This document shows, piece after piece, positions 1 to 64,000 of a DNA stretch of 64,000 bases; position 1 is the first letter of the stretch; every line of letters begins with the position of its first letter. This stretch comes from Taiwanofungus camphoratus (Eukaryota > Basidiomycota > Agaricomycetes > Polyporales > Taiwanofungaceae): assembly GCA_003999685.1 (NCBI GenBank), contig CP021224.1, positions 2,108,001-2,172,000 of the forward strand, in the 5' to 3' direction. The notes under the pieces are model-generated. The model made no database searches. It worked only from the letters and a program-made list of their open reading frames with translations, and was not told the origin of the DNA. Position numbers and translations under genes: made by a program.

Positions 1-1
1 A

Positions 2-1361
2 TTTGGGTCATTCGTTGTATTCTGCGCTGCAGCCCGACTCACGAACAATGACACCTTCCGGTGGTCGAACATTTTTACCGACTATGGGTCAGCTTGGAAA
101 TCCAGACTCCCAAACAACGAAGAGATGCGGAGAATACGATATTACTCTTTTGGCAAGGTGAATCCCAAAGTGATCGTCTGCGAAAAGCCCCTCACTAAGC
201 AAGATCACTTGGAAGTACAGAAACTACAGGATGGTCTAGCAGCTATGAAAGACGCGGTGGAGGAATGGCCTCAAACACTGAAGGCTCTGATGATTTGGAC
301 CTATGTTCAGGTTGCGCAGCCCATTCTGGACATGTCTGAAGGCAGGAGGGTGGCTTGGTTCATCGCAACCATTAACGGGGCTGTATACATTGCATGGCAA
401 TTTCCGCGACTGAAGCCTTTTATGACAAGACATTTCACGCATGATCCGCTTTCTGGCCTGTCTTACACTTTGCTAACGAGCATGTTTAGGTGCGACTGTT
501 CAATATATTGCACACTTGAACGCATGCTTACTAGTAATCGATGTCCACAGCCACAGATCCTTGTTACATCTGTTAGTGAACTCAATGATACTGTCTACCT
601 TTGGTACATTTTCTTCTTTGTGTTTGGTTGTCATATCCTAAGTACCCGGTCCAGGTTCCGCTACAACCCAGTGGTTCGCCGAAGAAACACAGAAGGACTC
701 AGAAAATCTACGAGAGTCCACATCGAAATGGCATTTCATCGCGTTCTTCATCTCAGGTGAGCAGTGGCGGTCACCCTTCCCCATCAGTGATGTCTAAGTG
801 ATGTCTCGGCTGTTCCGATAGCTGGCCTTTTCTCTGGGCTCGTTTCGCACATTGTCAGCGCTCGCGTCACATTCCCGCGACTAGTCTCTCGCCTCACATC
901 ATCCACGGCGCCCGGCAACTCTAAGACCCTCACAGCCAGCATTACAAAAAATCGCCCCTTTAAAAATGCAGCAAAGGAACAATCTTTGACGATCCCCCCA
1001 TCGCTCGGGTCCTCTGGTGCTGTCTATAGCACTCTGGTAGTGGTTGCAATGGCATATCCTGACACGGAGCTAGCGCTGAAGATTCCGCCGGCGTTTCCCA
1101 TCCCCATTCAATACGGTGTAGGCACTCTGTTAGCAGTAGACATCCTAGGTGCTCTGCGCGGATGGAGGTCAGTCATATCGTATGCAAACCTCAAGATTTT
1201 GCTCATATTTATGATACAGATACTTCAATCATTGGGCACACCTCGGCGGCGCAGCTTTCGGGGCCTTCTACTGGGAGTACGGATTCGAGTTATGGGATCT
1301 CTTGCGGGTAATCACTCTTGGTAATTTACCTCCGTCGCTATCCAAGACACAGGTACAATGA
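2..1361 (+). CDS. Rhomboid intramembrane serine protease, PARL/Pcp1 type (5' end outside window)
   Basis: Mitochondrial-type rhomboid protease that cleaves membrane proteins inside the bilayer. The reading frame is open from base 2, so the start lies left of the window. Proposed exons: <2-489, 551-603, 655-756, 822-1167, 1220-1361; phases agree at every junction. An extra intron 158-199 is possible, since both versions stay in frame. The joined protein has the family order: helix ending LTSMF, then SHRSLLHLLVNSM, then helix WHFIAFFISAGLFSGLVSH, then the Ser loop SLGSSGAVYS (GxSG, nucleophile Ser), and finally FNHWAHLGGAAFG with the catalytic His. A possible last 45-nt intron (1308-1352) does not change the stop. 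It converges on the TRM4 gene with only about 140 bp between stops. Family assignment is firm; the N-terminus and import signal cannot be judged. Confidence 0.9.
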
Positions 1362-1500
1362 ATCGTAGCTATCGCGATGATTTATTCTGTTGCTTCTGTT
1401 CTATTTGCTATTGCCAACACCCGACACGCATGTACAACCGCCTCCGGTAAGGAGACGCCATTCGTCCGACAAATCAGAATTATGTATTTGTAAGGCCAAC

Positions 1501-4642
<3,142 letters not shown>

Positions 4643-4704
4643 TTGTTTAGCTTCCACAGTGACCGACAAATCAAAATTCTGGGAAGCAATAAATCGGTTA
4701 CTAA

Positions 4705-4809
4705 AGCGTATTCGCAGCCAGGTTCGAATTAGGTCCCGCACCAATCAGAGACCGTTATTTGCGTATTTTTTCCTTTTTTGCTTGAGTTCAAATTGGCTGC
4801 GAATACGCT
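4705..4809. repeat. Inverted repeat with 16-bp perfect arms
   Basis: Left arm AGCGTATTCGCAGCCA at 4705-4720, right arm its exact reverse complement at 4794-4809, spacer 73 bp. Similarity continues imperfectly inward (TTCGAA versus TTTGAA). It lies just upstream of the TRM4 start codon, so it may be a small folded element or a regulatory site; which one cannot be told. Confidence 0.7.
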
Positions 4810-5507
4810 CTACTATCCTGGCAACAGTTGGAGTATACTGTCCTAGCCCAGTCCTCGAATCTCGAAAATACTGATCAGGTGGGTCACGTGACTGGTCACT
4901 CGGCAAGAGAGGTACTTCGATCGCGGTGCAGCGTGAACTCGGCCTTGCACGGGCTTTACTTTCCGCCATTCCAGTCCGTTCAATGAGCGGGCGCAGCGCC
5001 TGCGAAAGCAAGCTCGGCTGCCCCGGAGGACGAATCTACTGGCGGGGTCTCGAAGCTGTGCCATGCGTTCAAGCACCTTTGCGTGCTACCAGTGCCATCA
5101 CGATCACCAAGAATCGATTCAAATTTCAAGCGTGTTTCGTCTTAAAGGCGATAAATAAAATATCGCTTGTCCGAGAGTAACCCGCAATCGAGACTTTGTC
5201 AATTGGGTACACAGGTGAGCACATTGTTTTCCCGCCTTCAAGTCCAGGTGTTCTTCAAGGTTGTGATTGGATTAATTTCTTGACGACTGCTCTCATAAAC
5301 TGGGCGAGTCTGATTGAATTTTGTGCTTAGATGCGTGGTTGTGCCTGTTGGCACGTTCTGTTACATAGTATCGGGCAGAATGTTTCCTGATCTATGCACA
5401 TCGTTCACGGCACCGTCATCTCGAAATTTCCTGGCGCAGATGCTTGATTTGTTGGTGTGCGTTACATCATGAATAAGTGTTTCTCCTTGCGGATAGTACT
5501 GTAAGTA

Positions 5508-5754
5508 CTATGCCTATGTATGGTGTCGGCACCGTGACTCAGTGGGCAATTGCTTCTGATTGGTCGAAAGCTCATAATTTTTGATGGCTTTCACAAATAT
5601 TATGCCTTATTGATGGAGTCGGCACCCTCCAGTCAGCTTCCGATTAGTCAAAAGCTTGTCTTATTTGATGGCTTTCGCAATTCCCGAAAACTTTATTGGT
5701 CAATACCCTAAGTGCCGATTGAGGGAGTGCGCCGACTCTACCCAGTAGGCATAG
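5508..5754. mobile_element. MITE-like element with short terminal inverted repeats and TA flanks
   Basis: Ends are CTATGCCTA (5508-5516) and TAGGCATAG (5746-5754), a perfect 9-bp inverted pair, directly flanked by TA on both sides (5506-5507 and 5755-5756). That fits a Tc1/mariner-type target duplication. Subterminal repeats are visible: TTGATGGCTTTC occurs twice inside, and GTCGGCACC-like stretches recur. It has no coding capacity at 247 bp, so a non-autonomous element is the natural reading. No second copy was seen in this window. Confidence 0.55.
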
Positions 5755-6347
5755 TATTAATGTCTGATGGCCATTACTTGCGAGGCGCGTAAGGCACGGC
5801 CAAGTGGCGTCGCACTCGGTGCGCATAACTCGTCGCCGACAAACCCGATTGGAGCGGTCTGAAATGTAATACAGAACAACCACTGGAATCTCCCTTTATG
5901 GCAATATGCCGAGATGCCGGAGGTTCCCAAGCCGTGAAGACAGCCTGCGCCGCTTCGAGCTGGCTTGGGAAGTGTTCTTGTCTCACACAGGGTGTGCTGG
6001 TCGCTGGGAGCCTGGCTGCTTTCCGTCTTTCGTGTTGTCCTCACTGCTCTCCAGCCCTTCACGGTCCTTGAACACTTTCCCGCACACTTGTCGTCCTTCC
6101 GCTCCTGCCGTGCAGTGAGATCTCCACGTCGGCGCGTCACAGCATCCGGCTGCGGCCCATCATATACGCTTACACCGACAAGTGTGTTCCGTCGTGCCGC
6201 GCAGTGCGCAGCTGCTCACCATTTACCATAAACCTCTTTCCGCACTCCATCTCTCCACGAATATAATCCCACCCCCCCACTTGCGTGTCACTCCCTTCCC
6301 CGACCATTTTAATTGGATACCCCCACCGTGCTTTGTTCGCTGCAACC

Positions 6348-8374
6348 ATGATTCTCCTACCGCTCTCCCTCACAGTCTCGTGTCTTCTCGCTCTGGGCTC
6401 GGACGTCCTCGCGGCGCCTCATCCTTCGCTGCCCGTTGGGCAGTCGATCAGCCTCATGCGGAGGCAGGCAGCGCGGCGCAGTCCTGCAGAACAGGGCGCA
6501 TACTTGCAGAAGCGGAGATTGGCCCTGGAGGCCAAGTATGGCATCGGCCATGCTAAGAATAAGAAGCGGGCCAGTGGATTTAATTTGTGAGCTCCTCCGC
6601 TGTCCCCTTTCTACAGGACTAGAAGCTGAATTCACCGTGGTCCCGTAGACTCACGAATCAAGATGCGGATTCCAGGTCAGCAACTCATCTATCCATCAGT
6701 GGATTCGTACGCTCAACATCTGAGTGTCCTCGTTTTCTAGCTTCATTGGTTCGTTGGCTATTGGCACGCCAGGCCAGTCGTTCGATGTGATCCTCGATAC
6801 TGGCTCGTCGTGAGTAATCTCTATCGCAACGTCCGTCTTGTGATAGGCGCTCATGATCCTGTCTTCTCGCCCGTCACAACAGAGATCTCTGGGTTGCGTC
6901 GCAGAACAGCACAACGGACGTGCCAAATGGTGTTTCCACGTTCAAGCCCTCGTCGTCGTCGACGTTCAAGTCTGAAAACAAACCCTTTGATATCACTTAT
7001 GACTCGGGCGCAGCCGCGGGCACACTCGCACAGGACACGGTCCAGCTAGCCGGCTTCAAGGTCAACTCGCAAACTTTTGGTATGTTCGCGCTATCTTATC
7101 AGATAGCACCATCACATCACACGTCCAATCACGACTCAATGAACCACTGTCGTATCCGGGTTTGCTCCGTGATCTAATTCCTACTGCCTACAGCTGTTGT
7201 CAACCAGGTGTCTAATGGCGTGCTTTCTACGCCCGTCTCGGGGCTCATGGGCCTCGCGTGGTCGAACATCGCCTCATCGGGTGCGACGCCCTTCTGGCAG
7301 TCGCTCGCAACCTCCGGCGGGACGCTCGACTCGCCGCTGTTTGCGTTCCAGCTGACGCGGTTCAACAATGCGTCTAATGTGCAAGACCTGGAGCCAGGAG
7401 GGACGTTCACGATGGGTGCGTCTGCCTGATTTCGCCGGGGGGAGGACGGCGGCTGACGGGTTGGTCGCGTGCAGGTGCGGTGAACAACAGCTTGTTCACG
7501 GGAAACATCGACTACCAGGATATCCCGTCGGGCCAGGTCGGCTATTGGATCCAGCAGATTGCGGGTTTGTCGCTCCACTGGCTCTTGTTGACCGGCCACC
7601 TCATTGTGTTGTTCGGGTCACGTGCTCCTCAGATCTCACTGTTCAAGGCACCTCGATCAATTTGTCATCTTCGACCGGCACCCCCAATGCTGCGATCGAC
7701 ACAGGCACGACTCTCGTCGGAGGACCCTCTGACGTCATCGAGAGAATTTATGCCGCGATTCCGGGCAGCGCCCAAGGCACAGGCCAGCTCCAGGGCTACT
7801 ATACTTATCGTAAGCGCCGCCTCTCGTTGCACTGAGGTTATCGTGTTGAGCTTGTCCTCTTCGCCCAGCATGCTCGACGCAGGTGACCGTGACGCTCAAG
7901 TTCGGCTCGAGCTCCGTCGCGTGGCCCATCTCGCCTGCAGATTTCGAGTACCAGCAGGATCCAAACGACCCGAGCCAGTGCGTTGGCGCATTCTTCCCGG
8001 TGGACAATAGCGGGACCACTGCGCCGGCGTGGATTGTCGGGGATACCTTTCTTGTGAGTCCCACCCCTGTTCCTTCTTTGTTGCATTCATGACACATGCT
8101 CATCGCATACGAACAGAAAAATGTGTATTCCGTTTTCCGCGCGAACCCGGCCTCGGTCGGTTTCGCCCAGCTCTCGAGCACCGCCCTCGCGATGAATGGC
8201 AAGGGCGGCGCCGCCCCGAGTCCCACAATCGGCTCGGCCGGCGCCGCTGTGAGTGCTACGGGCTCGCCTGGTTCGGATCGCACGAGCAATAGCGCGATGC
8301 GAATTCAGGCAGGAGCTGGTCTGGGCGGAGCGACCGTGCTGGCGGCTGTGACAGTTATGGGCATGCTGTTTTAA
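6348..8374 (+). CDS. Secreted pepsin-like aspartic protease (A1 family) with C-terminal membrane or GPI tail
   Basis: Nine exons, 487 aa, phases consistent: 6348-6586, 6649-6675, 6741-6809, 6883-7079, 7194-7415, 7475-7564, 7633-7809, 7869-8053, 8117-8374. The ATG at 6348 opens a clear signal peptide (ILLPLSLTVSCLLALG) followed by a basic propeptide. The mature domain begins near FIGSLAIGTPGQSFDVIL; the two catalytic Asp motifs are DTGSSDLW and AIDTGTTL, with the flap-region stretch ITYDSGAAAGTL. A YPC..C pair and the late WIVGDTFLKNVYSVF segment are as expected for A1 proteases. After the domain come about 60 Gly/Ala/Ser-rich residues and a hydrophobic C-terminus (LAAVTVMGMLF), which suggests a GPI-anchored, cell-surface enzyme. 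Activity is inferred from intact motifs. Confidence 0.93.
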
Positions 8375-9546
8375 AGGCAGTACTGATGCGTTCACGACAC
8401 CATATGCCGTGTGCTGTTGGGCTTGTTCGTATATTACGAAGGATTGATGGACTAATGGACTGAACGCAGTTGATCGTAGGTGGTGCTCTACATGGACGCT
8501 GTAATGTACGATGCTTTGGCAAGCTAGGATATGAAACGGTGCTTTTACCTCTTTGCCACTCGTCACTCTCTGTAAAAAAATGAAAGTCGGCCTTAGTCGC
8601 CTTTCTGATACCCAAATTGCATAAGTTGACTAACTAGTCGAATTTCTTGCCTTTCGGTGGCTGAATATGAAGCAGTCAGTCACAGAACAGTCGCACATCA
8701 GTCAATCCGAAGTCAGCTTGTGTGACTAATGCATGACTGCCCTGCAAAATTTGCACAAACGTTGACTACGCTTTTTTACAGAGCGTCACTCCAGTAAAGA
8801 GGCGAGTTTTGTACACGTAACTGGCGATCTGCCTGTGCCCGTGCAGAGTGTCACATGGTGGTAGTACCCTGGGGTGGAAGGTATCCAAGGTGGAAATGGC
8901 CGAGTTCCTTTACTATTGAATATGTTATGATGTTTAAGGTGGAGAACTGTCCCGAGTCATGAAGCAAAGTACATTCCATATATGGTATATATCCTTCCTG
9001 GTTAGGAAAGCCGCTGTGTGGAGGGCGGGCCGCGACCCCTAACTTGAACCTCAACAAGGCCATCCAGCCCCGTCACGGAACATCCAATTTATCTCTAGGA
9101 CAACGTTTGATACATAACAATACTAACATATATCGTCAGTTCATTCTTCGTGCATCAGTCTCGCCTGGCATCCCCCGCTGACCGCCTCACTACTGCTGGC
9201 CTCCAAACCTAAGAGATTTGAGCCGCAAGCAATTTGTTGTGTCAGATGAGCGGACGGCGGCGGCGGATCTACGCTAAGGCCACAGTGGAGTGTTGGTCCA
9301 AGTTGCTGTGCGGATAGGAGCCGCATTGTTTATCGTGTGGCGGCCGGGCGGAAGTGTCAAAGTTTTGACAATCCCGATCACATGCATCCGCCTCTCCCCC
9401 GCGCTCATCCGGCCATAGGCTACCATTTTGCCCATATATCTCCGCATAATGGGATGGGCTGCGAGATCCCCTGAAAAGAGTCGTAACTCGCGTCAGCAAC
9501 GGCACCGCATGCTTTCAAACCCACTCTGGACATTTGGAGACGTGCA
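8375..9546. other. Intergenic region, no gene seen
   Basis: AT-richer than its neighbours. Open frames are all under 160 codons, lie mostly opposite the protease end, and show no family motif. Presumably it holds the protease 3' end and the promoter of the next gene. Confidence 0.6.
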
Positions 9547-11872
9547 ATGAGCAGCGTTGCCAGCCCTTTCATCGGTGTGCATGTCTTTGACTCGTCCTTT
9601 GGCGCAGTCCTGGTAGGTGTGGTGTTCCAGGCCATGTACGTCTTCACATGTCTTTCTCTGCCCGTTTGCTCGCTGAACTAGTACGGCGTAGATTTTACGG
9701 GAACGTCTCGACCTCAATGTGGGAATACCAGAAACACTATCGGGGGGATCCATGGTGGCACAAGGGAATAGTGAGTTTGGCTACTGCAACAAGAATTGCA
9801 GCACTCATAAATTGTCGCGCAGGTCTTCGCTGCTTGGTAAGTTGCTCTACCTTTCGCATCTGGTGATCTGGGCCCTCCCTCATTCCAGTTCCTAGGGTGA
9901 TGTGCACCTTCAGCTTAGGAGTTGGAGCACATGCATTTTATGACATCGTTATCGCCAACTTTAAGGATCCGTACGCACTCATGGATCTTCCTTGGTACCG
10001 TTCTTCAAACATATCAATATCCGGGTGTGCTGACGCACAGTGGACTTTACAGGGGTGTTCGTGTGCGTCGTCCATATGTCATTGATGAAAGATCTTGATG
10101 CTGAATTTTCTGCCAGTTAATCCCTCTGGCGAATGTACGTTGTTGAGACAGTTCTTCCTTTTTTGCATGAAACCCGGTTTTTTACAGGGCTCTGTCGTCG
10201 CTATAGTGCGGTTGTGCGTACCATACTGCCCTATGTTATTCTCATATTGATGTTGGCGTCTATCGTCCGCAGTATGTTTCTCAAGCGGCTGTGGAGATGT
10301 GAGTATGTCTTTTGACTTTGGCCCCATAAGGAATTGACTTTTTGTGTCTGTAATGAAGTTTGTAGGGCGAAAGGTCAACTCACGTTTGGCCTCTGGTCTA
10401 TTTTGGCCCTCACGGTGCGGTCAAACCTTTCGCACTTGCGCAAACCCTGACCTTTTTGTCGTCTCCAGGCATTGTTATCAGCGTTTCATTTCAGTAAGAT
10501 TTTCGCATCGTGTGGAAGATAGGTACTAATTCAGACCCCGCCGGCTTTTTCAGTTGGAAGTATTGGTATGCCCGTCTACTACTTGTGCTCGCTTACGACC
10601 TCCTGACGTCCGGTACTGCCTCCTGCTTCCAGTTCTCACCGTTCAGATGTATGTCGCTTTCCGATTTCGTTGTAAGTGCTGATCTGAGACAGGACATTAG
10701 ATTCTGCGCTGGTGCCACGGACAAAATGATGTCATCAAAGGTGCGAGGGTTCTATTATATACATCACACATCCATCTGACATATCTTCAGAAATTGTTCG
10801 AGGCGATGATCTCCGTTGGCGTCACCGCAGACGTCATACTCACCGGAATGCTCTGCGCCTCCTTGAATAGGTCTCGGACGGGCCTATCGAGGTGCGTGCC
10901 GTAATTCATCCGTATTATTTTAGTTGACATAAAGCTGCGCCCAGGACGGATTCGATGATCAATTTGTTGATCTTGTACACAATTCAGACTGGTATGCGCT
11001 TGTCATCTGTACTTGACACTTACTCATAGCCCCATGACGATGCCAGGTCTGCTCCCAGCGTGAGTTGACATTTCCATGGAACGTGCTCCTGTGCACCAAC
11101 TGAAGAACTCTCAGAATGGTCGCAATCGTTTCATTGATTACTGTAAGGCATCGTCTTCAAAACTATAATGTGCCGACTGTCTCACTGCTATGATTGACTG
11201 ACAGTTCATGACAAAAGCGGAATCATTCCTGTTTGTGCCCTTCTACGCTCAGCCCCCCAATTGTACGTCATTGCCAATCTCCTCAATAGTCTTTCACCAA
11301 AGCATGCAGCGCAGTATACCTTATGTCTCTGATTTCTGCGTTCGTATCTCCTACTCTAATCATCTTTGTCCTTACCGATGACGTTGATCATGTTTTTACC
11401 GTTACTTTCCAAAAGCCTCAACCATCGCGAAGTTATCCGGCAACAGGTTCAACGACCGTTTACGATCGACTTGTCTCCGCTCGAGAGATGCATGGCGTCG
11501 CCAGTAGAAGCTTCGGATCACCGCCCTTCGCTGCCAACCCTGACTTTCGACCAGGACTCTGACATAGAGAGCAATTGGCGGCATAGCATCGACAACGTAG
11601 TGGATTCAGAAAAGGCATGTAGAACCCCCCTAGCAAAGTATTTTCATGGAGCGGAGCTGACTTGATTTCTGCTTGCCATTCCTTTGGGATGCGGATGTCA
11701 GCCCCCATCAGAACTCGCTGACAAGGTGCACAAGGACGACGTGACACAATTGGAAATCGACGTCTCGGTACGTTTACTGCGCAACAGACCTGACTTCGTT
11801 CTCATCGTGTCCCAGGATTCCGAAGAACCCCGAATTTCTCCACATTCAGACACACCAAGCGGATATTTCTGA
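9547..11872 (+). CDS. DUF6534-type seven-helix membrane protein
   Basis: Member of a large basidiomycete-specific family of multi-helix membrane proteins of unknown function. Start ATG at 9547 (MSSVASPFIGVHVFDSSFG). First exons 9547-9635, 9692-9770, 9823-9836 (14 nt) and 9896 onwards join in frame. Helices seen in order: GAVLVGVVFQAIFYG, WVMCTFSLGVGAHAFYDI, ALLSAFHF, YARLLLVLAYDLL, then the family signature ADVILTGMLCASLNRSRTG followed by RTDSMINLLILYTIQTG, MVAIVSLIT and LYLMSLISAF with LNHRE. The cytosolic tail is Ser/Asp-rich and ends DTPSGYF at 11872. About a dozen exons; boundaries around 10,010-10,500 are unresolved. The junction between SLISAF and LNHRE (about 11,340-11,413) does not keep frame with a standard GT-AG intron, so a frame break or an unusual splice is possible there. 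Confidence 0.8.
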
Positions 11873-12133
11873 TCAGCCTACGATTTTACTACGTTACTTT
11901 TTACTCACCGTGTCCACCGTGTCCATATCACATACCCTAAACAGACATCTACATGCATACAGGATCTCACCATCCGACGATTAAACTCTTGAACATTGAA
12001 CAGACTTGGAAATGAGACAGAATATTAAGATGAAACTGCAGTAACTAATAATACATGCGTGATACAGCACGCGGATGATATCCTTCCATCGTCCGCTCTA
12101 TGCACCGAACCTATATCCTAAAATACAAATAAA

Positions 12134-12711
12134 TCATGATCGTTCACCACGAAGCCGCCGTGCCAATGCGAGGTCTTTAGGCTGGATGGTCACACGCTTT
12201 GCGTGGATAGCAGCAAGATTGGTATCTTCGAAAAGCGAGACAAGGTATGCTTCGGAGGCTTCCTGAAGAGCCATGACGGCAGACGACTGGAAGCGGAGAT
12301 CCGTCTATCAAGAAGTCAGAACGCAGCTTTGGCAACAACCGATGCAGCAACCGACCTTAAAGTCCTGAGCGATCTCACGGACCAAACGTTGGAAGGGTAG
12401 CTTCCGAATAAGAAGTTCTGTTGATTTCTGGTAACGGCGGATTTCACGAAGGGCAACAGTTCCCGGGCGGAAGCGGTGAGGCTTTTTCACACCACCCGTC
12501 GCACCCTTTTTTAAGTTGTTAGGTAAGTAAGCTGCACGTCGATAATGCGAGTCAAAACTCACTGTGGCAGTCTTGCGCCCCACTGCCGACTTCGCAGCAA
12601 GTTGCTTACGAGGTGCCTTACCTGGACAAAGGGTTTAGTAAGCCTCAGATGGGGCTTCGTATATCACTTACCACCAGTGGACTTGCGAGCGGTTTGTTTG
12701 GTACGAGCCAT
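12134..12711 (-). CDS. Histone H3 with a three-residue longer K27 region
   Basis: Core nucleosomal histone. Four exons: 12711-12672, 12621-12563, 12505-12356, 12304-12134; 139 aa. The N-terminus is canonical ([20 protein letters not shown]) and the histone fold is intact ([35 protein letters not shown], ending [10 protein letters not shown]). Between K18 and V35 the usual segment is replaced by [17 protein letters not shown], three residues longer than the standard 136-residue H3, so K27 would sit in GRKT rather than ARKS. Intron phases leave no obvious way to splice the extra residues out. Divergent from H4, 337 bp between the ATGs. Whether this is the main H3 of the organism or a variant cannot be judged from one locus. 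Confidence 0.93.
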
Positions 12712-13048
12712 TGCTTATTTTATACGAGATGGGAAGAATTGAGTTTTCGGTAACGTGAGAGACAAAGCGCAGCAAAAACGCAAAGGGATGGATAAGGCAA
12801 CCATCACTCCTGCGAGGGCTCTTATATAGGACAGCAGCCTGTGGCAGAACGCGACGCGGCTGGCTCACGTGCTGCGATGCGTTGAATTGAATTCAACAAA
12901 ATAAGGTTTGACACACGTGAGGATGGCCACCAGCGCGTCATATAAGTAGCGTCGCGACTTGTAGTTTCCATTCCACTTGAACCTTGCATTGCATCAGCCA
13001 TCTTCTTGCCTTCAACCTCATTCACTCTTCCTCATCACTTTTTGAACA
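12712..13048. promoter_or_regulatory. Bidirectional histone H3/H4 promoter
   Basis: The 337 bp between the divergent ATGs must drive both genes. A TATATA-like stretch lies at about 12,821-12,827 for H3 and CATATAAG at about 12,940-12,947 for H4, each at a reasonable distance from its start. CACGTG-like E-box cores occur (GCTCACGTGC near 12,865 and ACACACGTGA near 12,912). Functional use of these sites is inferred only. Confidence 0.6.
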
Positions 13049-13512
<464 letters not shown>

Positions 13513-16500
13513 AGATGGTCTTACGGCTCTGTATCTTGTCTTATTGTTGTAACAGTATAATGTAATATTATTGAACTTCTATTCTTTGACTATCCTGTGT
13601 CTATGCTTTGCCTTGGTGTGCTTTAGTTTGCTTGAACTTTCTCCGTCTGAAGCAAAGTAGTACTATGACTAAGCTTAATTATGAATGTAGTTCCGCTTTT
13701 TAACTTCCACATCCTGCATACTGCTATGTTGAACTTTAGATGTACCAGAGAAATTTGTGAATTATATCACGTTATATATCTCCTACGTGGAACATAAGTG
13801 ATTGGCATCTGAAAAATCTTTAGCCCAGGTATAGCTGATGTGAGGCTCAAGGAGACGTAGCGCATCGGCCGTAGCAGTCCGTAGCAATGGAGCTAATATG
13901 AAGATTCTTCGACATCTGAGTCAAAACGATACTATGCCTAACCAGGTATTCGGCACCCCCCAGTAACGGGGCTGTCACAGATCATGTGAGTGCACATTTT
14001 AAGAACTCAGAGCAGGACAGGTAGACGGAGATGGTCGGACTTTGTCATTAACCCAAGGTGTGACAGCACCCGCTGTTGCCCGAGAAAAAGGGACTCCTCA
14101 ACCACTCCACCTTTTACTGTCGTTCAAACTCGAAATGAGAGCACGAATGTGAAAATATATGTACATAAAAAGAGTGAAGGAATTTGAGTGCAGTGAATGC
14201 AAGAATCATGAGGGTGCCGACTTTGGGGGGTGCTGAATACGTGGTTAGGCATAGTATGGGGAGAACAAGTTCGCGAATGCGACCAGTCGCTCCTGCGTCT
14301 ACCGCGCGAACACCTGTTGAGCAGATGGATTGTGAGAGGCCAAAGTGTCGCGGCTGCATCAAGAAAAATGAGGGTAGCTCCCGATGCTACGGTAACTGCA
14401 ACCAGATCTGTAACACTATATAGTGCTATAGGTTGGGGATGTAGCACATCCAGCTACATAGTTACCTGCATTTTCCTGGTGTGAGGATGCTTGCGCGTAC
14501 GAACCGATCCGGACAATCTGGTTTCAACCGTCAACAAAGACTGTGAATCATACACAGGGTACAATGGTAGTCCGTAAGCGGCTATTCGTACCTGCAAACG
14601 CGCTCGACTTGTGAGTGATGCAATTCAAATGAAGAACGTTTTATGGCCCTCAAGTTAAGCTGCACCAGCTGCGCTTGCATGAAAGATTTGACCGCTACTT
14701 AGCCTCGAATGTCAGCAAGCTGCTGGCCCCTTCCAAGCGAGTCGAGCATGTACGCATACCGTTTACAACACACCGAGAAACACCGACGGCTCCATGACAA
14801 ATATATTCTGTCACTACAACTCTCCTCCGATAGGCCGCGTAGCTGCGCACTTGCTACGCCGGCGCATGCCTGTTCCAGATTAGCCCGGGAAACTTCGACA
14901 GCCCGGCCTATATCATACTTCATTGAAACCATGAGCGCTGGCGGACAGGGCGGTGGAAGAACGGGACATGGTGACTCTGTGATACGAGAGACTCGCCGGG
15001 GGATGAAATTTGACTACCCCTCGCACAACTCAAAACTGAATAAAGTCAGAAGAATGTACTGGAACTTGAAATGCGAATGTGTTTCGCAATCAGTAGACGT
15101 GAGGGCTTGTGCTCAAGAAATTTCAGAGTGGAGGATTGGCGTCTCCTGTGTGCGCGCTCTCGAGGGTGGCAAACGCCGAGTTTCTGGGATCCAATTGTTC
15201 CTTCAGACATCAGCGCTCAGCCCGCAGTTAGCATTTCTTTTAGCTCCTGCCCTTCAGCCTAGAAGGGAACAAGATCTATCTCTCACGCGTTCGATAAGAC
15301 CAGCAGCTTTCGCGGCCTGTTCGCGGCCTTTCGCCGGTTTTTCACGCAGCTCTTTGCCAATCTTCCGACTCGAGCCCACCGAATCTTCACTGTACGATGA
15401 TAGATGCGAATCACCGATGCGTGGTCGCTTTGCGATGTACAGATGCCGTACCGTTGGAATGCGGCTTTTCTACGAAGCTGTCAATAATCTCGATAAGCTA
15501 CCAAGACCGCGATCCATCGATACCTATTCGGTACGACACGGTAAGGAGGATTTCATCGAAAACTCCATGAATTCTACAGGCGACGACAATGTCTCCACCG
15601 GACCGTTCTTCAGTCTGTTGTTATGATATAGATATTAGCGATAAGTGCTGCAACCTGATGGAAAACCTCCCGCGGGTCTCTACCCATACACATTATATCA
15701 ATCCGAAGAGAAGTTCAAGCCTTCACTTCCTCTTTTCAGGACCGCTTTATTTTGAAGTCTGGTTAGGTATATTAGCTCCACCCATCGCTGGCTTACGGGA
15801 TCAGTCATACCTACGACTATAGCCCCTACGGAGGCCATAGAACTGAAGGTACGTTTCAATGACATTCGTGCGAGGGGGTGTGAGATTCAACACAATTAGC
15901 TGATCGCCTTTCTGGCACTAGTAGTATGTCTGCTTACAATCAATGAAGTGTCGCTGGGATACGCTATAGTGCAAGGCTTCAACGACGTATCTTCGATCGC
16001 CTGGACAATACTGCTCAGGCTCTTGAAGAACCGGGTGACTTGTTCTATGTCATTCGCCGTTTCAATGGGAAACTAGTATGCTTTCTCTATCAAACCAACA
16101 ACCCCGTGGTGGAGACATGGCTCCATGGCGGATCTGTGCAGCAGGTAGCGTCTGTGAACTACGCCCACCAAAAAAAACAGAACAGGTTGAAGAAGCACAC
16201 AAAAAGGGCTGGCCAGCTCTAAGAATTGTCACCAAGATTGGAAGCACGTCTCGATCATCTGGAAGCATCCGCGGACGCCTAGAGCTATGTAAGCCATTTC
16301 TTGTATCCTATGAAGCCGGAACGAAAGCACAGGATTTTCTGAAACTTAGATGGCAGTTATACTTCATCACTTGTATTCAGAGGCTTACCTCCTTGTCTGA
16401 AGATCGCAAAGACAACAGGAATGATTTTTGGTCATCTTCGTATATGTCAATCTAGTATCATCGAGAACGGGCACACAACTGTCATATTCAAGTTTGCAAG

Positions 16501-17172
16501 CTTGCAGATACTCACTGGACTTGATTGCATTGCACCGAGCCGTGTCGGCAACAATTCGGCATTTGGAGTCGAAGCCTACCGAAATAGTTTAGTACTCGCA
16601 GACTGCGGTGGCGGTCTATGTCCATGTTCTTGATTCAGTCTGAATCATTCTTGCTCGTTCTCAGTGATCATCCACTGAGCGTCCTCTCATCATTTATTAT
16701 ATCTGCTGGTATTACCCCTCAACAGACCGATTCGGCCCCTTCGATTCCAGTCCAACTCTTTCTCCAAGATTGCAATCCCGATTCCTCCGCTGCCGTTCAG
16801 CGTGTCTCGGAAGGCAGAGAAATTTTGCAGTGCTGAACCTTCAGAGTCTCGCATCAAAGAGGAAATAGTCAAGCGCGGTCTCAAGATTCATGGTCGACAC
16901 ACTCCTCTCGTATTCTTCTAGCCTCTAAACCTATTCTATGTGATCGTGACGTCAGATCCTCATGTCTGCGTGGAAACCTGATATGAGCTCTGAGCTGTCC
17001 ATGCTGTTACTTACCACATGCTGGCTATAGCATCCCTGCCGCGGTCGCAAAAAAGCCCTCGGATTCAAGTTGCCGCAACAATATTACGGATGGTTGTAGG
17101 TCTCTTCGATAAGTGATATATTACGACATCGAAACAATGTACACGACACAGTTCTGAAGTAGAGGATTACCA
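13513..17172. other. Gene-poor region with one unresolved coding candidate
   Basis: 13,513-14,700: H4 3' flank and AT-rich sequence, nothing recognised. 14,709-15,626 holds a 305-codon plus-strand open frame listed separately. At 15,848-15,899 there is a good intron (GTACGT..ATTAG) joining TIAPTEAIELK to a hydrophobic segment LIAFLALVVCLLTI, so part of a spliced membrane-protein gene probably sits near 15,780-16,080. 16,100-17,172 shows no supportable gene. Confidence 0.4.
14709..15626 (+). CDS. Orphan 305-codon open frame, function and reality uncertain
   Basis: A single uninterrupted frame, which is long for this base composition. The product is rich in Arg, Ser and Cys, has no hydrophobic segment pattern or family motif I recognise, and is intronless where all neighbours are intron-rich. 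Short coding-looking stretches in a second frame (around 15,290-15,390, FDKTSSFRGLFAAFRRFF) and the intron noted downstream suggest the true gene may be spliced through other frames. Treat as a placeholder. Confidence 0.2.
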   Translation: MSASCWPLPSESSMYAYRLQHTEKHRRLHDKYILSLQLSSDRPRSCALATPAHACSRLARETSTARPISYFIETMSAGGQGGGRTGHGDSVIRETRRGMKFDYPSHNSKLNKVRRMYWNLKCECVSQSVDVRACAQEISEWRIGVSCVRALEGGKRRVSGIQLFLQTSALSPQLAFLLAPALQPRREQDLSLTRSIRPAAFAACSRPFAGFSRSSLPIFRLEPTESSLYDDRCESPMRGRFAMYRCRTVGMRLFYEAVNNLDKLPRPRSIDTYSVRHGKEDFIENSMNSTGDDNVSTGPFFSLLL

Positions 17173-19854
17173 TTAGTGCGTGGCGCCAACGGCACTCCTC
17201 CCTCCTACACCTATAACCCCACACTTTGCATAGTATCGAGCGAGAGCCAGGCGAACGACCTGCAGACGCTGCAGTGCGTGCTTCTCTCCTCCACTTTTCG
17301 TCGTTCTGGCAAGAACTGACAAATAATCGGCTGTCGATCCTTGTGCTGAACGAATATGGATTTCTTCTAGCCTGTGCAGTAACAGGCAGGCGTCAGAAGT
17401 CGTGAACAACATGCTGTCACCTAGACAACAGATCGAAACGATTGAGCACCCAGAAACAGAGCGTTCTTTCGAGACGGCGACGTACTGTTCTGCAGCAAGT
17501 CTACTGCATACGACAGGAGCACCGCCCACCAAGACTTCGGTGCAATGTCTTCTCGCAGCATAGCTACGAGGTCCAAAGCGGCATCTTGTAGCTCACCATT
17601 CAAACGGCGTTGGTGAAATTCAGCAAAGCGCACTGCGAACACCAAGCGATAGATGAATACTCCATTCGGACCCGATTTTGTCCGAAGTGCTTGCAGAGAC
17701 GGAGCAATATTCGCTACCAGGTGGGCATATCTTTCGGGTCCTGTAACAGAAGTGTGAAGTACAACGCATTTTCCTGGAGGAAGTATGTCACGCACCTTGA
17801 TTCACGAACTCATCCAGCACGCGATCAACCACGCGTCCTAGCCCAACCCAGTCTTCTGCGGATGCACAATAAGACACGGCCAGTCCATATTCTTTTTCTC
17901 TCATGAATGTCTGTGCTGCTATTCTGCATACCATACGCCTAACCTCTTCCCTCTGATGTTCGAAACAAGAAGCATTTATCTCCTTCAATACACCGGCAAG
18001 ATTACCTGATCGAATCCTTGTGCTCTCTTCCCCGGCTGCGACTGGGTCTTTGGGATTTTGCAGTCTCAGTGGCACGCGCATCAGGACTTGGTCCGCCATC
18101 TGCTTCCCAATGTCGCCACATGTACACATGTAATCGACAGTTATACGCCATAACGCAGGATCAGAGTGCAAGTACTCGGCATAGGCAAGGACATACTGCT
18201 CCCGTATAGAGAGTTCAGAGCTGACAGCAGACACTGCTCAGCCACTCGGGGATGAGGTTGAAGAACAAGGACTTACTCGTCGGCTTCACTGTCAGTGAGC
18301 TGGAGAGATTCCATGATGTCGGCCAGGTGAGCCGCAAGCCATACGTCTAGTTGTGCCGCTTCAGCGAGCGCGCGTACGGGTTGTCCCAGGAAAAGAGAGG
18401 AATGGATGACGTCTTCGAGATCGGTTGGATCCGAGGGCATCTCGTCCAGTACCTGTGCAACAAGATCTCTACAAAGTATACATAAGATGAAGTACATTCG
18501 GAAAAGAAATATGTCTCTTGAGATCCCACACTCACGGGAGATCTGGTCTGCGCAATCTTGTGTCGACAAAAACACCCCATGCGGCACATGCTTCTTTCCA
18601 ATCCGCACCTAATTCGATGCATATCTTTTTGATGACTTCCTCTCGCCCTTCCAATATTCCAATGATATCGCTAAATCGGTCCCACCAGTTCTCAAATCCA
18701 TCATCTCTTACCTGATCCGGTACTCTGTCTAGTTCAAGACGTAATGTCTTGACTTTGTCTTTCCAACGTCGCGCTGCTACCGCAAAATCACGTTCGACAG
18801 AGAATTGGTGAAGGCGGGGATGATCAGTGAGGAGAGGAATGAGGTGCTGCGACAATTCTTGCAAATACAAAAACGGATGTTTCGACAAAACATCAAGGAA
18901 AAATGAAGAGGCTTTCGAGAGACCTCTGAGTGTTGTCCTAGCACCACAAAATTAGGTGAACTTCAAAGTGGAAGAAGACCGATCTACCTTGTAAGATAGG
19001 GCCAGAAAGTCTCGTCTTCCCACGGTCGATCTAGACTACTAAGATGATCGCCTTCTTCTGTTGACGGTTCGATATAATGTGTGTTGAGCCACTCCATGAG
19101 CTCTTCACCAACAGGGGCATCCTCTAGCCCACTCTCTGGGAGGTATAGAACCGTGAAGAGGGAGAAACATGTGTATAGTTTCCGATAATGTTCGGCATTG
19201 AACTGAAGTGGCTCTGAGCGTGTGATGGTTTGCTGTTGGAACTATATTGTAAGCCCATTTAGTCAGATATAGTTGACACAACCTACAGAGCAGTAAACGC
19301 AGCATTCTTTGCAGAAATTTACGTAGTCGAGCGCGAGTTTGTTAATGGCCCTGAGACTATCCTCGTTGTCACGCCTATGTTGAGCCTTCAGTACCCGAAT
19401 AACCGAAGTAATGAGTAAATATACACTTCAACTTGACTCGCACGGGAGACTTGGATGAGGTTCTGCATGGCAGCGAAAATTACAGAGGTGTCTGTCACAA
19501 ACTGAAGCAAATGAGCTGCATGAATGCGATCGTGAATATGAGACTTACGACTCTTCTTTCAGACATGGGGGGACCATGAGGTGCTGCAAAATATACGCAC
19601 TCCTCCTCTGAAGACAACGCCTTTTGCAAACGAGAATCTTGAGGATCTGCCTTTGTTCCAGACAGTGTCAAGTTGTAGATCACAGAAAAAATATAAAGCT
19701 ATACATTAGGAGTAGCATACGCAGCTAAGGAAGCATCCCGCGGAGATACACTCAAAGACAATGTGCGGCCGCAGCGTTTGAAGTCTTCACCATACCCCGA
19801 CGGAATAAGAGGCGGCAAGAGGTTCACCAATCGATCTTGCTTCCTAGACACCAT
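17173..19854 (-). CDS. Nucleoporin Nup85 (Nup107-160/Nup84 subcomplex)
   Basis: Structural alpha-solenoid scaffold protein of the nuclear pore Y-complex. Ten exons, 730 aa, phases consistent: 19854-19705, 19650-19549, 19501-19425, 19374-19287, 19241-18988, 18937-18536, 18468-18277, 18220-17796, 17740-17486, 17420-17173. Recognisable parts: NLLPPLIPSGYGEDFKR near the start, LFTVLYLPESGLEDAPVGEE with PWEDETFWPYLTR, LSKHPFLYLQELSQHL, then YAEYLHSDPALWRITVDYM and RVPLRL, AVSYCASAEDWVGLGRVVD, and late REDIAPKSWWAVLLSYAVDL, matching the order in human NUP85. The donor of the first intron is GTATAG, slightly unusual. The C-terminal exon ends with Gly/Ala after a basic helix. Confidence 0.88.
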
Positions 19855-22376
19855 GGGCAATGTAGGCCAGGTTTCACACAGCCGCTCGAGAGATAAGTTT
19901 GTTACACTAAGGATAGTTATGTCGGTTTCTCTGCATCTCAATTCGGAACAGCCATAAGCATGGTAGTGTGACACCGTGTGACCTAACTGCGATCAGGACC
20001 CCAAACACCTGAGCTGAAAGTTCTGTTTGAGGCTATCTTCCGTATGTTCATAAATATTTCAGATCTGAGTTTACACTACAGCCTCCATCTCTGAAAGAGA
20101 AGACTACGAAACAGGAAACTAACAGGGCATTTGAACGGACCTATAGTAGAAATCACCGTAAAATTTGACTCCTACTTACGCTTCTCCCGTCTATATGGCC
20201 TCTGGGTAATATATAGGTAGATAATAACAAAGCGACGTACTTGGCTGTCCTCAACAGTTATTCCTAGTTCTTTTGAAGCGTGCATCACGTTTACTATGCC
20301 GCTACAGTCATCAACATGATTCAGAGCTCCATGCAAGAGAAGGATGCAACGACAGTCGTGCAAATGAAGCGAGGGTTAGTTATATTCTGACTGATAGATC
20401 TTGTAAAGTGGTGTTCTGATACAGATTTCATGGACAATTCGATGGGACAGGACGAAGTTTAGTCTCGGCGACTCTGTTCTCGAAAATCAAGAACTGACAG
20501 GTGGCTTGCTTGCAATCCGGTTGTGATTTATCTAGAAACCGTGGGATCTTAGACATACAAACTTTCTTTCTCTATCATTACTGGGCAAAGGATATACTCA
20601 CATCATGAAAGACCATGAGTCAGGTAATCCCTATGTCCTGTATCCATGAGAAGAAATTACCCAGAAAGCTCTTTCCTCTACTTCTTCCAGAATCATATGT
20701 GAGCACTTGGCGTCAAAGGGAGCTGGGCTTCGAGAACTAGTGACGACTGCAAGGAGACATCACGTTGACCTGATGATATCCCTGGTAAAAGGAATATTAG
20801 GCCCGATAAATAATGCGATAATCCGTCTCTGTTACGAAAAGTCAGTGATTCCCCTCTCGACTTTCTTATCAAGGCGGCGTCGAAATATGCGAGACGTTTC
20901 CAGACTTCCAATATATGGATGAACATGCTGCAACATCATCTACTATTGTTTCAAGTGCCTCACAATGGTTTCAAGTGCCTCACAATGGATTACTATCAGG
21001 GCTTATTTCTTAATGCAGGTCAGTTTGACCCCGGCGCACCGGCTCACTAGAATTATTCAGACCATCCTCCAGAGCCAGCTGGTCGGGTTGTGACTTCATT
21101 GTCACGAAAAATTGCGGTGAGTAAAGTATGTCAATAAATCAGAGACAAAACGGAGCCAAGACTGATATCTGCTACCGCATACTCCATCACTCTCCTGATG
21201 GTCCTGATCGCTGTGGATCCTTGAGTACTTCGGTTACAAGTGACGAAATCATGTACGTCAAAATGATGTTTCATCTGTCTTTCTCTACAAACGAAATTTG
21301 CGACACCTGATTATGCGTCATGGAAAATGGCATGTATAGCGCGATACGTCCTCCTGCAGCTTCAAACCTGTTGATACGCAATAGATATTTGATTCGACAT
21401 GTTCAAGGTTATATACGTTCTAACATCTGCCTTGCGCTTCGCAGCTACGAGCCACCACACATATTGTATCAGTGCTAACTGGGCTAATACACGACCACAA
21501 TTTATGTATTTAAGTGTTGATATTCGCCTCTAGTCTGCAACCTCAAGTGATCACCAGACTAGTCCTACGGGGCATGAGCGTACGACTAGAGGCTCAGATA
21601 CGACTTTCTCATGTGCATTTCGTGATCAAGTAAGTCATGATCTAGCGTCAGGAGTTGCATCATCGTCTGCATCCTTCTCATCCTCAGCGTCGACGATGCC
21701 ACATACTTGCTACCCGACAAGGGAGTAGGCAAAGGTGTAAATTGGCTATAGTGTTGCGCATCGATGGTTCAGGTGAGTAAACAGGTGTTCTTGCGCATGA
21801 TCAGTGGATACGATACCGTGACGCCATACATACACTTAGGGTGTCTCAAAATTGTAACTAATATCTTAGAAGGCTGGCTGTGCTGTTACCCTCGAATTTT
21901 TACACGTCCTGGTACGCGATGGCGCTGTAGGCGTGAACTTGTCAGGGACGATGTGAACGTCCTTTTCTAGTTCTCTGGGGTCTTCTTCGGGAAAATCAGG
22001 TTTCAGACATGGTTCACTATAATTTCTTTGATCTTGTGTCTTTATATGTCACTTATTCTCCAACCTCCTGCTTTCCACAGCTATGGCACTTTCTTGTGCA
22101 GAATTGGGCATGGGTACAATATTTTGTCGCCATTCACTTCACGTGGTCAAATTAACTGATCATGGGCAGTGAGGCCTGGTGAAAAGGCATTCTTTCCGTC
22201 CGCTAGCCCACCAGTGCAGCGCATCTACGTATGTGGTGCCGTGTGTTTGATATAGCGTGTTTGTAATGCGGTGAGTTTGTGAACTACTAAAGTTATTCGA
22301 TCCAATTTGGAGATGAAGGGTATCTCTATGATACATGTAGCAATGGGAGATCGAACGACTATTTCTTCTCTCACCA
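19855..22376. other. Long region without a supportable gene
   Basis: Upstream of NUP85, AT-rich, with only short open frames. Around 21,985-22,160 one plus-strand frame reads FSGVFFGKIRF then a hydrophobic stretch SLILCLYMSLIL; it could be the end of a decayed membrane-protein gene, but no exons upstream could be joined. It also contains the 20-bp tandem duplication listed separately. Confidence 0.45.
20948..20987. repeat. Perfect tandem duplication of a 20-bp sequence
   Basis: GTTTCAAGTGCCTCACAATG occurs at 20948-20967 and again immediately at 20968-20987. Two copies only; likely a replication-slippage product. Confidence 0.85.
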
Positions 22377-22784
22377 CTATTCGGTGCTAGTGTCAGACTC
22401 AGACCTGATCTCTGCTTCCGTGTTCGTACCATTATATCTGTGCTCCCCATTCGTGCCACTGGTCGTCCTGCGGCCGAGGCAAGCATCACAATGCTCTTGT
22501 CGCACCTCCATGACGATCGCCTGGTCAGGAAGTATTCTGCAGAAAAGTGAGTAATTCTACACAACAGATTGACATGATGTACTTGCATCTCGGCGCACTC
22601 AGCCGCGCAATCATGAGGTATTGGCTTGTGAAACCTGCTCAGCCTGCAGTTGGCGCCATTACAATCGATCTGAAAGGGAATTGAGTTAAGTGAACAAGCC
22701 CGTGGTAAGACTCACGTAGTGTCTGCGAGTAGGATACTGGTGGGTGCATCCATACTCTATGTAGGTAATGAGATGATAGCACAT
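22377..22784 (-). CDS. Small Cys-rich basidiomycete protein, function unknown
   Basis: Three exons proposed: 22784-22716, 22669-22587, 22536-22377; 103 aa. The start MCYHLITYIEYGCTHQYP, then DCNGANCRLSRFHKPIPHDC, then ILPDQAIV and HCDACLGR recalls a family of small fungal proteins with an MCYW-type start, spaced Cys/His residues, and a PEQ..CPxC end; the assignment is from memory and tentative. To keep frame the second intron must use a GC donor (GCAAGT, 22586 downward) with a normal AG; the nearby GT donor gives a stop soon after. The C-terminal third is Glu/Ser/Thr-rich and probably disordered. Regulation unknown. Confidence 0.45.
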
Positions 22785-24067
22785 GGTTGTGAAACAGGAG
22801 ACAAATGCAAAGCACAGCACTGTGAATACACATAATATATATTAGCGTCGGGGTCAACTCCACCCACCGTGACCATACCCATGTCCTTATTCAAAGCATT
22901 CAGATCTTCTTTATGATTGGGTTACCGAAGCTATGGCGACAGCACATCAGGCTACCCTTGTCTGTCCCACAGGTTTCGGCATCTGCACCACCTACGCCTA
23001 GGATAAACGGCGGACTGCTGAGCAGTCTATGCTCCTAGACTGGTCGCGAACTGGCCGTAGCTTCGATGAACAATTCCAGTTCCAGAGAGACATCTTTCGG
23101 TCAGGCCAGAGGGCCCTGGGTATAGAATCAATGACCTGTGATTCATGATCTTTAGGTCTGCACCGTTCCAGAGTGGTTCGAGCTACGGTGAAATTGTCAT
23201 CGATGGATAAAATGGCATCTCGGTGTCCCAGCGATCCAAACGATAAGCAGGACGAAATAGTGTATTGGAACTCATGTACCACACGGACATCCGATCTCCG
23301 GTGAATATCACTAATCTTTCCGGGTACATTCGTAGTACCGCTCCTTCCGCCGGGAATTTGGAAAAACAAGTATGGCAAGCAAGCCTAAAAAGTCCATCAC
23401 CAAGACGAATAAGACCGAACTCTAGAACTGACCAGAAAATATTGATACATTCTATCTGAACATGGGAACTCTGTAGTTCGAACCGAAAGTTTTCTTCAGG
23501 CGCGGAGGATGCATAGCCTATAGTTAATAAAGGGAATCAACGCATACCGGTATGAATTCTGAGTTCCAAAATATCGGTGGGCAGGAGTCAACACTGTCCA
23601 ATTAAAAATTGGATTTGGCCACGAAAGGAAATCAGTTGCAGGAAGTCTCGAGAAAGTACAAATATGTTCTAGAGTTTGATGCGGAGCTGAAGACGTGTGT
23701 ACCCATAATCACAGATGTAGTTTATAGCACATTAGAGGGTAAGAAAATTGTTGTGCCTGCTGAATGAATGTGCCAGCTTGTCGGGAAGCAAGGAGGACCA
23801 GTAGTTCGAGTTGAACAAGGAGGACGAGAGCAGCGTCCAGGCTTACAGTCGCCTCAATGTTGAATCACGAGGATTAAAACGCCGCAGACATTGAGCTATT
23901 CCCGGGTGTTGTTATTTGGGTCCAGTGCATATTTCTACGTACACATACGACACGAACTCGATGGACGAATCTACCCATAGTTCAAATGGAAGTTCTTGAA
24001 ACAGCATTCAAAATAAAATCCGAAGGTCTCGACGCAAACACCAACCGACGCGTATAAATGACCGCCA
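22785..24067. other. Intergenic region, possible decayed sequence
   Basis: Plus-strand stretches around 23,160-23,290 read like coding (VVRATVKLSSMDKMASRC) but stop codons interrupt every frame and no start or splice chain could be built. A 126-codon minus frame overlaps the same stretch. Nothing nameable. Confidence 0.4.
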
Positions 24068-26118
24068 TTATTTGATCGACAATTCTCCTTCCTCGTCGTC
24101 GTCGAGGGGTATGAATCGCTTGCCCTCGTTGCGCTGTAGAAGCGGTGAATATAGCAGAAGAATAAGTGTATAAGCGGCTCGGCGAACTTTTCGAAGGCCT
24201 AGTGGGACTCACGAGTGAGGGGGTTGGAAGTTGAGCCCTCCTGTCCTTCAGGCTCATGGTCTTGCCTGTGCCGGAGACTGAGCCATCATCACGATTGTGT
24301 AGAGTAACAGGATGAGACCGAGTTAATGGCGCCGTCATTGTTCCATCTTGTGATGTTGGACACACTATGGAGGTGGCATGCGGATTATTGCGCGTGTGAG
24401 AAGCACCGTGGTCCGTATGCATTTCATCTGATGATATGGGATATAATTGCACTACTGATGTCATCGAACGGGAAATAGGAATCCGTGAATTGCCATTAGC
24501 GGGACTGTCCGAGCGACAGCTGCTGAGGGGGCTTGTATCTGCAGCGGCGATAACCTTCTGTAACCCAGGTATGCTGCGCAAATCAGGAACCAACGGCCCA
24601 GAGAGAGATACTGGTTGCATTGATGTGCCCTGTGAGAATGTGCTAGTGGAAGATGTTAGAGAAGCCATTTTGCGCGGTGTGGATGGTGATTTTGTAGTAG
24701 CGTTGAGTCGAGAGGCAGTATTACCGATGTTTGTGATGTTTGATGGGTTTCGCTTGGACTCAGATGGGGTAGAGCGAACAGGCGTCGTGAACTTGGAACC
24801 AATAGATCCAATCTTTGTCATTTCCACAGCAGATCCAGCCAAAGTAGAAGGACTGTGGTTGTAGTCATTCGGAGGTAGCAGATCAGCAAGAGGCATTCTA
24901 CGAGGAGTAGAATATACGTTATGACGGGAATTCACATTCCTGAAATGCAAGTCAGCGTCTTGAGTCTGTTTGTCAAAAGACGGAGGTAGAGATGGACACA
25001 AAACAGGCTGGACCCGAGATTCCGAGGCTAGAAGTTGAGAGTGATCTGTGCTGAAAGGGTGCACGCTGGTAACACGAATCATGTCATTCGGAGCCGGTTT
25101 ATGAATGGTTCGGCAACGAAGTTCTACTGTTTCCGCATCAAGTCGTCGTTTCTTCCTTTCTGGCATATATTCTTCCGGTGGCAATGAAGAAGAATCAACA
25201 GAAAGATCAGAGAGCGTTCCACGCAAGATTTTCTTAGACCGAGCTTCCCTGACACCGAGAGGAGACATCTGAGCTAAGGGAGGATGCTGTTTACCGCGAA
25301 GGACCTCCTCGACACGGTTCCGCGCGTTGTCAATATGGAGTGGAACAGCCTGCAATAAAGGAAGAATCGGAGTGAGAGCTGTGAGCATCTTGCCTTGTTG
25401 ATCTTGAAGAGTCTGCAAAGCCTGTGTTTGTGTCTGGTTGAGCTGAATGCAGCCATGTGAGCTTCACATATCCATAGAAACCAAAACAAACAAAGCGGCG
25501 AACCATGTGCAATAGATCCATTTTTTTGTCGAGCGCATGAAGCTTGCTATCAACTGCAACTAAGTCAGCTTGCAACTCATCGATTTTGGATGCTTGCGCT
25601 GGTGCTCCTACGGTCCTTTGAATTTCCGTTTGGCATCTGTTAACTGCCAACATTACGGGAAGATTCAGCATCATTATGACAGAAGGATAAAAGTTCAATA
25701 TGTAAGACACTATTAAGAGGCACAGAACCAGGGAAAAATACCAGATCTGCATATATGCACCATGGTACTCACCCAGGTCTACTGTCTCTTCGACAAGTTT
25801 TTCACGGTCTTGTTCAAAAAGCTTCTGGACGGTGACGATCTCCCTCTTCGACTCGTCTACGCCATTGATCAGCTTAGTCACACGGTCAGAGAATTTCTCC
25901 AGGTGAGCTTGTGTATCATGGAGGAGGATGCGCATCGAGGTCCCTGCTTTGTCTAAGGGCGTGATAGGAGACAACGAAGTCACATCAGACTGAACCCTGG
26001 GCGTCAATGATGGGGTGGAGGCATCTCTTGACAGAAGATGGCCCCAGAGTACAGATGAAGCTCTTGATCTAGAGTGCATTCTGTGTGCCTGGTAATGTGG
26101 CTCTTTCTTGTTAGCCAT
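24068..26118 (-). CDS. Coiled-coil protein with disordered Ser/Thr/Pro-rich middle and acidic C-terminal tail
   Basis: Four exons: 26118-25773, 25643-25504, 25442-24213, 24133-24068; 593 aa. Residues about 60-220 form heptad-like coiled coil (LLHDTQAHLEKFSDRVTKL, KIDELQADLVAVDSKLHAL, then LQTLQDQQGKMLTALTPI). The middle 300 residues are low-complexity with many S/TP sites. The last exon was preferred over reading through because it gives a compact tail RNEGKRFIPLDDDEEGELS, typical of conserved protein ends, whereas read-through gives basic, random-looking residues. The layout resembles meiotic recombination-initiation scaffolds such as Mer2/Rec15, but no diagnostic motif was verified; that name is a guess. 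It is divergent from NNF1, 184 bp between ATGs. Confidence 0.7.
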
Positions 26119-26302
26119 TTTTAACACACGTTCTCAGAGAATATGTCTAGTGAGTAGAGATAGATCCAGAGGTCGTAACTGAATACCAGAGTCAGTGTCC
26201 GCTGATGTAGCCCTGTGGACGTAAGTGCATAAGTAAAAGTAAGATCGGATGTAGAGCTACAAGCGCGAGGACGGGGTTGAAACTCCGGTACGTGTCTCAA
26301 CC
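26119..26302. promoter_or_regulatory. Short bidirectional promoter of the coiled-coil gene and NNF1
   Basis: Only 184 bp separate the two start codons, so both genes must share control sequence. A pair of TTACTTTTACTTAT-like AT-rich stretches lies in the middle (about 26,228-26,240). No defined site was recognised. Confidence 0.5.
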
Positions 26303-27140
26303 ATGGCGTCCGAGTCCACCGCGTCGACCCAGCCAGCAAGCAAGCGATGGACATATTTTCATTCCGCTCTTCAACTCGCCATCCAACGGTCAGCTCACAA
26401 GTGGACGTAAGTGTTCCTTACGATCTCCGAAGCTCGAAGTTGTGATCGCCTGTGTTAGCTATGAGGACTTCACTGAGTGCTTCTCGTTATGGTGCGAAGA
26501 GCAACCTGAAAACGCCTCTGGCATCTTCACCACAGTCTCGCGCCATATGGAGGATCTCATTACCGTACGTGCTCTCAATAATTGATATGTTTTGCTCCTG
26601 ATGATTGTCTAGGAAAATTGCGAGGAGCTTCTGAGACAGTTCAACGTGAAAGAGAACTTGGATAATCTACACGCCGTAGTGACCGAAGCCCGATCAAGGA
26701 AGCAAACTAACTACAATGGTAAGGATGTATGGAGAGAAGACCTACATCCTAGTGCTGCCGTGCGAGCAAGAACTATTCCTCTGTTGGAACAGGAGAGAGA
26801 TCGTCTACTTGCCGAGCTCAAAGAGGTAAGTTGTCGAAGTGCTCGTATGGGCAGTGTAGGGTCGTGTGCTAACGATGCTCGTAAAGCTTGACAGTCATAA
26901 CCTACAACTTCAGAACAAGATGCAAAGCAATGTGAAAGCAACTGAAGAAGTCGATGCGGAAGCCTCCGGGCTACTTGATAACCTTGAAGAGGTATGGTCT
27001 TCGCTCAGTATTTTCCATATTCCGTCCTAATATTACGAGAATGTCAGATCCTCGATAGATGGAGTCAACTTCCAACGGAAGATATACAGTCATGGGCGCT
27101 GCAGACTTTGGAGTCCATCAATAGCACTCGATCTCTTTGA
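26303..27140 (+). CDS. Kinetochore MIND/Mis12 complex subunit Nnf1 (PMF1 family)
   Basis: Component of the four-subunit complex that links centromeric chromatin to outer-kinetochore microtubule binders. Five exons, 206 aa: 26303-26406, 26459-26564, 26613-26825, 26887-26991, 27048-27140; all phases fit. The N-terminal head reads RWTYFHSALQLAIQRSAHKW, then YEDFTECFSLWCEEQPENA and GIFTTVSRHMEDLI, followed by ENCEELLRQFNVKENLDNL, the conserved core of the Nnf1 family. The C-terminal half is coiled coil (RTIPLLEQERDRLLAELKE and LQNKMQSNVKATEEVD). Length is normal for fungal Nnf1. Confidence 0.88.
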
Positions 27141-27797
27141 GCGTGAGATGGTCTACGACCTTCTATTTGTTTTGTATGAGGTTTGCTACTAGCTTGAGCA
27201 TCCTTATTGTCTTGAAGTGTATTGTGACCAATGTATGTTTGCAGTAATAATACTTCTGGTGTTCGCCGGTCGCCTGAAGTACGTTGTTAGGATAAGTACT
27301 CGTGCAAGTCGGTTGTAAATAGTCTGCCGGGTTCGTAGTGTCATTGTTGGACTGCCATAACAAATAAACTTCTGCCATCGCCACTGTCACCGTTGAGTAT
27401 TGAACAGCCTCTCTCCTGCCATAACCATCAAACAGGTGAATTTAATGGCAACTGTCTATGATACCTGCAACAAGATTGGGGGTTGTTGTTGCACTGTTCA
27501 AACGTTCGCACTGAACGAGTTGGAAATATTGTCTACAAACGTTTTCAAGCTTGTAGCACATAGACCGCTCTTTCGTGGTCTCCGGTATGTTCTCCGACAT
27601 GTTCTCTGCTAAGTTTAGACTAAACAGATCTAGAGCCAACACAACGCTGCAGGCGTTTGTACTTATGAGACAGAACCTTGCCATGAATCTCCAGTTTCTA
27701 CAAACCTGGACCCTTCTCAGGAGTTCATAGCTCTACCAGATTTTCCTCCCATTCACCTTGTCAATTTAAGACGTTTAATTCTTTCAAGTCGTCAGTC
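27141..27797. other. Intergenic region, no gene seen
   Basis: AT-rich sequence with only short frames on both strands and no recognisable motif; it contains the NNF1 3' end. Confidence 0.6.
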
Positions 27798-29036
27798 TTG
27801 ACACCGATATACTTGCCTGGACAGATTGAAAACTCCAATGCGCCTGCCCACTGGATGTCCCGAGGCCATGGATCCACCATTGACTGCAGCCGCTTTACTG
27901 ATCGTTCAGAGGACCCGGGGGTCGAATTGCCCATTGCGAATCTCCCTCCTGAATTAAGTACTCTTGATGACGTTCCTTCAAATTGCGAACTCAAACTCGG
28001 CGCTACCACACCACGGCAATCACGACCCTTGCCGAGATATGCTGGCTCTGAGTCATGTCAGTCGGGCTTGGCGAGCAACTGCTGTGACAACCTCCGGACT
28101 ATGGACTAAAATCTACCTAATCCCTCGCCTTTTGTACTTGGCACAACTGTTTCCGGAACGATGTCAGAACATAGACTCTTTGGAGCTGTACTTCATTATA
28201 AGACATTGTTACGGTTTCTCTACCCAAGAGCTCGCCCATCTTTGCAATTCGCTGCTGTCTGCTTGTAGATGTTCTGTTCTTGAGTGCACACTGATAATTG
28301 CAGAAGTTTCACCCACCGAGACACCATATGTCGATCAGTATGCGAATGGTGCAGACGAGCTAGTGGCTGGTGTTGGGCAAATTGATGAAATATCATCTCT
28401 GCATTATGCTAGCACCAATAACCTGCTGCAGGATATGCTGCATGCGTTTGATAGGCCAACTACTTTGGAGATGGTAACCGGCACTCAGCCACCATTCGAA
28501 GCGTTGGTGAACATTCTCAGAACATATCGTGATCGCCTCAGAACTCTTTGTCTTCATAAACGGGATCCTTACTCACATTCTGTCAGTCTGGGCGCATTGC
28601 CTTCTCAATTTCAATTGCGGGATCTTCAAGAATTGAAGATCAAGCATCATGGAACTGTATTTACGCCCCGTCTACTACAAGTTATATCCTTCTCTGGAAC
28701 TACGGCTGTTGGACTGTACTTTCATCAGTGAGGGTTACCACCATTGGACATAAAGAACACTAGTATGCAATTCGTATTCCTTCTTGTCGAGAAGGCAGCT
28801 ATCCACTATGCGCAATTAATTCCAAACGAGTTTACCTTCACCTTGTCCTCACTCAACTCTACCTGTCTGGTGCAATGGGACTGGAAGACACGCCCTGACA
28901 ATGACGATCCGACCTTTCGCCATCACATGCCACGCAAAATTTCTGATTTGCCTTCCCTCACGGAGCTCGAGCTATCGCTTGCAAATGTGGAGATCGAGTT
29001 CCATGACTATTCACACATACGTGATCAATATACGTG
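27798..29036 (+). pseudogene. F-box/LRR-type gene broken by a frameshift and an in-frame stop
   Basis: Basidiomycete F-box proteins have a PIA-LPPEL segment followed by an F-box helix and repeated leucine-rich segments. Here VELPIANLPPEL is in one frame up to about 27,957, and the continuation MMTFLQIANSN then DMLALSHVSRAWRATAV is in another frame, so one base has been gained or lost at about 27,957-27,967. The second frame runs to FHQ and a TGA at 28,729-28,731, after which the same frame continues with sensible sequence (GLPPLDIKNTSMQFVFLLVE, LPSLTELELSL) to 29,036. No intron can rescue either break. Could also be a sequencing or assembly error. Confidence 0.7.
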
Positions 29037-29592
29037 ATCAATTGCCGATTGAAAATCTGACCCAATTCAAGGTCATATCCACTGCTTGTTGTTCCGTCAG
29101 TACATAGTGCATATCGCAGGCTCTCCATGTTTTGCGCATGGAAGAAATGCAGACCAAAGGGACAAGCCCGACTGCGAATTAGACACGATGTAGTTCGGGT
29201 TGGGACTATTTCATGAGATGATTGCTGATTTGGATTTCACAATTGCTGTTCTGAATATTTAGAAAAAGTCACTGCTATCGTGTTTGTGAGTGCGGGAAGG
29301 AGTGAAACAACATTCAGGTACAAGTAAGATGCGTCTATGATTTCTGGACGGGAGAGGGGTGGAGGTAAGTACTTATTCTGAAATGGTTCCCAATCAGGAA
29401 TGCCCTATTGACAAGCCACGTGGAACTGCTCAAGGTGTCCTCACCGCGAAAGCAGCAGTACTACTTTGGTCTTACCATGCTGCTGACATTCATGTGCTAG
29501 AATCAAGGCGTGCCCGGAGGGAATTTTACTCAGATTAATTTTTGTATAGACTGCACCTGCGGGCCAAAACTCTACTCGTCTGTCTTCCCACA
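29037..29592. other. Intergenic region upstream of TUL1
   Basis: No gene seen. Contains the F-box remnant's 3' flank and the TUL1 promoter; short frames on the minus strand here oppose the start of TUL1 and lack motifs. Confidence 0.6.
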
Positions 29593-32500
29593 ATGGATGA
29601 CACGGCAGCTGGTGAGCAGACTCGTGAGGAAGGACCGGATACTTCGACAAATCTGCCTTCACGCCAGCATCGCAGCTCGGTCCCGTCTTTCCTCTTCATT
29701 AGCCTTATCCTCTTCATGCTTACCAACAACCGGGGGGATGAGTTGGATACCCGGAACCATTTTCTCGAGGCGCTAGATGCGCTAACCTCCCAAGTGTCCA
29801 ACTATTCTGCGTGGCTAAACGGCACGACTTCCAATTATTCCCTTGTGAGTTCCTTGTTCAGTGTGTTAAAGATACTGATGTGATTGATTTGCGAGACAGC
29901 CTAGCAAAGACCCTTCCACGATGCCTCTAGTGGACGTCTTCATGACCTTCGGCTCCCGTATTGATCCCCAACAAGGCTCATATTATTCCAATTTAACCGG
30001 ATTCTGGAAGGGCGAACTCCATTTCAACAATCTGACATCTGTTAGTGTGACGGATCCCCCTCTGCAGCCTTGGAGATATCTTGCGGACGACTTCGTCGCT
30101 GGAATAAACATATCCGCGTTACCCGAGCTTCTGGGATCCTGGAACTGGAGTGCTTCAGAGAATCTGACAATCAATGCTGGCGATAAAGCGTTTCTATTCG
30201 ATGGAGGGAACGGGAGTGTGTCGGGGCAGATCGCAACAATTCATGTACGTCTACTACCGTTTAGTTGATGGCAACGTAATCATGACGCGCCCAAGGGCAA
30301 AGTTGACTTGTCGGATCCCAATGCCCCGGAAGAGTTAAGGCTGAACTTTGAAGGCGTGCACTTCCTGGCGAATGGCTCTGTATATGCATTTGCTGAGCCT
30401 ATAGGGTGAGTGATCGGGATTCGTTACCTTACTGCCTCCTCGTCATAGTCTTGACCACTGCCTTTAGTCGACATATAGACCTGAGAGATATCCCATCGCT
30501 CGTGCCGGAAGCATACATTAATGATACTGCCCATGCGATTGAAGCCGAGTTGTTAGCCCGAGTGATGAAGCTGAAAGAGAAGATTGATGCTGGTACTCTG
30601 GATCAGGATCTTGACAACGGTACAATCGTTCAGATCCTTCCTATGTTCATCTCTGATCTCTGTTAATTTATCTCAGATGAGTCTCCAAAGACGCGCTGTT
30701 CATTCAAACTGTACGGTCAGTTAGAACCAAGCGACGCACCCCAAGCCTTGATGCAGGAGCTAGAAGATGAGATTGATAGCCCAACTGGTATCTCGACTAT
30801 CAGTCCACCAGAAATGAAGATGAACGGTGTACTGGTCAGCCAAAACTGTGGGATCCTTCTCGAGATGAAGCATGTGAAGGGACTAAAGTGACTCCATTAA
30901 CTATAAGTTGTAATGTTCCGGCATTGACTTCTCTCGCAGATCTCAGCAGTTGTTCAGGAAGATCACCACATGTAAGTCGTAGTGCATCGTGCCCCCCATA
31001 CGAACGGTCATGTCGATGGCTGCTTTTCTTTCGACTATATTCAGATGCAGGAATTTCGACCATTGTGTATCTGATTCTATTGGTGTTGTTGTCTCGGCAA
31101 GTCGCGCGTAGTAGCTCCGCTGCGGGGCTCTCCCGTGTCTCTCGCTATACGTTTCTCGTCCAGAGCCTTGTCGACGCTATCTCATTCGTCGGAGTGGGTG
31201 ATCATAGTTTCTCTGGCTTTAAGGGCGTCTGGACTTACATTGCTTCCCAGCACATTACCCTGGCAATCCTCGCTGATGGCAGGCCGTCGCTCGCCGTACT
31301 AGCTCCCGGGGGGCTTGCCTGCATGCTGTTTATTTATGAGGCAGTAAGTTCTTCGATGCCCATTGGAATGCAGTTACTCAAAGACACGGCCTTAGCAATT
31401 TGCTGTTCTCATAGGCCAGATCCAAGCGCCAGAAGATGTCCCGCCACCTCCACCACTTCCCGCGCCCCAGGCTCCCATAAACCCTCATTCAGACACAGAG
31501 GCGTCGTCCGTCGATAATGCGTATCCTCCGGCTACCCTACCGCAAACTCCGGCGCCCGCTGTCGCCACTCCTCCAACACCAACGACTCCGGAACGATCAT
31601 CTTTTCTCCGCTTCCTGTGGAACCACATCAGGACGGATCCCTCAGCGAGGTTATGTGGGCATTCCCCTTTTCCGTTGGCCCTGCCGAATGTCCGACGCTG
31701 AACCGCGCTCGCAGGGACGATCATCTCGCTGTTCCTGATCTTTGTGTTCCGTATCGTCATCATCCTCTCTCTGCCGTTGTTCTTCGTCGGCACGCTGTAT
31801 TCGTGCATGTGGCTCATGCAGGTGTGGCGTTCGGCGCGACGCGGGAGGAGCAGTGGATTGTCTGCCGAGTACCTGATCGGCGCGACGCTATGCAGGTTGT
31901 ACTTCGCGTTGTGTAAGCATCGACATCTACGCTAGTTTGAGTGTGCGCTGATATCTTGATAGATTTCCTTGGATGTCCGAACAATATACTCGATGTGGAG
32001 CCTAGAAGTAAGTTTCAGCATTGTCGTCGGTGATGTCCTGTCTATTGAGTGTGCGCATATGAAAACTACAATAGGATGGATATACGGCGTCGCGTGCTTC
32101 ATGTTCGTTCAGATTTGCACGATCATGCTACAGGAGTACATCAGCCCGACGTTCTTCCTCGGCAACCGCGTACGTACTTGTAAAGATTCCATTCCATACC
32201 GCGACGCCTAAGCTCTGCATGCTTTTCCTCCAGACCGTCGCGGCGAAGACGTACGACTACCATCCGCCGCTGCCACTGCCTGATACCGAGGCGCCTGAAC
32301 AGACGCTCGGGGACTGCGCGATCTGCATGGACGCGATCCGCGTGGACCCTGCGTTGCGCCGGCGCTCGAAGTCGGGCGACAAGGAGCGCGGGGACCTCCT
32401 TGGTCTGGGTACGGCCGCAGGCACGCGGAGGAGCGGGGGTATCCTGGGGGCCGTGGGCGCGACGAGCGCGCGGAAAAGCTATAGCCTGGCGCCGTGCCAC

Positions 32501-32764
32501 CATCTCTTTGTGCGTGTGTTTCATCTTTCTGAAGTGGCGGAGACTCATCCTGCACGCGTGCTTCAGCATACGGCATGCTTAGAAAGGGTATGTGTCTATA
32601 ACTCGGAATTTTGTCTTGGCGCTTGATTACTGATGACTATAATCGGTGGGCAGTGGCTTGCTATCAAGGTGAGATCTCTATATGTGTTGACTTTTGCATT
32701 GACAAATGATATTTCGGTGTAGAATATCTGTCCACAGTGTCGGCGACCACTCCCACCTTTGTAA
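29593..32764 (+). CDS. Transmembrane RING E3 ubiquitin ligase, Tul1/Dsc1 type
   Basis: Golgi/endosomal membrane ubiquitin ligase that works in the Dsc complex. Sixteen exons, 756 aa, phases consistent: 29593-29844, 29900-30244, 30296-30405, 30468-30619, 30677-30887, 30940-30971, 31045-31193, 31251-31343, 31420-31654, 31715-31912, 31963-32007, 32075-32169, 32234-32509, 32567-32587, 32654-32668, 32723-32764. An N-terminal helix (SFLFISLILFMLT) is followed by a large glycosylated lumenal part (many NxS/T), then several helices from ISTIVYLILLVLLS onward. A proline-rich cytosolic loop (PPPPPLPAP) precedes helices IISLFLIFVFRIVIILSLPL and YGVACFMFVQICTIMLQEY. The C-terminal RING reads CAICMDAI, a long insert, APCHHLFHTACLERWL and CPQCRRPLPPL, with all eight Zn ligands of a C3H2C3 RING. 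In exon 9 the acceptor GGCCAG was used to keep frame. Confidence 0.92.
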
Positions 32765-33615
32765 CTGATTGATGTTACATGTATTATTATATTTGCATGT
32801 ATGTCCCCAGGAAGGTTACCAGTGTAACCGCCTGCAGGCCTGCATGATTAATTTGGGAGAACGTGACGAGGACGTGGGCCGCAGGTAAGCCTGACTCGAG
32901 GCATATCACACTGCATTCGCTGGTCAGGTCCGTCTTCCACTCATACCAGGACCGGATGCGGGCTGTGGACTATCCAGCGTGCGACGTATGCAGTTTCTCG
33001 CTTCCAGGTGAATGACGAGCCGGGTCCATGAGACGCGCCTAATTAGATAACGTCACCGTCATATCTGCCTGTATATAAACCTCCATGGCGAACCAACTTA
33101 AGCTTGAGCTGCGCTCGCCCCGACTCGGAGGAGCCTTGCTTCGCGAAGATTATACATCACACGACTCTTCCACGAACACCCGTCTGCGCACTTAGACCTG
33201 CTTAGTTCCCATGCATTGACCCCGTATAGCTGGCAGCTGCACAATTGATTGCCCTTCAATAATCTTCGCAGATAACTTTGTGTTGGTTTCTCAGAATTGG
33301 CACTCGAGCATGCTTGCTCTAGGGCAAATTGATACGCATGTCGACTACGGAATGGAGCAATTCAGTCCTGACCCACCACCCGTCTTCGTAGCTCCAAGTC
33401 CAGCTCGTGCCCCCACCTACACGGATGCGCCGACTTGCACGCTCATGACGTCGCACATCGTTGGCCAATAGAATCCTGCCCTTATCTCAAGTTGTATATA
33501 TAATCCACCTGCACCCGGAGCGCTTACTGTCAGTCTCGGATTTAACCACCATTCATTTCGTGGGGCAGCTCCGACCTTGTGGCTGAGCTATTTAGTCGTT
33601 CACGGTATACTACCT
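32765..33615. other. TUL1 3' flank and promoter of the velvet gene
   Basis: No gene is needed here. A 5' flank candidate frame at 33,310-33,471 (MLALGQIDTHVDYGMEQ) ends in a stop and could be a leader or chance ORF. A TATATATAA box at about 33,496-33,504 lies about 110 bp before the chosen velvet start and is a likely promoter element. Confidence 0.5.
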
Positions 33616-35332
33616 ATGGTAAGCCTACTTACTCCTGGGGTCAACCCTCTGACCAATACTGTTCACCAGCAAGTTCGGCAACTTGAATCCCCATCCGAGC
33701 ATGTTGGTGCTCCTGTCTCCTTCATTAGCAGCCCCTTTACAGGCTGCACAGTGCGTGTGGAACTCGTAGAGTTGCAAAAGGCAGATGTCGGCCGAAAGTA
33801 AGTTAGTTGTCGCCTGCGCACGTTCTGTGCGCGCCCTGATAAGTTATAAGGTACGTACGGAAGGACCGCAGACCCCTCGACACACCGCCCGTCGTCCAGG
33901 TGCGGCTCTTCGACGTTCTGCATGCAGGAACGCCTGCACAAACAGAACGCGATTGCGAGTACAAGTACGTTCAGCATCTCGCGACTTCGTGATCCAAGGA
34001 TGTCGCTCGTGCGTACATCCAGCCAGGTCCAGAGCTACGGCTTGCTCTGCCACGTCGACCTCTTCCCGGTCGACCTAGACAATAATGACAACGCTGGTAA
34101 TAACTTCAACAGCTGGCAGAGGGGGCAATTTAACAGTGCTGTGAAGAACCGCACAGGCATTGATGTTCATGCGGATGTCCTCATCGCTCCTGCGAGTTCG
34201 AGTTGGAGTTCGAATAGGACCAGGAGTAACAGCCAGCACCCACCTGCATGGACCGAAACGGTCGCGCACTTATCATCACCCGAGGTTCCTGGCTGGGCGC
34301 CTTTGCTGCCGTCGTCCAGTGCTCAACGGACCAACACGACACCGGCGCCGGCGCCGCCGGAGACACATGCATCAGCGATGTATTCTCAACCTGCGCACCT
34401 TTCCCATTGTATTTCCATTTGGGAGCCATGCCAGTGCCTATCACGGGGGCCTTCCCGTCCTCACCCCAAAACGCTGCGGCCTGGCAACAAACGCTACACA
34501 CGGGGTATCCCTCGTATGAAACGGCGCATTTACCGCCGGCGCAGACAAACGCTGTCGCTTATCTTAACAACCATCCGATTTACGAAAGCGAGAAGTGCAT
34601 TAGTGACCTCGCGGGCACGACCCTCGTCGAAGCGGTATGCATGGAGTACAAGGGGCAGAATGCCTTGATGTTCATATTCTCAGTCAGTGTCTCTCAGTTT
34701 CGTCCTCTCACATGTTGTGTCTTGCGACGATTCGGCCGCGGTTGGTTGAGGCACCTGCATTGTTTATACGTCGTTGTATCAGCGACATATGGCTGTAGTG
34801 GTTCACGCTTCTGCTGCGCTGGCTGAACATGGGCTGATGGCGCTGGGTTGCCTTATAGGATCTGTCTGTGAAGACCGAGGGCGTATTCGTCTTGCGCTAC
34901 CGTGCACTTAGTGTCATGTCGCACACACACGTACAGGAACATGACAGTACGTCGCCTATCCCCGTCCTCGCCGAATGCTGGGGCATCCCGTTCAGGGTTT
35001 ACGGTACGAAGGAGTTCCCCGGGCTGCGCGCGTCGACGGATCTCACCAAGGTGAATAGTCTACCTACCGTCCGCTGACGCTGTGCGTCGTGCAATGAGGT
35101 ATGGATGACTAATGCGGTCTTGCCTGTACAGCATATATCGAGGTTCGGCGTGCGCCTGTGCACGTGTGAGCAGGAGCGCATGCACCGCCTGAAAGATCGT
35201 GCTGCACCGCGCAAGAATGCCTCGCGCAGGCTGCCTGTTCCGAAGCCCGTCGTGGCTGCCGCGACTACACCCGTGTTCGCGGTTGCGCCGCAGGCTCATC
35301 CAGACGGCTCGGGAGCAAGCTTCAGGACCTAA
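33616..35332 (+). CDS. Velvet-domain regulator, VelB-like
   Basis: Fungal transcription regulator that pairs with other velvet proteins to control development and secondary metabolism. Seen: first velvet half FTGCTVRVELVELQKADVGR, then DRRPLDTPPVVQVRLFDVL, then YGLLCHVDLFPVDL; after an Asn/Ser-rich and Pro-rich insert of about 150 residues comes the second half ISDLAGTTLVEAVCMEY, MFIFS joined to DLSVKTEGVFVLRYR, PVLAECWGIPFRVY and KEFPGLRASTDLTK. A long insert between velvet halves is typical of VelB. Firm exons: 33616-33797, 33851-about 33,964, 34,0xx onward to 34682, 34859-35050, 35132-35332. Two junctions are unresolved: 33,961-34,030 (a 34-nt intron or a 63-nt one with GTTCAG donor) and a frame change between 34,250 and 34,450. 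Start at 33616 is the first in-frame ATG. Confidence 0.82.
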
Positions 35333-37284
35333 TACAGACAAAATACTCGGTGTCGCAGGGCAGGCCCAATGAGTGATCGGGAAGACTCGGGCAGCGGCGG
35401 TAGTGATAGCGACGACTAGACATCCCATCCTCACTTGTCCTTATCATGGTATGTTTTATCCCTCTATTGTCACCTACTTAGATGCTCCATTTTGCAGTTT
35501 TAGTGTTACTGTGTACGATATTTATTCGGCGCTGGTGCCTTACAGTCATGCATTAGCTTTCTGTCTTTGAGACTGGCAGTATGCACTATTGCACTACAAC
35601 GACCTTGGTAAGTGGTGTGGATCTAAGCTGTCTTAGCGACAACTCTGCCGACATGCCAAGCCAGCATTACGAATGCCATCTGATGGTTTCATTGTGCTGG
35701 ACATGAACTGTGATGCCTGTTCAAAAATTACAAGGTGAAATTGTATGTTGTTCCCCGGATTGGCCGCGACTTGCATGGTATGTACCGGTCTAGTGTCCAG
35801 GCTGAACACTTGCTGGGCGTAGATCATCCTCAGATATGTCGGCAGCGATTTCAGACACCCATCAGGGGGCCAAATATCATCGTTTGACACAGTGAAGCTC
35901 TGTTTGTCCGTATCAATAGTAGGCCTTCAAATAGGTAAGCTTCTTGGCTCACTAGCAATGAAGACATTCTGACAATATAGGCTGACCGAATTTAGACACT
36001 GTGTTGGAACAACGTCTCCGCAACTTATTGCAGGATGAGCGTCGGACAGCTTGAGGTGAGTGGGTGTGCTGCTGTGAATGTGTTCATAGGTGGCAAGGGT
36101 GTTCTCGTTGTGTCCGTATCACATATACGGATGGCGCGTGTGGAGGATTTAGGGATGAGAGGTGGTGGACAGACTCCAATTCACCCTGTAGTCGTCTTTG
36201 CTGTCAGAACGCGCCATGGACAAGCTGCACATTGGTCAGGAGCGAGGTGGCCAGCTGATCTTTCGATTTGTCGGTGGTGAGAGCTCCATTTGTTTCTGGT
36301 AAACTGCATGGATGCCCAGTATGGATGAAGCGTGGCTTGGTTCACTAGGTGATTGTGCAAGTGGTGTAGGTATAGCGCGAGCGGTGCTACTGCATCCATT
36401 ATGTATTTTTATAGATACAGGTCTACTAGTAGGAAAGACTATGCGTGAGGTATTCTTTATACTCTCAGGCATAATGCACATCTAGGGGATTATTGCACAA
36501 AAAGGATCAATCAGGTTTGGAAGTGGGGATATATCAGACACTTCATGAAAGCCTTGTACGTGATCAGTTCATCTCTTCGCACGTTAAACTGCACTATGGA
36601 AGCATTGATAGATTCCACCTTCTCTGAATTGCCCTTAGCCTTTGCCATCATATGCTCGTCACGGAGAACCCGGAGTTCCAGTTGTATAGCGGCAGCACGA
36701 GTGAGCAAAAATGTGCCGAGTGCAGTGTTGTGCCAGTCGTCGACTAGTCCCGCGACTGGCATAGAGTCACGAATCGGCGACTACGAGAACGACTATTCCC
36801 ACGGTCGACGACTGGCGGGTGCGTGATCTACTTATCTTAGTTGAACTACATTGTCTGCGCCGGCTGATGAGTCTAGCAGTTTCGCATCCACCTCAAAGGC
36901 TAAGCGATTCGTGTTACGGAAAACAATGTTCTGTAAATTGATTTTGTTGTCGACAACAACTCAAGGACAATTGGATGCGATTCAGGTTTCATGAATAAAG
37001 TAACAGATGGTACACTTCCGGAGATCAACTCATGCAAGCATGATCGGGACAGAAGAGATACTGATACATTCTATACTATCATAAGGTCGACCACGCATTG
37101 GGTATACAGCCTTGGGCACAGCATGTTGTCTTGCACCATGGCTAGTACTGATATTCCACGGAGTATCAGATGATTTGTGAGAGACGACAAGCGGTGCTTA
37201 GTACCACTGACGAGGCTGATCAGCACAGAAGCGAGTGAGAAGATAAAGACAAAATAAACATGAAAGGACGTCGCTGACTCAATA
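35333..37284. other. Intergenic region with a kinase relic
   Basis: Between the velvet gene and the FunK1 gene. Apart from the FunK1-tail relic at 36,511-36,762 no supportable gene is seen; remaining frames are short and motif-free. Confidence 0.5.
36511..36762 (-). pseudogene. C-terminal relic of a FunK1-type kinase
   Basis: An 83-codon frame whose end resembles the end of the intact kinase at 37,285. Here AIQLELRVLRDEHMMAKAKG and RRDELITYKAFMKCL; there NIALKQGNLEVATSLGAQI and QKNEMMTYKIFMQSL, same spacing and same strand. Nothing upstream of 36,762 continues the kinase, so only the tail is left. Probably a decayed tandem copy. Confidence 0.6.
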
Positions 37285-40024
37285 TCATTGCGGTCCTGAT
37301 GCCGGAAGTTGAAGGGACTGCATGAAGATTTTGTACGTCATCATCTCGTTCTTCTGTGCTTTCATCTGTGCTATCTGAGCACCAAGCGAGGTTGCCACTT
37401 CTAAATTCCCTTGCTTTAAGGCAATATTGAGTTTTTCTGCCCGAGACTTGATGATATGTGATAGGCTGGCCATGTCGTAGAACTCCGTCTTCAGAGGCTG
37501 GACCCATGTGTCAACAAGCTCTGCGTAGTCGGGATGTGTAGAAGCGAACACATCCTGCCTCTCCTTCTCCTGACTGATAAATGCCCATTTGTTTCGGCCG
37601 ATCACATACAAGTTGGGGGATTCCCAGTCAGAGAGATGTCTGAACTGGTGTTTCTCTGGTTCGAATACAGCGCAGAACCACACTAGAACGAAGAAAAATG
37701 ATTCAAGGTCATGACGATAGCAGTGCAGAGGTGGATCTCCCTTCTCCAGTAGATCCAGCGCCATGAAGGGACCTGTGCCAGTACGGTACCGAGGTCGTTT
37801 ACGGGATTGCTCATGTGTTTCACGGACTTCACTGTCGCTGGGGGCTGGTCCATCTTCGACAATGTCCGGTGCATTGTGAGCTACTAGTGGCATTTTGACC
37901 TGTGGTTTAGATTGGCCTTCAGCTTTGTCGCTATCCGCAACCTCTGGATACCCGAAGATGTTATTCTCATCAGGCTTGTCACAGATCTTCGACTGTCTGT
38001 CATCTTCTGCGTAATCCTTTTCTTGAAGTTTGGCCATTGCGAGATCCCAGTCGCACAGGACACCCATAACATCACCATCCTTCCGGTAGAACATGATATT
38101 GCCTGCACTGATGTCACGATGCAGGACTTGTGCTGTCTCCCATACCCAGTGATGCGCTGATTCAAACCAGATTAGCGGTGATTCAATATAATAGCACGAA
38201 AGAAAACATACCGTTCACAACATCGACAAAGACCTTCTTAAATTCATCAACACTGTTCACTTGTTCAAGGGCATCGTATCTCTTCATCACCATCATACGA
38301 AACACCCGCTCCTCGTAGTCCAGAAGGTTTGTCATGTATATTCTTGGCAAATTCATTTCCTTCATGTTCCGTGTGACCGAGCATTTTAGATCGACTACAT
38401 GATCGAGCCACCGCGGTGCATGGGCCTTGAGGTTCCGCCTGATCTTCTTGATGAAGTTGTCTTCCGCTTCTCTCCCCTTCGAAGGCCATGCCAATTTTGC
38501 CACTAGATCGTCTTCACCAAACATAACCTTCGCCGCACCAGTCGCCTTGATCGGTACAACCGCCGTTCCTCTGCCAACCGCTCCAAATTCGGTGATGACT
38601 CTTCGGCTGTCATCGATCTCGAAGACCAGCTTTTCCAACGGTTCGTCGTTCACGTCCGTGGCAAGCTTGTCATCCAGCTCAAGCTTCACGCCGTCGTAGC
38701 TGTCATAAGAGCTCGATGGAAATTTGAGAAATGGACAGATGCCCATACGTGCATGACCAGCCGAGTCCATGGCCGCGAGGTACAGGAGGAGCAGCCGTGA
38801 GTCCTTCCTCAGATCGAACGGCTCAGACTGGACGATTCCCATTCGATCGCCATACCATAGGATCACTTTCGCACCTCGGATCATGCATCCGGTAGCGTAC
38901 GACCGTACGCCGTGAGACAGCAGTTCGTTCATATATTTACCTGCTTGCACTTCGTTATCCGTCAATGCCGGCTGGTTATCAGGGTCGAGCTCTGCGTTGA
39001 TATGTGCTGCCGGTGCAAGACTCATATTGGCATCCTCGTCGCCGTTCGCATGAGACCGAGACCTCTTCGGTCGAGGTTCGACGTCGTCGGAGGCGCTTGC
39101 GGGCCCCTTGCGTTTCGTACCAGATGAGGTTCGACGACTCGCACATGCAACGCTTCTGCTAGGCGTAGCTGTTCTAGGCGTGCAGGCGGAACAAGTTGCC
39201 TGTGAAGAGCCATCAGAGGAAACGAATAAAACGGACTGTCATCTATTTGAGTTCACACCTTTTCAAACGCCACCTTGGACAAGTCAAAATCGGATTCTCG
39301 AACAGGCCCTTCATCTCCACTTTTGACCTCGATGAACCCGAGATACCATTCCCAGTGTTGACATCGTCTGCTTTTGGAAGTCCCGAATGCTAGATCTGGC
39401 TTTAATGCCCGAGTAAAGGGGCCTTTTGCGATGCGTTCTAGACGCGAGAAGTTAATCTTTCCGAGACTTCCGTCAGAGACCGTTGTACGACTTTGCCGCT
39501 GACGACATGTGCCAGAGGTGATCTGGTCGAGGATTTGTTCCAGCATCTTTGACAGCGGGAAATAGCCATCTTTTTCGCGTAGGCACCTCCGATCCCAGTT
39601 CAGGTACTCCATCGGGAATGTGTAGTTTGACATGTCAGGAATGTCGTCAGGTGTAAAGTCCCAAACCGCGCGAATGAACTCGGAGACAGGCATCCCGCGG
39701 TGAACTTTGTCTCTGAAGTGCGCACGGATGTATCGTTTTACGCTGTCATCCATGATATATTCCTCCCCTGTAACGCTATGAATTGCTTCCTGTCTGAGAG
39801 GCGTCTCATGCAACCCCGTATCCGCAAAATTGATATATAATGAGGTTACACATAAGGCAAATATTGTCTTCTATCTTACCTGTCGACAAGGCATTTCGAG
39901 GGGGTGTTCTGGGTACCTCCATACTCAATGTAGGCGTGGGCGCAGATTTACATAATATATCTGGCAGTTTAGCCATGGTGTTCTTTGTCCCAGATTCGTA
40001 GTCGGGGTCGGGAATGTCAGTCAT
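37285..40024 (-). CDS. FunK1 fungal-type protein kinase
   Basis: Member of the large FunK1 kinase family expanded in mushroom-forming fungi; targets unknown. Exons: about 40024-39882 (tentative), about 39813-39259, 39199-38212, 38157-37285. The start reads MTDIPDPDYESGTK. The N-terminal half has RAVWDFTPDDIPDMS, WYLGFIEVKSGDEGP and a basic stretch KRKGPASASDDVEPRPKRS that looks like a nuclear signal. Kinase part: variant Gly-rich/beta region AVVPIKATGAAKVMF, then catalytic loop VLHRDISAGNIMF with HRD Asp, and CDWDLA where DFG would be (a common FunK1 variant), then RTGTGPFMALDLLEKGD and HCYRHDLESFFFVLVWF. Joining exon 1 to exon 2 in frame with a normal intron failed, so the N-terminal 48 residues may belong to a differently spliced exon. 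Confidence 0.85.
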
Positions 40025-41445
40025 TATAATATCGCTTTAGTTGGATGGAGGGGGGTAGTAACGAAAGCGGATCCAAAAAGAATAGAATGAGTATGTTGAA
40101 GACATCATTTCCATTTTGCCTCTTATAAGCAACTAACGGTGGCCAAAGCTTGTATGGCCAGGTGAAGATGTGGCCTGCTCAGTGCTCGCGTTGACTCGCA
40201 TTCCGTGGCTGGACGGAGGACAATGGAAACGCGACCACGTGACCGTATGCTCTCAAGGCGCCCAAAGTCGTTGCGACTGCCAGTGATATTTCAGGACATC
40301 TGCTTACTACCTGAGTCTCAGCGCTCGTCTCGTCCGCCAAACTGGATACACGAGATGTGTGGACAAGTGGCTGGGCGGCCCGAGGAGTGCACGAGAGGCG
40401 AGCGAGTTGCGCCTCGAGGGGGTTCCTGCGAGAGAGAGCGCCGAGCGTGCGAAGTGCGGGGCAATCATACCGCGAATATCGCGCGTCCATTCAGATATCG
40501 GATCGATGCTCATAGTCGCCCGAGCAACTGGAAAGTCGTCTAGAGTGCTGCGCTCGCTGGCTGCGCACCAGCAGAGTCGTAGACACACAGCACAGGCCCG
40601 TCATGCGCCGAGCGAGTGAGCGGACGGGCGGCGGAGTGCGCGCACACATCTGAAAGAACTTCGATTGCTGCTAATATCGCTCGCGACTTCTGACTCTTAT
40701 CATGCGCATGATTTATGTGACTCATTCAGTCCCCAGTACTAATAGTATGACCACCGGCACCTAACACGCTCAATAAACGGCTCTAAATACTAATATACGC
40801 ATAAGATTACACACGAGTAGATGTCCCTGAAACGCAGGGACGCAGAAAGGGGGAACGGAGCGACTAGATGTCGGGGAGGACTGGTGCGGCCGGGGCCCTA
40901 GTGTAGGTCGGGTGTCACGGTAACTGTAAGTGCAAATGCGAGATACAGGGAAAATCGGGCCTCTATGGTGGTATGCTATGCGGCGGGACGGAGGTGGAGA
41001 TGGAGGGTGGCGGTGGATGCAGCGGGATATGCACTATACGAGTCGGAGAGTGGTTCATATCAAGGGAAGAGATGGGGAAAGATAAGATAAGATAAGAAAA
41101 GAGAGAGAGGAGAGAGAAAGGATAAATAAAGGAGAGAAGAAAAGAGCAGGTCCGCGTATGTGTGTGTGGATCGATGGACGTATGCACAAGAGACGGGTGT
41201 GAATTATGTACATTTTCCGGGATCGCGATGGAGGCATTAGCTGGGCACGAGCACGGGCTGGAATGCATGAAGGCAGTGACATGGAGGGGGATGTGGAGAC
41301 GGAAGGGATGTGAGGGCCAATCCCGAAGCCAGAATCGAGAACGCCAAGCCCGTACTCGCAGGCCCAGCGAGCGGCGAGCCGAGCAGCACAGCGCATACAC
41401 CGCCTCCGTTCCCCATACATCCTCTGCCCAACACGAACTCAACAC
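40025..41445. other. Region between FunK1 and the tandem array
   Basis: No gene supported. It holds the FunK1 promoter, the inverted copy of array sequence at about 40,316-40,640, and a purine-rich stretch at 41,060-41,155 with a GATAA run (GATAAGATAAGATAAG near 41,080). Confidence 0.55.
40316..40640. repeat. Inverted copy of a segment that recurs in each array unit
   Basis: On the plus strand this segment matches the minus strand of 43,660-44,030. For example, GCGAATATCGCGCGTCCATT here corresponds to AATGGACGCGCGATATTCGC there, and both contain the GATCGATGCTCATAGTCGCC-type stretch in opposite orientation. The same segment lies at about 52,500-52,850 and 61,380-61,730 in the other units. 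The two inverted copies flank the first RVSF gene. Confidence 0.75.
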
Positions 41446-43422
41446 TCAGCACTTGGCCGGCATCCCCTCCCTCCGCCGCCTCAGACTTGGTCGTAACATA
41501 CCCTCCATCTCCACCCCCGCCTCCTTACCTCCCTGCGTCATGTTCTCGATCCGCACCTCCTCTACCTCCGACAGCATCTGCGTCAATGCCCCGTGCTTTA
41601 CCACCACGCCCATGCTTGGCTCGACAAGCTCGCTTGTTGTGATGGTAGTGGCAGAGGTTGTCGTTGTAGCTGCCGTACAACCAGCGCCTCCAACCATCAG
41701 CCCCAGCCCCAGCCCCAGCCCTACACCTGCGCCCTGCCCACCAGCCAACGTGGAGACAGGCGCGCCGGCTGGGGTGGGTGGGTACAGCGAGAACGGCGAT
41801 GGTGGAGCCAGCGCGGGGGATGGCAGCGCCCGCAGCGCAAGCGTGCGTGGAGGCAACGCGAACGCGACGAGCGTCGGGGACCGCGGAGACCGTGGCGAAC
41901 GAGGGGACAAGGGCGACGTGGGCGACGGGTACAGCGCAGACAGCGGCGGCGTCGCACCAGGCCCGCTGCGGATGCCGCCCGGTGAGAAGTACTCGGTGCT
42001 CTCAACCACCCTCTTGTCCTTCACCACGCCCGCCTGCGCGAAATAGCCTCCGCCGGGCGACCGCACGCGGATTTGCTCGTCCCCGGCATTGGTGAGAGCA
42101 GGCGTGTCGCTCTCGGGCTCTGACGCGACGTCCGTATCTGTCGTGTCCGTCGACATGTCCGTCTCGGTGTCTGGCTCGGTGTCGCTCGCCGACACGGAAG
42201 AGGGCGGCGGAGAGCTGGGCGTGTGCAAGGGCGAGGACGGAGTTGTTGGAGGAGACATGGGGATCGTCGAGTGCGAGGCAGCCTCTGGCATGGTCAGCCG
42301 CTGACTCTCACACGGCTCCCCAGCACCAGGCACCAGCTCGCCAGCCTCGGGCGCGTCCATGAGCCGGACGAACATCATGTTGAGCCGCTGCTTAGGCGGG
42401 GGGGCAGGCATGGACTGCGGCTCGGGGAGGCGTGGGGGTGTCTCCTGCACTGGAAGCAGCGGCAGGAATGCGAATGTACGCGACAGGCGCGACGGCGTGA
42501 GCGTCGGCGTCGGGGGAGATGGCGGAGTGGCGTCGGTGGACGAGCCGGACGGTGTGCGGACGTGAATCTCCGGGATGGGGAGCCGAGTCGGTGATGGTGC
42601 GAGCGAAGTAGCGGCCATATCGGGCTGCAATGGCGGAGAACGCGGAGGAGACGGCTCCGGCTCCGGCTCCGGCTCAGAGGGAGTGTCAAGCAGAGGCAGG
42701 AGACGGATGGGGACGGCGTCGAGGTACGGCAGGATGGCCGGATCGACCGCTTCGGGGTCTGCCCGACGATTCTTCCAGCGCGCGGGCGTGTGCGACGGCT
42801 GTGTGGCGAAGCGCGAGTACGGGAACGACGGCGAGTGGCTGGGGGATGGGTCTGGAGGGGCCGGTGGAAGGGACGTCGTGAACGGTTGGCGTGGCGTGGG
42901 GCAGGGAGCGGTGCGGGGAAGACACAGCCGCAGCTGCTTGAGCTCGAGAACGTCCCTGTAGAGCGACAAGGTGTTAGCGTCCAGCATTAAGTAACGGCGG
43001 AGAAACGGAGACCCTCCGCCAGTGGGATCAGGCACAACCGATGCAGCGCAGGAACACTGGCTGACAACGGTCATCCATGACGTCGTCCGAGCCCTTGCCC
43101 GATTAGGCAACTCTCCCAGTCCTGCGCGCACACACGACTGCGCTCGAACGCTGCGAGACAAAAAAAAAAAAAGGCACACGCACTGGTAAGACAGCCTCGG
43201 CGTTACCGGCGCAGGCGAGCGATCCCACTCGTCTGCCTCGTGCACCTCCTCCAGCGCCTCTTCCCCGCAGAACGACACCCGCTTCTGCATCCCCATCCCC
43301 TCCCGTCCTGGTGGCGGTGGACTGGGCGACCCCCGCCCGCACTCGGACCCGCTCGGCGTCGACGCTTCGCTCACGTCCGGCGTCAGCGGCGGGGTCGTCT
43401 TGAGGCAGCTCTTCCGCGGCAT
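41446..43422 (-). CDS. Ser/Pro-rich protein with RVSF (PP1-docking type) motif, array copy 1
   Basis: Two exons, 43422-43184 and 42955-41446, 582 aa; the 228-nt intron is long for this genome and has a 12-T run near its donor. Start MPRKSCLKTTPPLTPDVSEA. Conserved core: KRVSFCGEEALEEVHEADEW then DRSPAPVTPRLSYQ, joined across the intron to DVLELKQLRLCLP; this matches a basidiomycete family I recall with KRV-F, ADEWDR and SYQD-LELK blocks. Later PAILPYLDAVPIRLLPLL and SRTFAFLPLLPVQETPP are short hydrophobic motifs within otherwise disordered sequence. KRVSF fits the RVxF docking motif for protein phosphatase 1. This copy has a C-terminus (SELVEPSMGVVVKHGALTQM onward) that the other copies lack. 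Function is unknown; the phosphatase link is inference. Confidence 0.75.
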   Translation of the reverse strand: MPRKSCLKTTPPLTPDVSEASTPSGSECGRGSPSPPPPGREGMGMQKRVSFCGEEALEEVHEADEWDRSPAPVTPRLSYQCVCLFFFLSRSVRAQSCVRAGLGELPNRARARTTSWMTVVSQCSCAASVVPDPTGGGSPFLRRYLMLDANTLSLYRDVLELKQLRLCLPRTAPCPTPRQPFTTSLPPAPPDPSPSHSPSFPYSRFATQPSHTPARWKNRRADPEAVDPAILPYLDAVPIRLLPLLDTPSEPEPEPEPSPPRSPPLQPDMAATSLAPSPTRLPIPEIHVRTPSGSSTDATPPSPPTPTLTPSRLSRTFAFLPLLPVQETPPRLPEPQSMPAPPPKQRLNMMFVRLMDAPEAGELVPGAGEPCESQRLTMPEAASHSTIPMSPPTTPSSPLHTPSSPPPSSVSASDTEPDTETDMSTDTTDTDVASEPESDTPALTNAGDEQIRVRSPGGGYFAQAGVVKDKRVVESTEYFSPGGIRSGPGATPPLSALYPSPTSPLSPRSPRSPRSPTLVAFALPPRTLALRALPSPALAPPSPFSLYPPTPAGAPVSTLAGGQGAGVGLGLGLGLMVGGAGCTAATTTTSATTITTSELVEPSMGVVVKHGALTQMLSEVEEVRIENMTQGGKEAGVEMEGMLRPSLRRRREGMPAKC

Positions 43423-44529
43423 CTCGGCGTGTTCGTCGCTAGCCTGGCAAATTCGTCGGGTGTCAGCGCCAGCGTGTGTGGTGGGTAGAGTGACGGGAGG
43501 GCAGGAGAGGGCCAGTCGTAGAGTCGCCTTGTAATGTAGAAAGCAGCTGTCTCACACCGAAAGGGGCCCCGCCGGAAGCAATGCTGCCAAATTATTGGCC
43601 TGCCCAGTCACGTGACTAGCCGTCTTTTATCGCGCAGGAAGGATCCGGGATGAGAGAGCGCCCGCCCGCCACACCGCCGCCCGCTCGCTCACTCGGCGCG
43701 CTCGAAATTCGTCCGCGTGACGAGCGCAGGGCCCGCTTCGGTGCTGTGTCTGCGACTCTGCTCATGTGCTGTGGACACTTGCACGACGAGCGCAATACCT
43801 CGACGACTTTCCAGTTGCTCGGGCGACTATGAGCATCGATCCGATATCTGAATGGACGCGCGATATTCGCGGTATGACGGCCCCGCACTTCGCACGCTCA
43901 GCGCGCTCTCTGCCAGGAACCCCCTCGAGGCGCAACTCGCTCTCCTCTCGTTCACATCGCGGGCCGCTCAGCCGCTCAGTATTCCGGCAGCTTGGAGTCC
44001 AGTCTGGCAGACGAGACGAGCGCCGAGACTGGGATAGCAGTTGCGCTTTCTCGATCCACCACCGGCATCCTGGGCTACAGTGCCCGCTGTCCATGTCGAT
44101 TTCCGCATACGCTGCGCTTGGTGCGCTCGTGCCATCTCTTCCGCTCTGACGGTCATATGCACGTGCCGTGTGCGCTGTTCCCGATGCCCGTACAACTCAT
44201 GCTTCGAGCGTAGTGGTGCGTGAGTTCCACCATGCAGGGCGCGCTCGCGCCTGTCTTCCTCCTCACAGGCTTGTGCTGGTCGGTCCACTGCACCCTCTGA
44301 GCGCCGTGAGCACTCGCCACTCATCACCGGGGGCGCGTTGCTGCGCTCACAGCGCCCCTGCCGATCTCCTCGCTCTTGACGCTCTGGCACTGGCCGCACG
44401 AACTCGACCCCTTGCCGTTCCCATCCCCCACTTCTCACGCTCGATCTCCTCAACCTGGAACTCGCTCGTCTCGCGTGCACACTTGGGTCGTCGAGAAGCT
44501 GCCAGGTACCCAACGCGACCGGAACGAAC
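43423..44529. other. Intergenic part of array unit 1
   Basis: GC-rich, overlapping frames on all strands; none shows a motif. Contains the segment whose inverted copy lies at about 40.3-40.6 kb. Probably the shared upstream region of the minus-strand RVSF gene and the small plus-strand gene. The equivalent stretches are 52,267-53,413 and 61,146-62,292. Confidence 0.5.
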
Positions 44530-44910
44530 ATGCGCGCAGTGCCTCGAGACGCTCGTGCACGCCCCAGGACTTGGGTGCGTATTCAGACCGTCTTCTGGAG
44601 CCTTGGGTCTGGACAACGACGCAGGGTGTCGGGATGGGCTTTACTGGTAAGCGTCCTCTTCCGTATCGAGTGCTGACAGTGCCCCGCCCACATCCAGTCA
44701 TCCACGGCTCGCGACTGGCAACCACCTCCTACCGAGCACGTTCGCGAACTGCGCGCGCGGACCTCGCCTCGCATCACCCTCGACTTCCACGCTGACGATT
44801 TCCAGCCTCGCGCAGAGTATCCGCCTGCGCCTTTCCGGCAGGCCGATGACGAGGGGCAGTTGATGCGAATGCCCGGCATGACACGGCCGTGGTTGGGTGT
44901 GTGCCGCTAG
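44530..44910 (+). CDS. Small two-exon ORF in array unit 1, unknown function
   Basis: Exons 44530-44646 and 44698-44910, 109 aa; upstream exons cannot be excluded. Exon 1 reads MRAVPRDARARPRTWVRIQT then VFWSLGSGQ. Exon 2 reads TARDWQPPPTEHVRELRART and then DFHADDFQPRAEYPPAPFRQ, ADDEGQLMRMPGMTRPWLGV, which has the residue balance of a real protein. The intron has good GTAAGC donor, GCTGAC branch and CCAG acceptor. In units 2 and 3, exon 1 is 4 nt longer and the acceptor region adds 14 nt, together 18, so frame is kept across the splice; this supports real coding. I do not recognise the family. Confidence 0.45.
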
Positions 44911-46690
44911 GTACGTAACGTCGATCTTGCTTTCCCTCGGCTCGCTAGGCCTCGCTCTTGGCCGATTTTGACGGTGAGGACTCGCACAGCCGTCTCCGCC
45001 GCCCGCGAGGCACTCGTACTGGCCGTACCGACGCTGCCCGCAGCTGGTCCCCGCTCGCCGTTCCACGTGCGTTTGGCCAGTTGCCTGGCAACGGCTATCC
45101 TGCCTTGCCTGCTCGCGGACTCGATTCGCTTGCGCACAGGGCAGGGTCGAGCTCGTCGCGGTTTCCCATATACAGCCATGGGGAAGCTGCATAGCCGACG
45201 CTGCGCGCTGTATGAGCGGCGAGCACCTCGGCGTGCTCGAGGATTGGGGGGCGGACGGGGATGCGTCTTTCCTCCCCGAATCTCGGCGCTGAACGCGGCG
45301 CGAGTGCCGCAACGCAACGCACCGCACCGCACCGCACCGCACCACGACCGAAAGTGTAACTACGGTACGGTACTCGGTTATTCTTAATAATACTGCCCCC
45401 GCCTCCTCCACGCTTTTGTGCCCGCCCTGCCAACGGGGCCACTCACGCCACGAGCCCGATGTCTGGGACGTTCTGAACGGCAGTGTGAGTTTAGCGGCGG
45501 ACCAACTCAAACGAATCGGTACGTACCTGTGATGCGCGAAGGGGAGAGATATAACGCGATGAAGGGCGAGCGGTCGATGGTGCTGGTGCCCTCGCCACCG
45601 TGACGATCATGCGACGGCGAGCGCAGTCAAGCCACTCGACCGCATCACGAACGGGGGGGGAGCATGGTGGAGGAGCGCTGCAGGTAGGTAGCAGGCATGT
45701 CAGTACATAGGTTGGCGGAAATATAGGTACGTTCCCTACCTCATTCATCGACGGTGAACGGCGTGCCTTCTCTGGTGGGCCGGCCTTGTAAATGCCCAGC
45801 GTGACGACATCGCCGTGGTTGGATGTGCCACTGCTGGGTATGCAACGTCAGCCTTGCTTCCAACCGACTCTGGAGCTCGCTGAGCCCTGCTCCTAGCCGA
45901 TTTCAACAACATTGAGGATCCACACTCACACAGCCGTCTCCGACCACTGTCTCCGACACACTCATGCTGGCCATACCGACGCTACCCGGAGCTGGTCCCC
46001 GCTCGCCGTTGCCCTAGCAGCGGCTGTCCTGCCTGCTCGGCGACTCGATTCGCTTGCGAACAGCGTAGAGTCGAGCTTGTCGCGGTATCCCACTCAGCCA
46101 AGGGGAAGCTGCATAGCCGATGCGAGCACCTCAGTGCGCTCGAGGGAGGAATGGGGGATGGACGGGTTCACCATGCCCGTCTCTCCTTCCCCAAATCTCA
46201 GCGCTGGGTCCCAGCTAGCCGAGAACGAACGGGCTGCGAGTGCCGCAACGCACCGCCCAGCGCACACGACCACGTCCAAGAGCGTAACTACGGTACGGTA
46301 ATCCAACATCTTTATAATACTGCCACCGCCTCCTCCTCGTCCCTCCACGCTTTTGCGCCCGCCCGCCCTACCAGCGGCCAGCGGAGCTATGAGCGCGATG
46401 TCTGAATTCAGCGGCGGGCCAACTCAACCGAACCGGTACATACATGTGATGCCCGAAGCAGAGAGATGAAGCGATGGAGAGCGAGGCAAAGGGTGAGCGG
46501 TCAATGGCGCTGGCACCCTCACGAATGTGCACAGATGTTCACGGACAGCGAGCGCAGTCAAACGACTTGACCGCATCGTGAACGGGGCATGGTGAGGCAC
46601 CAGAGGTAGGCAGCAGGCACGTCAGCACGTAGATTGACAGAAATCAAGGTACGTTCCCTACCTATCATAACCTGTGAACAGCTCGCGAAG
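44884..46690. repeat. Nested tandem duplication of about 0.9 kb inside the unit
   Basis: Segments 44,884-45,766 and 45,811-46,690 are diverged copies. Shared anchors in order: CCGTGGTTGG, CACAGCCGTCTCCG, AGCTGGTCCCCGCTCGCCGT, GGGGAAGCTGCATAGCCGA, AACTACGGTACGGTA, ACCGGTACGTAC-like, and GTACGTTCCCTACCT. Units 2 and 3 have the same pair (about 53,789-54,654 with 54,691-55,533, and from 62,668). The first copy overlaps the end of the small plus-strand gene. Confidence 0.8.
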
Positions 46691-48416
46691 CGCATGGTGG
46701 CGGAAGTGTTGGCATCATCGAGGTAAGCCTGATCGAGAAAAGAGAGGGAAACCACAGGTAACGGGAGGAAGAGAGAGAGAACAGCAGCGAGAACACCCAC
46801 CGATTTATACCCCCAATCCTCCGCCTCGTCCCCAGTCTGCTGACCCAACCCTCCATCATCCGCGCATCAATCAGGCGAAATGAATATCCACCGAGGCTAC
46901 GCGAGAACGGAGGCGAGAGACGAGAGACGAGAGACGAGAAACGCCGCCCGTCTCACATTCGCTTGCGCAGCGTTCCTGCATGGCTCTCGTAATCCCGCCA
47001 GAGGCTACACGGGCGGTGCCCCAGCGATGGTGAGCTGTCCATGCTTGGGTTGGCACTTGCAGGGATGACGGGTGGAAGTGACTGCTGCATTCTGTAGCGT
47101 CAGCGTCGGAAGGGGCAACGGAGAATGGGGTGCGGGAAGGACACACGGGAGACGAGAATTTGCATGTACGTACCCGATCAGACCAAGCGCAATCGCTAGC
47201 GAACCTTCGCTACAAGCGAAATGAGTGGAAGATGTTTCCTCCCGCTGGAATTTGTCCAATTATGGAGAAACACACCATATCTGTGAAATGAGCACTGCGA
47301 GATGAGAGTTCACGCACCCGGAAGGAGAGATGAGTGCATCCCCATACTCACACAGTCGAGATTCCAAAAAGGCTGGAAGCTTCATCCAGGTCTGCAACGA
47401 CAAACCTTCCGGTGCAGTACAGAGAACTGCGCCACGCCACTGGCACTGCCTGAAGGATGTTCCAGTGGTGCAGGATTCTATGAAAGGGTAAGAATAGCTG
47501 AGACACTTTGGCGAGGATACATCACGCAAAAGTAACGTACCGTTGCGAGCGCGAACCTTCGCGTACCTCAGCGGTGGCTATTACGCGTGGAAGTTTGTAT
47601 TTCGAAAATACGAAATGACGCGGCTGGGTAAATTCGCCCGTATCTCGGAATCTTTGTGACAGTGATGATGAGTACACGGAGCTCACAAAGGAACAACCTG
47701 ACAACAATGGGTGTCATGTCAGGAATACTGCTGTCAGTAGGCACAAGGTCTCGTTGCAATTCATGTTAATGGATGGGGAGCTCTCCGTTGTAGCCTAAAT
47801 GGAATAAATATCTAGGATTGTAAGGACAGGAGCACGAAAAACGGCAACAAACGAAAATGAACAGCACGCGCACTTACCTCAATTGTGAAGATCTTGTCCT
47901 TCGACTTCGAATATCCGTCACAATAATAAATCACTCACCCTAAGATGGGACTTGAAGTCACGGCAAAGCCAATGAGGGACTCCCGGATGTGACGTGGATC
48001 TGGGATCGTCGCTGATTAGATTGCCCCAGAGAGTGCGAGCAAACGAGTGTCAATTCCAGTTCGTACACCGACGTTCTGCAGTTTCATGCTTGAAATTAGA
48101 CCAAGGACATGCATACGGCCCCAACTCAGTCAGTAAATTGTAGCACACTGCACACGTGGGCATATGTAATTCAATAGACCGTTCCATTCCATTCACGTTG
48201 CGATTAGTATACAAAGATTTGAGACCAGAGGATCGAGCTTTGTGCGATGAGAAGGCTCAATGAAATGCTCGAGATTGACCAATCAGCCTTGTATGCTCAC
48301 AGACAATTGGATGTACGACTTGAACTTGACATCAGGTTGGTTGTGGGCTGACACTCTGGGCTGCTAGCACATTCATGAACTCCAGGACATACTTTTTTGC
48401 AGTTCTACTATGTCAA
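46691..48416. other. Unit interior with possible decayed minus-strand exons
   Basis: No gene could be built. Some minus-strand stretches look coding, such as AWRSSLYCTGRFVVADLDEA near 47,400 and NGMERSIELHMPTCAVCYNL near 48,170, with an intron-like GTACGA..CCCAG at about 48,000-48,060, but they could not be chained. Equivalent sequence in unit 2 is nearly the same, with matching frames. Confidence 0.3.
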
Positions 48417-48737
48417 TCAATTGTGTTTCGAGACGGGACTGCTCATAGATAAGATAAAAGTCAGATCAGCGGTACCACGGACTCGGTCACACGGTGACAC
48501 CACTGAAACTGCGGGAGGAATAAAATTCACACGGGAGACGATGGCGGACATAATTTGATCAGACGTAAAGGAAGAGTGAGCCGAGGCAAAGAACGATTTG
48601 CGACGGCTGTACATTAGGCAAAACATGATGGAATATTCTTGTTGATAGCAACCATTGCGCGACGGCATAATCGCAAGGTATAAGAGCACGTTGTAGTCCG
48701 ACGTGTTCGAGTCTCCCGTATGCCTCCATAATGCCAT
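48417..48737 (-). CDS. Conserved 106-codon ORF of the array unit, copy 1
   Basis: Single-exon frame starting MALWRHTGDSNTSDYNVLLY, with middle FFASAHSSFTSDQIMSAIV and end LSMSSPVSKHN. The second copy at 57,259-57,579 is equally long, with N/D and SP/GF replacements and no indel, so the frame has been kept through the divergence of units 1 and 2. No family recognised. It may be an exon of a larger minus-strand gene. Confidence 0.35.
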   Translation of the reverse strand: MALWRHTGDSNTSDYNVLLYLAIMPSRNGCYQQEYSIMFCLMYSRRKSFFASAHSSFTSDQIMSAIVSRVNFIPPAVSVVSPCDRVRGTADLTFILSMSSPVSKHN

Positions 48738-48899
48738 TTTGAAATGTTATCTAAGCTTGAAAGCCAAGAAGACAACATGGGTATGTGTATCTTTTAACGT
48801 GAAGAGCATGAGCTGATGATGATCACGTTCTCCATAGTTTGCTGAGCGCTTCATGAGTATTTCTGAGTGAAAAGCGGCCAAAACGACAATATATGTACA

Positions 48900-50340
48900 T
48901 ATTGCCGTCCCGTGAGCAGCCCTCTGTGCATTCTCAGCATTGGGCACACAGGAGTGTCCCTGTGAGTATGGTGAGCTTTGAGCTCCCGCCGTTCACGCAG
49001 TCACTACACGGGTCAAAAGCAGGGCCACCGTCACGATATCTGTAGATATCGACGTCCCGCGAGCAGGGGCAGGAGGCATAGCGCGGGGCAGATTTTGTGT
49101 TTCCAACTCTGAGGAGCGTGCCTGTAAGCACAGCGGTCCTCACAAGCTTCGAGCTCTCATGCAGTGATCCTCGCAGTGATCCTCGCGAGCTTCGAGCTCC
49201 CATGCAGTCATCGAGCATGCACCAGCCCTACGTCTACGACGTGGGTGAAATTAAGGCCGCCATTACAAAATCTACATATATCGACGTCCCGCGAGCAGGG
49301 GTAGAAGACCATCTCAAAGACATATTTTTTTCGTCCCGTGAGCAGGAGCGAGAGGTCATAGCGGGCGGCATCATCCCATTTGCTTGTGAGCACCACAGTT
49401 CTCACAAGGCTCAAGTTCTCGTTGAGTGAGTGGTTCAGATCTCAATCGTCGCGCGAAGTTTGCTAATGCGCAATTGGAAGCAGTGCTCACGCAACCTTCA
49501 AACAACACTCCATTGTTCAAAACGAGAGCGTGCCACCAGCAGTACTTACAAGTCCTTCAAAAGGCCAACACACGGGGCCTGTCCTGCCGTGTAAATGGCA
49601 TCTTTCTGTGGAAAACAAGGCTGCGGTGGGGTATGAGCTAACGGAGCACCAACTTGAACCACTTCACCGGAAGGGTGAGTGATTCCGATTCTATCATTGC
49701 GCGAAGTGCACTAACTGTGATTCGAAGCGGCACTTACACAACCTCCAAACGAGTACATCACCGGCACAGGACGTCGAACTGGCGTTCTGCTGCGAAAAAC
49801 CGAGCCGACGAACGAGGCAGCAGGCCCTATTCCGATGCCTGTTCTGCCGTCGTATCAGCACCCACCGGTGAGTGATTGCGATCCCAACCAACCATGATTG
49901 AGGGCAGTACTTACGAGAGCGTGCCACGAGAGCGTGCCAACCCTGCGCTGGGGTTTCAGCCGTTGCGCGTTATCCATGCCAAGGGGGGGCCACCTACTGA
50001 CGAGAAATCCTATCGAGGACGTCTGCGGGTGAGTGATTCCGACCTCCACCGTGATTCAGGGCAGTACTTATGTGAGAGCGCACCACAGGACCTTTGCTGC
50101 GAAAAACGAGAGCGCGCTAACCCCATGCTGGGGTTTCGGTGCACCGGAGCGAATGAGGGCTTGGGCCATCGCGCTGACTTACCCGTGGGGGCACATCATC
50201 TTGTCCCTGTGAAAAAGGGGAAACCACGTGAGTGAACGGAGCCAAAGACTGCTGTGGACTTACCTAGCGCTACCGGGGGCACATCGTCTTGCGTGCCCCG
50301 GAATTGATGAAAACCGAGTGTCCCTGCGGGGAGGGGAAAC
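48900..50340. repeat. Degenerate modules with splice-site-like ends, unit 1
   Basis: Imperfect repeats of about 150-250 bp. The first type begins ATATCGACGTCCCGCGAGCAG (three versions at about 48,900, 49,045 and 49,275). The second type has GTGAGTGATTCCGA at its start, GCAGTACTTACGAGAGCG-like sequence about 50 nt later, and GCTGCGAAAAAC further on (versions at about 49,421, 49,675, 49,870 and 50,030). In unit 1 two of the spacers look like true plus-strand introns with CTAAT/CTAAC branch sites, and the sequence between them reads open: HSIVQNESVPPAVLTSPSKG to LEPLHRK, then NEYITGTGRRTGVLLRKTEP. Whether it is a decayed repetitive gene or non-coding repeat is open. Confidence 0.6.
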
Positions 50341-50344
50341 CATG

Positions 50345-52266
50345 TCAGTCCACATAGCCGAAAAGTGCTCTGATCTTATCTGTTTTTACCCCTAACCTCC
50401 CTGCACACCAATCCCCTTCAACGAACGTAAGCATCCCACGCCCTCGCAACATGCCCTCCTCCACCTCGGCAGGCTCGCTTGTAGACGCCATACAACCAGC
50501 GCCTCCAACCATCAGCCCCAGCCCCAGCCCCAGCCCTACACCTGCGCCCTGCCCACCAGCCAACGTGGAGACAGGCGCGCCGGCTGGGGTGGGTGGGTAC
50601 AGCGAGAACGGCGATGGTGGAGCCAGCGCGGGGGATGGCAGCGCCCGCAGCGCAAGCGTGCGTGGAGGCAACGCGAACGCGACGAGCGTCGGGGACCGCG
50701 GAGACCGTGGTGAACGAGGCGAGCGCGGGGACAAGGGCGACGTGGGCGACGGGTACAACGCCGACAGAGGCGGAGTTGCGCCAGGCCCGCTGGAGATGCC
50801 GCGCGATGAGAAGTACTCGCCCACCTCGGTGCTCTCAACCACCCTCTTGTCCTTCACCACGCCCGCCTGCGCGAAATAGCCTCCGCCGGGCGACCGCACG
50901 CGGATTTGCTCGTCCCCGGCATTGGTGAGAGCAGGCGTGTCGCTCTCGGGCTCTGACGCGACGTCCGTATCTGTCGTGTCCGTCGACATGTCCGTCTCGG
51001 TGTCTGGCTCGGGTTCTGGTTCCGTGTCACTGGGAGATGCGGAGGGGGCCGGAGAGCTGGGCGTGTGCAAGGGCGAGGACGGAGTTGTTGGAGGAGACAT
51101 GGGGATGGTCGAGTGCGAGGCAGCCTCTGGCATGGTCAGCCGCTGACTCTCACACGGCTCCCCAGCACCAGGCACCAGCTCGCCAGCCTCGGGCGCGTCC
51201 ATGAGCCGGACGAACATCATGTTGAGCCGCTGCTTAGGCGGGGGGGCAGGCATGGACTGCGGCTCGGGGAGGCGTGGGGGTGTCTCCTGCACTGGAAGCA
51301 GCGGCAGGAATGCGAATGTACGCGACAGGCGCGACGGCGTGAGTGTCGGCGTCGGGGGAGATGGCGGAGTGGCGTCGGTGGACGAGCCGGACGGTGTGCG
51401 GACGTGAATCTCCGGGATGGGGAGCCGAGTCGGTGATGGTGCGAGCGAAGTAGCGGCCATATCGGGCTGCAATGGCGGAGAACGCGGAGGAGACGGCTCC
51501 GGCTCCGGCTCCGGCTCAGAGGGAGTGTCAAGCAGAGGCAGGAGACGGATGGGGACGGCGTCGAGGTACGGCAGGATGGCCGGATCGACCGCTTCGGGGT
51601 CTGCCCGACGATTCTTCCAGCGCGCGGGCGTGTGCGACGGCTGTGTGGCGAAGCGCGAGTACGGGAACGACGGCGGGTGGCTGGGGGATGGGTCTGGAGG
51701 GGCCGGTGGAAGAGACGTCGTGAATGGCTGGCGTGGCGTGGGGCAGGGAGCCGTGCGGGGAAGACACAGCCGCAGCTGCTTGAGCTCGAGAACGTCCCTG
51801 TAGAGCGACAAGGCGTTAGCGTCCAGCATTAACATTAAGTAACGGCGGAGAAACGGGGACCCTCCGCCAGTGGGATCAGGCACAACCGATGCAGCGCAGG
51901 AACACTGGCTGACAACGGTCATCCATGACGTCGTCCGAGCCCTTGCCCGATTAGGCAACTCTCCCAGTCCTGCGCGCACACGACTGCGCCCGAACGCTGC
52001 GAGACAAAAAAAAAAAGGCACACGCACTGGTAAGACAGCCTCGGCGTTACCGGCGCAGGCGAGCGATCCCACTCGTCTGCCTCGTGCACCTCCTCCAGCG
52101 CCTCCTCCTCGCAGAACGACACCCGCTTCTGCATCCCCATCCCCTCCCGTCCTGGTGGCGGTGGACTGGGCGACCCCCGCCCGCACTCGGACCCACTCGG
52201 CGTCGACGCTTCGCTCACGTCCGGCGTCAGCGGCGGGGTCGTCTTGAGGCAGCTCTTCCGCGGCAT
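50345..52266 (-). CDS. RVSF-motif Ser/Pro-rich protein, array copy 2
   Basis: Exons 52266-52028 and 51797-50345, 563 aa, same structure as copy 1. All length differences from copy 1 inside the coding exons are multiples of three: for example PAPSASPSDTEPEPEP in place of PPPSSVSASDTEP, STEVGEYFSSRGISSG in place of STEYFSPGGIRSG, and one extra SPR in the RSPRSPRSP run. The conserved core reads KRVSFCEEEALEEVHEADEW. After the Gly/Leu run the C-terminus is different from copy 1: ASTSEPAEVEEGMLRGRGML and an end KIRALFGYVD. Confidence 0.72.
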
Positions 52267-53413
52267 CTCGGCGTGTTCGACGCTAGCTGGCAGGTTGGTC
52301 GAGTGGAAGCGCCAGCGTGTGGTGGGTAGAGTGACGGGAGGGCAGGAGAGGGCCAGTCGTAGAGTCGCCTTGTAATGTAGAAAGCAGCTGTCTCACCGAA
52401 AGGGGCCCCGCCGGAAGCAATGCTGCCAAATTATTGGCCTGCCCAGTCACGTGACAGGCCGTCCTTTATCGCGCAGGAAGGATCCGGGATGAGAGAGCGC
52501 CCGCCCGCCACACCGCCGCCCGCTCGCCGCGCGTGACGAGCGCAGGGCCCTAAGACTCTTTGGTGCTGTGTCTACGACTCTGCTGGTGCCCTGCCGACGC
52601 TTGCACGACGAGCGCAACATGCTCAACGACTTTCCAGCTGCTGCTCGGGCGTCGATCGACTCGATCTCAATGGACGCGCGATATTCGCGGTATGACTGCC
52701 CGGCACTTCGCACGCTCAGCGCGCTCTCTGCCAGGACCCTCTCGAGGCGCAACCGCTCTCTCCTCTCGTTCGCATCTCGAGCCGCCCAGCCGCTCACTCA
52801 GTATTCCGACAGCTTGGAGTCCAGTCTGGTAGACGAGACGAGCGCCGAGACTGGGGTGGCAGGTGCGCTTTCCTCGATCCACCACCGGCATCCTGGGCTA
52901 CAGTGCCCGCTGTCCGTGTCGATTTCCGCATACGCTGCGCTTGGTGCGCCCGTGCCATCTCTTCCACGCTGACGTTCGTATGCACGTGCCGTGTGTGCGC
53001 TGTTTCCGATGCCCGTACAACTCATGCTCCGAGCGTAGCATGCGCGCGGTGCGTGAGTTCCACCATGCAGGGCGCGCGCGCTTGCGCCTGTCTTCTCTCT
53101 CCCAGGCTTGTGCTGGTCGGTCGGTCCACTGCACCCTCTGAGCGCCGTGAGCACTCGCCACTCATCACCGGGGGCGTGTTGCTGCGCTGCGCTCACAGCG
53201 CCTCCGCCGATCTCCTCGCTCTCAACGTTCTGGCACTGGCCGCGCCAACGCGCCAGATCCACAATACGACTCGGACTGCCCTCGGCCCCTTGCCGTTCCC
53301 ATCCCCCCACTTCTCACACTCGATCTCCTCTCCGTTTCGCGGAACTCACTCATCTCGCGTGCGCACTCGGGTCGTCGAGAAGCTGCCAGGCACCCAACGC
53401 GACCGGAACGAAC

Positions 53414-53816
53414 ATGCGCGCAGCGCCTCGAGATGCTCGCGCACGCCCCAGGACTCGGGTGCGTATTCAGACCGTCTTCTGGAGCCTTGGGTCTGGACAA
53501 CGACGCTCGCAGGGCGGCGGGATGGGCTTTACTGGTAAGCGTCCTCTTCCATATCGAGTGCTGACAGTGCCCCGCCCACAGACCATTTCATCCCGTCATC
53601 CACGGCTCGCGACTGGCAACCACCTCACACCGAGCACGTTCGCGAACTGCGCGCGCGCGCGCTTCGCCTCGCATCACCCTCGACTCCCGCGCGCAGACGA
53701 TTTCCGGCCTCGCGCAGAGGTATCCGCCTGCGCCTTTCTGGCATGCCGATGACGAGGGGCAGTTGATGCGAATGCCCGGCATGACACGGCCGTGGTTGGG
53801 TGTGTGCCGCTAGGTA
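53414..53816 (+). pseudogene. Copy 2 of the small two-exon ORF, C-terminal part frame-shifted
   Basis: Exon 1 53414-53534, exon 2 from 53582. Frame is conserved across the splice as far as EHVRELRAR, then a 2-bp longer GC run and further small indels move the frame, so the DFHADDFQPRAEYPP block of unit 1 is lost in frame although its bases remain. It may still encode a shorter protein ending MPMTRGS. Classed as pseudogene with doubt. Confidence 0.4.
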
Positions 53817-56800
53817 CGTAACGTCGGTCTTGCTTTCCCTCGGCTCGCTAGGCCTCGCTCTTGGCCGATTTTGACGGTGAGGACTCGTACAGCCGTCTCC
53901 GCCGCCCGCGAGGCACTCGTACTGGCCGTACCGACGCTGCCCGCAGCTGGTCCCCGCTCGCCGTTCCACGTGCGTTTGGCCAGTTGCCTAGCAGCGGCCA
54001 TCCAGCCTGCTCGCGGACTCGATTCGCTTGCGCACAGGGCAGGGTCGAGCTCGTCGCGGTTTCCCATATACAGCCATGGGGAAGCTGCATAGCCGACGCT
54101 GCGCGCTGTATGAGCGGCGAGCACCTCGGCGTGCTCGAGGATTGGGGGGCGGACGGGGATGCGTCTTTCCTCCCCGAATCTCGGCGCTGAACGCGGCGCG
54201 AGTGCCGCAACGCACCGCACCGCACCGCACCACGACCGAAAGTGTAACTACGGTACGGTACTCGGTTATTCTTAATAATACTGCCCCCGCCTCCTCCACG
54301 CTTTTGTGCCCGCCCTGCCAACGGGGCCACTCACGCCACGAGCCCGATGTCTGGGACGTTCTGAACGGCAGTGTGAGTTTAGCGGCGGACCAACTCAAAC
54401 GAACCGGTACGTACCTGTGATGCGCGAAGGGGAGAGATATAACGCGATGAAGGGCGAGCGGTCGATGGTGCTGGTGCCCTCGCCACCGTGACGATCATGC
54501 GACGGCGAGCGCAGTCAAGCCACTCGACCGCATCACGAACGGGGGGGAGCATGGTGGAGGAGCGCTGCAGGTAGGTAGCAGGCATGTCAGTACATAGATT
54601 GGCGGAAATATAGGTACGTTCCCTACCTCATTCATCGACGGTGAACGGCGTGCCTTCACGAGTGGGGCATTGTGAATGCCCAGCGTGACGATATGGCCGT
54701 GGTTGGATGTGCCACTGGGTACGCAACGTCAGCCTTGCTTCCACTCGGCTCTGGCTTGCTGAGCCCTGCTCCTAGCCGATTTCCACGCACACAGCCGTCT
54801 CCAACCACTGTCTCCGACACACTCATGCTGGCCATACCGACGCTACCCGGAGCTGGTCCCCGCTCGCCGTTGCCTAGCAGCGGCTATCCTGCCTGCTCGG
54901 CGACTCGATTCGCCTGCGAACAGCGTAGAGTCGAGCTTGTCGCGGTATCCCACTCAGCCAAGGGGAAGCTGCATAGCCGATGCGAGCACCTCAGTGCGCT
55001 CGAGGAATGGGGGATGGACGGGTTCACCATGCCCGTCTCTCCTCCCCAAATCTCAGCGCTGGGTCCCAGCTAGCCGAGAACGAACGGGCTGCGAGCGCCG
55101 CAACGCACCGCCCAGCGCACACGACCACGTCCAAGAGCGTAACTACGGTACGGTAATCCAACATCTTTATAATACTGCCGCTGCCTCCTCCTTGTCCCTC
55201 CACGCTTTTGCGCCCGCCCTACCAACGGCCAGCGGAGCTATGAGCGCGATGTCTGAATTCAGCGGCGGGCCAACTCAACCGAACCGGTACGTACATGTGA
55301 TGCCCGAAGCAGAGAGATGAAGCGATGGAGAGCGAGGCAAAGGGTGAGCGGTCAATGGCGCTGGCACCCTCACGAATGTGCACAGATGTTCACGGACAGC
55401 GAGCGCAGTCAAACGACTTGACCGCATCGTGAACGGGGCATGGTGAGGCACCAGAGGTAGGCAGCAGGCACGTCAGCACGTAGATCGACGGAAATCAAGG
55501 TATGTTCCCTACCTATCTTCGACGGTGAACGGCGTGCGAAGCGCATGGTGGCGGAAGTGTTGGCATCATCGAGGTAAGCCTGATCGAGAAAAGAGAGGGA
55601 AACCACGGAGACTGAAAAGGTAACGGGAGGAAGAGAGAGAACAGCAGCGAGAACACCCACCGATTTATACCCCCAATCCTCCGCCTCGTCCCCAGTCTGC
55701 TGACCCAACCCTCCATCATCCGCGCATCAATCAGGCGAAATGAATATCCACCGAGGCTACGCGAGAACGGAGGCGAGAGACGAGAGACGAGAAACGCCGC
55801 CCGTCTCACATTCGCTTGCGCAGCGTTCCTGCATGGCTCTCGTAATCCCGCCAGAGGCTACACGGGCGGTGCCCCAGCGATGGTGAGCTGTCCATGCTTG
55901 GGTTGGCACTTGCAGGGATGACGGGTGGAAGTGACTGCTGCATTCTGTAGCGTCAGCGTCGGAAGGGGCAACGGAGAATGGGGTGCGGGAAGGACACACG
56001 GGAGACGAGAATTTGCATGTACGTACCCGATCAGACCAAGCGCAATCGCTAGCGAACCTTCGCTACAAGCGAAATGAGTGGAAGATGTTTCCTCCCGCTG
56101 GAATTTGTCCAATTATGGAGAAACACACCATATCTGTGAAATGAGCACTGCGAGATGAGAGTTCACGCACCCGGAAGGAGAGATGAGTGCATCCATACTC
56201 ACACAGTCGAGATTCCAAAAAGGCTGGAAGCTTCATCCAGGTCTGCAACGACAAACCTTCCGGTGCAGTACAGAGAACTGCGCCACGCCACTGGCACTGC
56301 CTGAAGGATGTTCCAGTGGTGCAGGATTCTATGAAAGGGTAAGAATAGCTGAGACACTTTGGCGAGGATACATCACGCAAAAGTAACGTACCGTTGCGAG
56401 CGCGAACCTTCGCGTACCTCAGCGGTGGCTATTACGCGTGGAAGTTTGTATTTTGAAAATACGAAATGACGCGGCTGGGTAAATTCGCCCGTATCTCGGA
56501 ATCTTTGTGACAGTGATGATGAGTACACGGAGCTCACAAAGGAACAACCTGACAACAATGGGTGTCATGTCAGGAATACTGCTGTCAGTAGGCACAAGGT
56601 CTCGTTGCAATTTATGTTAATGGATGGGGAGCTCTCCGTTGTAGCCTAAATGGAATAAATATCTAGGCAGGAGCACGAAAAACGACAACAAACGAAAATG
56701 AACAGCACGCGCACTTACCTCAATTGTGAAGATCTTGTCCTTCGACTTCGAATATCCGTAACAATAATAAATCACTCACCCTAAGATGGGACTTGAAGTC

Positions 56801-57258
56801 ACGGCAAAGCCAATGAGGGACTCCCGGATGTGACGTGGATCTGGGATCGTCGCTGATTAGATTGCCCCAGAGAGTGCGAGCAAACGAGTGTCAATTCCAG
56901 TTCGTACACCAACGTTCTGCAGTTTCATGCTTGAAATTAGACCAAGGACATGCATACGGCCCCAACTCAGTCAGTAAATTGTAGCACACTGCACACGTGG
57001 GCATATGTAATTCAATAGACCGTTCCATTCCATTCACGTTGCGATTAGTATACAAAGATTTGAGACCAGAGGATCGAGCTTTGTGCGATGGAGAAGGCTC
57101 AATGAAATGCTCGAGATTGACCAATCAGCCTTGTATGCTCACAGACAATTGGATGTACGACTTGAACTTGACATCAGGTTGGTTGTGGGCTGACACTCTG
57201 GGCTGCTAGCACATTCATGAACTCCAGGACATACATTTTTGCAGTTCTACTATGTCAA

Positions 57259-57579
57259 TCAATTGTGTTTCGAGACAAAACCGCTCATAGATAAGATAAA
57301 AGTCAGATCAGCAGTACCACGGACTCGGTCACACGGTGACACCACTGAAACTGCGGGAGGAATAAAATTCACACGGGAGACGATGGCGGACATAATTTGA
57401 TCAGACGTAAAGGAAGAGTGAGCCGAGGCAAAGAACGATTTGCGACGGCTGTACATTAGGCAAAACATGATGGAATATTCTTGTTGATAGCAACCATCGC
57501 GCGACGGCATAATCGCAAGGTATAAGAGCACGTTGTAGTCCGACGTGTTCGAGTCTCCCGTATGCCTCCATAATGCCAT
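57259..57579 (-). CDS. Conserved 106-codon ORF of the array unit, copy 2
   Basis: Same start and stop positions as the unit 1 copy, with few replacements (SRDGCYQQ, LSMSGFVSKHN). No indel between the copies. Function unknown. Confidence 0.35.
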   Translation of the reverse strand: MALWRHTGDSNTSDYNVLLYLAIMPSRDGCYQQEYSIMFCLMYSRRKSFFASAHSSFTSDQIMSAIVSRVNFIPPAVSVVSPCDRVRGTADLTFILSMSGFVSKHN

Positions 57580-57739
57580 TTTGAAATGTTATCTAAGCTC
57601 GAAAGCCAAGAAGACAACATGGGTAGGTGTATCTTTTAACGTGAAGAGCATGAGCTGATGATGATCACGTTCTCCATAGTTTGCTGAGCGCTTCATGAGT
57701 ATTTCTGAGTGAAAAGCGGCCAAAACGACGATATATGTA

Positions 57740-59218
57740 CATATCGCCGTCCCGTGAGCAGCCCTCTGTGTATTCTCAGCATTGGGCACACAGGAGTGTC
57801 CCTGTGAGTATGGTGAGCTTTGAGCTCCCGCCGTTCACGCAGTCACTACACGGGTCAAAAGCAGGGCCACCGTCACGATATCTGTAGATATCGACGTCCC
57901 GCGAGCAGGGGCAGGAGGCATAGCGCGGGGCAGATTTTGTGTTTCCAACTCTGAGGAGCGTGCCTGTAAGCACAGCGGTCCTCACAAGCTTCGAGCTCTC
58001 ATACAGTGATCCTCGCAGTGATCCTCGCGAGCTTCGAGCTCCCATGCAGTCATCGAGCATGCACCAGCCCTATGTCTACGACGTGGGTGAAATTAAGGCC
58101 GCCATTACAAAATCTACATATATCGACGTCCCGCGAGCAGGGGTAGAAGACCATCTCAAAGACATATTTTTTTCGTCCCGTGAGCAGGAGCGAGAGGTCA
58201 TAGCGGGCGGCATCATCCCGTTTGCTTGTGAGCATCACAGTTCTCACAAGGCTCAAGTTCTCATTGGGTGAGTGGTTCGGATCTCAACCGTTGCGCAATT
58301 GTGCTCACGCAACCTCCAAAAACGACGCTCTGTTGTTCAAAACAACAGCGCACCACCAGCAGTACTTACAAGGCCTCGAAATGGCGTATCACCGCAATAA
58401 AAAAAAAAAAGGGCTGACGTACAAGGCCTTTCCTACCCTGTAAATGGCATCTTTCTGTGGAAAACGAGGCTGCGGTGAGGTATGAGCTAACGGAGTACCA
58501 ACTTGAACCACTTCACCGGAAGGGTGAGTGATTCCGATTCTATCATTGTGCGCGAAGTGCACTAACTGTGATTTGAAGCGGCACTTACACAACCTCCAAA
58601 CGAGTACATCACCGGCACAGGACGTCGAACTGGCGTTCTGCTGCGAAAAACCGAGCCGACGAACGAGGCAGCAGGCCCTATTCCGATGCCTGTTCTGCCG
58701 TCGTATCAGCACCCACCGGTGAGTGATTGCGATCCCAACCAACCATGATTGAGGGCAGTACTTACGAGAGCGTGCCACGGGACCCTTGCTGCGAAACACG
58801 AGAGCGTGCCAACCCTGCGCTGGGGTTTCAGCCGTTGCGCGTTATCCATGCCAAGGGGGGGCCACCTACTGACGAGAAATCCTATCGAGGACGTCTGCGG
58901 GTGAGTGATTCCGACCTCCACCGTGATTCAGGGCAGTACTTATGTGAGAGCGCACCACAGGACCTTTGCTGCGAAAAACGAGAGCGCACTAACCCCATGC
59001 TAGGGTTTCAGCTGTCTTTTCTGCGGAGCGAATGAGGGCTTGGGCCATCGCGCTGACTTACCCGTGGGGGCACATCATCTTGTCCCTGTGAAAAGGGGAA
59101 ACCACGTGAGTGAACGGAGCCAAAGACTGCTGTGGACTTACCTAGCGCTACCGGGGGCACATCGTCTTGCGTGCCCCGGAATTGATGAAAAACCGAGTGT
59201 CCCTGCGGGGAGGGGAAA
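57740..59218. repeat. Degenerate modules with splice-site-like ends, unit 2
   Basis: Same array as in unit 1, but the piece corresponding to the first plus-strand intron has lost its branch/acceptor bases near 58,300, and an A-run (12 A) stands at about 58,398-58,409, so the open reading seen in unit 1 is broken here. In exchange, about 30 bp missing from unit 1 are present near 58,779-58,805 (CGGGACCCTTGCTGCGAAAC). Confidence 0.6.
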
Positions 59219-59223
59219 CCATG

Positions 59224-61145
59224 TCAGTCCACATAGCCAAAAAGTGCTCTGATCTTATCTGTTTTTACCCCTAACCTCCCTGCACACCAATCCCCTTCAA
59301 CGAACGTAAGCATCCCACGCCCTCGCAACATGCCCTCCTCCACCTCGGCAGGCTCGCTTGTAGACGCCATACAACCAGCGCCTCCAACCATCAGCCCCAG
59401 CCCCAGCCCCAGCCCTACACCTGCGCCCTGCCCACCAGCCAACGTGGAGACAGGCGCGCCGGCTGGGGTGGGTGGGTACAGCGAGAACGGCGATGGTGGA
59501 GCCAGCGCGGGGGATGGCAGCGCCCGCAGCGCAAGCGTGCGTGGAGGCAACGCGAACGCGACGAGCGTCGGGGACCGCGGAGACCGTGGTGAACGAGGCG
59601 AGCGCGGGGACAAGGGCGACGTGGGCGACGGGTACAACGCCGACAGAGGCGGAGTTGCGCCAGGCCCGCTGGAGATGCCGCGCGATGAGAAGTACTCGCC
59701 CACCTCGGTGCTCTCAACCACCCTCTTGTCCTTCACCACGCCCGCCTGCGCGAAATAGCCTCCGCCGGGCGACCGCACGCGGATTTGCTCGTCCCCGGCA
59801 TTGGTGAGAGCAGGCGTGTCGCTCTCGGGCTCTGACGCGACGTCCGTATCTGTCGTGTCCGTCGACATGTCCGTCTCGGTGTCTGGCTCGGGTTCTGGTT
59901 CCGTGTCACTGGGAGATGCGGAGGGGGCCGGAGAGCTGGGCGTGTGCAAGGGCGAGGACGGAGTTGTTGGAGGAGACATGGGGATGGTCGAGTGCGAGGC
60001 AGCCTCTGGCATGGTCAGCCGCTGACTCTCACACGGCTCCCCAGCACCAGGCACCAGCTCGCCAGCCTCGGGCGCGTCCATGAGCCGGACGAACATCATG
60101 TTGAGCCGCTGCTTAGGCGGGGGGGCAGGCATGGACTGCGGCTCGGGGAGGCGTGGGGGTGTCTCCTGCACTGGAAGCAGCGGCAGGAATGCGAATGTAC
60201 GCGACAGGCGCGACGGCGTGAGTGTCGGCGTCGGGGGAGATGGCGGAGTGGCGTCGGTGGACGAGCCGGACGGTGTGCGGACGTGAATCTCCGGGATGGG
60301 GAGCCGAGTCGGTGATGGTGCGAGCGAAGTAGCGGCCATATCGGGCTGCAATGGCGGAGAACGCGGAGGAGACGGCTCCGGCTCCGGCTCCGGCTCAGAG
60401 GGAGTGTCAAGCAGAGGCAGGAGACGGATGGGGACGGCGTCGAGGTACGGCAGGATGGCCGGATCGACCGCTTCGGGGTCTGCCCGACGATTCTTCCAGC
60501 GCGCGGGCGTGTGCGACGGCTGTGTGGCGAAGCGCGAGTACGGGAACGACGGCGGGTGGCTGGGGGATGGGTCTGGAGGGGCCGGTGGAAGAGACGTCGT
60601 GAATGGCTGGCGTGGCGTGGGGCAGGGAGCCGTGCGGGGAAGACACAGCCGCAGCTGCTTGAGCTCGAGAACGTCCCTGTAGAGCGACAAGGCGTTAGCG
60701 TCCAGCATTAACATTAAGTAACGGCGGAGAAACGGGGACCCTCCGCCAGTGGGATCAGGCACAACCGATGCAGCGCAGGAACACTGGCTGACAACGGTCA
60801 TCCATGACGTCGTCCGAGCCCTTGCCCGATTAGGCAACTCTCCCAGTCCTGCGCGCACACGACTGCGCCCGAACGCTGCGAGACAAAAAAAAAAAGGCAC
60901 ACGCACTGGTAAGACAGCCTCGGCGTTACCGGCGCAGGCGAGCGATCCCACTCGTCTGCCTCGTGCACCTCCTCCAGCGCCTCCTCCTCGCAGAACGACA
61001 CCCGCTTCTGCATCCCCATCCCCTCCCGTCCTGGTGGCGGTGGACTGGGCGACCCCCGCCCGCACTCGGACCCACTCGGCGTCGACGCTTCGCTCACGTC
61101 CGGCGTCAGCGGCGGGGTCGTCTTGAGGCAGCTCTTCCGCGGCAT
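59224..61145 (-). CDS. RVSF-motif Ser/Pro-rich protein, array copy 3
   Basis: Exons 61145-60907 and 60676-59224, 563 aa, the same predicted protein as copy 2. Same intron and same C-terminus. Everything sits exactly 8,879 bp from copy 2. Identity this high means very recent duplication, gene conversion, or an assembly repeat. Confidence 0.72.
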
Positions 61146-62292
61146 CTCGGCGTGTTCGACGCTAGCTGGCAGGTTGGTCGAGTGGAAGCGCCAGCGTGTG
61201 GTGGGTAGAGTGACGGGAGGGCAGGAGAGGGCCAGTCGTAGAGTCGCCTTGTAATGTAGAAAGCAGCTGTCTCACCGAAAGGGGCCCCGCCGGAAGCAAT
61301 GCTGCCAAATTATTGGCCTGCCCAGTCACGTGACAGGCCGTCCTTTATCGCGCAGGAAGGATCCGGGATGAGAGAGCGCCCGCCCGCCACACCGCCGCCC
61401 GCTCGCCGCGCGTGACGAGCGCAGGGCCCTAAGACTCTTTGGTGCTGTGTCTACGACTCTGCTGGTGCCCTGCCGACGCTTGCACGACGAGCGCAACATG
61501 CTCAACGACTTTCCAGCTGCTGCTCGGGCGTCGATCGACTCGATCTCAATGGACGCGCGATATTCGCGGTATGACTGCCCGGCACTTCGCACGCTCAGCG
61601 CGCTCTCTGCCAGGACCCTCTCGAGGCGCAACCGCTCTCTCCTCTCGTTCGCATCTCGAGCCGCCCAGCCGCTCACTCAGTATTCCGACAGCTTGGAGTC
61701 CAGTCTGGTAGACGAGACGAGCGCCGAGACTGGGGTGGCAGGTGCGCTTTCCTCGATCCACCACCGGCATCCTGGGCTACAGTGCCCGCTGTCCGTGTCG
61801 ATTTCCGCATACGCTGCGCTTGGTGCGCCCGTGCCATCTCTTCCACGCTGACGTTCGTATGCACGTGCCGTGTGTGCGCTGTTTCCGATGCCCGTACAAC
61901 TCATGCTCCGAGCGTAGCATGCGCGCGGTGCGTGAGTTCCACCATGCAGGGCGCGCGCGCTTGCGCCTGTCTTCTCTCTCCCAGGCTTGTGCTGGTCGGT
62001 CGGTCCACTGCACCCTCTGAGCGCCGTGAGCACTCGCCACTCATCACCGGGGGCGTGTTGCTGCGCTGCGCTCACAGCGCCTCCGCCGATCTCCTCGCTC
62101 TCAACGTTCTGGCACTGGCCGCGCCAACGCGCCAGATCCACAATACGACTCGGACTGCCCTCGGCCCCTTGCCGTTCCCATCCCCCCACTTCTCACACTC
62201 GATCTCCTCTCCGTTTCGCGGAACTCACTCATCTCGCGTGCGCACTCGGGTCGTCGAGAAGCTGCCAGGCACCCAACGCGACCGGAACGAAC

Positions 62293-62695
62293 ATGCGCGC
62301 AGCGCCTCGAGATGCTCGCGCACGCCCCAGGACTCGGGTGCGTATTCAGACCGTCTTCTGGAGCCTTGGGTCTGGACAACGACGCTCGCAGGGCGGCGGG
62401 ATGGGCTTTACTGGTAAGCGTCCTCTTCCATATCGAGTGCTGACAGTGCCCCGCCCACAGACCATTTCATCCCGTCATCCACGGCTCGCGACTGGCAACC
62501 ACCTCACACCGAGCACGTTCGCGAACTGCGCGCGCGCGCGCTTCGCCTCGCATCACCCTCGACTCCCGCGCGCAGACGATTTCCGGCCTCGCGCAGAGGT
62601 ATCCGCCTGCGCCTTTCTGGCATGCCGATGACGAGGGGCAGTTGATGCGAATGCCCGGCATGACACGGCCGTGGTTGGGTGTGTGCCGCTAGGTA
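62293..62695 (+). pseudogene. Copy 3 of the small two-exon ORF
   Basis: Identical to copy 2 at an offset of 8,879 bp, with the same shifted C-terminal frame. Confidence 0.4.
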
Positions 62696-64000
62696 CGTAA
62701 CGTCGGTCTTGCTTTCCCTCGGCTCGCTAGGCCTCGCTCTTGGCCGATTTTGACGGTGAGGACTCGTACAGCCGTCTCCGCCGCCCGCGAGGCACTCGTA
62801 CTGGCCGTACCGACGCTGCCCGCAGCTGGTCCCCGCTCGCCGTTCCACGTGCGTTTGGCCAGTTGCCTAGCAGCGGCCATCCAGCCTGCTCGCGGACTCG
62901 ATTCGCTTGCGCACAGGGCAGGGTCGAGCTCGTCGCGGTTTCCCATATACAGCCATGGGGAAGCTGCATAGCCGACGCTGCGCGCTGTATGAGCGGCGAG
63001 CACCTCGGCGTGCTCGAGGATTGGGGGGCGGACGGGGATGCGTCTTTCCTCCCCGAATCTCGGCGCTGAACGCGGCGCGAGTGCCGCAACGCACCGCACC
63101 GCACCGCACCACGACCGAAAGTGTAACTACGGTACGGTACTCGGTTATTCTTAATAATACTGCCCCCGCCTCCTCCACGCTTTTGTGCCCGCCCTGCCAA
63201 CGGGGCCACTCACGCCACGAGCCCGATGTCTGGGACGTTCTGAACGGCAGTGTGAGTTTAGCGGCGGACCAACTCAAACGAACCGGTACGTACCTGTGAT
63301 GCGCGAAGGGGAGAGATATAACGCGATGAAGGGCGAGCGGTCGATGGTGCTGGTGCCCTCGCCACCGTGACGATCATGCGACGGCGAGCGCAGTCAAGCC
63401 ACTCGACCGCATCACGAACGGGGGGAGCATGGTGGAGGAGCGCTGCAGGTAGGTAGCAGGCATGTCAGTACATAGATTGGCGGAAATATAGGTACGTTCC
63501 CTACCTCATTCATCGACGGTGAACGGCGTGCCTTCACGAGTGGGGCATTGTGAATGCCCAGCGTGACGATATGGCCGTGGTTGGATGTGCCACTGGGTAC
63601 GCAACGTCAGCCTTGCTTCCACTCGGCTCTGGCTTGCTGAGCCCTGCTCCTAGCCGATTTCCACGCACACAGCCGTCTCCAACCACTGTCTCCGACACAC
63701 TCATGCTGGCCATACCGACGCTACCCGGAGCTGGTCCCCGCTCGCCGTTGCCTAGCAGCGGCTATCCTGCCTGCTCGGCGACTCGATTCGCCTGCGAACA
63801 GCGTAGAGTCGAGCTTGTCGCGGTATCCCACTCAGCCAAGGGGAAGCTGCATAGCCGATGCGAGCACCTCAGTGCGCTCGAGGAATGGGGGATGGACGGG
63901 TTCACCATGCCCGTCTCTCCTCCCCAAATCTCAGCGCTGGGTCCCAGCTAGCCGAGAACGAACGGGCTGCGAGCGCCGCAACGCACCGCCCAGCGCACAC

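Follow-up and report, generated by a model that had tools for sequence, protein, structure and literature searches.

Tandem arrays with a common core and differing gene parts in a fungal genome

The right-hand part of the window (the whole 64,000-nt stretch analysed, C5:2108001-2172000) is occupied by a long segment repeated head to tail. The original prediction of three units in direct orientation, with a possible continuation past the window, was confirmed on both points. Direct repeats are spaced by 8,815-8,903 nt between units 1 and 2 and by 8,878-8,879 nt between units 2 and 3, and no inverted pairs of 200 nt or more occur between window positions 38000 and 64000. The units start at 41661, 50344 and 59223. 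The left edge copy c01 (41661..50343) is of an older type and begins at unit position 132, c02 (50344..59222) served as the reference unit, whose position p corresponds to window position 50343 + p, and c03 (59223..64000) is cut by the window end. As assembled, the array comprises ten head-to-tail copies and one partial copy of an 8,879-bp unit at C5:2149661-2240691, about 2.5 of which lie in the window; with macrosatellites it has in common the head-to-tail order and a unit length above about 1 kb. On the contig, copies c01 to c05 start at 2149661, 2158344, 2167223, 2176102 and 2184983, copies c06 to c10 at 2193875, 2202753, 2211650, 2220531 and 2229410, and the partial copy c11 extends from 2238315 to 2240691. 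In the flank of the array, Pfam detected a fungal protein kinase family and, weakly, an F-box, which points to a fungus and, in our reading, probably to a basidiomycete.

Alignment of all 11 copies showed that two of the units in the window are indeed nearly identical and the first one older, as had been proposed: pairwise differences among copies c02-c09 amount to 0.0-0.9 substitutions per kb and those between c01 and these copies to 28.6-29.1, which is far beyond chance. The corresponding values against the inner copies are 10.9-11.7 for c10 and 27.2-30.7 for the partial c11. The 268 substitution columns of c01-c10 divide into 168 seen in c01 alone, 71 common to c01 and c10 alone, 22 confined to c10 and 7 that involve c07. 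Among the 80 columns listed of its 93, c10 differs from the inner type at unit positions 166-279 and next at 4126, so that among these columns it is of the inner type from about 280 to about 4125 and of the c01 type from about 4255 on. Copy c10 is a mosaic of edge and inner types, an indication of unequal exchange. Together with the divergence of c01, this means that both edges keep the older type, that the inner type has spread recently and that an exchange point lies in c10. The view of a living array undergoing homogenisation is upheld by this pattern, and unequal exchange or conversion inside the array is well supported. In its array-wide homogenisation, seen in c02-c09, the array again agrees with macrosatellites.

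An assembler that multiplied a few real copies could also leave inner copies nearly free of substitutions and the one-base indel noise seen in c05-c07, but the distinct edges, the mosaic c10 and the separate arrays on contigs C2 and C12 with units of their own make such an artefact very improbable. Relative to c03, copies c05, c06 and c07 contain 21, 27 and 37 indels, all but one of a single base and 13, 19 and 22 of them located in homopolymers, at 0.0, 0.0 and 0.8 substitutions per kb, respectively. We read these one-base indels as consensus error; the exact copy number is therefore not proven and may be affected by the assembly.

At the left edge of the array lies an intact gene (41446..43422, minus strand) with predicted splice sites (exon 1, 43184-43422; intron of 228 nt, 42956-43183; exon 2, 41446-42955), whose 3' end falls outside the repeat. 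It encodes a Ser/Pro-rich protein of 582 aa, which gave no Pfam, NCBIfam or PDB match and contains the string KRVSF, which we take to resemble the protein-phosphatase-1 docking motif and to be a candidate for it. Elsewhere in the genome, the search found only a relic of its exon 1 at the C1 locus. In the inner copies, a deletion is present near the 3' end and the last codons are exchanged for about 30 codons read from the adjoining sequence, the core described below. These altered copies include those in c02 (50345..52266, minus strand; 563 aa, predicted intron of 230 nt, last codons from the core) and c03 (59224..61145, minus strand; 563 aa). The encoded length is 563 aa in c02-c04, 568 aa in c10 and 565 aa in c11, the latter two retaining slightly more of the old tail, whereas c05 to c09 meet a stop after 400, 272, 168, 539 and 507 aa. 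The early stops of c05-c07 may come from consensus error; such a cause is less clear for c08 and c09, which have only two indels each relative to c03. In total, the reading frame stays open as far as expected in six of the 11 copies, and ten have a 3' end altered by layout. The idea of an amplified gene-bearing segment stands for the head-to-tail amplification, but it overlooked that the inner copies of the gene are not intact and run into the core.

That the unit holds a maintained gene is supported by the spliced codon alignment of c01 and the inner unit, which showed 24 synonymous changes at 422 sites against 11 non-synonymous changes at 1,101 sites (binomial P = 5.9e-7). Purifying selection is seen on this gene, and the constraint may affect one branch or both. 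The indels in the compared coding part measure 3, 12, 9 and 9 nt, and those in the intron 2 nt (two) and 6 nt (one). The unspliced raw alignment of the edge gene gave no excess of third-position changes (32, 26, 35) because the intron and the exchanged tail were part of it.

Besides the gene stretch, the C5 unit comprises a core measuring about 5.7 kb (unit 3229-8880 and 1-97; 53572..59319), patchily common to the loci on C2, C12 and C1. The two longest conserved blocks, the G+C-rich block B (unit 3229-5760; 53572..56103) and block A (unit 5867-7249; 56210..57592), showed no coding signal. An earlier coding test had used fixed windows of 180 nt, which small exons could escape; the change at every third base was therefore evaluated block by block with permutations in blocks A and B and in one further C2-C12 stretch. 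No every-third-base excess was found in any of 12 pairwise comparisons of blocks A and B (P 0.239-0.934), which rules against a coding core, nor in the C2-C12 stretch (P 0.309). Single blocks reached P <= 0.02 in 7 of 228 cases, with about 4.6 expected. Simulated coding controls of like length and divergence were detected in five of five runs at omega 0.1 and again at 0.3, but P <= 0.05 was reached in only three of five runs at omega 0.5, so weakly constrained coding in the core may have escaped detection. The original prediction of a unit free of transposase also held, since none of the six frames of the C5 unit gave a Pfam domain; six-frame Pfam searches of the C2 and C12 units likewise revealed neither a transposase, integrase or reverse transcriptase nor another transposable-element domain. 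A 4.2-kb core piece had no match among plasmids, which are an unlikely place for its relatives.

A search of the genome (33,194,378 bases in 15 contigs) with a 380-nt core piece gave at least 33 matches, the counts being lower bounds: 10 on C5, 18 on C2, 3 on C1 (two copies, one of them split) and 2 on C12. All of the matches listed fall within four loci, on four of the 15 contigs, and are not scattered as the dispersed single copies of a transposable element. For a centromeric array, one locus on each chromosome and kinetochore chromatin would be expected. The unit measures 8.9-9.9 kb across these loci (copies are spaced by about 9,600 on the right-hand side of C2 and by 9,863 in C12), and two C2 units that were read completely share 98.3% identity. 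The C1 locus is a two-copy remnant split by an insert between 559-bp direct repeats that are 99.8% alike; the insert resembles an LTR retrotransposon in form alone. C5 and C1 share an identity of 0.83-0.85 in ungapped blocks, and the remaining pairs one of 0.71-0.82. The original reading of the window overlooked both that a non-coding core and its private motif are common to three other loci and that the attached gene is not the same in C5 and C1 as in C2.

The gene part on C5 is the Ser/Pro-rich gene, exon 1 of which also occurs in C1, and that on C2 is a truncated histidine-phosphatase gene (His_Phos_2, E 1.9e-21, in six-frame Pfam of the C2 unit, with a Fasciclin match below the cut-off). 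The His_Phos_2 profile is covered from 8 to 218 in the inner C2 unit and from 8 to 237 in older copies, and continues to 354 at the right edge. The inner copy carries a one-base insertion, a frame shift relative to the edge, and therefore is probably not a working gene. The different gene parts run into a common core end (59055..59319, minus strand): a sequence of about unit 1-97, containing ..GATGCTTACGTT.., is shared by C5, C2, C12 and C1, and the sequence ahead of it varies. When the core end was searched for at the DNA level, 10 copies were found on C5, 14 on C2 and 1 on C1; that on C12 was found by direct alignment only. The intact gene lies at the left edge on C5 and at the right edge on C2, in both cases downstream in the direction of the gene, so that, when followed along the gene (minus strand on C5, plus strand on C2), both loci read [gene'-core]n with the intact copy last. 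The C12 unit, including its head, had no Pfam match in six frames. The left-most head copy on C12 matches from query position 75, and about 180 nt to its left positions 11-67 are matched weakly, a pattern compatible with this layout. A 15-nt match at the 5' boundary of the C2 His_Phos stretch and a resembling G-rich segment at the 3' boundary hint that the C2 units may descend from one that carried the C5 gene, but tblastn with the C5 protein revealed nothing convincing in C2 or C12.

We favour, with modest confidence, the view that these are macrosatellite-like arrays under concerted evolution which took in a gene at their edge by illegitimate exchange. Each unit combines the core, non-coding where tested and carrying a few oriented motif copies, with a piece of host gene, and the arrays grow and homogenise through unequal exchange or gene conversion. 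Illegitimate exchange would have fused the edge gene, at a point within or close to its 3' part, with the fixed end of the core; the fused unit would then have spread while the intact gene remained at the array edge. Both the capture step and its order are what we infer; capture accounts most simply for two genes sharing a core end and for the intact copy at the edge. The frame-shifted inner His_Phos copies suggest that it need not serve gene function.

Plain tandem duplication, in which each gene had the core as its normal neighbour and a breakpoint in the gene was followed by unequal crossing-over, would need no capture. A breakpoint near the end of the gene also leaves an intact gene at one edge, and the older type is kept at both C5 edges. 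However, two different genes on one core end would require the same breakpoint twice, and the array on C5 stops on the right within the upstream part of the gene and not at the core end, unless that end was later lost; we therefore regard this account as unlikely. The same right edge would be produced by an extrachromosomal circle of core and gene stretch re-entering by homologous recombination at the gene, which yields [gene'-core]n with an intact gene, the order of C5 and C2. Beyond this edge, however, the flank continues as weak unit-like sequence, and the edge may be a product of decay rather than a boundary, which leaves the circle only a slim chance.

Most large tandem arrays are associated with a single gene or with rDNA. 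D4Z4 and DXZ4 are examples of mammalian macrosatellites; macrosatellites also vary in copy number between individuals, and the comparison here covers one genome. The arrays described here resemble mammalian macrosatellites in their kilobase head-to-tail units, array-wide homogeneity, G+C-rich stretches and units that include a gene or part of one, but differ from them in the fungal core common to four loci, the change of gene part and the intact source gene at the edge. Like rDNA arrays, they have a tandem unit of 8-10 kb, homogenisation, short oriented non-coding motifs and more diverged edges. Unlike in rDNA, the window contained no rRNA or other Rfam family at the gathering score, and the C5 unit had no Rfam match up to E 1; rRNA genes are thus absent from the unit by this search and identity with rDNA was rejected. 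Tandem clusters of histone or CUP1 genes likewise have a gene in each unit, comparable to the C5 gene with its purifying selection, but here the core is constant and the gene exchangeable and altered at its 3' end. The same intact gene does not recur in each unit, with six of 11 C5 copies open and a different gene on C2. No such arrays were described in the literature at the level of the titles and abstract openings covered, including PMC3599962 on macrosatellites of mammals, with most subscription papers outside that scope, which is not proof of absence. A core and an exact private motif shared by loci with differing genes and an intact source gene at the edge would let one ask what makes loci amplify and how neighbouring genes are taken in.

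This private motif, the 20-nt ATATCGACGTCCCGCGAGCA, was found as 96 exact matches in the genome (67 on C2, 19 on C5, 8 on C12 and 2 on C1), always within the four loci and in one orientation to the unit, while its reversed control pattern gave no match in the genome. In the window, exact copies lie on the plus strand in c01 (49046..49065 and 49278..49297) and c02 (57888..57907 and 58120..58139), and a variant with two mismatches at 57741..57760 (plus strand). A degenerate scan of one unit each of C5, C2 and C12 and of the C1 remnant, allowing up to five mismatches, found 19 sites, 12 of them exact, against one on the opposite strand (C1) and 0.05-0.2 on average in shuffled sequences. Conservation around the motif drops beyond about 45 nt. 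The inter-locus core identity of 0.71-0.85 may reflect plain age rather than constraint, with the motif alone standing out. We infer that it may be the site of a factor, such as a fork barrier or terminator, that makes the core recombine, and as a candidate site it would offer a direct handle for finding its binder. A bolder reading, to which we give a low probability, is that the core drives its own amplification through a dedicated factor at the motif (fork barrier, terminator or replication site) and takes over edge genes. If so, the arrays would be rDNA-like without rRNA, and captured genes would gain many copies with a new 3' end.

At the RNA level, folding around the motif was not unusual (z-scores 0.19, -0.80, 1.22 and -0.14), and one C2 stretch gave a His_leader score in Rfam of 26.2 bits, far below the cut-off of 49. 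The pattern GT[AG][AG]GT is enriched on three of four core strands (14 and 15 on C5 against shuffle means of 6.9 and 5.5; 9 and 19 on C2 against 7.3 and 7.5). A spliced long RNA from the core was considered but not supported, as whole intron-like patterns numbered 8, 6, 10 and 3 against 4.0-4.7, without a clear excess. A possible compensated hairpin was observed near the core end.

To the left of the C5 array, a 3.5 kb stretch (window 36785-40251) was found to have a 98% identical inverted copy to the right of the array, at C5:~2261804-2265272. The two fungal-kinase Pfam matches of the left flank of this array both fall within the stretch. Just past the 3' end of the intact gene at the array edge (window 41446..43422, minus strand) lies an inverted copy (window 40314-40587), approximately 80% alike, of the segment located upstream of this gene (unit positions 2224-2509), and the start of the right flank of the array is 92% alike to window 40314-40587, again in inverted orientation.

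The two-copy remnant on contig C1 is flanked on both sides by a 4.0 kb direct repeat, the copies of which (C1:3723532-3727563 and C1:3747889-3751901) are 98.7% alike. On contig C2, fragments of the C2 unit were detected at C2:3091772-3101878, i.e. 24-35 kb to the left of the start of the main array (in L031), and the left edge of the C2 locus is therefore broken up.

The C2 unit (L029) also contains an open reading frame on the minus strand (L029:1385-1693), which is directed away from the truncated histidine-phosphatase gene part. A search for its copies yielded none beyond C2 and C12, the match on C12 being weak, and no coding signal was found when the C2-C12 stretch was tested. The C5 unit (window 50344-59222) has an excess of the motif GT[AG][AG]GT on both its strands, and the C2 unit has one on a single strand.
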